Below are positions 1 to 64,000 of a stretch of DNA of 64,000 nucleotides, in pieces. Source of the DNA: Lentinula raphanica. Taxonomy: Eukaryota > Basidiomycota > Agaricomycetes > Agaricales > Omphalotaceae. Position numbers and translations under genes: made by a program. The notes beneath the pieces were generated by a model. The model was not told the origin of the DNA. It ran no database searches and worked only from the letters and a program-made list of their open reading frames with translations. The stretch lies in assembly GCA_027919835.1 (NCBI GenBank), contig JANVFP010000036.1:62001-126000 (forward strand), in the 5' to 3' direction. Every line of letters begins with the position of its first letter. Position 1 is the stretch's first letter.

Positions 1-533
1 ACACAAGTTCCGTCATTGCTTTCTAGCAACAAGGACATCGCAGTCACGGTTTCGCTACTGAAACCACATTCTCCGACATTACATTCTCTCATCTCTCACT
101 GCCAATGTGTTGTATCAAGTTGTATTGGTATCCACAGAGATCCACCGCCGCTTTTTCAATATGCACGCTGATAAGAAAATCCAATCTCGAACTGGGTCAT
201 TTGCGCTAGAATGAAACATTCTCACTGCTCAGTGCATCGTGGCCGTGATGGACCCCATACTCACCCCCTGCTTCTCCTGACCGCCCTTTGCTTAAAAGGG
301 AACATATCTTACCTGGGAAAAACAGAAAAAGAAAAAATATCTCGCTGGTGCTTGGTCTTGCTTGGTTAGAAAGGCTCACCCACCTGATCATGAGATATTA
401 ATAAAAGGCTCAAGAGATACCATTCAATCTTTTTCCTCGTCCCCCTTCAAGAGCTGGTCTTTTCCGACGTGATTCTAACTATACTTCCATCTATCGCAAA
501 AACTATCACAAACCCGTTCAAGCTTACATAGTC
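1..533. other. 5' flank of SSP1, no gene seen
   Basis: No convincing coding region. The last 140 bases hold an A/T-rich TATA-like stretch (about 396-408) and the motif aagagctggtct at 449-460 that is shared with the other SSP promoters. Short open frames here have no splice or family support. Confidence 0.5.
449..460 (+). promoter_or_regulatory. SSP-family promoter-proximal motif, copy 1
   Basis: The sequence aagagctggtct lies 74 bp before the SSP1 start. The same core (agagctggtct) precedes SSP2, SSP3 and SSP4. The TATA-like element is less clear here (about 396-408) than at the other copies. Confidence 0.5.
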
Positions 534-1228
534 ATGGTTCATTTCAAGTCCAAGCTCTTCCTTGTTCTTCTCGCTGCCAATATGGCTTCGGTACTTGCTG
601 CCCCCGCCCCACCTCCCGGCGGGTCTTTTGACATCACAAGTGAGTTTTCATTTCTGGCCATCGTCCTTGTGGGCTGACCACTTTCGATGCTTGTCCAATT
701 GCACTTTGCAATCAATCATCAGATTTTCGAACATGGTCGCCAAGTACCTCGACTGATATTGATACAAGTTTGTTGATAGTCTGACTATATGTGAATTTGT
801 GAGGAAATGAAAAGCTGATTGTATCTTTCTTTTGACAATAGCCGGTTTGAACGATGCGGAAAAGAGGATGGTGCGGGAATTCCAGCGCTTTTCCTGTGAA
901 CCGGTAGAAAGAATATTCCTGGAGTCGATACTCAATGAAATTCGGAAATGTGCCTTGGAGAAAGACTGGTCTTGCAGAACGCAGCTTGGGGGCGCTCTCA
1001 ACAATTTCATAGACGAGTTCTACCTGAGACACGGTAAACTTGCCGAACGTGTCCCCGGTCAGTTACCTTTTATTCTTTGAAATATCCCCTTTCGTAGTTT
1101 TCCTCGAATCAACTGAATATCTCATCCCTGATATAGATCCCAACACCAAGTTCAGCGGGCCCACGAACTCGTTTTCCTCCAAGCTCTATCCGTTCAAAAA
1201 GACCTTTTCCGCTGAGGATTCGAAGTAA
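534..1228 (+). CDS. Small secreted protein SSP1
   Basis: Small secreted protein of unknown function. The start at 534 gives a signal peptide of about 22 residues (MVHFKSKLF, then VLLAANMASVLA) like those of SSP2-4. Model: exons 534-639, 723-767, 842-1057 and 1137-1228, giving 152 residues. The 45-nt second exon keeps frame whether included or skipped (137 residues without it), so it is uncertain. The mature part is helical and charged, with a segment around residues 60-115 (AEKRMVREF and onward) that resembles the C-terminal half of SSP2, and it ends in a basic tail. No catalytic motif is visible. It is the first of four paralogues in 20 kb, which suggests local duplication of an effector-like or lineage-specific secreted family. 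The function is not inferable from sequence. Confidence 0.7.
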
Positions 1229-3616
1229 TGCGGATAACTTACTAATATAGTAAGTGGGATTAGGACACTACATAGTTGTCTGTCCAGTTCGGCTGTAATG
1301 TGTCGTGTTCCTTGGCGTGTGCGGTGGTGTAGCTAGTATGTAGGGGCCCTGGAATATACGTCTTCAGATCTTCATTCGGGTCGAAAAATGACCGCCGCTT
1401 GCCCGTTGAACCGCGTTGAACCGTTCGATCGTGGAATGAACGAACTGTGAGATGGTGAGAGGTTGAGAAGAGACAGAGGAGCGTCTGTAATTCGAGAATG
1501 AGGACGAGAACAAACAGAGGGTATCATACCAGTATGCGTTGCATACCTACCTCGATCCTCAAGAGTTTGGAATAGCCACGAGAGTCGAGATGTAAGTTGC
1601 ACCTCACAGATCGGACGCGCCAGAAACAAACTGCTCATGATCAAATATTTGTTTGGATCTCGAGAGAGGTAAGGTACAACTAAGGATGTTCACTTCCCGA
1701 ATACCCAGAGCACGGCACATAAACGTACTGTTTTTCTCTTCTTTATCAAAAAGGCACCCCGCGATCTCACCAAACGGGAAGCGGTTTCTATATCGAGTGC
1801 CTTGAACGAACTTGAATGTTGTCTTGAGAAGAGAACAAGAGTGTTCTTTGGTTAGAGTAAGGGTGAGGTGTCAAGATGATGCATGAGGAATCAGAGCTTT
1901 GGTGTGTTGCGTGTCGAGAGTAAGGGTATTGCGGGGAACCAGCGGCTAGCCAAATCTGTTGGACACTGGAACACTCATTGGGGAGGATGAGCGATGAAAA
2001 AGTCAAAACACGTAAAGCACAGGAAGGGAAGGTGAGAGAAAGGCGGGCTACTATGCGTGCGGGGAGAGACTCTTGCATGAGGTTGACACAACCTGATGAG
2101 GGGAAAGTATATGTATTCATTATGACGATAGCAAGTTGACTATCGCAGACCCTGGAGAAGAAGGAAAAGTCAGCTCAGACCCCGACGGTTGGAGATAAAC
2201 ACCCACAGTTCTCTTCAGCTGAAAAACACCACCAATGGTCATAACATCAATCGTTCTCGCTCTGAGATTTTAGCCCTTCGGGCCTCTTCGAACGATTCCA
2301 ATCAAGTTGGATGCCGATTGTAATGTGCGTGCATGAGGATGAAGAGATACTATGGCGATAGGTTTCTAGAGTCCATACCCAGACACTGTTTCTGGGCCAA
2401 GGTATTTCAGAGTGTGAGTCATCGAAGCCTTGAGCTCGAGCCCATGCAGAAGCGGCAGCAATGCTCTACCAAAATCGATCAAGACGAAACCTGTTCAAAA
2501 TTGTAGGACGCGAGTTTTTGGAAGTCATAGATTGTGTTGTTATGTGTGAGCACTAGGACTCAAGAGCTTGGAAGTTGACGTAGGCGTTGACGTTGAGTAC
2601 TAATTGACCAATGTTGGACTCGACATTCGACGCGGAAGCTTCAAGAGCAAAAGCACGTTTGGAAATGAAAGTTGTTGTGTTGGAGGCCGGTAAATGCCGA
2701 AGCTGTTTGACGCCCACTGACGCCCTGCTCACAACTCTTCTCAATTTCTGCATAAATCATATCAACAGAGGTCCAACACGAGTCGATTCTAACGGAATAT
2801 GTATGATCTTGGAGAGAATGATAGCTTCAATTTTTCTATACCCCTCGCCTCCTATACCCACCGCCAATCTCCTGATTCCTACCTACTCCGACTAAGTACG
2901 GGGCCACTGCAAGCATGTTCAATCATCATCCACTCTTCTGGTCACCGTCTGGTCACAACGTTGAGATTCTGAAATGATGGTCACAGTACACCTTCCTTCT
3001 TTGGAACTTACTGGATACTGATAGACGGATCATGTGTAGATGAGTGGGTTTTGCAAGTATCTCCATCCGATGCTATGCTCGCGGTCTTCCAGACCTCAAG
3101 AAAAACCGAGAAAAGCGGCTTTGATTGAAACATCATGCATCATGTCCCAAGAACTTGAAGGGGCTGTAATCTGCACCCTCGATAGTACATATATCTTTCG
3201 AATTGCTCGAGAGGAAATAATGTGTTTGACTCTCTATGGTATAGTCCGAATGATACCGCCGGTTGCCCATTCTCTTGATCTTCTACCATTGGGAACTGAA
3301 GTACTCAAGGGATATCGATCATCGATCAGTGATCACTGGTATGTATCTACATACTTCTCTTCACCAGTTTTCTTGACATTTCCTTTTTCCGTTTATGCAA
3401 AGCCCATTGGGCCATCTCAGAATCAGACACCTCGCTTACTTATCTTGAATAAGCCGTTGGCTGCATCAGCGTTTATCTCGCTTTCCACCATCACCGTCCC
3501 CGAGATGCTCCCTGGTTCTGAGATATAAAAAAATGCACGCAAATTTCGTCTTTCCCCCAGAGCTGGTCTCCTTACTTCTATCACTTGTTCAAAATTGTCG
3601 TTGAAGCTTCGTCATC
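1229..3616. other. Intergenic region between SSP1 and SSP2
   Basis: About 2.4 kb without a supportable gene. Near 3095-3130 a stretch containing gaaaagcggctttgat resembles stretches at about 14510-14540 and 18875-18905, so this is probably a diverged piece of the duplicated SSP-upstream segment. The frame open at 3040-3528 has no recognisable domain and contains that relic. Confidence 0.4.
3524..3570 (+). promoter_or_regulatory. SSP2 core promoter: TATA box and agagctggtctc motif
   Basis: TATAAAA at 3524-3530 is followed 35 bp downstream by agagctggtctc (3559-3570), the position expected for the transcription start. The same arrangement occurs before SSP3 and SSP4. Upstream, gatgctccctggt is also shared with SSP3. 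Confidence 0.6.
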
Positions 3617-4227
3617 ATGGTTTCCTTCAAGTACAACATCCTCACCATTCTTCTTGCTACTACAAACATCGCTTCCATGCTGTCCATCCCCGTCTCTGTT
3701 CTCTCGTTGGATGGGGTCCGAGTTGTCTCTGGATCTGAGCGTCTCAGACCTCGTACGGATGCTCCGGGAAATGCAGACGGTGGCAAAGGCCCTACTATCT
3801 CTCTGCCAATTCGCAACAAAGGTCCTGGAGAAGCTCAAACACCTGGTGAACCTACTTTCTGGTTCTGTTTTAATCTTCCACTCATACAATGCAATCAGAC
3901 AATCAGAAACAGACAATGATGGTCAGTGCTACTAGAACTAATCCTGGTCCTTTGGATCTAGCAGGTTCGTTGGATTTTCATCCAGAGCGTGGCTCGAAAC
4001 TGATGTCTTTTTGGGACCGGCCGCGATTCGATTCTGGAATAGCTAAGTTGTCAAGTCTAAGTCCTAGTTCAAGGGAGATGGTGGAACAATTCATGAAACG
4101 GGACCCTCCTCGCAACCAACAGGATGAGCTGAAGGATATACTCATTGATTTGAAGAGAAATCCCACTGATCCATGGAGAGATCAAAGAATCGGGCTTTTT
4201 ATAGATCGATGTAATAACATGTTGTAA
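3617..4227 (+). CDS. Small secreted protein SSP2
   Basis: Paralogue of SSP1, SSP3 and SSP4. Two exons, 3617-3845 and 3899-4227, joined across a 53-bp GT-AG intron, give 185 residues. The N-terminus (MVSFKYNILTILL and onward) is a signal peptide; the following Pro/Val/Ser-rich segment matches the SSP3 and SSP4 N-termini (the SIPVSV/SVPVSV block). The C-terminal half is hydrophilic and probably helical, with a segment at about residues 125-180 that resembles SSP1. No cysteine framework or enzyme motif is seen. Function unknown. Confidence 0.7.
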
Positions 4228-7200
4228 CCTGCCACTGGGAGCTGGGAGTCTGGGACTTTTGGAATGGCAGACTCTTCAAAGAATATGTATATATCACACA
4301 TCTTTACACATCTTATACGAAGGTGTGCAGAGTTCGAGTGATATGGGAGTGACTCTAGAAAAGCGCCGGCCTGGGTGCTTGAAGAAGGACGAGCAGTCAG
4401 GGTGTTCAACTCCAAACCCCTTCGTCCTCCTGAGTAGTGAGAGGTCCCGTTGGTGTTGGTTTGGTGCAAATGAACACATTCCCATCTGACAAGAATGGCG
4501 CGCCAACCAAAACGCATTGGGCGGCTGTCGGCGTGCGTGCAGCAAAAGCGGCCACAGCGGCCCAGTCGCAAATTTGTGAAGCTTTTGGTATGTGCAGAGG
4601 TCGGTTCTGAAGAGGAAATCTATCATGAAAAGGTAGATTCGTACGCGATTGTGGTCGTGGTGTAGCAGAGGAGGGTTGACATGAAGCCAAAGCTTTGGTT
4701 GGCTCTTCAATTCCGAGTCGCGCAGAAGACCTCTCCGTAGAACTCCCATCTTGGTCGACACTGAATAATCCCAGCACGGGTCTGTTCGATGTTGTCAATT
4801 TCAAGGTCAAACGAACGAGACGCAACGGTGCGAGGCGAGGCGATGGTCCTTTGGCTGGCTGCAGAAACAGATTCACGGAGTACACTTGGACTTGGTGACG
4901 TGATTCCTCCTCGAACTCGCAAAATGAAAGTGACGTGGGTGGGGATTTCCCTCCATGCTCGGGGAGCATCTGGATGAAATTTGGATGAGCCTGCGATGGT
5001 GGCGGTGGAAGGAGTGTGAGGAGCCGGAGGAGGAGAAGAGGAGAGGAAGAGACTCTGGCGTAGAATTTCGGCACATCATCTGTACTCTCCAACAAGCACA
5101 GGTGGAGCGGATTCTTGAAACATTTCATCTGTAAGACTAGCACAAACTTGATTTTTGTTATATGGCGGTGTCGTTCTCGATTGCGATTGGCATTCACTTC
5201 AGATACTGAGTGAGACTCGGCGCTCGATGAATGAACCACGGTGAGTGTTACTCACCGGAAACCTGCACCCGCCTATTAGTTAGTACTCAGTTTGTCCTTG
5301 GTGAGACGCCCATTGAGCTTCACCGGTCACCGCCAACAAAACCGAATCTAGTCGCTCCAAAAACTAGAGTTCGTGTTCAACTTGCGCAGACTCCGCTTGC
5401 GATGCCGTCGTTGGCGAGGCCGAAGCTTGGTAGGTCTACTGCGCCTAGGATATCTATGAGTCGTATAGGACTGGACTAGAGCGAATCCTTAGGCTCTCTG
5501 AGTGACAGGGATGCCACTGAGGTCATAGTTGGATGAGACCTGCCAATGAGGTGCTGGAGGCGGAGGAGGGGAGAAGGGTCGTTGCGGATGAGGATGAGTA
5601 TGGGTCTGTCGCCTAGACAGGATGAGTTGAGAGGGGTTCGGAGCATCACCGAAACTTCATGTAGACCAAGATACTGTTTGACTGCGAGAACATCGTTTGA
5701 GGGTCGAGCGAAATAGACTATGTAAAAGTTGGAAACGTACCGCCTTCCAATGTGACCAAACTCCGTTCGATCCAAATTCCAAACTGAAATCATAGCGACT
5801 GCGACCAACTCTTATCCAACAATGTCGAATTCTTTCAAGAGCCTTGCGGCATGGAGAACGTCAAGCAACGTTACGCGTTGATATCGATCTTCGTGCAATC
5901 TATCGTCACATCGTTTCAGTTGAGGAGTAGTAGGAGTGAAGAAGGGAAGGTTTCCGATATATGCTTTTAACCAACGCGCAACCGGTCTTTGAAGAAGAGC
6001 GTGGTGGAGAGGTGGTGGATCCAAAAGCGGGGCTGAGGTTGATTATGTGAATGCATTTATGTTCTCCAGAAAGTATCTAGAGCTCATGAAGTGCTGTCAA
6101 GGCGTCATTGCAGATACTGGGAGAGATGATGGATCAAGGAATGAGTATGAAATGAGAAAAAGCGGCGGTAATGCTAAGCGCCTAGTAAGTAAGCCCTTTC
6201 CTCTCAACCTTTTTCAGTCATCGTTCACCACCACGACCGTGATCAACTACCTGAGCTCTTGAATCCTCTATTAGGATCAAGCCAGTAGACTCGAGAGTCG
6301 AAACCACCAAATTCTGTTTTCATTCAGCCCATCCCAGGACACTTGTTTCGAGTAGAGTCTCACGCCGTTTCCTGATGGTGACCCTCATCGCTCACGGACT
6401 CGACTCGAAACCAATCAACTTCTGGGCCATGAACATTCCGAGCTGACACTCCCTCCTTAGAGTTGATGGTAAGAAACAAAGATCTCGTCGAATTGGTGTA
6501 GACCTCGAGCCCAACTGACGGTATGAATCTCGCCTCTTCACGTCCGTGCTCACAAGATCGGAAGAGATTGAACGTCAAACCTTCCGAGGAGGAATACGCG
6601 AGGAATCAAAACATTGATGAGGGTCAGGATGGCAGTTGGCCATCATTGTTATTGAATGTACGTCCTGTACGCTCTCTCTGTTCGAATTAGTGACGTCTTA
6701 CATGCTTACCTTCACAGATGCTGCAGAACTCATCGCTCTCGGCCACAGACTCTTTGCGAACTTCCCCGGTGTAAATGCTCAAGAATCAATACATTCATAG
6801 AAGCACCAATCAAATCTGATTGTTTCTGATCTTCAACCTATCTTCAACCTCTCAGCTAGAAACTTCGCCTGCGAATAGTTTCCTTCTCCAGACCTCTGCG
6901 AAGAGCTATCAATGACGAGAGGAGGCCCCTTGTCCATTGTCTATATTAGAACTCGATGACATTGGCTTCACGCTTCTGCCTTCAAGATGTCTAGTGGACG
7001 CCGCACGACTCTAAGCATACGCACGACACGTTTTCAATCGTGTAGGCCTCCGCATCCCTACCCTAAGAGTGTAACCAAATGTTCAGCTTCAAGAGCACAG
7101 GAATGGCGAGAGTGCCTTGAGTTTTGCCTTGAGAGCTCGCCATGATCATTGCGATGTTCTCAAGATTGTCTTTGTCTGAATCGTCCGTCGAAATTTAACA

Positions 7201-8390
7201 AAGGTACTATTAATATGGCACAGACAATGTCGAATAAAGTTTCGGAATACGTGCAGTCAACATGATTTCGGGAGAGTAGTAGGGAGAAGGGGAGATGGCA
7301 GGTTTCGCATTGCACAACCAGGTTTGAAGAAGGACCGCGACATTGAAGAAAGAGGCGGTGGCAGTGGAAGCGAAAGTGGACGAGGACATAGATCTAATCA
7401 CGTACCATCCTAACACGCGAGTCCGACCGTCTTTTTCTAACCATTGGTATTTTCAAGTTTTACTTAACACACCTGTAATGAGACACAACACGAGCCTGTA
7501 GAAATTGTGTTAGTCCTCCATATTCGATTACCCCGATTCTACGTGAGCGCACAAGAGCGAAGACAAAGTGCATAGCATTTCTGAAGTATTAAGTGATGGA
7601 ATCCTTACATTCGAAGGCTCAATCAGAGTTGACGAATGGCACGTACTAGATGATCCCTTTCGAAAGTCCTCTACAACTCTCAACGTTCTGTGACGTCACC
7701 CCGTCTTATGTACCCCGTAAACCTCATAGAAAGGCTTAAGCTGTCCCGGGTCAAAAGCCACGACAATAATACGAAGCCCGAGTGGCTTGGAAGAGAAAGA
7801 GAAGGTAGAAATGGAAGGGTTCGAAGGCAATCGCATTGAAGACTTGAAGTCGGTTGATCGGGAACTTGAAAGTAGCGAGAGTTAGAGGGATGTAGAATTA
7901 TAGGAACGCGAGTTTGAATACTGTTTTGTTCCATATGCGAGCCATGCGACGACGACGACGACGACGAATGACGAATGAAGATGTCTCCACCGAAACAAAT
8001 AAAAGTCAAAGTGCTGGCGAGTTCGCGAACATTTACCGTGGATCTCAAAATTGAGTCAAGAATATGATCAATCCAAGCGAACTCGGACTAATCTTGTAGT
8101 TCATCTCGGATGCAACAGATGGTTCGAGATACTCAAATCCTCAAGATCAAACGCAAACTCGGCTTAAGTTAAAACATTTGAACAACCTGTGTTCATTACT
8201 CTAATGTGGTCGGAGAGTGTACATTGATACAACTAAGTCAAGTAAGAATGACGTTCGGATAACGGTCCATCCAGAAACCTAACAGAGAAAGATTCATCAG
8301 AGCTCAAGCAGAACACAGGCCAATTGAGAGAAGGGTTTTTACCAAGTTGTAACTCCCCGTCCAGTTCCCCTGTCCAAAGCTGAACACGTA
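4228..8390. other. Gene-poor region between SSP2 and the micro-exon gene
   Basis: About 4.2 kb in which I found no gene with consistent splice sites or a recognisable domain. Overlapping minus-strand frames at 4406-5239 look like chance. A CGA-type trinucleotide repeat lies at about 7947-7968. A short frame at 7210-7391 on the minus strand begins with a hydrophobic stretch but has no other support. Other spliced genes made of very short exons could be hidden here. Confidence 0.35.
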
Positions 8391-10200
8391 CTACTAGGGA
8401 TATTCCTTGAAGTCGTTCATGGCACTGACTGAAAATTAAAAGATGCAGGTCACTTACATTCCTCCCCTCGCGATTGTTGGGGAAAGTTGCCTAGTTAGGA
8501 TATAAAGATCAGTTTATGCTTAACAAATGATGCGGGTAACTTACACCACCCCTGCTCCCTCCCGCTCCAGGCTGAAAAGAGATACAATTTCAACCAGCCT
8601 TCCCAAAGTTGTGCTAACCACATGTAGAACTACATACCTGATAGCGGGACTCACTGACCTGGATGGGATGCAAAGGTCAACACATTTAGGTTTAAGAATT
8701 GGTAGCGATCACTTACCAACACTCCGTTAACGTAAGTTCGTGATGTCTGTGTCAATGGAGAAATCAATGATATACTCTTGGAGTGGACGGATGCATGGAA
8801 AATAATACTTACACCGGTTCCTTGGAAGTTGTTTTGTGGCTATGAGTGTGTTGAGAAAGTCAGTCGAGTTATTTCAAGAGGAGCATGATTAGGAAAGGAG
8901 TTGATAATTCAAGGTACTCACACCACTGCCAAAGTTGACGTTGCTGGGCTGGATTGAAATGGGGATACTGAGGTCAATCTACACATCGAAGTTCAGTCAG
9001 AGACAAAGCGTGGCGTACCCGACTATTGGCGTTGTGTGAGCTGGATCCCACGTCCTAGAAGCAACAAATTCAATTACACATATTTCTTAGGGATAGCTCT
9101 TGTCCAATATGGACAAAACAAATCATGCAGACACTACTCACTTCTGGCACACGATTAAATACGTTGTCTTGGTTCTAAGTTGAACAAAGTTTATAAGCTG
9201 ATTCACATCACACTGGAGAACATGGAGAACAGTACTTACGCCTGTTCCTTGGAAGTTGTTTTGTGACTATGGGTGTGTTGGAAGGTCAGTCGAGTTATTT
9301 TAAGAGGAGCATGATTAGGAAAGGAGTTGATAATTCCAGGTACTCACACCAATGCCAGTGTTGACGTTGCGCATCTGGATTGAAATGGGAATACTGAGGT
9401 CAATCTACACATCGAAGTCTGGTCAAAGACAGAGTATGCTCACATAGTAGTTCCCAGGATTATGATTGGAGTACTGTTGTGAGGAACGAACCGAAGACTT
9501 TGTTTTAAATCAACATGAGCAGCTACCTTAGGATAAAAGAAAATGATTCCAGGTACTCACACTGTGACTAGTACCAGTATTGGTGTTCCACTAGATGAAA
9601 TGTGATATTCAACCTGTGTGCTTGCCAAGATTCCGGTAACGTACGCTCTGGGATGGACCATTTCGTTGCCCTGAGGTGCCAGCCTGGATGGGGTGCGAAG
9701 GTTAACACACCTCAGTTCAAGAATGCTGAAGCCTGATAGCGGTCACTTACAGGCTCGAAGTGGGAGGTGACAGTGGTTCTCCCGGTGCTCTGAATCGATG
9801 AAGAAATCAATTCGTGATATACTCTTGTCCGATATGGACAAAAAAGGTGTTTGCAAACACTACGCACAACTGTATTGAATGTATTCCGTTGATCCTAAGT
9901 AAACGAGGCTCATGAGCTGAGTCACATCACACTGGAAAACATGGGAAAATGACCACAAAGAGAATAGTACTTACACCGACACCGTTGACGGTGGTTTGTT
10001 TCTATAAGGTGTTGAAAAAGTCAGGCAGGTTAGGAAAGGAGTTGACAGTTCCAGTTACTCACACCCCCGCCAGTGTTGGAGTTGGACTGAATTCAAATGG
10101 GGATATCGAGGTCAGTTTACACATCGAAGTTCGGTCAGAAACAGAATGTGCTCACATAACGATGGCCCAAAGGAGTGTACCCATTGTCGGGAGGGACCTA
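8391..10200 (-). repeat. Intron-inclusive tandem repeats inside the micro-exon gene
   Basis: Three successive blocks (about 9541-10200, 9070-9540 and 8391-9060) repeat exon order and intron sequence. The intron between exons 10 and 11 and that between exons 14 and 15 share a long run around aggaaaggagttgataatt; the intron between exons 3 and 4 shares part of it. The repeats therefore arose by DNA duplication of intron-plus-exon cassettes. Confidence 0.7.
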
Positions 10201-10376
10201 GAAGCAACAAGTTCAATCAGACATCTTGCTATAATTTAGTTTAACAAGAGATACTTCATCTACTCCCAAAGCGCGTTCGAATGAAGGGCAATAGGGCAGG
10301 GAGTACTCACAGGAACAGCCGACACAACAAAAACAAGAGACGCAGAAAGAGCTAGACGTATGATGTCGAAACGCAT
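8391..10376 (-). CDS. Secreted protein encoded by a micro-exon gene (20 exons)
   Basis: Exon 1 (10376-10311, 66 nt) encodes a 22-residue signal peptide beginning MRFDIIRLAL. It is followed by 18 micro-exons: 10197-10156, 10086-10063, 10001-9975, 9894-9868, 9789-9751, 9683-9645, 9590-9561, 9473-9444, 9374-9348, 9266-9240, 9174-9142, 9054-9019, 8948-8922, 8839-8813, 8746-8717, 8658-8638, 8571-8545 and 8490-8458. Every one is a multiple of three (21-42 nt), lies in phase 0 and is flanked by GT-AG signals; introns are 54-113 bp. The frame stays open through all 204 codons. The last coding exon is a bare TAG at 8393-8391 (an alternative acceptor adds three residues before a TAG). The mature part has no cysteine, is rich in Asn, Gly, Ser and Thr, and carries repeats such as QNNFQGTG (exons 11 and 15) and NVNTG/NVNFG (exons 10 and 14). 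Family unrecognised. The architecture resembles schistosome micro-exon genes; it lies inside a cluster of secreted-protein genes. Confidence 0.82.
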
Positions 10377-10408
10377 CTTCAACGCAATGCAAATTGACTA
10401 TCAAAGGG

Positions 10409-10415
10409 TTTTATA
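10409..10415 (-). promoter_or_regulatory. TATA box of the micro-exon gene
   Basis: TATAAAA on the minus strand, about 33 bp before the start codon of the signal-peptide exon, implying a very short 5' leader. Confidence 0.5.
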
Positions 10416-10429
10416 TCAGTTCCTCATTC

Positions 10430-13400
10430 AAACGAACAAAACGGTCAACGTACAATAGATTGGGGTTTGTAGTTCGAGATATAGAGCACTAAAGGGCAAC
10501 GAGGAAAAAAAATTCGACGATGAGCACGAACGTTCAGACGAGTGTACGACGATTGACGACTTACGATAAATGAACAGCAAAGTCTTCTTTTGCAACGCAG
10601 GAGCAAGCGATACGTTGATGATGGTGATATGAACTTGAAAGTTGAGAACTTGACGTTGAACTTTGGAAACTTCTTTGGCCAGCAAAGAAGTCTTTTTTTC
10701 GAGGGGATGGGGAAGAAAAGTCGTTTTTCCGAGCGTTTATGTAGCTCAAGGAAAGCCAGATGGACGTCCGGCTGTTTCCTTGTGAGACCCCATAGGACCC
10801 GATAGGACCCCCAGTTTCGGTCCTTTCCTTGCGTGAACGGTTGGACTTTTTTCGTCTGATCTTGATGGCACGGAGCTGGACAACTCATCAGTCTTACGCC
10901 CTCCGACCTAGTCTTACAAGGTCTTACACCGCCATGGCCCATCAAACCACCATCAACCGCCATCGGATAGGGATAATGGCCATTCTTCCTGGTAGCCGAT
11001 GACCCCGTTGGTCGTGAGCATATGCATCAGAGTGCGACAAGAATCAGAAATGTATTGCAACAAATTGCAACACGAGAAGTAAGAGGCAGTAAGCGACGAT
11101 GCACATTGCAAAAAGAATGCAAACCCCTGCAAACCCCTCCTCCGACCCTCCTTCTTCTGAATTGCAAGCGAAGGCTGAGCAGATAAGAGGCTAGAGCAGA
11201 TGGTATCAGAGGGTATCAGATGGTACATGTACCATCGATACGAGTGGGCGATAGGTTCAATAACTTCAATTGTGTTCATCGCCATTGGCCAAGGAAAACT
11301 TCCAAACTCCCTCATCCTTCAATTAAATTATCCGATCGCAAGCGAAAACTTGAGCAACTTGCCAGAAAGGTATCGCTGGCTGTCTGTTGGTAGCCGATGC
11401 TCATGTTTACAATCCTGGTGGAGAGTGGAAAACAGAGGGAGTGGGTGACTGTGAACCGTTGGTGATGGAAGTCATCGCACAGACGTACGACGAACATGGA
11501 GGTCTCAGGTCATGATTCTGGTAGGCCATGTTCGTTTCGAGCGAGGTGGTAGGGAAACGAGGCCTTAAGAGAAATTGAAAGTCCGTCAGGGAACCGCCGA
11601 TGGAGAGTCACAGCATCAAGCAAAAAAGGCGGTGCCAAGATAGAACAGACTGCCTTGCGCGCGAGCTTGGGGAGTCTTGAGGAGTCTTGGGGCTGCTTGG
11701 GGTCTGCTTGGGTCCGATGTGAAATGAACTACATAGAGAAAGCCCATGTTGACGCGCGCACAATCACTATCAGATTCAATCATCGTACCTGAGGCCTGAG
11801 GCCTGAGGAGTCAAATCCCTCAAAATCCCGTTGTAGCGGAGCAGCAACACTAGCAGCAACCAGCAGCAACCGTGATGATCGCACTGCAAAGCTAGGAGAT
11901 TTATGCATCGTGTCAGTATGAGATACCGTTGGGGAAAGATTGAGGCAGACGCACTGCAGGGCTAGAGTGTTTGAATTTCTGAGTCGCGCCATCGTTTAGT
12001 ATGACTGAGATCTCTCTTCAAGAAGCTTCTGGGTTCACTTCACGCGAGCAATGTTATGTTTCACTGATACGAGTTCAACTTCCTGCCAAAGTGACACATG
12101 AAGGGAGGCATAATTTTCACCGCGAGGGAAACTAGTCGCTTGTGGAGATCAACGCCTTTGAGAGTACTCTGATTAGAGGGGGAGAGAAGGGGAGGGCGAT
12201 GGATACAAACCAAAGCATTCAGCGCGATGTCCAGATTCTAAAATAGTTTGGTCTATAACATAGGAGGACGCTTTGGGGGATCTTCAGAGAATGGTAGCAT
12301 GCACGAGATGTCCGAACGGAGTTGCGAGCAGAACTCGAAACACAAAGAGGCAAGGCCAAATGGCAAAGTCCGTAAGACACGAAGAGGAAGCTCGCCGTAA
12401 CCCGTTGCATTAATGTTGGACGTTCCGAGTGGTCTCGAATCTATCCGTCCCCCCTCCAGTGATTTTCACCTATCTTGCAGTAGCGAGATTTGACCAGGGT
12501 CGGGGAGAGCGTCAAATGACCAGGTAAGTGGGCAGGGAAGTATAAACATTGAACGTTTGAACAATTGGCATGTAGAGGCACATTGAAGACCAGTACGTAG
12601 TAGCTGGAAAGATGTAAGATCAGGGCGGAGACGCGATACGATTACGCGTACTGTCTAATCCCTTTCCAAAAGTCTGCCCTTCCCCATTCACATCGTCCAC
12701 TGTACCCTTTAGACCCCATGAAAGGATGCTTTGTCCTTCTCATGCAAGTCTCGCTGGAGATTGACTGCCATCGACGCGATTTCTCTATTGCCTGATACTT
12801 GTGCTTGTGCTTGTGCTTGAGCGCTCGTCGACCAGACAATAGACACGAAGAGGGCAGTTCAGGTTTGCTGTTGAGCTCAAACTGCACTGTGCAGGACGAT
12901 CGTCAACGCGATTGCTGGTGTTTGCTGATGCAGATGGTAAGACGGAGCTACTGATAGTATTAGTCTAGTTTCAAGTTGGGGGTCTGAACCGTAGGTCAGG
13001 TCTTGCCTGATTAGGCCATCATGTGTACATCACGTTCTCTGTTCACACGCTGAATGAATCAAACACAACGCGTCGTTTACCTGCCTTAACCACTCTTTGA
13101 GCGAGACATATGCTCTAGATGTGCTGCAGTATATACTCTGGCTTCTTAAGAGGGCCAAGCGCACAATTCGTCTTCTTTTTTTGAGCTGCAGGTTGATCAG
13201 TGAGCTGAATAAACTAAATTTTGCGTTTCTTTTTTGCATTTGAGTCGCGGACAGTTGTAGATCATCATTGCGTACTGGAGTTGTCCGTTAGAAAGGTGCG
13301 ATAGCTTATTGGAAGACTCTACAACGTATATGACGGTGTTCAAGAAAGAAAAAACTTCCTGAATTGAGAAGTTCGTGTATTGCAACTGTACATGTGATTG

Positions 13401-14190
13401 AGTTGATGGCTCATGTGGGAAAAGAAGCCACTTCCTAAAAAGGATAGTGCTGACCTGCGAGATCGACCCCGCGTTTGAAATCAGACTCTAGATTGATAGC
13501 ATCGACTGTCTTTGCGTGGTCCTCTAAGGATAATCAATCTACGAGTCTGACTCGGGAGACTATGATAGTATACAGGTGAGCCATTGGAGCGGGTAGACAT
13601 TGGTTGAGAGGAACAGAGACGCGAGGGCTGGTCAATTCAAGTGTCAGCGAGAACATAGGCATAAGAAAGAAAATTGCTTGCCTGAGAATGACGCGGTTCG
13701 TGAAGTTTGAGATCTGCTTAGTCGTCAGTCTCCTGAGTCAGACGAGTAGATTGAGAAATGCAAGATAGTTGTCTACTTAGTCGTCGTCCCGACTCTCCAC
13801 AGTGTCAACATAATTGTCCAGGATGAGATTCTGGAATCTGAGAGAACCAATAGGCGCTGGTTGATTGATTGCGTAATCAGCAGACCTCCGCTAACTCTTC
13901 TCCAGACTCCAGCCCCCTTGAACTTGGACAATCGCTTTGGTAATTACATTGAGCTCTATCACAAAAGCTCTGGGCTCACCGGCATGCATAGGTACGTCGT
14001 ACGCGCCTTTCGAGTCTTCTTCGTCTTTTCCTAACAATCGTTTTCAAGTTTGACTTAGTTTTTCATGAATTGCCCGAAGATATGATCGATACAGACATCG
14101 CTTGCCCTGTACATCCATGTGTATCATAATCACGCCTTCTCAAAGCTCACATCGTATACTCACTACCACGAAGTCCGAACCCTATAAGAA
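10430..14190. other. Gene-poor region
   Basis: No gene supported. A frame open on the minus strand at 10445-10963 is low-complexity and lies directly upstream of the micro-exon gene promoter. A tandem gcttgt repeat occurs at about 12795-12820. I saw no tRNA, rRNA or clear domain. Confidence 0.35.
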
Positions 14191-14199
14191 GTCACCTCG

Positions 14200-14950
14200 T
14201 TGCCTCGATTCCTGCATTCTTCTGACCCCGGTATCATCTGGTAGCGTGAACGGTGAGATGGGGGAATTACTGGTTCCAGCTGGTCCTTCAGTCGACATGT
14301 CCACAAGCTGTGAGTGCATCTTCCGTCATGTTATCGATAGCGGATAAATGATTCCAATCTGACCGCCACCGTCGCTGCTCCTACTCCTTCCCGCTTTAGT
14401 CTCCTACTTTCTTCTGCATATGCTCGTTATTGATTGCTGATCGTAGGACTGAAGAGAGCGATTAAGTTCTATCTCTGCATCTATCTCAGCGCACAAATCA
14501 GATGAAACATCCGAGGAGAAAAACGGTTTTGATACGTTTGAAACATGCTCAGAGACTCGGAGAGACCAATGATCTGCAGTAATGAGTATACATATTGTAC
14601 CGTACGCGTCTAGAGGGAATCAGAATCAATGTAAGTGTGTTCCATATCAATGACCACCGCCGCACTCATCCGGTCTATGTATGCTTATGAGAACTTAGAG
14701 GACCAATTGGCCACCATCGCTGCTCCTTCTACACATTCCGACACTAATGAATCAGTTCTATCTTCATACAATTCCTGCAGCCTCCCTCGGCCCCGCCGCG
14801 ACTTGGGTATTTCTCGCTACCCTCCCTCAAGTTCTACACATGCTAATGAGCGAATCCAATCAGAGAGAATCTCCTGTTCCATCTCCATCTGGACCAGACC
14901 TCGGAGAACGAGGCCTCGTCAATGAATCTACGCTCGGAAGGCAATGATGG
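14200..14950 (+). repeat. Duplicated segment A upstream of SSP3
   Basis: This stretch resembles 18570-19300 in order and orientation. Shared landmarks are the gaggagaaaaacgg/gaggcgaaaagcgg stretch, the gaatcaatgtaagtg/gaatctatgtaagtg stretch and the tagaggaccaa stretch. Each copy lies upstream of an SSP gene. Intron-like gtaagt sites suggest a decayed neighbouring gene, but no intact product can be assembled. Confidence 0.5.
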
Positions 14951-15244
14951 TATCCGAAGCATAATGGGAGATGGACTTGGTAGAATCTGGATCGCCAAGA
15001 GACTCCAAATCATGAACCTGAAGCATTGTGCAGTGGCTACTCACCTTTGGAGCAACAGGCATCTTTGTGCAACAGGCATCGAAACGAAACCCTTCGCGCC
15101 TCTTCGCACGAGCTCGCGCCTTTGCCCAATCTCCAATTCCTATCACGCAAACTCTCGCAAAACAGGCTCTCCCCGGGTCATGTTCGCCTCATCAATCCCC
15201 GCCAATATTAGTCAATACCTCGGCCACTCGCCGCTGCAGCGCGA

Positions 15245-15468
15245 CATCAGGAAAAATCTATCTAGGCCCAGGTTGCCTGGAGACACCCCCAAAATTCCAG
15301 GCAGTTTCAAATTCTTAAAATGATTTTAAGTCAACCTTATGTCTTCAGGCTTACCTGAGTTGCTTTGAAAATCTTTGGAAATCTTTGAGAATCTCTGGGA
15401 AGCCTGAGAAGCCTAAGCTTTTGGGGGGTGTCTCTAGGCTCTCTGGACCCAAGGTATTTTTCCTGATG
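15245..15468. mobile_element. Fold-back (MITE-like) inverted repeat
   Basis: The left end catcaggaaaaat (15245-15257) is exactly repeated in inverted orientation at 15456-15468. The arms continue imperfectly for about 50 bp (gagacaccccc against its complement, aattccagg against aagcttagg). No target-site duplication was found, so the boundaries and class are uncertain. The middle holds short direct repeats of the aaatcttt type. Confidence 0.45.
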
Positions 15469-15639
15469 GAGGGATTGCTTGAAATCCGTTGTTCAGTGAG
15501 GTTTCTTCGCTTGAAACTCGAGATGCCAGGAGATGCCAGGAGTACCGGCATGGTTCGAGCATGATGCTGTGAGGATTTATCAGTACGATTGATCTCTGCC
15601 CATATCTTCTCACTTTTGATGACATTCTCAAATAGCCTA

Positions 15640-16320
15640 GAACTGGAGATTATCCTGGGCCATCTCAAGTGTCCATCGGGTTCAGACCTCGGAAAACGCG
15701 GTTTGAACTCGATCACTGACTCGACCTATGCTCAGAGGTTCGGGGATGTAATGGAAATATGTACGGGGCCGACTATAATGCATATTCAAAGGCAATATCG
15801 GCTTCGTGCACTGTGCTATTGCACAAATTTTTGGGGAAAAAATCAAAAAAAAAAAAGGTTTTCGAAGTATTTTGCGGCTACTACTCTTCGGGGACGGAAT
15901 TGCTTACTACGTTACATGGCAGGTTATGAACCCCCTCCACCCCCTCTTGTGACACGCCTCGGAGTCGACTCGACCGGACGAAAATTCAAATTTGGCTAAG
16001 TTGGGATCACTAGTATTGGGACCCGCTAATATCTGCTGCTACGTTCCATTGCCTTGGTCGCTGGCGGCTGGCCACTGGCCATGCATTGCATAGTGCATGC
16101 TGTTGGTAATGGAAAGCGGGTCGGATCGCCTGATGTTCCATATCATTATGCAGGCTGTATCAAGCCCAATCTCTGCCCATTTTTGCTCATTCTCGTCTTG
16201 GGACTCCATACATTGTACACCCCATAATTGGAAAATGTCCCCCATTCCTATCGAATAAAGGATATTCACCTGGGCTATCTCCACCGTGACGAGGTTCAGA
16301 CCTCGGAAAACGCGGTTCTT
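15640..16320 (+). repeat. Dispersed direct repeat around ttcagacctcggaaaacg
   Basis: ttcagacctcggaaaacgcg occurs at about 15683 and again at about 16294, each preceded by similar cctgggc-atctc and ctctgcccat stretches; a third, diverged copy (cagacctcggagaacgagg) lies near 14895. This is an unexplained local repeat, possibly remnants of a transposon or of repeated promoter-distal DNA. Confidence 0.4.
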
Positions 16321-16482
16321 CTGACGAGTCTACTCAAAACGCATCTCAGCACAGCTCAACAAATAATTCTCCTCAGCCGCCGAATGTGATACTTATCATC
16401 TCGCTTTCCCTACGTCCCAGTCCTCAACCTCAGTCATCGACCCCGAACCCCGATGCTCCCTGGTGACTCGTAGGTTTCTGCA

Positions 16483-16527
16483 TATAAAGACCAAGAAAAC
16501 CTTCTCTTTTTCTCCAGAGCTGGTCTC
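16483..16527 (+). promoter_or_regulatory. SSP3 core promoter: TATA box and agagctggtctc motif
   Basis: TATAAA at 16483-16488 is followed 33 bp later by agagctggtctc (16516-16527), the same spacing as SSP4 and within 2 bp of SSP2. gatgctccctggt is present just upstream. Confidence 0.6.
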
Positions 16528-16575
16528 ACATCCATACTTCCATCGCTTGAAATCTCATCTCTTAGAAGCCTCATC

Positions 16576-17406
16576 ATGGTTCACTTCAAGTACTACAACA
16601 TCCTCGCCGTTCTTCTTGCTGCGAACGTCGCTTCTGTGCTTTCCGTCCCCGTCTCTGTTCCCTCGGACGGGGCTGTCTCTGGATCAGAGAGACTTGGACC
16701 TCGCACAGGTGCTACCGGGCTGACCGAAGGTCTGCCAATTTCCGGCCAAGGTCCTGCCTCCGGTAGTCACCCGACTACACTCGTCGCTCGAGGAGGTACG
16801 TTGATTTTCTTGACTGCATCGGGACTCACAGCTGATGACTGACATCTACTTTTACATCGCATTCAGGAGTGGGCGAAAGTTCTCAGTCACAGACAAATGC
16901 CAAACCTTCACTCACTCCTGAGGAGCTCGGTTCGTTGACTCTTTCAAAGAATAGACGGGTGAGCTGTTGTGACTAACCTTCTATATCATTGGACCCCATA
17001 CAGAAGAACTTCGGGCTCTATCGGAAGAAGAGGCGAAAAAGCGACTCGCGCCACACGTACAAAGTGATGCTTATAGAACTGCGGCAATGAAGCAGGTAAT
17101 GAACAGATATACGGCTTATCTGGACCCTCAGACCGGTCGTGGTGATGCCAACAAGCCAGGTCAGTGTCATCTCTTGAATTTCTAAAATCCCCCTTTTTGG
17201 TTATCGTGGATCATTCAGCTGAGCAGTTTCTACTAGGAGAGCAAACCGGAAAATCAATGAGCTCCAACGCCAACGATGATTCAGCCAACGGTGGTTCAGT
17301 CAAGAACATCGGAAATCTTTCAGAGTCCTCGCTAAGAAACCCTCCTGTCAATCGAGGGTGCAAGGACGAGGTAGCTTGGGATGGGTTGACGGTTAACAGT
17401 TGGTAG
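16576..17406 (+). CDS. Small secreted protein SSP3
   Basis: The best-preserved long member of the SSP family. Exons 16576-16795, 16867-16929, 17004-17159 and 17219-17406 give 208 residues. The first about 22 residues (MVHFKYYNILAVLL and onward) form a signal peptide, followed by the shared SVPVSVPSDGA block at about residues 23-33. The middle exon encodes an acidic, helical segment (EELRALSEEEAKKRL). The C-terminus is Asn/Ser-rich and holds the only cysteine. All introns are GT-AG and 59-74 bp. Function unknown; secretion is inferred from the leader. A Mutator-like element inserted about 0.3 kb downstream. Confidence 0.75.
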
Positions 17407-17711
17407 TAGATCATGGGTTGGGGTTCGTTTGTTTGCTTTCTTTGTACTCTTTGCGCGATCAGTGTGTCCACTGTAGACAGTGGGTAGAGCCTTGGAATAC
17501 ATATCAAGTCCATTTTTTTTTGCCATTAGCTGAAGTTCAGTGTTCGGTGTGACTCGGACTTCCAACTTTTCCGAGTCGTCAATTTCTGGAATAAATTTAG
17601 CGTCTGAGTATAAAAGCTCAGTCTCGCGTCGATTACTCGATGTAGTCACGTCCCAAACAAACGTGGAAAAACCTCGATCTAATTGGAGTGGAAGAAAGAG
17701 AAGTCGGTCTT

Positions 17712-17720
17712 CTGAAGGTG
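17712..17720. repeat. 9-bp target-site duplication, left copy
   Basis: ctgaaggtg, identical to 18441-18449 and flanking the inverted-repeat element between them. Confidence 0.75.
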
Positions 17721-17731
17721 TAATCTCGTAC

Positions 17732-17836
17732 CCAGATGTTCTAGGGAACTCCGGCATCCCAGTGCCGCGAAAATACAAATGTAAATAATCGAACAAACAA
17801 AAAAACAAACATCGGGTCGTTCCCTAGAACATCTGG
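17732..17836. repeat. Nested palindrome in left TIR
   Basis: ccagatgttctagggaac (17732-17749) is the exact reverse complement of 17819-17836, enclosing a 69-bp A-rich loop. Confidence 0.7.
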
Positions 17837-18311
17837 TGCATTTCGTAACCAGGGGGGCGCCTCGATACACAGCCACCGCCAGCGTGACATCCAGGCGCCC
17901 AACAGACGCCTGCTTCTTGAGTTATTTCGACCTCTATCACACAAAATCCAGCTATTGAGCCTGGCTATTCATGGTCTCTAGGTGGCTACTAGATAGTACA
18001 AGCTGTAAGGACATGAGAGGGACTATGAATTATCATAGAAAAGCTAGACAACACTGTACTTGGAGTTTAAACAGAGATTATTGACATTTCAGACTCAATG
18101 CATGCCATATATTGCACTCAGTTTTTTCTTGGGCTACTGTACACTTGAAAAACATGACAGAGAGCCTTTTTGAATATGTATGAACTTCAGTAAGTATGCA
18201 ACTTGGTGTTTTTATCACTACATATTGGATGGGAAAACCAGGGAAAACTGTCGAGTAACGCGAATGTCACAGTGGCTGTGTATCGAGGCGCCCCCTTGGT
18301 TACGAAATGCA

Positions 18312-18429
18312 CCAGATGTTTTACAACGCAACAGAGTGTTTGTTTTTTTGTTTGTTCATATGTTTACATTTGTATTTATTTTCTGTACCGTGGTGAAGTA
18401 GGGTGAAGTACGCGTTGTAAAACATCTGG
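18312..18429. repeat. Nested palindrome in right TIR
   Basis: ccagatgttttacaacgc (18312-18329) is the exact reverse complement of 18412-18429. Its inner half differs from that of the left-arm palindrome, yet both halves changed together so that pairing is kept. Confidence 0.7.
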
Positions 18430-18440
18430 GAACGAGATTA

Positions 18441-18449
18441 CTGAAGGTG
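18441..18449. repeat. 9-bp target-site duplication, right copy
   Basis: ctgaaggtg, identical to 17712-17720. Confidence 0.75.
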
Positions 18450-18569
18450 AAGCTTAAGGAAGGCTTGTTAAGCGCCGGATCGGCGTCAAATGAACGCCGC
18501 CAAGCTTCCGAATTCCACCCAAGCCTTTTCAGTTATTTCTCATCTCCGAGTCCTAGGCTGAACTCGCAC

Positions 18570-19300
18570 TAGATTGAACAACTCTAAAGCTCTCATGGTC
18601 TTGCTGCAAGAACTCCTGCTCCTCAACGGAACGAGTGAACATAATCCCTCACTCCCATCACCACTGGCACAAAATCCTGCATGCTTCAAAACGCACTTCA
18701 GCGAACGTCTCTTCCGTCGTCATCTTGTCGCCAACGGATAAAATTCGAGCAATGTTCAATCTGATCCTACCCCCTGCCACTCCTCCTCCAGCAGTCTACC
18801 GACTGGTTTCTCCTGTTGCCTTCTACACAGTTCGTTGAGCGATCTTTCAACTATCTCCATCTGTTCCAATCGTCAGAACCTCCGAGGCGAAAAGCGGCTT
18901 TGATATGCATATGCAAAAGATGCTCAGAGGGACCCAGTGATCTGTATTATATACGACGCAGTGTTGGAACTTCGAGTACGTGCGTGTCCAGAGGGTACCA
19001 GAATCTATGTAAGTGCTAGGTGATCACCGCCGTTACTCATCCTTACTCATCCTTGTCCTATCAACGCTGATTAGAGGACCAACTTACCACTGTCGCTGTT
19101 CCCCGGCCTTCTCCACATGCTGACAATCATCCATCGAAAACCTCTTCGTGCATACACTCACAGCGGCCCTCCTCGGCCATGGTCGTGACTTGCTACCTCT
19201 CGGTGCTCTTCTGCTACACATGCTACAAACTAATGAACTCATTAAGGGTGTAGCTCCTGTATCTTCTCCACCTGCCAGTCCAGACCGATTTGTTCAGTCA
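18570..19300 (+). repeat. Duplicated segment B upstream of SSP4
   Basis: Paralogous to 14200-14950, with the same landmarks in the same order. No intact gene can be read through either copy. Confidence 0.5.
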
Positions 19301-19853
19301 AACTCACACTCAGAGGGGGCAATTGATGATTCTGTGTCTTTTGGGGAGTTCTAGGGAGCGAAACCGGCGTTAAGTTCACGCAACAAAACTCTCCTCGTAT
19401 TGGCTTGCATGTCGATTCTGATTCGATCAGTACCCGCTCCTTCAAGGCCACTAGTACCACGCACCGCATGCTGATGGAGACGGAGAGTCGAGAGTCGATT
19501 GCTTTCGAATTCGGATAAATTTTTCGTCCAATGAGCCTTTTTTGGGTGGGGCTCGAGGATGCAAGGAGGTGTCTTCGGTTAATCAATGCTATGAGAGACA
19601 ATTGGGTTCGTATAGGTCTGTATAGGTCCGTACCCGTTATGTATCACTATCTATCTATATTTACTGATCACTTCTGAATATAGTAGCAACCACATTCAGA
19701 ATATGTCTCCACCAGCCCTGCTTACCTTCGGTCGCCAAAAGAGAGCAATTGAGCGACTCGGTCTCGGTCTCGCTTTCCATAGGATGATTACTAGATCTTC
19801 AGAGATCTTCAGTCATCATTCCGATTCTCATCCGATGCTGTTCAGGTATCGAA

Positions 19854-19898
19854 TATAAACCTCAAGAAAACGTTCTCTCTCTCTCAAGAGCTGGTCTC
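19854..19898 (+). promoter_or_regulatory. SSP4 core promoter: TATA box and agagctggtctc motif
   Basis: TATAAA at 19854-19859 and agagctggtctc at 19887-19898, 33 bp apart as in SSP3. Confidence 0.6.
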
Positions 19899-19951
19899 AC
19901 ATCTTCTCACATCCGTAGCTCCATCGCTTAAAATCTCGTTGAGGACTCATC

Positions 19952-20670
19952 ATGGTCAATTTCAAGTATAAAATCCTCGCCATACTTCTTACTGCGAACG
20001 TCGTTTCTGTGCTTTCCGTCCCCGTCTCTGTTCCCTCGGACGGGGCTCTCTCTGGACGAGAGGGACTCGGAACTCGCACGGTTACTACTGGGATGGCTGA
20101 AGTTTCGCCAGTTTCCCTCCAATGTGCTACATCCGGTAGTGTCCCAATGAACACGAACGCTCGAGGTATTATCGAATTACTTATTTGCAATCAAGATGCT
20201 CGACCTGACCATTGATATCTACTTTTACTTTGCATTCAGGAGGCGACGGCTGTAGTTCCGAGTCGCAGAAAGTTGCAGGAACCTCAACTTCCTCCGCTGA
20301 GGAGCCTCCCCTGCGTGGTTCGTTGGATCTTCAATGAACGGTTGATCGATCGCTGATTAACTTTCTATGTAATCGAACTCTACATAGGCACTAGCGAAGT
20401 GGCTGAACAGCGACCAAAAATAGATCCTAATTATAGGGCTATGGCATTCGGGACAGTAGGAAACGGACGTGCGGCTTATCTGTCTGGCACCACTCGTGTG
20501 ATACCAAAAATCCTGGTCAGTAGTTCCGTAATCTGATCTTTGAATCCTCCTTGTATCGGATTTGGAGCTTTTAGCTGAGTGACTCGTGAATTGAATAGGC
20601 AAAATCGAAACCGGGCTCAAACTCAGCTTGCAACGGCCGTTCAACCCTTCGAGAAACGGAAAATTCCTAA
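19952..20670 (+). CDS. Small secreted protein SSP4, degraded 3' end
   Basis: Close paralogue of SSP3: the same signal peptide and SVPVSVPSDGA block, and introns at the same places. Exons 19952-20165, 20240-20317 and 20388-20515 are supported. The final exon of SSP3 has a recognisable DNA counterpart here (about 20575-20760), but it carries stops in the inherited frame. Depending on the acceptor, the product ends at 20589 (four more residues) or 20670 (23 more residues). The gene may encode a shortened protein or be decaying. Unknown function. Confidence 0.55.
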
Positions 20671-21321
20671 GTCCTCGCTCAAATGCCTCTCGTCAATCTA
20701 GGGCTCAAAAGACGAGGAAACTTGGAGTGTGGGACACCCCGCGTCAAGGCCAAGGGTTGGCAGTAGTAGAGTTGAACTTCGTTTGTTTTCTCCTACGTTT
20801 TCAGGTGGAATATATATATGTTCTTACCTGGAAACCGTTTTGCTTGCGGGGTGGGTTTCGGAAAAAAACCATCTCATAGCACTGAATGAAAGGCCATTCC
20901 GGACACCGAACATATTGCGCTCATGGCTAAATTGATGATAGTAATTCCCTGGAAAGCAATACAGACACAGCTGGAGAAATAATGCTACAAAAGAGTGGGC
21001 GACTGCGATACTGAATGCAAGTCGGGATACAGTGACGAAGATGAGGACAGATAATTTAGAAACCGAAAGAGCGAAGGGGCGGTGGGACTGTCAAAGTGAC
21101 CACGATAGTCTGCGTGAATGTTATGATCTGCAGGAGCCAGGACGGTGCAATTAGCATTCATGATGACCATCGGGTGCGTAAACGGCTACCGACCTAAAGG
21201 GGACATCGAGTTAAATCACAACAATGTAGCTTGAGAAAAACGGTAGTGTCTTGATCAACGGTGCTGTAGACCGCGATATTAGTATTGGAAAAAATGAGAT
21301 GTGTATGAGGGAGGCTCACAA
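20671..21321. other. Intergenic, SSP4 to mating-type locus
   Basis: The first about 100 bp are the decayed counterpart of the SSP3 3' end. No gene seen in the rest. Confidence 0.4.
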
Positions 21322-21504
21322 TCAAGAGATTACACAGAAAGCGGACCCATCGGGCGCACCGATTTCTTCTGAGTCCTGAGGTAGTGAGAGCTCAATAGCC
21401 TTTTTACAAGAGGCTGGACTTGTAGAGGAGAAAGTTGATTGGGCGGAGTCGATTGAAGACGAGGGGATGAGAGTTTCAATGCAAGCGTAGTTGAATGAAT
21501 CCAT
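21322..21504 (-). CDS. Mating pheromone precursor 1 (CaaX)
   Basis: A 60-residue precursor starting MDSF and ending FCVIS. The last four residues form a CaaX box, the signal for farnesylation, proteolysis and carboxymethylation of fungal lipopeptide pheromones (established for basidiomycete B-locus pheromones). The mature peptide would be the C-terminal 10-15 residues around GAPDGSAFC. An acidic stretch (about residues 43-48) lies before it and could mark the processing site. It lies about 1.5 kb from the nearest STE3 receptor, with a second precursor in between on the same strand. Both precursors share the MDSF start and FCVIS end. Confidence 0.8.
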   Translation of the reverse strand: MDSFNYACIETLIPSSSIDSAQSTFSSTSPASCKKAIELSLPQDSEEIGAPDGSAFCVIS

Positions 21505-22312
21505 TTCGAAGGGTGAAGCGTGTAACTCAGTGGTGATCGACGAGGGGCAAAGGTGACCGAGCTTCGAGCTGTCGACGACTTTATATACTCTCTATTTTGC
21601 GGACAATAAGGCGCTAGAACACGTACAGCCATTGTTCGTGGCCATTGTCGTCCAACTATTGTCCCGGGCCGGGACATCCAAAAAAGGCAATTATCCTTCC
21701 TATTTCGGCTTTATTGTTAGTTCGAACAACTGAGGGTGGGCGCGTGAGGTTCTGACTGTGAGGCCTGAGCCTGAGACGTTTACACGTTAAAGTAGCCTTA
21801 AGATCGCAACCGCGAAGTTGGATCTGTCGACTATGCCGCAAGCCTTTCGTTGTGATCAACAAATGTAAAATTCGATAGAGTTTCTGGGATACAAGCTAAC
21901 ACATGCTGCTAATGATACAAAAAACTAAAGTTGACTATCGAATCAGAAACCAGATACCGAGTACAGAAGAGAGGAGAGATAAGTAAAAGAAAGCCAAATA
22001 GATATTCATAATGCCAGAATCATAGAGGGAAAGACGCCGAAATTTGAAACTTTCAGAAGGAATGTGAGCTAGTTGGTAGGGTAGCAGGCTGTGAGTAATG
22101 CGGAGAGCCGACTATCGAAGCCGGACAATTTTCCTGAAGATGTCCAAGTGAGCAATCGAGAGCGAGGAGGGGATTACGACGTGACTAACCATGACAATTG
22201 GTTAGAAAAACATTTTCTCTGACCATTCACAGAGAGGCGGTGGAGTCTGGTGAAACGAGACCTTAGCTCACTGCACTGGACATAATTTCACAATGAGGAC
22301 AGTCACCATACC
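21505..22312. other. Intergenic between the two pheromone genes
   Basis: No further CaaX-ending frame was found here on either strand. Nothing else recognised. Confidence 0.4.
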
Positions 22313-22477
22313 TTATGATATAACGCAAAATCCAATGATGTCTCCAGACCCTGCGGCTTCGGCGTCCACGGGTATAGAGTATGGAGCGTCGTCGAAGGTC
22401 AGAGTTTCTTCGACCGAACCACTAGTCGAGACTGTGGTGGTGGCAAGTTGAGTTTCGAGATCGGTGAATGAGTCCAT
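22313..22477 (-). CDS. Mating pheromone precursor 2 (CaaX)
   Basis: A single-exon frame of 54 residues beginning MDSFTDLETQ and ending GFCVIS. CVIS is a CaaX prenylation box. It has the same strand, start motif and end motif as precursor 1 about 0.8 kb away, and lies about 0.4 kb from the end of STE3 receptor 1. TATATAA immediately before the start may act as promoter. The central part is acidic and poorly conserved, as is usual for the discarded leader of these precursors. The predicted mature lipopeptide is the last dozen or so residues. Which receptor it activates cannot be told; in compatible mating the receptor is normally of another allele. Confidence 0.83.
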   Translation of the reverse strand: MDSFTDLETQLATTTVSTSGSVEETLTFDDAPYSIPVDAEAAGSGDIIGFCVIS

Positions 22478-22840
22478 TATATAGGATAGAACTGATGGTT
22501 GAGTTTGAGTTGAGGACGAGTTTAAGAGGTTGCGGCGGGGGAGTGAAGCAAATATGTGTCACTTTGTGTAGAGGGCTCGCAGTAATATGGTGGGGAAGTG
22601 AATGATTCTGGGTTCGAATTTATAGGGAAAAAGTCGCATTGTGTTTGGAGGACAATGGTCGTCGGTCATTGTCCCACTTACATAATTCTACATGGCCCAT
22701 TGTCCTGTGTGAAGGCAGATTCCAGAATTCCGTATGTGGCATGCTTGCCGCGCGCAGGTCAAGTATCGCACGAACGTCAAAAAGCCAAGAATGGTGGGCA
22801 ATTAGCGGTAGGTTCACTTGTTCGCTATCTACTACACAGA

Positions 22841-24352
22841 TCATATCGCAGTTACAACAAATACATTGGTAGAGTCATCAGCATCCTGATGCCGGTGGGG
22901 AAAGTCGATTTGACTGGGAGAGTTGGTATATAAAGTAGAAGAACCAGAGGAAGAAGGCCGAATTGGAGATCCAAGTAGTGCTGGTTTGGGGTATAGAATA
23001 TCATATATCGGAGGAGGCTCAGAAAGATCGGACGAAGACACATAATGCTTCGGTGTTGTTGGAGGAGAATCAGTTTTGACTTTGAGCGGAAGACTATCCG
23101 ATAGTCTTTGCCTAAGCAACGCGAAATCAGACATATAGGAAAGCGATATGCTGAGCGACACTTACTTTTTATCGGAAAGAAACGTGATCGAGGGCATTCG
23201 TAGACCAAGTATACGTAGTAGACCATGGAACCACATAGTGTAGTTTCTTCGAGCTTCCTCGGCAAACCCGAAGAAAACAAAGAAAATGAGTGCGCAGACA
23301 ACAGATGCCCAGCGATTGATTTGAAGACCCAATGCCATCCGGGGATCTGCTTCGTAGATTACCGAAGGAAACTGTTCCACTCGGGAGAAATCGATGTGAG
23401 TGTTGGCAAGACTGATCCAAGGACTGATTGGAGTAGACACGGCCGTGAGCCAGATGGTGACGACAGATAAAGGTACAGTGCACATGAGCTCCGTCATAGC
23501 GAGAGCCATCAAGCGAAAGTAGCGTCCTATAGTGAGAGTTTTGTTGCAGGAGATGAATTGAGAGAATTCGAGTCGACGTTGGGCGAAAGCTCGTAAGGAG
23601 AGAACTGTTGATTTGATCGTGAGCAAGTTCCTTCCAGGCTAGACGAAGGACGCGTCCTGACTCACCACAATACACGGCAGAGATAAGACCAAAGATGAGC
23701 GACCACGAATAAGTGATGAAGTAGAGTGGTAGCGTGTTGTAGAGAGCGGGCATGCAGCCGATATCCTCGAAAATATTGAAACGATGCCCTTGTACGATAT
23801 ATTCTATGAAGAGATGAGCGGAACGTCTGTGAAAGGGCAGGAACGCAACGAACGCAAAGCAATGTAGATCATGGGCCCCAGTACGCAAATCAAGCTGTCT
23901 ATGATGATCGCACGACGTTTCTACGAGTAGAGTTCAGGAGACGCGAGGACCAAGTACGTGGATTTTGCGTTACCTCTGCGCGAGTGATTGACGCATTCCG
24001 TATGGCGGCAATTCCATACAGGCGTCGTACTATGCAGAAAGAAGAAGCAGGCAGACCAGCGACAGCACCCATAGTGATACGTATGGCTGAGAAAAGAAAT
24101 ATTAACCAAAGAGAGTTCACTGAAGACGATGAAAGACGTACAAATATCACACCAGACCGGCGCAGAATTGATAACATTCCCTTTCCATATTATCGAGTTC
24201 ACGAACTGGTTGAGACACGCAAGAGATGCCCAGAGCATAAAGTAGCACGTTCCCGAGTTCCATGCTTGGAAATGCCAAGGGAGAGGGATCAAAGGAAGGA
24301 AGAAACCAAAGAAAGCGAAGATTGGGAAGAGAGGATAGTCGAGATTGGCCAT
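22841..24352 (-). CDS. STE3-type pheromone receptor 1
   Basis: Seven-helix G-protein-coupled receptor of the fungal STE3 class, expected at the plasma membrane sensing lipopeptide pheromone. Six exons: 24352-24142, 24086-23974, 23920-23854, 23803-23666, 23604-23166 and 23111-22841; 412 residues. STE3 hallmarks are IPLPWHFQAWNSGTC (helix 1/loop), VWCDIS (helix 3 region), a loop with QGHRFNIFEDIGC, and FFGFAEEARRNY at the start of the cytoplasmic tail. The tail (about residue 320 on) is Ser/Pro-rich. Exons 2-4 have the same lengths (113, 67 and 138 nt) as in receptor 2. It is divergent from receptor 2 and next to two pheromone precursors, i.e. a B mating-type locus. Confidence 0.93.
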
Positions 24353-24937
24353 CGAGATTTCTGGGTGGAGGTGAGACCACAATGACCAAGTGGCAAGTGG
24401 CAAGGGACAAATGTGGGATGGCCAAAGTCCATTGTCGCTAGTATAAGTATGTGGTACATCCCTTTGTGTCGAACGGAACAATGGTTATGACAATGAGCGG
24501 AGTTTGAACGTTGATTCTCACGCCTCTCAATGGCGGCAATCTTTCGGCCTCAGAAGAATTTTTTGTTCTGTTCTTCGAGTTCGTGCAAGGGCCTCCTAGT
24601 TATGTAGAACTCTTAGCGAAGATAGTGAAGAGAGTATGACTGTGGACACAGATCGGAGCAATGCGGTACACGAAATTTCTTGACCGAGTAACAAACTGTA
24701 ACAAAATAGCGAGAAGAGGGCGTCTGAAATCTAAATGGGGAAAGTGGGGGCGCCTAAGTGGTTCAAAAGTCCCAATTGTCTTCAGCTTTTGTCCTCACCT
24801 GCACACTGAGATAGGAAACAATGGTTGTCTTTTTCGAACTCCGCCTTGAGCCGGAGTATATCTTCCTCGTCTGGCTGACATACTCTTCAATTCACTCTCC
24901 CATATCGATTCAGACGCACTGCGGCACCACTTGACTT
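24353..24937. other. Upstream region of STE3 receptor 1
   Basis: Promoter side of the divergent receptor pair. cattgtc and cacaatgg-type stretches recur here and upstream of receptor 2, but no defined pheromone-response element could be fixed. Confidence 0.3.
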
Positions 24938-25440
24938 CTAACTCACAGTCAACTCGTTATCCATGGACACCTTCACCTCGTTTGAATCCATATGCTCTTC
25001 GAGCTCGCTCCCGCTCTCCTCCTCTGAGGACGCTGTACTCTGCGACGGCCAACTATCAGATTCATCTCCGTCATCCATTATGGTGGACCTAGAACATCCC
25101 TCCGACAGCGGTTCTGATGCCAATCTTGGCAGTTTTTGCACAATTGCTTGAACCCCGCACCCACAAACCTTCTATAGCATTGCCTGTGAGTATCGTCTTG
25201 AAACATCTTCAACTCATTGATACTAACAAGCAGTCCGGTATAGCAATGAGGCAACAAGACGCTTCTGCATTGATTCTCGTCCAATGCGACATCTTCCTCG
25301 GCCCTTCTATTTTTGGCCGTCCCAGCCCTACGACCCCTCTTGGGTTGATCTTCGATCTCATTCCTCCTTCTCATGCTCATTCCGTTGACCGGAACTTTGA
25401 CATGGTCTTCTTCGCTAACTATCCTACACTCCTTGGGCAT
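24938..25440 (-). CDS. Hypothetical protein between the two receptors
   Basis: Two exons (25440-25228 and 25171-24938) across a 56-bp GT-AG intron give a continuous 148-residue frame. The first half is basic (RRRNEIEDQPKRGRRAGTAK) and holds four cysteines around the junction (QCRS, HCY, VCGCG), possibly a small metal-binding knuckle. The second half is strongly acidic and serine-rich. No known family recognised. Splicing removes the stop that otherwise closes each frame, which is the main support. Confidence 0.4.
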
Positions 25441-26183
25441 TATTCGTGGTTTATCGTTTCATTTTTGCCTCTCCACTCTCATTCAGATCCGTTGGACTTA
25501 CTTATATCTATGTATATCTTGTATCCGTAGCTGCTATTTCTGCAATGAGTCTTCAACATGAACCATCATGATGACCTGGTATCACTCTCGCCACGCTCTG
25601 TGGATCGATAAGTAATTGCTTCAACACTGGCTTGCGGCCAATAAATTATAAATCTCAGAGATTGACCTACATGAGCGTAAATTTTCAGCAAATAGACGAG
25701 CCGGTCCCTCTTAATACCCATTTCATGCTCACTATTTGCCTGTCGCATCAATGGAGTCTCCGGGAGCCCTCTGCAGTAGCGCTTTCAAATTTTGTCAATG
25801 AACTCGATTAGTTGGATCCCAGTGCAGTGGTATTGCTCGCAATTAGTGAATTATTCTGGACGTCGACACTCACTATGAGCCTCCTTGAGTCTATGATTCG
25901 GTTTTTGATTAACAATCGCACAGTCGGTCGTAGTCTGAATTCTTCTAAAATGAAATCTGATCATGAGCCGTTTCGAGGACAACTCGTACTAGTAGAAGGG
26001 AACCGCTAAGAGACGCTAAGCGCCTCTTACATCGTGGGAAATGGGCGCTTAAATTATCCAAAGGCCCATTGTCCTCCTCGCCATTGTTCGGACAATGTGT
26101 TCATCTCGAAACGGAAACAAAGCAAAGGAGAAGATGAAAACACGCAATACTCAACTTTACTTCCAACTCCTTTCCTCCCCACC
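25441..26183. other. Upstream region of STE3 receptor 2
   Basis: No gene seen; promoter side of receptor 2. Confidence 0.3.
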
Positions 26184-28228
26184 ATGCCTTCATCCGATCC
26201 GACTTTTCCACTTTTCTCTATCTTCGCTTTCGTTGGGTTTGTGCTCACTGTGATTCCATTACCGTGGCATTTTCAAGCATGGAATTCGGGAACCTGCGCA
26301 TTCATGTTGTGGGTCGGGAGCTTTTGTCTCGTTTTATTCATCAATTCGTTGATATGGGCGGACAATGCGCTAAACACCATACCCGTCTGGTGTGATATCT
26401 GTATGTATCCACTTTTGTGCATCGACACCCACTTGCTAACCATGATTCAGCGTCTCAAATTTTGGCAGGTGCTGGTGTGGGTATTCCAGCATCCACGCTC
26501 TGCATTACCCGTCGACTTTATCGTCTTACGTCTACGCAAACGGTATCCATCACTCGCGATGATGTACGTATTCCGCTTTCCAAGTCTTTCTATGTTTACT
26601 CATATTTTCCAAAGAAAATGCGCGCGATTTATGAAGACATAGCTATAGCAGCTGGTTTGCCCATTTTTGTGCTGATACTACGTGGGTAACCCATAGCCAC
26701 TGAACACTTATGATTCATCTGATTCCATCCCTTGTAGATATCATTGTTCAGCCACATCGTTTCGATATCATCGAGGAATATGGATGCTCTATCGCTACCT
26801 ATAACACCATCCCCTCATATTTCCTCTTCTACATGTGGCCCGTATTGCTCGGATCGGTCTCATTCATCTATTCAAGTGCGTCACTCATGAGCAAACAGAA
26901 CAAACTCACTGAACATTTCCTAGGTCTCACACTTCGAACGTTCTACATGCGTCGTATCCAGTTCAATCAGATTCTTTCTGCGAATACTGCCATCAATCCT
27001 AGCCGGTATTTACGTCTTATGCTTCTTGCTCTCATCGACATCATGTGTACGATACCGCTCGGCATCTATGTCATATACCTCGAATTGCATGGTGTACCTC
27101 TGCAACCCTGGATCTCCTGGGATGACACGCACTTTGATTTCGGGCGCGTGGTGCTGGTCCCAGCTGTTGTATGGCGCTCCAGCTCCTCTAGCATTGCAAC
27201 TGTGCAGATCAACCGCTGGCTACCTGTTGCTTGCGCGTTCGTTTTCTTTGCCTTGTTCGGGTTTGCCGAAGAAGCAATGAAAAACTACCGGCGTTCGTTC
27301 TGGTATGTTGCCAAACTGTTTGGTTTCCATCCTCGTCCAGGATCACAATCGAACACGGTGCACCAAAGCAAGAGTGGCATGTTTTCCGGGTATGTTATCT
27401 TGCTACAATCATGCTTGTGAACCGCCTCTGACGCGTTACACCAGGCTCAAGCGTTTCAAGCTCAATTCCCAGGACTGGAAATCCCATGGCGACCTGGCCT
27501 ACTCGAGATCAACAGAGTCTGCAATATCATCGGCTCGACTAGCCAAATTGCGACAGAGTGTGGCTGAGGCAGAATTTCGTTCGACGATCTGTTTTCCAGA
27601 CGACGATGTTGAACTTGGCCCTTACCGCACATCGTTCATCAATCCCGAGATCTCGCATGCAATACCGTTGTCTCCGTCTTCCTCGACATCCACATACGCA
27701 CCACATACTCCTGGTACACCAACGACACTGCCCCCATCCTATAAAGATTCCACATGCAACGATGCTGCTGCTTCCGCATTCTGTGGAGACAAACTTGACG
27801 AATACATAGACCAGACTCCGAGGGTTGCCTCTTGGGTGACATTGCCGGATATGATCATCGCAGATTCAGCCCGTGAGCATGCCAGTCGGCCTTCGTCGTA
27901 CTCTTCGTATTCTCCTTCTCTCAATCGCCATACGGAGCGGACGGATGATGGTCATGAAGAGGACGAGATTTCTATCACGGATGCGTACATGGACTCTCGT
28001 CCCGCTTCACCTATATCTCCTGGGCGCGCACCTACGCCAATGCCCTTTGCTTCTTCCGAGCTACCTGTGCCTCCGCCTCCTGCTTTGTCTTTCCATCGAC
28101 CCTTCTCACCCCCGAGTGTTTACCCCGTCACTCAATCTCATCTCGCAAGGAACGCGAACGCATCGAACGGGTCAATCAATGGAATCACGGTCACTGTGCA
28201 TACACAGTCCTCCCGGGAATCTCTATGA
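26184..28228 (+). CDS. STE3-type pheromone receptor 2
   Basis: Second STE3 receptor. Exons 26184-26400, 26451-26563, 26615-26681, 26738-26875, 26924-27389 and 27445-28228 give 594 residues. The start at 26184 gives the short extracellular N-terminus usual for the family, and accATGcc is a good context. Motifs: IPLPWHFQAWNSGTC, PVWCDIS, CITRRLY, PHRFDIIEEYGC, QINRWLPVAC and FGFAEEAMKNYRR. The cytoplasmic tail is about 270 residues, far longer than in receptor 1, and Ser/Pro/Thr-rich. Intron positions match receptor 1, so the two are old duplicates. It is predicted to couple to a heterotrimeric G protein and start the mating MAPK cascade (known for the family). Both receptors look intact. Confidence 0.93.
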
Positions 28229-30672
28229 CGTCGACCTCTGTGATTTCCTTTTCAATCTCCACGAATTGTACACCTGAAGCGTACACCTCTTTGCTCAAAA
28301 CATAACCACTCAGAACCGAACCCATCTGATCTTTCCTTTTTTAGTCCGTCGCTCTTTTCTGGCATTTTATCCACACGATTCCACGATATATGGTCTATGC
28401 TAGCACCACGCTCAATCGCTCACTGCTTTGCTGGCTTCTTGATGATCTTTTTCACCGTACACATCGGACTCTTCATCCCCCATCCCAGTTCTGTAATCTG
28501 AAATACTGTATCATTGGTCTCCCTCTTATTAGCCTACTTCTACACAATAACTCACTAGTTCACGATTTTCCTCATCTGTAACCAGCCACGGTCCTCTCGT
28601 ACATACCATTCGCTCATACCCCGCATATACTCTACGCAGTATTTACTCCTTGTTATGTGCTGCCATGTATTTACTCATAGCATTCGGCAAAGATCCTGGC
28701 GACGCCGAATTATTGGTTGTGATGAGTTGACCTTTCATGAGTACGTGGACGTCAAATGAACGTTGCTCGAAGGCCGTCTATAGTCTTCATTCTCATCACT
28801 GACTCGACATCCCCAAAGGCCAAATCCAGTAGAAATATCCTTCTGCGATAGTAATTGACGACGAACCACAAAGCCCAGTCGTTGGTGTATGTGGCAGTTA
28901 TTTTCAAAGTCTTGCGGCATCCTAAATCATTTGATCGGGGATATGGCACAGTGCGATGTGGTTTGCGAGTCTGCGACTTCAAAATCAGCTTATCTCATGC
29001 CTGACTGACAGACAAGAAGGGGGACTAGGAGGGAGTAGGTAAATATTTGTGCGCGCGTCTGGTTCGCATAGGAATAATTCCGAGTAGTGATCTGTATGAT
29101 CTGTTACATGCATACGCAATGAAGGCGTCGAACACCAGATCGAAACGAAGACGACGCTGATCCGTGAGAGAGTCGTGACGATCAGCTGTACTTTGTTCTT
29201 GAATTCACTATCTTCGTAGGTCTTTTACGGTGAGTGAAAAGGACGAGTCAAGGTCGGCCTCTGCATGAATTTGGGGTTTCGAATGATTCTGTCAGCACAT
29301 GCTTATCCATTTGAAGGTCGCATTGGAGGACTGCAGAAACAACGTTCCACAGTTTGATATTTTACGCGGCTCTGAATTTTGAACCGTGGATCTTCCATTA
29401 GCACAAGACATAAGCTGGATTATTGCTGTATTCGAAGGGGGTCCTTCCACAAGAGTCCTCGTTGACATGTCAATAAAGCCATTGTGTCTGCATGAATGAG
29501 CTCGAGACCTTCGAAACCTACACTGCTTGATATAAATACTGAGTCTTTTGAAGACATGAGTAATGAAAACTGACAAGGCTGAACAATGGAAGGCAAGATT
29601 AGAATTCCTTCGTGAACCAAAGAGCCACAAACTGCATTCCGAAGGCCGTCGAGTGAAACGCGTTCACGACCATGAACCGAACGAATCATTCTTTTCACTC
29701 CCTTCGGTTCATAACCTTGTGCAAATTCTCCAGCAATACCGCGGGATCAAATACGAGCGACAAAATACACGCTGCCGAAAGCTGACATGGAGATAAGTCT
29801 AACTTGTGTGTGAAGTCTTCATACATGCATGTTATGCTCCGCTTGAGACAATGACACGCTGGCGACGGTTCCCTGCAATGCAGCACAGTATACGTGCCCA
29901 GAAACACCAATGATCTGAACGCAAAACAAAAGCAATAGAGGAAGAGTGTAAAAGGTGCTGTTACACATGTATCTCGTCCCGCGGATGCCATGTTAGTTTT
30001 TTCGAGCTCCTAGCAAGCTTTCACGAAAGTTGAGAGATATGAGAAACACACAAGCCATAGCGTGTATGCCCTACTAGTAGTAGGACGCGCAAGGTTCCAT
30101 CGAAGAAAGAAACGTCATGAATGAGTCCTTTGCGTCTAGTCCGATGAATACGTGGCCCCCACTCAGTCAACCACACGCGAACCTTGTGCAGAGTGGATCG
30201 GTGAACATCATGGAGCTTGAACTTTGGTACTTTGAGCGATACTCACAGAAATGAAAGTTCTGCAGCTGTAGATGCCGTCAAAGGCACGCGTAGGGTACGA
30301 AGGATATCAAGACGCGATCAGCATGTAGAAGGTATCTCTGAATCACCTCAGGCCAGGCCTGTTACCTTCAAATTTCAGCACTTCAGGGACTTGCATACAT
30401 AGTAGAATCAGGTAGAATCTGAATTTTGAAAGCAGGTTTGTCAGAGGCCCGTGAGCCACTATTTGACGATAGATACGTACGAATTCGCGATCACTGCTTT
30501 CATCGTCGTTCTTCTGGCTATGAAGGACATTTTTGGAAAGTCGTTTTCACCCTTGTCCCCGAGGGACCGAGTGAACGTTTAGTGATGAAGAAATGTTCGT
30601 GTAACCCAAGTTTAGGGTCACTACTAGATAAAACCTGGGGCGGGCCGGACCCAGGTAAGCAGTGCTGCAAAC
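28229..30672. other. Gene-poor region
   Basis: The 3' flank of receptor 2, then about 2 kb without a gene I can support. Short frames on the minus strand (28735-28982, 29292-29991) lack splice continuity and motifs. Confidence 0.4.
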
Positions 30673-31832
30673 ATGTCCTCCCTTTCCTCCCTACTCCCAT
30701 CGTCTGAGCAAATTCTAAAGCTCAGCGAACGATATACGACCCACAACCTCTCTTACGCCCACAGTATGGACGTGGTAACCGAAAAGCTCACACTGATCAC
30801 TCAAAACTTCCCTGCACCCATACGGGAATTAGGTGTCTCGCTTATTGACGAGGTGAGCTTGTTACAATGGAGGACTATGCGGGAGGCCCTTTTTTGGCTA
30901 ATTTAATGTAATCTTCAGAAATGCTATGTTCAACTCATTGAGAAGCTGGACTTTTCCGATATCGAATGTGTCAAGCTTGCTTTGAGTAAAGGACTCGGCA
31001 TTGGCATAGTCGTTGGTGGATCGATCGTGAAGGTCCCTCAGATCGCTCTCAGTGAGATTCTATTACTCTGTATCTTGAGCGTGGCTGATTCCTTTCAGTC
31101 CTTCGAACTCAGGACTCGGCAGGCCTCTCTCTACCATCCTACATTCTTGAGACGCTTTCTTACCTCATCACCCTTTTCTATTCCTATCGGAACTCATTTC
31201 CGTTCTCCACCTTTGGAGAAAATCTGTTCCTCAGTGTTCAGGATATTGCCGTATCACTGTTTATCCTGCTCTATGGTGATTCACCCAATCCTTCTCGTCG
31301 GACTGGCGACATCGGACTCTTGACTGGATTCTTCGTTGCCAGTATTTCCGCATTGTACTCGATGTCTCTGGAAAACTTGGCTTATCTCCAGCTTGCCACG
31401 CTCCCGCTGTCGCTGTTTTCCAAAATTCCTCAAATCACCGCGAATCATAAAGCTAAATCCACTGGCCAACTTTCCGCATTTGCCGTCCTTTCGCAGATCG
31501 TCGGCTGTGTCGCTAGACTCTACACCACCTCTACGGAGGTTGGGGATCCTGTTGTCCAAGCGGGTTTCGGTCTGGCTTTGCTCCTCAATCTGGTGCTTGG
31601 AATTCAAATGATGCTTTATTGGGGCAACATGCCCCCGGCTGTTCAGAAGAAGAAGGCCGTTGCTGCAGAAAGCCAAAAAGTATATCCAGCTGAAGCTGAG
31701 CCCATAGACGAAACTCTTTCGCAAGAGTACTTCCTATCCAACGGACGTCAGAGACGTTCAAGGCCGATGCAGCGGGTGGACCATGCCGAGGGTTCAGGCT
31801 CGAGTAGAAAATGGGAGAGGAAGGTCGACTAG
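30673..31832 (+). CDS. MPDU1-like: MPDU1-type PQ-loop membrane protein
   Basis: Homologue of mannose-P-dolichol utilization defect 1 (Lec35), an ER multi-span protein needed for use of dolichol-phosphate sugars in glycosylation (known for animals; the precise fungal role is inferred). Exons 30673-30852, 30919-31051 and 31099-31832 give 348 residues. First PQ-loop: GGSIVKVPQIALILRT at about residues 93-108. Second PQ-loop: LFSKIPQITANHKAKSTGQLS at about residues 215-235. SAGLSLPSYILET after the first loop is characteristic. About seven hydrophobic segments are visible, with a polar C-terminal tail from about residue 300. All introns are GT-AG. Confidence 0.9.
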
Positions 31833-32168
31833 AGACTGATACTGATAGAGGTAATATTTTATTGCTTGCTGTATTTGTGTTTACGCTAGGGAATCCATCG
31901 GGGCCGTTCATATTGTCCCAACTCGTCGGCGCTAATGCCCCAACGCGCGGGGTCTTCGGTGCTGCTTTCCGCTCAGTAGCTTCTCAATCATGGCACAACT
32001 GCATTCTCTCGGTCTCGTCATCATTACTTCGATGTCGGGACTGTCCGTAGAAGACTCAGTCTGTTGCGAATCCAGACCCGCCTAAAACTGCGAATGCCTT
32101 AGATTCCTCTGAGAATCATTTCATTGAAACTTGCCGTTCATTTCGTTTTCTCAGTCTACTTTCGAAAC
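31833..32168. other. Intergenic
   Basis: The 3' flank of the MPDU1-like gene; nothing else recognised. Confidence 0.4.
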
Positions 32169-32636
32169 ATGTCCGACAAGGTATATTTACCGCGTGCTAC
32201 ATAACCCACTCGCGCGTTCGTGGCTGTTCGTGGACTTGCACAAATGTTCATTCATATTGTTCTGAACTTGCCCAATTATGGTTACTTTAGTCGGACGCCC
32301 ACAACTCGATGAGGGCCCATTAAATTCTGATTTCATGGAATACGCTAACCGCAGTGCATGGTCCTCTCCTACCGTATGTCTTACTCTCCCAAACTAGCAG
32401 CTTTTGGTAGAGCTTTTTCAAGCGCCGCTGCCTGTATGGAGAATGGTGCATATGTGTGTCGTGTCAACGGATTTGTCGGTTTCTTTACTTCTCGGGCTCT
32501 CCCTTGCGAAGCAAGCGTCATTTTGATGGCAATTGACATTAGTTCGTTCTTCCTTGTGAGTATCATATTATCTTTTCTCTTGAATTTTCTTCTGAAGAAT
32601 GGAAACATTTAGCGCTAATCACTGTAGATCGTATGA
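32169..32636 (+). CDS. Possible small protein, unrecognised
   Basis: Tentative. ATG at 32169 in the context aaacATGtcc, 12-nt first exon (32169-32180), long intron to 32354, second exon 32355-32555 and a last exon 32628-32636 give a continuous 73-residue frame. It contains SPKLAAFGRAFSSAAACMENGA and further cysteines, loosely like small mitochondrial cysteine proteins, but I cannot assign a family and the splice pattern may be different. Confidence 0.25.
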
Positions 32637-33200
32637 ACCTATCTAGGGCGATTGGAGAGAAGACCCATACCGTTCATACCACTCAACTCAAAGCGCATGA
32701 AACATGCTCAAGGTTGCACTCAGTACCGTTCAAAGAGCCTACGGTGTGAGTACTATGAATTACTCCGAGACCATCACCTATTTACTGCCACTCGAACTGG
32801 AACAGACTGTATCTTGTACATAATGTTCATTCCAGAATCTATATTCGAAATGGCATGCAGTAACCGGCAACGACTCGTCCTATTGTAAGCGGACCAACGG
32901 GCCTCTCGAAAGCTTCTTATGAACTGCCAAGGGCTCGCTGGTTCTACCATAGGATTCTTTTTCAACACATCAACAGATCGCAAACTTCTGTCATCTTAGC
33001 TATCGCCACTCCAGATGGGGGAGTTTGCAGGTGCTTGTATCCTTCGCTACTATATAAAGGGAGGGTTTAATCAGCCCAGGCAAGAGTTGACGTTCCCTTC
33101 TTCTCCCTTCTCTGATCCATACAGCCCTCTCCTCTGACGTGACGCCCTAACAGGTAGTCCATAACTCATTTCCATCCGTGTTTCCAAGAAGGATTTCACG
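32637..33200. other. Promoter region of MFS transporter gene
   Basis: No coding signal. TATATAAAG at about 33051-33059 lies about 145 bp before the transporter start, and a C/T-rich stretch follows. Confidence 0.4.
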
Positions 33201-36103
33201 ATGGACTCTCGACATCGCGATGACGAAGACATGCAGGACCAGAACGAACTCGTTCAAAGTCCTGTATTGCTGAAGACACAAGCCCTCCAGTCCAAGAACG
33301 ACGACCGTGTCGCAGGTCTGTAATCCGTTTACTGTCAGGCCGGAACTTGTCCCTCACCCCATGCGCGTCTGTCCGGCCATCAGGTTCCGATTCGGAGAAA
33401 GCTCCTCCCCAGCAGCCTCAGGTTATCTCTCCAACTAACGTCAGAGACAGACTGGGAAATCCGACCACCTGGAAGAACAATACTCATCCGCGATGGTGGC
33501 GAGATCCTGGCTTACGCAGGAACGTATTTTGGATTGCTGTGCTCTACTTTGGGTTGTGAGTCCAGTGATCCACTATCTCTTTTGTTTCCCGAATACCTTC
33601 CCGAATACCGTATACGCGTCAAAGGATGAATCATTCTGTTTTATTCTATTGCTATCCCTATCTGGCCTATATATTCCTATTAGCTGCTTCTTCAATGATT
33701 CTGATTAATTCTGGATTGACTCTGACTCGAATTCATTCCTTCCAGTTTCACTTGGGGATATAGCACGGCTTTGCTCAATTGCCTCCAGCCCATGCCGCAG
33801 TTCAATGAATACTTTCACAATCCCTCGGGTGGAAGACTTGGCTTGATCTACGCCAGCCAATCATTACCGACAGTGATGTCAGTTCATTCAAGTTCTTGAA
33901 AGATTGTCAATTGAAATACTGATTCTCGTTCCTTCTGTGGACCAATAATGTCATGCCTCGGTGTTTTTTCCACTTCATTTCATTGTAGACTTGCGCCAGC
34001 GATTCCATGGTCGAACGACTTTCTGGGCAGGAAAAGAACGATTTCGATTGGGAGTCTGATAGTTGTGAGTGAACTCTTCTTTTCACCGAGAGTCCGACAA
34101 CCTTGGGGACTTTTCCCCTTATCGCGATTTCCGCCCGTTAAAAGATCCCAACTGACCATTCAATGATCTCAGATATCAGGAACAATTCTTGGAACGCTTT
34201 CAAAATCCACGGCAATGCTTATTGCGAGTCGCGTCGTTGTCGGGCTTGCGCTCCCCTTTATGTCCGTAGCATGCGTCTGTCTCGTTAATGAACTTGCACA
34301 TCCCCGTCTTCGTGGGTAAGTCGTGCTTCTGTCCGTTATTGCCTTTATCCCGCGAGTGTGTAACTAATCCGAGCCTTTTCCCTCCCATCTCTCTTACTCT
34401 GTCTCAAACATACATAGAATATGCGCCACAATCAACAGCTCGATGTATTTTGGTGGAGTGGTCGTCGTCGCATGGCTCACGTTTGGAACTCTTCATTGGC
34501 ACCAAAGTGGTACTAGCTCTAGCAGTATCTCCGGCTACTCAGGAAATCAATGGGCTTGGCGACTACCTGTTTTATTCCAAGCACTCGGGCCTACGGTCCT
34601 CTTATGCTTCACTTTACCGTCACTCCTACCCGGGACATTTTCGTATGAGACGTATAGGGCTAAGGCTAGTAACGGAGCATCCACACGTTCATCATCTTCG
34701 TCAGTCACAATTACAGCTCCGAATCTGAGAATCCCATCATCCCTATCCGTCCCAGAATCTCCCCGGTGGTTAGTCGCACATGGCCACATAACTGAAGCGC
34801 ACCTCATCCTAGCGCACGCACACGCTAATGGCGATATGGAGGACGAGCTAGTGTTGGGTGAATTGGGTGAGATCGAGGACTGTCTAGCAAAAGAAAGGGA
34901 AGAAGGTGCCGGGAAATTGGGGATGTGGGAGGGCTGGAAAAATCTATGGCGAACTAAGGGATTGAGGCGGAGAATGATGGTTGTTACAATAATTGGTGCT
35001 GGTTCGCAGCTGAAAGGGAGTGAGTGAACCATCTCAATATCCCCTTAACTCCTCCTTGGGTAGCCGGAGATGGGAGCTCTTTTATATTGATTTCCCTTCT
35101 TCCCTAGCCTCCGCAATAGCAAGCTATATCACACCTATCCTCAATCTCGTTGGTTTCGTCAATCCAGATAAGATAGGTATGTACATTCCGCCATTACCCA
35201 ACCTCCAGCTCAGACGACATCAATATTCACAAACAAAAAATCTTTCATCAACATCAATTATAGCCGTTATCAATGGATGTTTGACAACCTGCGACTTCGT
35301 CTCTGCAATCGGGGTGCTCTGTGCGTAAACTCCGTTGGTCGGAGACCTCTTTGGCTCATCTCAACTGCTGGGCTTTTGGTGTGTTTTGCCTTGATGACCG
35401 CTCTGGCAGTGAGTATCTGAGTACCTAGTGTCCCAAATATCTAGTTCAATCCGTCTCATCACCCCATTTTAGGCTATCTTCGCGCAAACATCCTCCATCC
35501 CCTCCGCATATGCATTCATCGTAGTCCTTTTCATCCTCAGGGTGTTCAATGGGATGGGCTGGTCCCCTTTGACACATAACTACCCTGCTGAAATCCTACC
35601 TTACTCAATCCGAGCGAGCGCTCTATCGTATTTCACTTTTCTCGAAACATCTGTTCTGGCATTCAACTTGTGGTTACATCCCGTGGCGTTCCAGCATCTT
35701 GGGGTATGTATCACATACTCTGCGTGTCCTTCGCTCGTCTGATCCATCACTGAAATGACACAGTGGAGATACTTCATCGTGTTCGTTGCTGTGCTCTCAG
35801 CGCTTGAAATTGCGATCTGGTTCTTGTTCATCGAAACAAGGTGAGGAAAGTGGCATCGTTGTTCCTAAATTCATCATTGATTTCACTATTCCGTTGTCCC
35901 TCTTCAACCGTATCATCACCCGCGACAGAGGACGCACGATTGAGCAAGTGAGCGTGCTTTTTGATCTTTCCCCGAGCGAAAGAAGAGAGGGGGCTACGAG
36001 GGATATGGGCTTAAGATTAAGCTCACGTCAAGATCAACCGGATCTGGAGGAGAATATAGGCCGCGCTCGTGCGAGTATCATTATGGACGAAAAGAAATCG
36101 TGA
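33201..36103 (+). pseudogene. MFS sugar transporter gene with a frameshift
   Basis: Sugar-porter family member resembling fungal lactose/hexose permeases; 12 membrane segments are expected in the plasma membrane. Eleven exons are traceable: 33201-33315, 33384-33555, 33746-33877, 33989-34064, 34173-34315, 34418-35019, 35108-35176, 35264-35408, 35473-35703, 35764-35840 and 35929-36103. Motifs: NPSGGRLGLI, NDFLGRKRT (loop 2-3), VPESPRWLVAHG (loop 6-7), SVGRRPLWL (loop 8-9), NYPAEILPYSIRA and FIETRGRTIEQ. All exons keep frame except within exon 8. After VINGCLTTCDFVSAI the frame runs to a TAA at 35326-35328, while GALCVNSVGRRPLWL continues in another frame, at the gggg near 35309. The exon sum is 1,937 nt, not a multiple of three, consistent with one lost or two gained bases. 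It is either a recent null allele or a base-calling error. Confidence 0.72.
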
Positions 36104-36524
36104 AGGGTATTGAGCCATCGAGTTAGGATTCGCATGCATATATATCTATCACTCATAATCTATCTACGACGCCTTAACGCAAAACGGTATTGACTTTGGT
36201 AACGACTGCATACCTCTTTCTCTGTCTTGTTCTTATGTTCATGAATATGATGCATCATATTCCAACTTCCTTTCTGTCTACTGTGTAGGCTTGTCCACAG
36301 TATGATGTTTGCCTTCCTCCGACAAATGAAATTGTTCAGAGCAACATTGCAGTTTCCCGCACTAGAAAAGAACATGATCAAATGTCAGTCGATATCAGAC
36401 GGCCATAGGGTATGTACTATGTAGGATTGGCCTGGTCAAGGCCTTTATTACTCCCCGGCACAACGAATACACGTATTCAGTCAGTACACAAAATCAAATC
36501 GCGGGCTATACATGATTAGAATCA
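36104..36524. other. Left flank of KDZ element 1
   Basis: The 3' region of the transporter; from about 36430 to 36532 it aligns with 49670-49785, the sequence beside the second membrane-protein paralogue. It is therefore the left half of the pre-insertion site. Confidence 0.6.
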
Positions 36525-36532
36525 CTAGAAAG
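36525..36532. repeat. 8-bp target-site duplication, left copy
   Basis: ctagaaag, identical to 46489-46496 directly outside the right terminal inverted repeat. Confidence 0.88.
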
Positions 36533-36669
36533 CACCTCATACGCCCGTATACCGTAGTATTTAACCTTAGCCAAGGGGGGGTACTTGGCTAAGGGTGTTT
36601 CTATGGCTTTCTGTTAGTCCTCTATAGTGGAATAAATATTGAATAATTCGTCTGAACTTTAGTGTGATA
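36533..36669 (+). repeat. Left terminal inverted repeat, element 1
   Basis: Inverted match to 46353-46488. It contains an internal palindrome ccttagccaag...cttggctaagg (36565-36575 and 36584-36594, 8-nt G-rich loop). Confidence 0.9.
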
Positions 36670-36744
36670 TACCTTCCCTCCCGTGAGATTCACCGCTTCG
36701 TCATCACCAAATACAGCATGGGCGCTGTGAGCAGCTGACAGACA

Positions 36745-36761
36745 TCGGGATATGACATATT
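36745..36761 (+). repeat. Subterminal inverted repeat, left
   Basis: tcgggatatgacatatt occurs here and exactly inverted at 46240-46256, each roughly 210-250 bp from its element end. Candidate transposase-binding site. Confidence 0.6.
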
Positions 36762-36872
36762 GGGTCCCGCCCTGCCCGCTTTATCCCGCCCCCCGCCCCT
36801 TACTGTTTTCAGAACAAAGCATAGTGTTGTATTTGTACAGAATCGGTCACAGCAGCTTGAAGATACCAAGTA

Positions 36873-39862
36873 CTACTTATCTATGGCAACTCCAATGACA
36901 GCAGCCATGTCATTGAGTACTCCATCCTCATCATCTTCATCGTCTTCATCGTCATCCAACGGCGGTGCATCCTCGTCGGTAGCGTGGTCGTGGACTCCCT
37001 CCGAATGCATCTGAAGTTGAGCTCCTTGTATCTGAGAATAAAGGGGACCTCGCCCTACCGACAACGATCCTGTAAAGCCCTTCACCCTGGCAAGCTTTCT
37101 AAGCCTGAGCATGTGTAGATCGTTGCACCTCGCCCGTTCCCAAGCATAGCGCTGGATCTGTGCAGCAAGAAGGGGGTTCGAAGGCCGCATCTCCTCCTCC
37201 TTTAGTGCAAGGAACGCCGATTCTTCATGGATGTAGGTGACCAGTGAGTGAATTTCTTTGTTGAGTCGAATGATTTCCTCCTCAGCGTGGACAAGCTTGT
37301 GGTATTGATCCATAGCAAGACGGCCCGCAGGCTGAGCCCACAATTCTCCACGAACGTCGCGGCGGGCATCCCGAAGAAGGTCGAAGTCAGAGAGAAAAGA
37401 GTACTCGACAACATCCTCCCATGAGAGAGTAGGTCGGCCAAGTTCAGAAGCCGCATCGTTGAAAACGGTGATAGCTGTGCGGATAGCTTGGGAGCGAGCT
37501 TTGAGGGAGTCGGCGATGTGTTTGCGGAGCTTGTAACCAGTGTGCGACATGTTCATCTTCGAGAGTTCGAAAAGTCGCGCAACTACGAGGCCCTCCAGCT
37601 TATCCAGAGCGCGCCGGTATTTCGCCTTATGAACGAGATCCTGTGCGACTCTCCACTCCTCAGAACCAGGTATCCATCTGGTCTTGATGCCGAGCTTCAC
37701 TTCCAACGCTTGCACTTCGGCCTTCAAGTCATCTCGATTCTCGATAGCATGTCGTCGTCTGGCTTCGATTTGTCGAGTCTGATCGTTCCGACCAAGAGCG
37801 TTGAGGATGGAGTCAGGTGTGTAGGTGATCCACTCCCGATTGGCGTCGTTGAGCTTATTCTGGGCTGCCGTGTACTTTTCGAGCTTCTTGAAGTATTCCA
37901 TCTGCAGCGTTTCCTCCGGCGGTTCCTTTTTGAGGCTCTGAAGATACTCCTGTTCTTGCTTCAGCCAGTGAGGAAAAACCTCCGTCGACGTTATCCCCAG
38001 GTCGTTCATTGTGTGTGCAAGTGCAGAAGCGGACTGTTGGATTTCAATAGCCTGTTTGTACTTGTCGACAAGGAATTTGCTCAGCCGAGCGTAAGTTTCG
38101 AAGTTATCGTGGTGGTAGCTGAATCTGGAAATGGCTTGTCGGCGATGGAATGTGGACATATGACGAGTAGAGGAAGCGAGCTCGTTTGATTCAGAGAAGA
38201 ACGATTCACATTGCTCGAGGTGTTCAAGTCCAAGCCCGGGGATGTACGTAGCAAGGTGAGACGTCTGGCAGAGTCTGGAATGTGCATGCCCATGAAACGC
38301 CCCAACCAGGGATGTGTATCCAAGCGTCTCAGCTTTTGGTTGGAGGGGGCTCTTCTTGATCGTGGCTTTGAACCCGCATCCAATATCGTAGCCTATGCCG
38401 AGGTCTTTTCCAAACACATCGAGAAGACGATTGACGATAGCGAGAGGATATTTTGCCAGCTCCCCACTCCTCACCATGTCTGCAATAAGCAGGACAAACC
38501 CGTGGCGGCATAGGCATAGAAAGATTCCGGTTTCCTCGAAAACACCCCACATCTTTGCTGTCGAAGTCTCGCTCAGGTTTTTCCACCGCTCCTCACATGG
38601 ATTTGCTTCCTCTGCTTCACCGCCCGACTCGACCATCTCTTGAATTGCGGCTTTGGACCACTCATCGACCTCCTCTCTAGTCAGATAATAGTCCCCGCCT
38701 CCGACCCGCATATCCGACCTCTCTTTCGACTGCTCAGCAGAATCCTCGCCAACCGTATCCTTCCGGTAAAGTCGTTTGAGCGAGTTATTGCCGTCCATGG
38801 TTCCGAGTAAAGAAAATCGAAGCTTCGGCTCCCCTTCTGTACGATACATGCAGCAAGGGCAAGTATTCATCAACCGCCAGTTCTCTGAGTCCCGTCCGAG
38901 CGCCTTCATTACGCGTTTGTGGATTCGGAGGTTGACGTCGAGGTATAGATCGAAGGCGATGGAGAACTGTTCGCGGAGGTATGGTTTGAACGGAATTCCT
39001 TGTAAGTCACAGAGGGACTTAACGAAGGCCTGAATGGAGAGACGGGGGCAACGAAGAGATTGTATTCGAAAGAGTTCAAGAGTTCGTGTGGTGACGGCGA
39101 CGGTAGCGAGACCAGGAGAGCAGGGCCAAAGGCCGCAGCGAACGAGGCTATATGACCAGAAAGGGTCTGTTTCTGCGCATTGAACGTCGGTATAAAAAGA
39201 CTCTGAGTGCCTAGTCAGGTAGAGATATTCATGGGGAAGTTTTCGAACACTCACTGAAGATGTCAACTGCAGTGATTGTCTGACTAGTGCATTGTCCGAT
39301 CAGTTCAGAAGGAGTACCATGCGAAAGACCCTCGTGCCCAAACTCCGCATACCAAGCCATATACGCATCGGTCATAGATTCCATCTGAGGAGCGAAACGA
39401 ATGTTTCGACGATGAGTTCGATCTCGCCTCGTTCGAAAGTCCTTCCTTTGCCTAAAATCAAATAGATTTTGATTAGCTATATAGAATAAGACGGGCGAGA
39501 ACATACTTTTTGCCAGCATCCGTCTCAAAATATCCTGCAGCAATGTCCTCAAAATCTCCCATATGGCTGTGTTCCAAGATATCTCGTCCTTCTAATACAT
39601 CTTCCATCCGGTTGTCGTACCCATCGATGTCGACAGGCCCACCCATTTCATCGTCCGAGCCATCTCCACCGTCACCTTGACTGCTAGAATCGATCGGCAG
39701 CATGACCTCTTGTTTCGCCTTCAGTTTGGTGATCTGGGTTTGCGAGTGTGTTTTGAGTTTGGATCTGAGCAGGTCAGCCATGGTCTCTGCTCCTCCAGCA
39801 AATCGCTGACGTTTACTAGATCCGGACTTGCCATACGTTCGGCGTTTGGAAGACGAAGGCAT
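36873..39862 (-). CDS. KDZ transposase, element 1
   Basis: Exons 39862-39507, 39451-39255 and 39202-36873 give 960 residues. The N-terminus is basic then acidic. A cysteine-containing module precedes the catalytic core: LRCPRL at about 235 and NTCPCCMYRTEGE at about 297-309. Core motifs of the KDZ family are DGNNSLKR (321-328), GYDIGCGF (about 456-462), FHGHAHSRLCQ (about 487-497) and GLGLEHLEQCESFFSESNELA (about 507-527); the acidic residues in these are the likely catalytic D/E set (inference from the family). A long coiled-coil region and an Asp/Glu-rich tail (DDDEDDEDDEDG) follow. Introns of 55 and 52 bp are GT-AG. Predicted to act in the nucleus on the element ends. It is intact in frame in both copies; copy 2 lacks three residues in the acidic tail. 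Confidence 0.93.
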
Positions 39863-40233
39863 ACCGGCACTGGTGACCGAGCCCTGCTAGTAGTAGTAGT
39901 ACTTCAACTTGTTTGAGGTTTCAGGCGTAACACGATCACGTGCAGTCACGTAGGCGTGTTATCACATGACGTACGGCTTGAATACATAATAGCATCGGTT
40001 GTTTGTTGATTGATTTAACCTCCTCTTTCATTTTATTCTCATCATCCTCGAGTCGGCCATCAAGCTGGTGAGTACTCAATTGCTTCATGCCTTCGGGTGT
40101 CTACTCGAGAGCGCGTCGCTTGCCACGTTCACCCCTGGATGCGGCAAGCGGCGCGTTTGATGAGAACACGATACCAAAGGAGAAGCGCAACGGTCCTAGA
40201 AGTGGTATGCTAACAGATTTCTTCCTTTAGACT
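39863..40233. promoter_or_regulatory. Divergent promoter region, transposase / TET-JBP
   Basis: A 371-bp interval between divergent start codons. It holds a cluster of ACGT-core sites: tcacgtgca (39936-39944), tcacgta (39946-39952) and tcacatgacgta (39962-39973), of the type bound by bHLH or bZIP factors. A possible 5'-UTR intron of the TET/JBP transcript spans 40068-40230 (gtgagt...tttag). Repeated in element 2 at +20303. Confidence 0.45.
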
Positions 40234-41770
40234 ATGGTCTCAGGCCTTACCAGGACGGTAAGCCTCTTATTATCTACTCAACCCTTTCGCTAATAACGCA
40301 TTAGACGCGTTCAGGACGCTCTTACATCGAGATCATCGCTGAAGATGATCCAAACGATATTGCTGTCCTTCAGCTGGACTTCTCAATCGATATGGACGAC
40401 CTAGCTCGACAATCTATTGAAGATTCAGAAAACCCGGATCTCGAGGAGCCTCAAACTTTCACATCGATTCCGAATACGCTCAAACGAAAGTACGACTCCG
40501 AAGACAGCAATCCTGCCCCACAAAAGACTCCACGCAACGGCAAGAGCTCGGGACAAAAGGCTCAGTCAGCGAACAACAGCCGTCGCGCTAAACGACGTGC
40601 AGAAAAACAGGCGACTCTTGGACACCCTCGTGGAACCGGACGTGCTTTTGAAAGGCACGTCATGGCGGCGGAGCCCATTCAAACTGCCTTAGTGAGCGAG
40701 GAACTTCCTATCGCAGAGGGGGGCTGGGTGGCCACCGATTGCTCCTACGTCGGTGCCAAGGTCAAACGGAAATTGGAGACGCTGAAAGCCCAGGGCTTCG
40801 TCCATATACCGTGGAAAGGAAGGTGTGTAATGTTCCTATAATTCTACTGAATGGCTTGACAGCTCATTTGCAGGGTACCTGTTTCCGTCGTGGATGCCGA
40901 AAAGCGGGTGGTGCTTGCAGCCGTCGGCCAACCAAACGACTCCAGCTACTCCTCCGACGCCGAAGAAATGGCCGACCTCATGCTTCAACTTGGTGCAACC
41001 ACGGACTGGTCAAAAGCTGAACTGCACACGAGACGCGGCAAATTCGCGTCGGCAACCTGCGGCTGGTCCTATGGTAAAGGGCAACCGAGGCCTATGCGCC
41101 TTGGTGGCGAACGTCAAGAATTGATGGAGGAATTCATTACGAACAAATGTGTTCAACGAATCGCCTCCTACCAGAGTGGTGAGCTCGACTCTCAGCATGG
41201 CTATCGCATCTTTCCACTCAACCTTCGATAGCGACTTTTGGCCTTTGGTTTCCTAAGGCTTATGGAGAGTATCGACGCCGCAACAACCAACTCAAAGAGA
41301 AGATCCCGGAGTTCGATGGAAACGTCAAAGGGAGCGTGTTCAATGGCTGCACGGCCAACTTTGGACCCAACACCTGGACGTACATTCATCGCGACACAAG
41401 GAATGCACCCGGTGCATGTGCAATTACTGCGGGGGGGCCATTCGATCCAGTCAAAGGCGGTCAGCTCATCATATGGGACCTTAAACTTATCTTCGACTTT
41501 CCCCCAGCGTCGACTATTCTCTTACCTTCTGCTCTTTTTCGACACTCGAATATCCCCGTTCAGAAAGGTGATAAACGGGTGTCTTTCACTCAATACACAG
41601 CTGGTGGCATTCACCGTTGGTTGGAATACGGGGGGCGTACTGAAGAAAGGTTCTCGATTGAGGACCCCGAGGGTTATCGAAGAATGCTTGAGGAAAGACC
41701 AGGGCGTTGGCAAAAAGCGTTGGATGTCTTTAGTACAATAGATGAACTGAAAGCTGGCATTACAGCTTGA
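40234..41770 (+). CDS. TET/JBP-family dioxygenase, element 1
   Basis: Fe(II)/2-oxoglutarate dioxygenase of the TET/JBP family, which oxidises 5-methylpyrimidines in DNA (family knowledge). Exons 40234-40257, 40305-40822, 40874-41178 and 41232-41770 give 461 residues. The N-terminal part is charged with nuclear-localisation-like basic runs (SRRAKRRAEK). The catalytic fold is in the last 180 residues: NFGPNTWTYIHRD with iron ligands H335 and D337, the strand GGQLIIWDL (about 358-366), the distal ligand H387 in PSALFRHSNIPV, and R398 in KRVSFTQYTAGG for 2-oxoglutarate. All key residues are present. It is divergent from the transposase, so likely co-expressed. It could demethylate or mark the element's DNA; that role is inference. 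Confidence 0.9.
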
Positions 41771-42498
41771 ATGTAGATAACCTCATGATTCAGATCGAGC
41801 AAGTTTCGTTCAAAGTCCGAGTCAGTTATACTACCTCAGAATTTCAAAAAACAAAGAATTGGAGTCAAGCAGTGAGTTAAGCTGGGCCAATGTCGCTCCT
41901 CAGAGGATTCTCTCTAGCTCTCAACAGTGTGTCTTGTGAAGGCAGTCCAATGTCGAAAAAGCCAAAATGTCATGGCTTATCTTAGTAGATCAAGTAAAGA
42001 CTATGAGTCTTAAATTTTTTCTGAGGCTCTCGGATGTATATGTAATCTCTTCAGATAGCGAGATCATTGAATACATCACATATTCTTGTTACAAAATTTT
42101 CTGTTGGTTCTATGTTCATTCCTTGACTTTCGAAACAAGATTGTATTATTAAGTGCAAGGAAAATTCAGTAAAATACCTTTCTGGTGTAGCTACAAGGTC
42201 CCGTACTTTGAGAGCTCGTCCATGAAGTCAATGCATGAATACTCAAGAAATCGGTTGTTAGAACATATAGCCGAAGTAGGAACCATGGGGAAAAGTAGGC
42301 TTGTTGGGCGTTAAACTGCCATTTTAGTATACAAAAATGGGCGCCTAGTCAAATTGCAGCACCTAAGTTCATCGCAACTCACTGTCTCTCACTGTCAGTC
42401 CATTTTTTTGATAGATTTCGGTCAAGAACCGCGACAACATTTTGAATTCAAAGCTTTTACATAGATTTGGAGCTCATACAAGTAACAAAGCAATTATA
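41771..42498. other. Convergent intergenic region in element 1
   Basis: Between the 3' ends of the TET/JBP and RNase H1-N-like genes. A/T-rich; no coding signal. Confidence 0.5.
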
Positions 42499-43646
42499 CT
42501 AAGTGAAAAATCCAGGCCTCTCAGTAGAAACAATGCGACAAGGATCAGCATTTGACTGGGTGTTCCAGTAATCTTGAGCTTCAGCCTCACTGGAAAACGC
42601 AGTCAGAAACCCCCCACCCCATTCAAGGCCATCACGGAGTGCGTCGTAGCTTGAGACAAAATTAGCAACATGCTGAACAGGGTTACAAAGAAAACTTACG
42701 CGCTTCGATAAATTTCAGGATGCACACCCTGAGTCACCACCCAATATCCTCGTCCCATCCCTTGCTGGAGCGCGCTCACTACGCCTGATGTTCTAGCAGC
42801 GTTCCATGAAGCTTGTGCGAGTTCGCGGGTCGGAAAACCTTTGAAGACGAGATTGGGGTCTTGTTCTTTCAACTGCTTGACCCTGGACCTACATATAAGA
42901 GTCGTCAATTGTTGTCTAGCAAACACGACGAGCTGAGCTTACCATCTATCGTAAACGAAAGCCTCCCTGCCCGAGTAGACGACGTAAGCGTTGTACTGTC
43001 CACGACGGTGTCGAGGAGTGGCAGGAGGTACCGGAGGCGGTGAGAACGGAGGTAAGGTGGCCAGGGAGAGAGCAGGGGACGGCAGAGCTTGACTTCCCTC
43101 CGACTGGACTCCTGTGAAATCCGATGGAGCTTCCGACGGTCCTGCTGGCTCGGATGGCCTTGCGGCCTCTGCCGGTTCAGAGTACTGTGGAGGTGGGACT
43201 GAATAAAGCTCATCCGAGCCCTGTCGAAACACATAAACTGGCGGGTTGTTGAACCTACCCTTGCATCAGTTAGAACTTACTCTTAGGCAACGATAGATAG
43301 CTTCTACATACAAGTTTGTGTTGATCTGTTCTTGAATTTTCGACGATCTGGGTAGCTCTTTCTTGGGCGATGCTTGAACAACCGCGTTCGAGAATTCCGC
43401 AGGCCGCTTTGTGGGGGAGGCTCGACCTCGACTCACTCAATAAATCAAGGAAAATCAGTTGACATGAGAGAAGAGAATAGAGTCGTTCTTACATGTGATC
43501 TTAGACATCGTTTGGGCCAACTCGTCTATGAGGTGATCAGTATGAGCCTTCTTACATTATATTTACCTACCGTCTTCATCGTCGCTGGAGTCAGAGATCA
43601 GAATCACTCGACTAGAAGATGAGGTTGAGGCTAAAATGGGTGTCAT
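42499..43646 (-). CDS. Protein with two RNase H1 N-terminal-like modules, element 1
   Basis: Six exons (43646-43571, 43525-43493, 43435-43312, 43254-42943, 42888-42700 and 42649-42499) give 294 residues. Residues about 13-25 (VILISDSSDDEDD) match a SUMO-interaction motif: a hydrophobic core then acidic/serine residues. A Pro/Ser-rich linker follows (about 80-165). Two copies of the RNase H1 N-terminal (viroplasmin-like) fold come next: AYVVYSGREAFVYDRW...LVFKGFPTRELAQASW (about 175-230) and YWVVTQGVHPEIYRSAYDAL...FLTAFSSEAEAQDYW (about 240-290). This fold binds RNA-DNA hybrid or dsRNA in RNase H1; no nuclease domain is attached. It sits inside the transposon, divergent from the fourth gene. 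Role in transposition unknown. Confidence 0.78.
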
Positions 43647-44101
43647 AAATGCATAGCAGAAACGGGGAGAAGAAGCGAGGCTCGAGCTCACAGGTCATTT
43701 TGCAGTGAAAGCTGAGAGGGAGAAGATGGGGGGAAGTAAGAAAGAAAGACGCAAATCAACAACCTGATAGTGATAATAACTTGGTATTTACGGTCCGGTG
43801 TCACCCATCACATCTGTCACACCTCATCATCTCTACCATCTCTACCATCTCTAACACAATATCAACATCCGTAGGACCTCTCGTAGACCCGTTGGACCGC
43901 CTCCTCTCTATAGTTTCTGAGCGCGGCTGTATGTTTGGATGTAGGATCTCTAGTTCTGCGGAGCGTGAACTCTGCAAAGCGCGTTCGCGTTCGCGTTGTT
44001 TGTTGCAGTTTCAACCAATGTTTATGAAATTTTCACTATATATCCCAGCCAAATCCTCCCTAGTTTTGCGTATAAGGGTTGACCTTCTCAGTGTCGCCGC
44101 T
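43647..44101. promoter_or_regulatory. Second divergent promoter region in element 1
   Basis: 455 bp between divergent starts at 43646 and 44102. It contains a tandem ctctaccat repeat near 43832-43860. No defined factor site. Confidence 0.35.
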
Positions 44102-46098
44102 ATGGACTCAATGCACCAAAACTTCCTGCCTACCAATAACTCACTCCCCCCCGACAACTTCACTGACGGTGGGGCTAACCTCAGTGATCCTTTTTGGAAA
44201 ATTCCATTCGACTTCAACGATCCTGCTTTTGACGGTCTCGACTTCGATTACGCAGGTGCTGTCTCACTCAATGCAGACCTTGGCGATCATTCTGGAAGCA
44301 ATGAGTCTTTTCCTCCCCCCTCTACCTTCCAGGATCCAGTCCCAACATTGGCAGCAGATTACGACAACCAGGATGAACTCCCAACGTCAGCGACAACGGA
44401 TTCCAACGACCAGCATGCAGTCTCAACAACGGCAACAGACGTTGAGAAGCTTCTGCCCCCCATATCTGCTGCTCCAGATCTGTCCCCTTCATCCACCTCC
44501 TCGTTGCTAGAAAAAGCACTCGAGCACAGCGGACCCTTTCCAAAGCACCGGCCAACAACCCATGCTGACCGGAACCCTCTACTTCCAACTCAGGAACGTA
44601 GACAGCGTCCTCCAAAACGGGTTCTCACTCCAGCTCAGCTTCGAACAATGCAGGAAGGGAAGGCTGCGAAACAACGCCAAAACCTTCTTCTCAAGACCGA
44701 CATCCTTGATCTCTTGGACAAGCACGAACAAGCCATAGAAGAGCTTGCCTCCAAGCACAGTGTTGAAGCAGACTACATCAAGAAGCTCATCATCCCAGTC
44801 ACGAAGTTGAAGGAAAAGAAAGCTGTCGGCCGCAGGCAAGCTCTCGTTTATATGAAAGGAAAGGAAGTTAACGAAGGTATGGCTGCGCTGGAATCCTAAC
44901 AGAGAGATCTAACGATTCTGTATAACAGGTCTTGCTGCTGGTAGTCGCCTCAAAGCTCCCGCTCTCAACCGTCTTGTTGAAGAAGATGACGAGCTTCTAT
45001 CAATCTCCGACGAAAAGCTTCAAGAAGTCATCAAAGAAATCGAGGAGAACCGAATTCTATCGACGTCTGGTACCCGGCCAAGTAACCTCTCAGCGGGTAA
45101 GGACTTTCAAGCCATGAGTGTGCGGTTTCATGACGAGGTAAGCACAACGTCGCTTCCTTTCCCTTGCACATGCTGACCCCATCGCCTTCCTAGTTTGAGA
45201 AACTCCACCTTCGTACCGGTGCGATGGGCTTTGGTTTCCTAGTTCCTGGCACTAGTGACTGCAAGGGAACCCCAACTTTCTTCTTCGCTGGCAAGGACTC
45301 GCCCAAGTTTGTTCGACAACAGTTAAACCTGGAGATGTGGGATCTACTTCATCTGCTCGAACTGTGGGCCCACTCAAGTCAAAGTTGTGAGTTCCTTTCG
45401 CTCACCCTCGGATCCATGAGCATCATTGTCTAACCAAAATTTCAGCAAAGCCACCGACGTTTTTGGAGCGCAAGAATGAATGTGCAAATATCATCGCCTC
45501 GGGCTTGCGTATGTCTTCCTCCTTCACATAGAGCTCTTTCGAGTCTAACTAACATCGCCGCTCTATAGGTTACATACTTCGCAACAAGAGCGCCAAAATG
45601 AACTACGAAAACTATCACCGCAGTGTTGTCGCTCAACATCACATCCGTATCATTGGCCTTCCCGACTCTCTCCCCGATATCGTCAATCCCCATACTATTT
45701 CCAACAAGGACACGCTTCAAGCACTCCATGCAGCACTCCAATCTGGAACCTGTCGCTGGGCAGCAATGAACAGTGATGAGGTTGAACAGCATCAGAAGTG
45801 GATGGAATCCGAATCGGCTGAGGGTAGGACTGTTGGACGTCAACGAGCGGAGCGAAGTGACAAAGGAAAGAAACGAGGACGACGGGGAGATCAGGTTGTA
45901 ACCGCCAACGAAGATGAGAACGGGGATCCCCCTCGTAAGCGGCAGAAGAAATCTGCGCCTACCTTGAGGCACGATGCTTCTCGACACCGTGAGCGCGTCT
46001 CGAAACAGCTTCCGCCTCAATTCAAAAGTCGCGAATTCATTGACGACGATGACGACGAGAGCGGCAGTGACGACGACAACGATGGTGTAATCGATTAG
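44102..46098 (+). CDS. Uncharacterised KDZ-cargo protein, element 1
   Basis: Exons 44102-44876, 44929-45137, 45194-45386, 45446-45508 and 45569-46098 give 589 residues. The start at 44102 has a strong context (gccgctATGg); in-frame upstream ATGs exist. The N-terminal 150 residues are acidic and disordered. A charged helical region follows (about 195-260) with EELASKHSVEADYIKKLI, helix-turn-helix-like in spacing but not proven. A conserved C-terminal module around residues 410-485 has KMNYENYHRSVVAQHHIRIIG and LHAALQSGTCRW; I recall similar sequences as an abundant family in mushroom genomes, without known function. The tail has a bipartite basic stretch (KGKKRGRRGD, RKRQKK) and an acidic end. 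Probably nuclear and DNA-associated. Its element 2 counterpart lies beyond the window. Confidence 0.75.
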
Positions 46099-46239
46099 TG
46101 TTCACGAACGTTTATGTACCATTCTCTATAGTAAAGTAGAAACCATCTAATACAAGTACAGTCATCAATTTTCTTCAAAGCAGAAGTAAGTTATGTAGGC
46201 TCAAGATACAAGGGCGGGAATGGAGGCGGGGCGGAACTG

Positions 46240-46256
46240 AATATGTCATATCCCGA
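46240..46256 (-). repeat. Subterminal inverted repeat, right
   Basis: Exact inverted copy of the 17-bp tcgggatatgacatatt at 36745-36761. Confidence 0.6.
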
Positions 46257-46352
46257 CGGCCGCAAGCAGGTGGGAAAGGCGGGAATCGGCTTTCTGGTTG
46301 CCGCGCGCCAGACAGCGCCCATTGGATGATGATGTATTGGTATATTAGTAGG

Positions 46353-46488
46353 TATCACACTAAAGTTCAGACGAATTATTCAATATTTATTCCACTATAG
46401 AGGACTAACAGAAAGCCATAGAAACACCCTTAGCCAAGTACCCCCCTTGGCTAAGGTTAAATACTACGGTATATGGGCGTATGAGGTG
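46353..46488 (-). repeat. Right terminal inverted repeat, element 1
   Basis: Inverted match to 36533-36669; it lacks one G of the G-run and has A for G near the tip. Confidence 0.9.
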
Positions 46489-46496
46489 CTAGAAAG
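46489..46496. repeat. 8-bp target-site duplication, right copy
   Basis: ctagaaag, identical to 36525-36532. Confidence 0.88.
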
Positions 46497-46551
46497 ACAC
46501 AGAGCTAAACGTACATATCCAAAATGAAACATAAACAAGCAGTCACTAACA

Positions 46552-48374
46552 TTACTCGCGCTTGATACTATGGGGTATATGGGGTTTGAGACACATGATA
46601 ATAAAACACATATAAACTAATGCAGAGATTACCGCCATGAACACCCCTCCAATCCAAGCACCCCTCATTGGATCCAAATCCTCTGTGTTGAATTGGACCA
46701 CATTGAACGCCTTTGCAGCTCCTAGGCCGATAACACTGCTATCACAATAACAGCGATCGAAGAACGCACTAAACTGAAAGATACAAGTTAATATGATCCA
46801 AACTGCATTCACTGCTGCCAGTATCTTCCCAAGACGACGTATAATGACAGACATGGTGCCTGCCAGACTGGCGCGGACATGGTAGCTCTTGATCTCTCCA
46901 AGTGGGCTGCGAGATTGGTAGTCAAATGTGGAGTAGCGTGCAAGGATACTGGAAAGGAGGAGTAGGGCCCAGACAATAGTGGAAAGAAGGGCATATATGA
47001 TGTAGCTCCCCGAGCGACAACCAAGTCCACGAGTGGGAGTCTCCCATACGACAAAAATTGCAGCACCAGCAGTCCCCCATTGGAGAACAAGAGCAAGAAC
47101 CGAACCGATGATAATCCTTTTCCAAACCTCGGAGCCCCACTGATAGCGTCGAGGAAAGAAAGGGGAGCAGTAAGCGATCACTTCATACTCAGTACCAATC
47201 CGATTTTCTTTTCGCATGTCACCATTCCGGCCATTAGGCATCCACTCCGTTTCTGAGCCAACAGGTTGGAATAATTGAGCGCGCCTAGTCGCTTCATGAA
47301 ACCTCCCGGCGATTTCCTCCACAACTGCAGTCCAGGAGAATAGTCGAGCATAATTGTATATGGGAGATGTACACCGCTCATCATCATGCAGAGGATCGTC
47401 ATCTTCTCCAAAGGAAATTGCATAGTGGTTGCTCACCAGTGCCGCTCGTTTGCGAATACCAGTGGGCGTGGCCACATATGCAATGTTATTGGCTCGACGA
47501 AGAGCATCTGCCACCCAGATGCTATCGCATTTGGGCGATATTTGTAGCCACGCAACCACCACAGGTAAAAGCCAAAGCCAAATTGAACCCACAGCCTGCC
47601 CGTTTACTTCGACCCCTTGTAGAACATCGGAAAGCGAGTCGACCACGGTGAATACATAAGCAATGAAGACCCAGGCTATAGATGTAGCAGCTGATATCGA
47701 CCATGTGTGAGTGTAATTGAGATGCTCGAGAAGATCCTTCCACCAGTGATCATTATCTGGAAGGACGATAAGCGAAGGGAGGAGTGTTTCTCGGTCGAGG
47801 TCTAGTTCGATTGGGGCCTGCTGTAAGCTGCTTAGTACCCGAATTGCACGATACGTGTTGGGATACGTAGAACCAGAGAACCGACGAACAATCCACCGAC
47901 CATTGAGTACTGTGAGCGCTGCAGAATATGCTGCAAGGACCGGGGAACCAACGGTGAGAACAACAGTCATGAAGTTCTCTAATCTATCATTGGCGCCGAA
48001 TGGAAGCTGCGAAAGAAGGGCGAGCCAGGGAAGTAGCCATGCGCTGAATTGGTTGTAGAAATCAGACCAGCTGAATGCTTCGGGGCCGCTTCCACACGCG
48101 ATTATACACATTTCATAGGGAATCGCGGTTGCCAGTAAGAGATTCGATACTGGGTTGCCAGAGTTGTCAACTCCAGCGTTAGGCCCGAACTTTCCTGCTT
48201 GCACATCCTGCAAGCATTGGCCGAAATTCGTGGATGCAGAAGCAAACAGAAGTGAGGCGAGGAACAGGAGGAGAGAGAAATAGAGAGTTGATGAATGCAA
48301 GATTGAGTTCACTGAAATGTATATCGAATGGTCAGTGTCATCGGAGGAAAGGGTCAACATCGGAACCTACACAT
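46552..48374 (-). CDS. Multi-span membrane protein with signal peptide, copy A
   Basis: Unknown family of secretory-pathway membrane proteins. Model: a 4-nt first exon (48374-48371, ATGT), a 59-bp GT-AG intron and a long exon 48311-46552, giving 587 residues. This start yields MLNSILHSSTLYFSLLLFLA, a clean signal peptide. A cysteine-bearing lumenal segment follows (FGQCLQDVQAGKFGPNAG). About eight to nine hydrophobic segments are seen after residue 85, with a cytosolic-looking polar region around 285-375 and a C-terminal IKRE. The single-exon alternative start at 48360 would put an acidic stretch before the leader. Most residues are identical to copy B. Confidence 0.75.
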
Positions 48375-49845
48375 GATAGTGGAAGAGCAAAAGCCCCACC
48401 ATGGGACGTTGAGTATCAAGAAGACAGTTTCTACGTTTTCAGGGATTCCAGAATAAGATCTCTCTGTCTTTTTAAACCAGCATGTCCACTGGCTAAAGAC
48501 TGCACTGCTGTGGAACTGACGCGGCGTGAACTAATAACATCAAGGCGGGTTGAAACTTGACAGCATTTTCTGTATAGATAAATGGTTGGTTCAGCCTCGC
48601 GGCGTGAGGCAACCCATTGGAGACTGCGGCAAGTTTGAACCACTTCCCAGGAACTGATTCCATGCCGCCTTTCAGATGGAATTTGGCTTGCCAAAAGCTG
48701 TTCATACTAAATAGTGTGGCGTAAGAACAATGCAGATATTCAGGAATCTTTCTCCACGCACCACTACGAAGATTGAGTTCAGTATTATCCGCGGATCTTG
48801 AGTGCGAGTCATAATGGCCGCAAACGAAAAAGGGTTCTTGGCTGTGAAGGATGGGGAATACTCGGGTGTCTTCAAATCCGTTTTGGGTCGGGCCCACGTG
48901 GCGAAACCCCTGTGAGCGCCTGCCACTGACACATTCCACACTGTTCCACAGGGAGGCTAAGTATCATAGTGGAATCTAGTAGTGTATTAAGCCGAATACT
49001 TTGGAAGCCACACCGAGCAAGTAAGCAGCTTCCCCGGGACTTGCAGCTTGACTAAATGGCAATTTTGAATCCATCAACGTCCAACGTCCAACGTCCAACG
49101 TTCAACGAGCACACCTCAATCACGACTCACAGCAATGGCGATAAGCGCGTCCGCAGATACTGCGGAATTCCCTGGAAAGAGACGGTCAGTATACTTGCCA
49201 GTCCGAAGTTAGAGATCTCCGGGTTTTCGATTTGCATAGCCAAGCATAGCGCGGGAGTGTGGCCTACTAGTTCATCGCGCAAAAGTGACAAATGGGATAC
49301 CGTACTTTCCAACCCAGAAGGACATCAGATCGAAAGAGAAGTATGTGGCGGAGAATCGGAGAAATAGAATATATCAAGATCTCAAGCTCGAGTGCTTACC
49401 AGTACAGCCAAGTTGGGAAAATAAGCGCCCGATATGAGGTGACTAAGAATTTGTGTTCTACGGACAAGTGACAGTTTTCTAGTACTACCTGATCCTCTCC
49501 GGCTCCAGTGGTCAGTCTGAACAATAGATATAGGAGCTTGCACAAGCTAGTGGGGCTTCAACCGAGCCTTCTCTACTGAGTCTGTGCATGCATTCATAGA
49601 CTTCATCTGAGAATACCGAAGAGGCTGAACACGACAGCCATACTTAGGTACAACTGGGTCCAACTGGCCTGGTTGTAGAAGGTGGCCAGAGCTCTTATCA
49701 CTTTCTGGCGCAATGATTACACATATACAGTAAGCATACAAGAATAGATTGTGAACTATACATAGAAAATTTTACTTGAACGAGAAAACACAAAGCTAAA
49801 CGTACTACATATCCAGAATGAAACACGAACAAGCAGTCACTGACA
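48375..49845. other. Region between the two membrane-protein paralogues
   Basis: No gene supported. It holds the shared 18-bp block with an E-box (48885-48902), a tandem ccaacgt repeat (about 49077-49105), and from about 49670 to 49800 the sequence that corresponds to the unoccupied insertion site of KDZ element 1. Confidence 0.5.
48885..48902. promoter_or_regulatory. Conserved E-box block, unit A
   Basis: gggtcgggcccacgtggc is identical to 52251-52268, each about 0.5-0.6 kb upstream of a paralogue, while the surrounding DNA has diverged. It contains CACGTG. Confidence 0.4.
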
Positions 49846-51671
49846 TTACTCGCGCTTGATACTATGGGGTATATGAGGTTTGAGACACATTGTGATAAAA
49901 CACATATAAACTAATGCAGAGATTACCGCCATGAACACCCCTCCAATCCAAGCACCCCTCATTGGATCCAAATCCTCCGGGTTGAGCTTAATCACAAAGA
50001 ATGCATTTGCAGTTCCTCGTCCGAGAGCACTGCTATCGCAATAGCAACGATCAAAGAACGCACTAAACTGGAAGACACAAATCAACATTAGCCCAATTGC
50101 ATTCACCGCTGCTAGTACTTTTCCAAGACGACGTGCGATGATGGACATGGTGCCTGCAAAACTGGCGCGGAGGTGATAACTCTTGGTTTCTTGTGGATCG
50201 CGAAGTTGGTAATCAAAAGTAGAGTAGCGTGCAAGAATACTTGAAAGGAGGAGTAGGGCCCAGACAATAGTGGAAAGAAGGGCATATATGATGTAGCTCC
50301 CTGAGCGACAACCAAGTCCACGAGTGGGAGTCTCCCATACGACAAAAATTGCAGCACCAGCAGTCCCCCATTGGAGAACAAGAGCAAGAACCGAAGCGAT
50401 GATAATCCTTTTCCAAACTTCGGACCCCCACTGATAACTTCGAGGAAAGAAGGTCGAGCAGTAAGCAATGACTTCATACTCGGTACCAATCCGGTTTTCC
50501 TCTTGCATGTCACCATTCCGGTCATTGGGTATCCACGCCGTTTCCGAAGCAACAGGTTGGAATAAGTGAGCGCGTCTGGTTGCCTCATGGAACCTCCCAG
50601 CGATTTCCTCCACAACAGCAGTCCAAGAAAATAGTCGAGCATAGTTGTATATGGGAGATGTACACCGCTCATCATCATGCAGAGGATTATGATCTTCTCT
50701 GAAGGAAATTGCATAGTGGTTGCTTACTAGTGCCGCCCGTTTTCGAATACCAGTAGGCGTGGCCACATAGGCGGTGTTATTAGCTCGACGAAGAGCGTCT
50801 GCTACCCGGATGCTATCACATTTGGGGGATATCTGTAACCACGCAACGACCACAGGTAAAAGCCAAAGCCACACTGAACCCACAGCCTGCCCGTTTACTT
50901 CAATTCCTTGTTGGACTTCGGAAAGCGAGTCGACCAGGGTGAATACATAAGCAATGAAGACCCAGGCTATAGATGTACCAGCCGAAATCGACCATGTATG
51001 AGTGTAGTTCAGGTGCTCGAGAAGGTCCTTCCACCAGTAATCATTCTCTGGAAGGACAATAAGTGAAGGAAGCAGTGTTTCTCGGTCGAGGTCTAATTCG
51101 ATTGGGGCCTGCTGTAAGCTGCTTAGTACCCGAATTGCACGATATGTGTTGGGATACGTAGAACCAGAGAACCGACGAACAATCCACCGACCATTGAGTA
51201 CTGTAAGCGCTGCGGAATATGCTGCAAGGACCGGGGAACCAACGGTGAGAACAACAGTCATGAAGTTCTCTAATCTATCATTGGCGCCGAATGGAAGCTG
51301 CGAAAGAAGGGCGAGCCAGGGAAGTAGCCATGCGCTGAATTGGTTGGAGAAATCAGACCAGCTAAATGCTTCGGGGCCGCTTCCACACGCGATTATACAC
51401 ATTTCATAGGGAATCGCGGTTGCCAATGAGAGGTTCGATACTGGATTTCCAGAGTTGTCAACCCCAGCGTTAGGCCCAAACTTTCCTGCCTGTACATCCT
51501 GCAAGCATTGGTCGAAATTGGTGGATGCAGAAGCGGGAACAAGAAATGTGAGGCACAGGATGAGAGTCAGATGGAGAAGTGTTGAAGAATGCAAGATTGA
51601 CTGAACTAACAGGTATATGAAACAGTCAGTGTCGATACAGGAAAGGAACGACATTGGAACATACATATCAT
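49846..51671 (-). CDS. Multi-span membrane protein with signal peptide, copy B
   Basis: Paralogue of copy A. A 7-nt first exon (51671-51665, ATGATAT), a 59-bp GT-AG intron of the same length as in copy A and a long exon 51605-49846 give 588 residues, beginning MIFQSILHSSTLLHLTLILC. It has the same lumenal cysteine segment and hydrophobic profile, and ends in IPHSIKRE as copy A does. No enzymatic motif recognised. The single-exon alternative would begin at 51684 with a long non-hydrophobic extension, which I consider less likely because copy A has no counterpart. Confidence 0.75.
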
Positions 51672-53261
51672 TCTGAAAGAGCAAAAGCCCCCGTTATGGA
51701 CCGCTGCACACAAGAATTCACCTCCAGAGTTTGGAGAGCAGCCAAGTTAAAAGCTTACACCCTTTTTAAACTAGAATCTCCATTGACAAGACGCTGCACT
51801 GGAATTTACAATCATTGTGGTTGCTCGGCGGGAACTATATGATCATCATTGGGGTTGACAGCATTTTCTCTATCCATAGATGGTAAAGTCTGGTCTGACG
51901 TGGTCTAACGCGAGGCTACGCACTGAAAACTGCGGGTTTTGTATCACTTTTCAGGAACTGACTCTATGTCGCCTTTCAGATAGAAGGCTTGAAAGCTCTT
52001 GAAAGCTGTTACTGTGGCGTAAGAACAATGGAGAACACCAACAAAGTTTATATACGCACTCTTGGCACGTAGTACTTCAAAGACTGTGAAGTAGATTATT
52101 ATCGGTGGATCTTGAGCATGCCCATAGATTAATTATGAGTGCATGATGCATGATGACCGCGAACGCAACAATTGTTCTTGGCTGTGATCGTGAAGGTTGA
52201 CGTTGGAAGTCTACTCGGGAGTCTTGTTCTGTTTAAAGTAATCCGTTTCTGGGTCGGGCCCACGTGGCAATACGCGGAACCCTGAGCGCGGCGCCCTATT
52301 CTCCAAAGTTCAAACATTCTTGCACCTACCAGCAACGTCCCACCACATCAAGATCATAACAGTAGAGGTAACGTAGTAAATCGATAGGCTAGTAACCGAT
52401 TTCATCAGCAAACACACCTCAAGGCTCATAGAGGACCGAGCGAGTCCGGTATATCAGCACGTCTAGAACGCTCTCCACCAGCTACGAGCTCATTCCTGCT
52501 AATCTCAGACTCCCACTTACGACCCAACCCACAGGCAGCGGCGGTAAGCGCAGATACTCCATCGTTGCTAAGCAAACTGCATGATATCTCATAATATATG
52601 GACAGTCAAAGTCGGAAGATGCCAAGGTTATGGTCTGGTATAGTAGGGCATAACCAGGAAACGTGGTCTGTCACTTCCTGAGCGCCCAGCTAAAAATGAG
52701 CACCGTATCCTACGACCGAGAAGGGCCTCAGATGATAGATCGAAGGGGATGGACAGCGAGGGATGTGGCGGAGCATCCCTCAATAAACTAAGCCAAGTTG
52801 GGAAAATAAGCGCTCAAAGTTATGCTGTGATGAGCACTGAGTGACTGACACTAGGTATTGTAATTTTACGGACAACAGTCACTACTGATACTCTCTAGCT
52901 TTGGTTAGTCTGGACACTGAAGAATCTCGCACAAGTCAATACGGCTTTGGCCGAGTCTTCTCGACTGAGTTTTTGCTTGCAGTCATAGACTTCGTCTGAG
53001 AATAGTAGTAATAGAGGCTGAACTAACTCCATCCTCGGGCTGCTCACAGTGTTGATGTCAGCTATTTTGACCCAACATAGAGAATAAAAGTAGAAATCGA
53101 GGTGGCTGATCATGCACACAATGAACAAAAATGGAAATCAACTTTCAAGGCCCTCGCGTGGCCTCAGCTTTTTCTTCATTGTCCACAGATCATGCTTGGA
53201 TATCAATCGCCTCTTTAAAAAGCTTGAACTCCCCTTGTTCATTCCTTATCTGTCAATCACC
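51672..53261. other. Upstream region of copy B and intergenic
   Basis: No gene seen. Contains the second E-box block (52251-52268). CTTTAAAAAG at about 53211-53220 may serve as TATA element for the next gene. Confidence 0.45.
52251..52268. promoter_or_regulatory. Conserved E-box block, unit B
   Basis: Identical to 48885-48902; contains CACGTG. Confidence 0.4.
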
Positions 53262-54212
53262 ATGTCGGTGCATTTCCCCTCTTCCTCTGATTTTGGTTCC
53301 CGAACGCGTTACACACATGCACGCCGTGTTCCCAACGATCGAGTTAACAATCGGCATATAACTTGTGTAAGAGAGGGCCTATCGGACAAGGTCACATTTT
53401 GCTCGGCCGCAGAAAGCACCTACACGACAGTGACCTTTATTCCACCAAAACGCAGAGCCACCAGGCACTCAGACGCGGCCGACTTCTCACCCTCCGTCGC
53501 GCAAGTAGACCGACTCACGGAGCATGAGGAACTTGTCAAGGCCGCAGCAGGTGTGGAGAAAAAGCTGAAAAAGAATCACTCCCGGGCTTTTCTAAAAAAG
53601 GTGCAGAGCCTTTTGAAGAGGAATTCGGGGAGCAATGCGACCACATCAGGACGAGATATTCCCTCTCCCGCTCTCGAGCGTCAGCCTCGGCCTTCTTTGC
53701 CCACTTCCCACTCTGCGCCCATTGCCACTGCATCTCTACATCGCTTTCCCGCACGAAAAACCATCAGACCTGTTCCGAGCGTCGCCACCATCGCTCATAC
53801 CCGCCCTCACAATTCGACGGATCACAACTCTAACGTCCCTCAAAATCGTGAACCACGTGCTCGTGTCGTCCGTCGCTCCCGATCGTTCGACGAAACTGAA
53901 TGCGCTTCTCTCGCTGCTTGCCTCGCCTTGGATGAAGCTGTACGCGAATTTATTGCTCGCGAGAGGGCTGAAATGCAACAAAGTTCCGCTGCGGCCAACG
54001 ACAACGAGGCTGATCCAGTCAACAGGAGCTCCTGGCAGGGAAGCAGTGATCTGGTGACAGACGATGAAGAGACGTTGCAGAATCATGATAGTTCAGCGGA
54101 GGAACCAGAAGATGGTGTTTATATTCTGGAGGATCTGATGGATCTATTGAAGGCAGAGACCGAGGAGTTCGTCGGAATTGACCTGGAAGGAGATGAAGAT
54201 AGATATTTCTAG
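53262..54212 (+). CDS. Hypothetical soluble protein, 316 residues
   Basis: Single-exon frame beginning MSVHFPSSSDFGSRTRY; the start at 53262 (caccATGtcg) was chosen over an upstream in-frame ATG because of its context and the TATA-like element before it. Basic N-terminal half, with a Lys-rich helix around residues 95-125 (EKKLKKNHSRAFLKKVQSLLKR). Ser/Pro/Arg-rich middle. Acidic C-terminus with YILEDLMDLLKAETEEF, probably amphipathic. No family recognised. Codon usage and length support a real gene, but no homology argument is available. Confidence 0.6.
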   Translation: MSVHFPSSSDFGSRTRYTHARRVPNDRVNNRHITCVREGLSDKVTFCSAAESTYTTVTFIPPKRRATRHSDAADFSPSVAQVDRLTEHEELVKAAAGVEKKLKKNHSRAFLKKVQSLLKRNSGSNATTSGRDIPSPALERQPRPSLPTSHSAPIATASLHRFPARKTIRPVPSVATIAHTRPHNSTDHNSNVPQNREPRARVVRRSRSFDETECASLAACLALDEAVREFIARERAEMQQSSAAANDNEADPVNRSSWQGSSDLVTDDEETLQNHDSSAEEPEDGVYILEDLMDLLKAETEEFVGIDLEGDEDRYF

Positions 54213-54483
54213 TTTGTTCTGGGTATGATCTCAGCTACTAGATCATAATACACATGTCGATTTTTGTGTTCTGTCTTCGTACCATGTTTTCGAGTATGCT
54301 TGTACATATATGTTGTCTTATGCAATCGAGCGTTGTAGTACGACTTCAGTCCGAGTTTGCTCAAGCGGGCATATTGATGGTAATGTGCTTTCGTCCTAGG
54401 TATACAGAGTTAGAAGATACAATGAATATACTCGACCAGCGACCGACTATCGAGTCAGAGTCGTATTCTTGATTTCAAACTAC

Positions 54484-56001
54484 TCATTCAAAAACTCTAA
54501 CGGCATTGATCTCAAAGTAAGCATTGCTGAAAGCCGAAGGGTTTGCGTTGACGTAGTCTATTCATCATATTCATCGAATCATAATCAGAAATCGGTCGCC
54601 TCATACAGGCAATTCCAACATACCATTGCAGTCAGTAACCCCGGTGCTAGCAGCGCATGCAAGATCCCATACGCTTGTGATACCTGCCCAGTCTCCACAG
54701 AAAGTGACTAGAGGAGCAATGTCAACTCAAGCGATTGCAGAATCCGGAGACAGGACATAGCGTACGATTAATTACAAAATTGTGGGCTGCGAATTCAGAG
54801 GCGATATCACAATCGGTGTTGGGGAAGAAGGCCACAGGGGTACCCTTGCGATGATTTGCACTTCAGTCAAACGTCGAGTCAAGGGGGTAGATCATCTGCA
54901 CTCACCCAGTTGTCAGTATCCACTTCAGTGCTGCCTCCCGAAACATCCGAGGGGACAGTAGTAGAACTACGCGGCCAGAACCAGATACTGATGAAAGTCG
55001 TCGTTCTTTCCATTGCAAACCTATGGAAACCAAATCAGCATCATGATACGAGCATGGGTGGATAGAAGACTAATCACGAACCATCCTCCTCCGGCAGCAT
55101 TGAAGCTGGGTCCGAACGTGTTCGCAGCAAACTCGACACCACAGCCATCGTTGCCATCATCAGCTGCAGCGCAATCCTCATTAAGAATGGTGCCGGTTTG
55201 TGCGCGACTATCGGGCATAGTGCAAGCTGTGTTTTGCTTTGAGTTGATAAATTGAAAAATTTCATAAGGTAGAAGCTTACAAGGCCCTGTGTGTAAAGTG
55301 CCTTGATTGTTGTTTTGATTATTGACGCCTGCAGGTTATAATTGTAGAGGTGTGAGTGATCTTCACAACGGCTGGTGCGTGATGCAGGTGTTAACTTGCC
55401 TTCCATGATATCTATCTCGCCGGTACTTGGCCAATTAGGTCCATAGGTCCAGAGAGCTGGCCAAGTGCTACGTAACATCTATCAAAAGATTGGACTATGA
55501 TGGATGACACAAAAGATACTTGCCCGCATCCTTCAGGCATATGCGCGACATCGAGTCTGATTCGCGTCTCAGTACAACAACCATCGACAAATTTGACTTT
55601 TACACGTACACCATAGCTGATGGACTCCCGAAAGTCTGCACAGATTCGAGTCGAACCGAATTTCTACCCGGATCACTGGCGGTTAAAACCGTAGTATCGT
55701 CTGCACGAAGGATGAAGACATCGTCTGTGGCAAAAGTTAAATTGGAGGCAGTAGCTGTTGCTTGATCGACATAGGTCCTATCCCGAAGTTGAGTCATAGG
55801 GGCGATGAGTCAAAAACCGATGAAGAGGACGTACACACGTCCTGCGGTGGGGTCAGCGGCAGTGAAGAAGTTGAAATCGCCGCTCAGGAAGTCATTCCCT
55901 ATGTATGATGTTGATTGAGTGTAGGTGGCTGCCTGAACATGGAGAAGGCAGGTAGCTATCACGGTTGAAGAGAGGAGGTGAACGAATGTCGTGGAGGGCA
56001 T
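54484..56001 (-). CDS. GH16 glycoside hydrolase (secreted endo-beta-glucanase type)
   Basis: Ten exons (56001-55835, 55777-55610, 55556-55524, 55467-55400, 55328-55281, 55226-55082, 55020-54906, 54844-54766, 54707-54624 and 54557-54484) give 326 residues. Signal peptide MPSTTFVHLL to about residue 24. Catalytic signature GEIDIMEG with E140, D142 and E145 (nucleophile, helper, acid/base pattern ExDxxE). Substrate-cleft motifs GCGTWPALW (about 121-129), AGGGWFAMERT, DNWGTPVAFFP and NLTFCGDWAG. Family members cleave beta-1,3(4)-glucans in fungal or plant walls. Introns after exon 3 and exon 4 start with GCAAGT, i.e. GC-AG introns; the others are GT-AG. The frame is continuous throughout and the C-terminus (NAYFEINAVRVFE) is typical. 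Confidence 0.9.
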
Positions 56002-56844
56002 GTCGAACTAAAGGAGGGGGTGGGATAGAACCGAAGGAAAGTATGATCTTCCTTTTCCTCCGTAGATTTCGAACGCTTTTATACATCTTCTGTCGCCTGG
56101 GCCTGCGTTGAGCGTTTCTTCAATGATTTGATAATTCGATTGAGACAAAATCGAAAAGATGGTGGTTAATGCGTTCCGCGCGGTGGAAAGAATCACAGGA
56201 GATGACAAAAATAGAGTAACGCCAGCGACTATGATGATACCTCTGATAACTCCTTGTGCCACAGTACGAATTACCTGACGACAGAATGCAACGGGTCTTA
56301 ACGGGAGGCCACCGGTCGTCAGACGACATATACTGTACGTATGATCAAAGCAACGGGAAGTAAGATCGCTTTACTGCGGAATTTCGAGCAAGGTTGGACT
56401 CGCACAAGGCAGCATGCATGTGGAGGAGAGCGTATGCTGCAGGAAGTATTCTTTGAATAAACATGTGAATATGTTGCTGGAATCTGAGGAGGTTTAATTA
56501 CTATTATTCCGAGAAAATAGCATTCCTCGTGGATCATGAAGCATGCACTCGCACCTGTGATACATCTTGCGTGGGTCCACGAATCTGTGACTAGAAATTG
56601 TGCAGATGGCGGACCGAGATCGTTGTGCTTTGGCGGGGCTCAGATCCAGACCCTATGTCAGATAGTCAGCGGTAGATGCTAGCAAACAAGGTGCTTTCAG
56701 CCAAAGCGATGAATCTAACAAAAGAAGGAGTTTTTTTGAAAAGGTCATCAAAGTAAGCGTTACATTGGCTTAGGCGCCCAGCTGGCGCTAATGGCCACTC
56801 GATCAGCGGATTCAGTTTCATCATAACTTTTAGACGTTCTTGTC
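56002..56844. other. Upstream of GH16 gene and left flank of KDZ element 2
   Basis: No gene seen. The last eight bases (ttcttgtc, 56837-56844) should reappear right of element 2 if it too made an 8-bp duplication; that end is outside the window. Confidence 0.5.
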
Positions 56845-56981
56845 CACCTCATACGCCCGTATACCGTAGTATTTAACCTTAGCCAAGGGGGGGTACTTGG
56901 CTAAGGGTGTTTCTATGGCTTTCTGTTAGTCCTCTATAGTGGAATAAATATTGAATAATTCGTCTGAACTTTAGTGTGATA
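56845..56981 (+). repeat. Left terminal inverted repeat, element 2
   Basis: Identical by eye to 36533-36669, including the internal palindrome. Confidence 0.88.
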
Positions 56982-57184
56982 TACCTTCCCTCCCGTGAGA
57001 TTCACCGCTTCGTCATCACCAAATACAGCATGGGCGCTGTGAGCAGCTGACAGACATCGGGATATGACATATTGGGTCCCGCCCTGCCCGCTTTATCCCG
57101 CCCCCCGCCCCTTACTGTTTTCAGAACAAAGCATAGTGTTGTATTTGTACAGAATCGGTCACAGCAGCTTGAAGATACCAAGTA

Positions 57185-60165
57185 CTACTTATCTATGGCA
57201 ACTCCAATGACAGCAGCCATGTCATTGAGTACTCCATCCTCATCATCTTCATCGTCATCCAACGGCGGTGCATCCTCGTCGGTAGCGTGGTCGTGGACTC
57301 CCTCCGAATGCATCTGAAGTTGAGCTCCTTGTATCTGAGAATAAAGGGGACCTCGCCCTACCGACAACGATCCTGTAAAGCCCTTCACCCTGGCAAGCTT
57401 TCTAAGCCTGAGCATGTGTAGATCGTTGCACCTCGCCCGTTCCCAAGCATAGCGCTGGATCTGTGCAGCAAGAAGGGGGTTCGAAGGCCGCATCTCCTCC
57501 TCCTTTAGTGCAAGGAACGCCGATTCTTCATGGATGTAGGTGACCAGTGAGTGAATTTCTTTGTTGAGTCGAATGATTTCCTCCTCAGCGTGGACAAGCT
57601 TGTGGTATTGATCCATAGCAAGACGGCCCGCAGGCTGAGCCCACAATTCTCCACGAACGTCGCGGCGGGCATCCCGAAGAAGGTCGAAGTCAGAGAGAAA
57701 AGAGTACTCGACAACATCCTCCCATGAGAGAGTAGGTCGGCCAAGTTCAGAAGCCGCATCGTTGAAAACGGTGATAGCTGTGCGGATAGCTTGGGAGCGA
57801 GCTTTGAGGGAGTCGGCGATGTGTTTGCGGAGCTTGTAACCAGTGTGCGACATGTTCATCTTCGAGAGTTCGAAAAGTCGCGCAACTACGAGGCCCTCCA
57901 GCTTATCCAGAGCGCGCCGGTATTTCGCCTTATGAACGAGATCCTGTGCGACTCTCCACTCCTCAGAACCAGGTATCCATCTGGTCTTGATGCCGAGCTT
58001 CACTTCCAACGCTTGCACTTCGGCCTTCAAGTCATCTCGATTCTCGATAGCATGTCGTCGTCTGGCTTCGATTTGTCGAGTCTGATCGTTCCGACCAAGA
58101 GCGTTGAGGATGGAGTCAGGTGTGTAGGTGATCCACTCCCGATTGGCGTCGTTGAGCTTATTCTGGGCTGCCGTGTACTTTTCGAGCTTCTTGAAGTATT
58201 CCATCTGCAGCGTTTCCTCCGGCGGTTCCTTTTTGAGGCTCTGAAGATACTCCTGTTCTTGCTTCAGCCAGTGAGGAAAAACCTCCGTCGACGTTATCCC
58301 CAGGTCGTTCATTGTGTGTGCAAGTGCAGAAGCGGACTGTTGGATTTCAATAGCCTGTTTGTACTTGTCGACAAGGAATTTGCTCAGCCGAGCGTAAGTT
58401 TCGAAGTTATCGTGGTGGTAGCTGAATCTGGAAATGGCTTGTCGGCGATGGAATGTGGACATATGACGAGTAGAGGAAGCGAGCTCGTTTGATTCAGAGA
58501 AGAACGATTCACATTGCTCGAGGTGTTCAAGTCCAAGCCCGGGGATGTACGTAGCAAGGTGAGACGTCTGGCAGAGTCTGGAATGTGCATGCCCATGAAA
58601 CGCCCCAACCAGGGATGTGTATCCAAGCGTCTCAGCTTTTGGTTGGAGGGGGCTCTTCTTGATCGTGGCTTTGAACCCGCATCCAATATCGTAGCCTATG
58701 CCGAGGTCTTTTCCAAACACATCGAGAAGACGATTGACGATAGCGAGAGGATATTTTGCCAGCTCCCCACTCCTCACCATGTCTGCAATAAGCAGGACAA
58801 ACCCGTGGCGGCATAGGCATAGAAAGATTCCGGTTTCCTCGAAAACACCCCACATCTTTGCTGTCGAAGTCTCGCTCAGGTTTTTCCACCGCTCCTCACA
58901 TGGATTTGCTTCCTCTGCTTCACCGCCCGACTCGACCATCTCTTGAATTGCGGCTTTGGACCACTCATCGACCTCCTCTCTAGTCAGATAATAGTCCCCG
59001 CCTCCGACCCGCATATCCGACCTCTCTTTCGACTGCTCAGCAGAATCCTCGCCAACCGTATCCTTCCGGTAAAGTCGTTTGAGCGAGTTATTGCCGTCCA
59101 TGGTTCCGAGTAAAGAAAATCGAAGCTTCGGCTCCCCTTCCGTACGATACATGCAGCAAGGGCAAGTATTCATCAACCGCCAGTTCTCTGAGTCCCGTCC
59201 GAGCGCCTTCATTACGCGTTTGTGGATTCGGAGGTTGACGTCGAGGTATAGATCGAAGGCGATGGAGAACTGTTCGCGGAGGTATGGTTTGAACGGAATT
59301 CCTTGTAAGTCACAGAGGGACTTAACGAAGGCCTGAATGGAGAGACGGGGGCAACGAAGAGATTGTATTCGAAAGAGTTCAAGAGTTCGTGTGGTGACGG
59401 CGACGGTAGCGAGACCAGGAGAGCAGGGCCAAAGGCCGCAGCGAACGAGGCTATATGACCAGAAAGGGTCTGTTTCTGCGCATTGAACGTCGGTATAAAA
59501 AGACTCTGAGTGCCTAGTCAGGTAGAGATATTCATGGGGAAGTTTTCGAACACTCACTGAAGATGTCAACTGCAGTGATTGTCTGACTAGTGCATTGTCC
59601 GATCAGTTCAGAAGGAGTACCATGCGAAAGACCCTCGTGCCCAAACTCCGCATACCAAGCCATATACGCATCGGTCATAGATTCCATCTGAGGAGCGAAA
59701 CGAATGTTTCGACGATGAGTTCGATCTCGCCTCGTTCGAAAGTCCTTCCTTTGCCTAAAATCAAATAGATTTTGATTAGCTATATAGAATAAGACGGGCG
59801 AGAACATACTTTTTGCCAGCATCCGTCTCAAAATATCCTGCAGCAATGTCCTCAAAATCTCCCATATGGCTGTGTTCCAAGATATCTCGTCCTTCTAATA
59901 CATCTTCCATCCGGTTGTCGTACCCATCGATGTCGACAGGCCCACCCATTTCATCGTCCGAGCCATCTCCACCGTCACCTTGACTGCTAGAATCGATCGG
60001 CAGCATGACCTCTTGTTTCGCCTTCAGTTTGGTGATCTGGGTTTGCGAGTGTGTTTTGAGTTTGGATCTGAGCAGGTCAGCCATGGTCTCTGCTCCTCCA
60101 GCAAATCGCTGACGTTTACTAGATCCGGACTTGCCATACGTTCGGCGTTTGGAAGACGAAGGCAT
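57185..60165 (-). CDS. KDZ transposase, element 2
   Basis: Exons 60165-59810, 59754-59558 and 59505-57185 give 957 residues. Identical to the element 1 transposase except for loss of three residues in the C-terminal Asp/Glu repeat. All catalytic and cysteine motifs are kept, so it is potentially active. It is divergent from the broken TET/JBP gene. Confidence 0.92.
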
Positions 60166-60536
60166 ACCGGCACTGGTGACCGAGCCCTGCTAGTAGTAGT
60201 AGTACTTCAACTTGTTTGAGGTTTCAGGCGTAACACGATCACGTGCAGTCACGTAGGCGTGTTATCACATGACGTACGGCTTGAATACATAATAGCATCG
60301 GTTGTTTGTTGATTGATTTAACCTCCTCTTTCATTTTATTCTCATCATCCTCGAGTCGGCCATCAAGCTGGTGAGTACTCAATTGCTTCATGCCTTCGGG
60401 TGTCTACTCGAGAGCGCGTCGCTTGCCACGTTCACCCCTGGATGCGGCAAGCGGCGCGTTTGATGAGAACACGATACCAAAGGAGAAGCGCAACGGTCCT
60501 AGAAGTGGTATGCTAACAGATTTCTTCCTTTAGACT

Positions 60537-62072
60537 ATGGTCTCAGGCCTTACCAGGACGGTAAGCCTCTTATTATCTACTCAACCCTTTCGCTAATAAC
60601 GCATTAGACGCGTTCAGGACGCTCTTACATCGAGATCATCGCTGAAGATGATCCAAACGATATTGCTGTCCTTCAGCTGGACTTCTCAATCGATATGGAC
60701 GACCTAGCTCGACAATCTATTGAAGATTCAGAAAACCCGGATCTCGAGGAGCCTCAAACTTTCACATCGATTCCGAATACGCTCAAACGAAAGTACGACT
60801 CCGAAGACAGCAATCCTGCCCCACAAAAGACTCCACGCAACGGCAAGAGCTCGGGACAAAAGGCTCAGTCAGCGAACAACAGCCGTCGCGCTAAACGACG
60901 TGCAGAAAAACAGGCGACTCTTGGACACCCTCGTGGAACCGGACGTGCTTTTGAAAGGCACGTCATGGCGGCGGAGCCCATTCAAACTGCCTTAGTGAGC
61001 GAGGAACTTCCTATCGCAGAGGGGGGCTGGGTGGCCACCGATTGCTCCTACGTCGGTGCCAAGGTCAAACGGAAATTGGAGACGCTGAAAGCCCAGGGCT
61101 TCGTCCATATACCGTGGAAAGGAAGGTGTGTAATGTTCCTATAATTCTACTGAATGGCTTGACAGCTCATTTGCAGGGTACCTGTTTCCGTCGTGGATGC
61201 CGAAAAGCGGGTGGTGCTTGCAGCCGTCGGCCAACCAAACGACTCCAGCTACTCCTCCGACGCCGAAGAAATGGCCGACCTCATGCTTCAACTTGGTGCA
61301 ACCACGGACTGGTCAAAAGCTGAACTGCACACGAGACGCGGCAAATTCGCGTCGGCAACCTGCGGCTGGTCCTATGGTAAAGGGCAACCGAGGCCTATGC
61401 GCCTTGGTGGCGAACGTCAAGAATTGATGGAGGAATTCATTACGAACAAATGTGTTCAACGAATCGCCTCCTACCAGAGTGGTGAGCTCGACTCTCAGCA
61501 TGGCTATCGCATCTTTCCACTCAACCTTCGATAGCGACTTTTGGCCTTTGGTTTCCTAAGGCTTATGGAGAGTATCGACGCCGCAACAACCAACTCAAAG
61601 AGAAGATCCCGGAGTTCGATGGAAACGTCAAAGGGAGCGTGTTCAATGGCTGCACGGCCAACTTTGGACCCAACACCTGGACGTACATTCATCGCGACAC
61701 AAGGAATGCACCCGGTGCATGTGCAATTACTGCGGGGGGCCATTCGATCCAGTCAAAGGCGGTCAGCTCATCATATGGGACCTTAAACTTATCTTCGACT
61801 TTCCCCCAGCGTCGACTATTCTCTTACCTTCTGCTCTTTTTCGACACTCGAATATCCCCGTTCAGAAAGGTGATAAACGGGTGTCTTTCACTCAATACAC
61901 AGCTGGTGGCATTCACCGTTGGTTGGAATACGGGGGGCGTACTGAAGAAAGGTTCTCGATTGAGGACCCCGAGGGTTATCGAAGAATGCTTGAGGAAAGA
62001 CCAGGGCGTTGGCAAAAAGCGTTGGATGTCTTTAGTACAATAGATGAACTGAAAGCTGGCATTACAGCTTGA
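60537..62072 (+). pseudogene. TET/JBP dioxygenase, frameshifted, element 2
   Basis: Same exon layout as element 1 (60537-60560, 60608-61125, 61177-61481, 61535-62072). The G-run after ATTACTGC is six bases (61734-61739) instead of seven (41431-41437). Translation therefore leaves frame just after the HRD iron-binding motif (about residue 350) and continues in a wrong frame to a stop at 62043. The distal histidine and the 2-oxoglutarate arginine are lost. The predicted product is a non-catalytic truncated protein unless the base is a sequencing error. Confidence 0.82.
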
Positions 62073-62800
62073 ATGTAGATAACCTCATGATTCAGATCGA
62101 GCAAGTTTCGTTCAAAGTCCGAGTCAGTTATACTACCTCAGAATTTCAAAAAACAAAGAATTGGAGTCAAGCAGTGAGTTAAGCTGGGCCAATGTCGCTC
62201 CTCAGAGGATTCTCTCTAGCTCTCAACAGTGTGTCTTGTGAAGGCAGTCCAATGTCGAAAAAGCCAAAATGTCATGGCTTATCTTAGTAGATCAAGTAAA
62301 GACTATGAGTCTTAAATTTTTTCTGAGGCTCTCGGATGTATATGTAATCTCTTCAGATAGCGAGATCATTGAATACATCACATATTCTTGTTACAAAATT
62401 TTCTGTTGGTTCTATGTTCATTCCTTGACTTTCGAAACAAGATTGTATTATTAAGTGCAAGGAAAATTCAGTAAAATACCTTTCTGGTGTAGCTACAAGG
62501 TCCCGTACTTTGAGAGCTCGTCCATGAAGTCAATGCATGAATACTCAAGAAATCGGTTGTTAGAACATATAGCCGAAGTAGGAACCATGGGGAAAAGTAG
62601 GCTTGTTGGGCGTTAAACTGCCATTTTAGTATACAAAAATGGGCGCCTAGTCAAATTGCAGCACCTAAGTTCATCGCAACTCACTGTCTCTCACTGTCAG
62701 TCCATTTTTTTGATAGATTTCGGTCAAGAACCGCGACAACATTTTGAATTCAAAGCTTTTACATAGATTTGGAGCTCATACAAGTAACAAAGCAATTATA
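62073..62800. other. Convergent intergenic region in element 2
   Basis: Copy of 41771-42498; no coding signal. Confidence 0.5.
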
Positions 62801-63948
62801 CTAAGTGAAAAATCCAGGCCTCTCAGTAGAAACAATGCGACAAGGATCAGCATTTGACTGGGTGTTCCAGTAATCTTGAGCTTCAGCCTCACTGGAAAAC
62901 GCAGTCAGAAACCCCCCACCCCATTCAAGGCCATCACGGAGTGCGTCGTAGCTTGAGACAAAATTAGCAACATGCTGAACAGGGTTACAAAGAAAACTTA
63001 CGCGCTTCGATAAATTTCAGGATGCACACCCTGAGTCACCACCCAATATCCTCGTCCCATCCCTTGCTGGAGCGCGCTCACTACGCCTGATGTTCTAGCA
63101 GCGTTCCATGAAGCTTGTGCGAGTTCGCGGGTCGGAAAACCTTTGAAGACGAGATTGGGGTCTTGTTCTTTCAACTGCTTGACCCTGGACCTACATATAA
63201 GAGTCGTCAATTGTTGTCTAGCAAACACGACGAGCTGAGCTTACCATCTATCGTAAACGAAAGCCTCCCTGCCCGAGTAGACGACGTAAGCGTTGTACTG
63301 TCCACGACGGTGTCGAGGAGTGGCAGGAGGTACCGGAGGCGGTGAGAACGGAGGTAAGGTGGCCAGGGAGAGAGCAGGGGACGGCAGAGCTTGACTTCCC
63401 TCCGACTGGACTCCTGTGAAATCCGATGGAGCTTCCGACGGTCCTGCTGGCTCGGATGGCCTTGCGGCCTCTGCCGGTTCAGAGTACTGTGGAGGTGGGA
63501 CTGAATAAAGCTCATCCGAGCCCTGTCGAAACACATAAACTGGCGGGTTGTTGAACCTACCCTTGCATCAGTTAGAACTTACTCTTAGGCAACGATAGAT
63601 AGCTTCTACATACAAGTTTGTGTTGATCTGTTCTTGAATTTTCGACGATCTGGGTAGCTCTTTCTTGGGCGATGCTTGAACAACCGCGTTCGAGAATTCC
63701 GCAGGCCGCTTTGTGGGGGAGGCTCGACCTCGACTCACTCAATAAATCAAGGAAAATCAGTTGACATGAGAGAAGAGAATAGAGTCGTTCTTACATGTGA
63801 TCTTAGACATCGTTTGGGCCAACTCGTCTATGAGGTGATCAGTATGAGCCTTCTTACATTATATTTACCTACCGTCTTCATCGTCGCTGGAGTCAGAGAT
63901 CAGAATCACTCGACTAGAAGATGAGGTTGAGGCTAAAATGGGTGTCAT
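62801..63948 (-). CDS. Protein with two RNase H1 N-terminal-like modules, element 2
   Basis: Identical copy by eye of the 42499-43646 gene: exons 63948-63873, 63827-63795, 63737-63614, 63556-63245, 63190-63002 and 62951-62801, 294 residues. It retains the SUMO-interaction-like VILISDSSDDED and both modules. Its divergent partner gene is outside the window. Confidence 0.77.
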
Positions 63949-64000
63949 AAATGCATAGCAGAAACGGGGAGAAGAAGCGAGGCTCGAGCTCACAGGTCAT

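Follow-up and report, generated by a model that had tools for sequence, protein, structure and literature searches.

The window, a 64,000-nt stretch of Lentinula raphanica DNA, harbours a gene on its minus strand that runs from position 10376 down to at least 8458. An earlier reading of this DNA from the sequence alone (the sequence-only reading) had given no strand. The first exon, E1 (66 nt, 10311..10376; MRFDIIRLALSASLVFVVSAVP), contains the start codon and a hydrophobic segment that resembles a signal peptide when judged by eye, and is also the first exon in the deposited model. A putative promoter element, TATAAA, was found on the same strand at 10410..10415, 34-39 nt upstream of the ATG.

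Eighteen exons follow E1 on the minus strand, each 21-42 nt long. The first nine are E2 (42 nt, 10156..10197), E3 (24 nt, 10063..10086), E4 (27 nt, 9975..10001), E5 (27 nt, 9868..9894), E6 (39 nt, 9751..9789), E7 (39 nt, 9645..9683), E8 (30 nt, 9561..9590), E9 (30 nt, 9444..9473) and E10 (27 nt, 9348..9374). The last nine correspond to E11 (27 nt, 9240..9266, encoding SQNNFQGTG), E12 (33 nt, 9142..9174), E13 (36 nt, 9019..9054), E14 (27 nt, 8922..8948), E15 (27 nt, 8813..8839, encoding PQNNFQGTG), E16 (30 nt, 8717..8746), E17 (21 nt, 8638..8658), E18 (27 nt, 8545..8571) and E19 (33 nt, 8458..8490). All eighteen exons after E1 are in phase 0, have GT-AG borders and a length divisible by three, and E1-E19 together form 612 nt without a stop. 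This is in agreement with the sequence-only reading, whose exon layout for 8458-10376, phases, borders and 204 open codons were all reproduced. The introns measure 54-113 nt, with seventeen out of eighteen below 100 nt, and a CTRAY branch-point word is located 18-35 nt upstream of the acceptor in six of them (I1, I2, I3, I10, I14, and I18).

To obtain this exon model, donors and acceptors were marked and the minus strand was read, which gave E1-E19. A strict chain search (exons of 15-60 nt, introns of 42-130 nt, strict donor, YAG acceptor, stop-free), whose limits were fixed after the gene had been read and were applied identically to the controls, detected fifteen exons in series, E2-E16. The same search chained at most one exon on the plus strand, two on the minus strand with the gene masked, three in 300 dinucleotide shuffles of the region, and two in ten shuffles of the whole window. 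When the donor rule was relaxed and exons as short as 12 nt were admitted, eighteen chained exons were detected at the gene, including E17, E18, and E19. The control for the looser search consisted of the gene-masked window and twenty stretches of the same genome, that is 263,489 bases from 21 sources read on both strands (42 source-strands), or about 0.5% of the genome, a coverage that further genes of this kind could escape. There the longest phase-0 chain had four exons and the longest chain in any consistent phase had six, each reached in 1/42 source-strands. The claim that such a run does not arise by chance holds as far as eighteen chained exons are compared with at most four in the control, but the exons are not independent. 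They fill at most nine slots, several of which are reused two to three times, and the effective run is therefore shorter than eighteen.

The contig to which the window belongs (510,489 bases) carries the deposited L. raphanica gene C8R42DRAFT_713647, described as a hypothetical protein. Twenty exons taken from the window DNA reproduce its protein exactly, and the locus is thus already public. The statement that standard ORF calling misses the gene is correct when ORFs of at least 150 aa are simply listed, but not for the public annotation. C8R42DRAFT_713647 and the present model have identical positions for 12/18 introns, 17/18 donors and 13/18 acceptors, and fourteen out of the nineteen present exons occur unchanged in the deposited gene. 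E2-E4, E6-E8, E11-E13 and E15 were found both by the chain search and in the deposited model. The introns E4-E5 and E5-E6 do not match because C8R42DRAFT_713647 lacks E5. For E9, E10 and E14 the acceptor also differs, as the deposited exons start 24 nt (at 9497), 30 nt and 30 nt earlier, the latter two giving exons 9404-9348 and 8978-8922. Instead of E16, C8R42DRAFT_713647 uses a different acceptor and a 5-nt exon, which shifts the frame of E17-E19.

A second deposited model, F5878DRAFT_647143, apparently belongs to another strain, judging by its other locus prefix and its own contig of 6,267 bases. It holds fifteen out of the nineteen present exons, E16 among them, none of which differs at more than one residue; over these shared exons 5 of 168 residues differ and the frame is kept. 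At the protein level F5878DRAFT_647143 supports the E8-E9 and E15-E16 joins of the present model, and it also translates stretches read here as intron or upstream sequence. E5, found by the chain search, is missing in both deposited models. The two models conflict with each other and with the present one at E5, at E16 and in the 3′ part, which suggests that RNA evidence was not used for the 3′ part of either.

The 3′ end region (8201..8457, minus strand) possesses candidate acceptors at 8406, 8394, 8391, 8380, and 8370. An end at 8391, as proposed in the sequence-only reading, was not confirmed, since it needs the acceptor at 8394 and a last exon composed of TAG only. Alternatively, the deposited acceptor at 8406 (AAG) would add GAA TAT CCC TAG in the present frame, that is, three codons and a stop. 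The acceptors at 8391 or 8370 would open an exon of 48 or 27 nt to 8343, followed by the deposited intron 8342-8279 and a final exon from 8278, and the acceptor at 8380 is a further candidate.

The signal-peptide-like start indicates that the product is probably secreted. Following the E1 segment, the predicted protein is of low complexity and contains 16% Asn, 16% Gly, 12% Ser, and 11% Thr, and no cysteine is present in the 204 residues. The Pfam search with a 245-residue spliced protein did not assign any family, and the Rfam search over 8000-10800 gave no match. AlphaFold2, run on the C8R42DRAFT_713647 product as a single sequence, yielded a mean pLDDT of 33, with 249 out of 250 residues below 50, none at 70 or above, and no fold. 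The product is probably disordered; the low pLDDT fits this, as weak evidence when obtained from a single sequence.

Other features were noted in the same window. ORFs of two STE3 pheromone receptors are located at 23165-23638 and 23924-24484 on the minus strand, and at 26010-26639 and 26704-27417 on the plus strand. They are accompanied by pheromone-like ORFs with CaaX ends, CVIS at 21322-21504 (minus), CVIS at 22313-22477 (minus) and CTIA at 24963-25151 (plus). The stretch 21322-27417 is probably a B mating-type locus, 11 kb from the micro-exon gene. A mating-type link of the micro-exon gene was dropped, its sole support being this 11 kb proximity, and a reading as an idiomorph would not be expected with 163 of 168 residues common to the two deposited alleles. 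The stretches 36876-43276 and 57188-63578, about 20.3 kb apart, show near-identical ORF order and lengths. In the first stretch, which was the one covered by the Pfam search, an ORF encoding a KDZ transposase was found, and the window seems to contain two copies of a large transposable element.

The micro-exon gene itself contains direct repeats, in which blocks of exon and intron occur in two or more copies. The sequence-only reading had described the run correctly and was silent on its makeup from duplicated blocks of several exons, introns included. Three slots are occupied three times, namely a (E2, E9, E13), b (E3, E10, E14) and c (E4, E11, E15), and three are occupied twice, namely d (E5, E12), e (E6, E16) and f (E7, E17). 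The resulting order is a-b-c-d-e-f-E8 / a-b-c-d / a-b-c-e-f / E18-E19. One duplicated block, comprising E10 and parts of its flanking introns (9281..9434, minus strand), is 90% identical to a second copy that spans E14 (8855..9008, minus strand). Over the ungapped columns, introns of like slots are 71-95% identical, and a pair contains at most 26 gap columns. The highest identities were found for I10/I14 (95%), I3/I14 (89%), I3/I10 (87%), I9/I13 (86%), and I4/I11 (86%), followed by I6/I16 (83%), I2/I9 and I2/I13 (81% each), I5/I15 (78%), I5/I12 (72%), and I1/I12 (71%). When the exons are compared among like slots, pairs of slots b and c alone stand out, and the homology of slots a, d, e and f is based on the introns. 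This repeat pattern shows that the micro-exon run comes from duplicated multi-exon blocks. Since a copied phase-0 block stays phase 0, the symmetry of all exons follows, and selection for skipping is not needed to account for it.

In these alignments the exons diverged faster than the introns when the comparisons were pooled. Between blocks I and II, 30/104 exon sites and 40/230 intron sites were changed (p=0.02); between blocks II and III the values were 19/81 and 12/132 (p=0.005), and between blocks I and III 35/126 and 57/292 (p=0.07). These are two-sided Fisher tests on substitutions only, and because the blocks share sequences the three comparisons are not independent. With gaps counted as changes all three p values were 0.004 or lower, although the rates for the poorly alignable exons depend on the gap settings. 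In the pairwise comparison the exon rate was above the intron rate in ten out of twelve pairs, with a one-sided p < 0.05 in four of them (E10/E14, E4/E11, E4/E15, and E9/E13). The rates were nearly equal in E3/E10 (21% in exons and 19% in introns) and E6/E16 (23% and 19%), and the exon rate was the lower one in E2/E9 and E7/E17.

A simulation of four equal-length exon pairs, in which the synonymous and non-synonymous changes looked random, gave no indication that purifying selection acts on the protein. As the codon changes match the random expectation, the exons are either driven to change or free of constraint. The stop-free state of three equal-length exon pairs has an expectation of 0.57 and is uninformative by itself. 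Length differences within slots were divisible by three in 6/6 cases for exons and 4/7 for introns, which is the direction expected of a gene, the exon figure being partly built into the phase-0 model. The GT..AG borders are intact in eight chosen intron pairs whose bodies have diverged at 6-22% of their positions; the chance of this is about 0.004 as a product of single probabilities, a partly circular estimate given that the introns were chosen by GT..AG.

A protein homologue search with E values up to 10 against about 5.8 billion proteins revealed two matches, C8R42DRAFT_713647 and F5878DRAFT_647143, and limited to residues 99-204 it revealed C8R42DRAFT_713647 only. No relatives outside L. 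raphanica were found by this word-seeded search at E up to 10, which depends on common 5-residue words and a similar length; diverged relatives, including those in other Lentinula, could therefore escape it. The DNA search for paralogues in the own genome detected this locus only. The corresponding protein search returned E1 and E2 of the own locus, and is weak in that it recovered 2/19 exons of the gene itself. A genome-wide search for the pattern donor-intron-acceptor-micro-exon-donor gave 555 matches compared with 920 for the reversed control, and thus no genome-wide excess of the pattern. Among the matches listed (C1 to part of C6), clustered places include C2:562-564 kb, within a repeat array designated L024, which was the one analysed further, and C4:1307 kb. 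L024 (C2:561301-564700) consists of tandem 158-bp units with splice-like borders, which occur in each of the two arms (99% complementary) of a 1058-nt inverted repeat. The best phase-0 chain in L024 has six exons, under limits wider than those of the control. L024 may represent either a foldback element or a further gene built from repeated tiny exons, and is of doubtful coding value.

Genes with a comparable layout are described in other organisms. The micro-exon genes (MEGs) of Schistosoma mansoni encode a signal peptide and secreted proteins in numerous very short exons whose lengths are mostly divisible by three (PMC10526429, PMC4350168), and disorder is reported for isoforms of MEG 2.1 (PMC10399815). 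Similar to the MEGs, the coding part of the L. raphanica gene consists largely of very short symmetric exons. The likeness to schistosomes drawn in the sequence-only reading stands for the exon layout and may extend to the signal-peptide-like start, but not to intron length or sequence relation. MEG introns measure 0.1-5 kb, whereas those found here measure 54-113 nt, and 35 MEGs with at least 87 proteins are reported, compared with the one locus known here. No sequence relation to MEG proteins was found at E up to 10, nor any Pfam family, in a word-seeded search that a remote relation could escape. Membership in the schistosome micro-exon genes was rejected on intron length and sequence, and the likeness is structural.

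The bicycle genes of aphids possess about 17 exons on average, with unusually small internal exons that are nearly all of one phase, and they evolve rapidly and are hard to find by sequence (PMC9168663). The eighteen micro-exons of the L. raphanica gene resemble them in number and size. However, the internal exons of bicycle genes are in phase 2 and those of the L. raphanica gene are all in phase 0, and bicycle genes form a family while one locus is known here. Bicycle proteins bear CYC motifs, in contrast to the cysteine-free product of this gene. Membership in the bicycle genes was therefore rejected on exon phase and cysteines.

Within the fungi, inclusion of one microexon is reported to change the product of Xlr2 in Trichoderma virens, in an article whose authors state that functional microexons were previously undescribed in filamentous fungi (PMC11121469), and P450 genes of Phanerochaete chrysosporium are reported to contain microexons (PMC1184071). 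These share very short fungal exons with the present gene. As described in those articles, their microexons lie inside genes for a regulator and enzymes, whereas here the run makes up nearly all the coding sequence of a probably secreted protein. The SP7-like effectors of arbuscular mycorrhizal fungi are secreted repeat proteins for which a conserved intron is reported to serve as one of the identifying features (PMC11333574). By that description they are set apart, having a single conserved intron before the first repeat, whereas in the L. raphanica gene an intron occurs every few codons. Among the open-licence PMC titles and abstract openings listed, none describes a fungal gene built mainly of micro-exons, a scope that leaves most of the subscription literature outside.

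We judge the locus to be a real, structurally extreme and fast-changing gene with a probably secreted product. The most probable explanation, which we consider likely, is a spliceosomal L. raphanica gene that arose by block duplication, is spliced mostly constitutively and encodes a fast-changing, probably secreted disordered protein. The unit of duplication would have been a symmetric phase-0 block, containing as many as seven tiny exons and their short introns, and the run would have grown in this way. Whole blocks or single exons could be added or removed with the frame left intact. Short introns, here of 54-113 nt, suggest intron definition. The spliceosome would then recognise and remove the short introns one by one through intron definition, joining nearly all exons in most transcripts, while the 3′ splice sites may leave some slack. 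Splice sites and frame would be kept while the exon content changes quickly, as may be expected for a surface, matrix or effector-like protein. From these features we infer that the gene is transcribed, that its splicing is constitutive and its product secreted, and that it has a role of this kind.

An alternative is that the gene is a functional analogue of the schistosome MEGs, in which regulated skipping would release many secreted variants from one locus. In favour of it, the sequence-only reading had pointed out that every subset of E2-E19 keeps the frame, which is correct by arithmetic alone, 18/18 exons being symmetric and in phase 0. The same symmetry is, on the other hand, automatic when a phase-0 block is duplicated. 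C8R42DRAFT_713647 omits E5 in frame, and the peptide IDLSIPISIQ precedes E10 and E14 in both deposited models. In C8R42DRAFT_713647 this peptide arises from in-frame acceptors 30 nt upstream (stretches 9375-9404 and 8949-8978). Such alternative acceptors appear in both models, which may be computational only. The introns that end at these upstream acceptors would measure 39-40 nt, below all eighteen introns of the present model. The equivalent site before E3 is GTGTAAAC, without an upstream AG. If introns were retained instead, an in-frame stop would be met in fourteen out of eighteen of them. The faster pooled divergence of the exons also favours regulated skipping, whereas the intron definition suggested by the 54-113 nt introns speaks against it.

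Splicing data from the mushroom Schizophyllum commune bear on regulated skipping in both directions. In a transcript-based analysis, exon skipping is reported to account for 1% of the events in coding regions, with intron retention the commonest type, and a junction-based count in the same article gave 1,527 skipping events in coding regions compared with 7,851 alternative splice sites (PMC5034255). In that fungus, as reported, skipping is rarer than other splice events, yet present. Taken together, regulated skipping as in schistosomes is an unlikely account of the L. raphanica gene. We consider slightly more doubtful the proposal of a fungal micro-exon gene of separate origin from those of animals: duplicated phase-0 blocks would supply a secreted protein, its exons would be driven to diversify between unchanged introns and splice sites, and skipping and in-frame acceptors would add variants.

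The gene could also be a former repeat-protein gene, now decaying or unexpressed, on which selection is gone. The random-looking synonymous and non-synonymous changes, exons that are no better conserved than the introns, the uncertain 3′ end and the conflicting deposited models would fit such a state. Nonetheless, 204 codons without a stop or frameshift, the intact GT..AG in eight intron pairs (chance about 0.004, partly circular) and the kept frame in fifteen exons of F5878DRAFT_647143 speak against it, and we regard decay as more doubtful again. Splice-like sites within a duplicated non-coding stretch are very improbable as an explanation: duplicated blocks could multiply one chance module of several exons, and L024 is a repeat array in the same genome with splice-like borders and doubtful coding value, but it is opposed by a first exon that resembles a signal peptide, by as many as nine distinct slots compared with at most four chained exons in the control, and by two deposited gene models.

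Runs of tiny same-phase exons in genes for secreted proteins are described in schistosomes and aphids. The block-duplicated gene of L. raphanica points to a practical weakness of annotation, as the deposited models agree on most of the tiny exons yet diverge at several of them and in the 3′ part. In a fungus, and with introns of 54-113 nt, such a case would suggest that block duplication can give this layout without long introns. It would also offer a fungal system in which to ask if runs of micro-exons are used for splice variation or arise as a by-product when blocks are duplicated.
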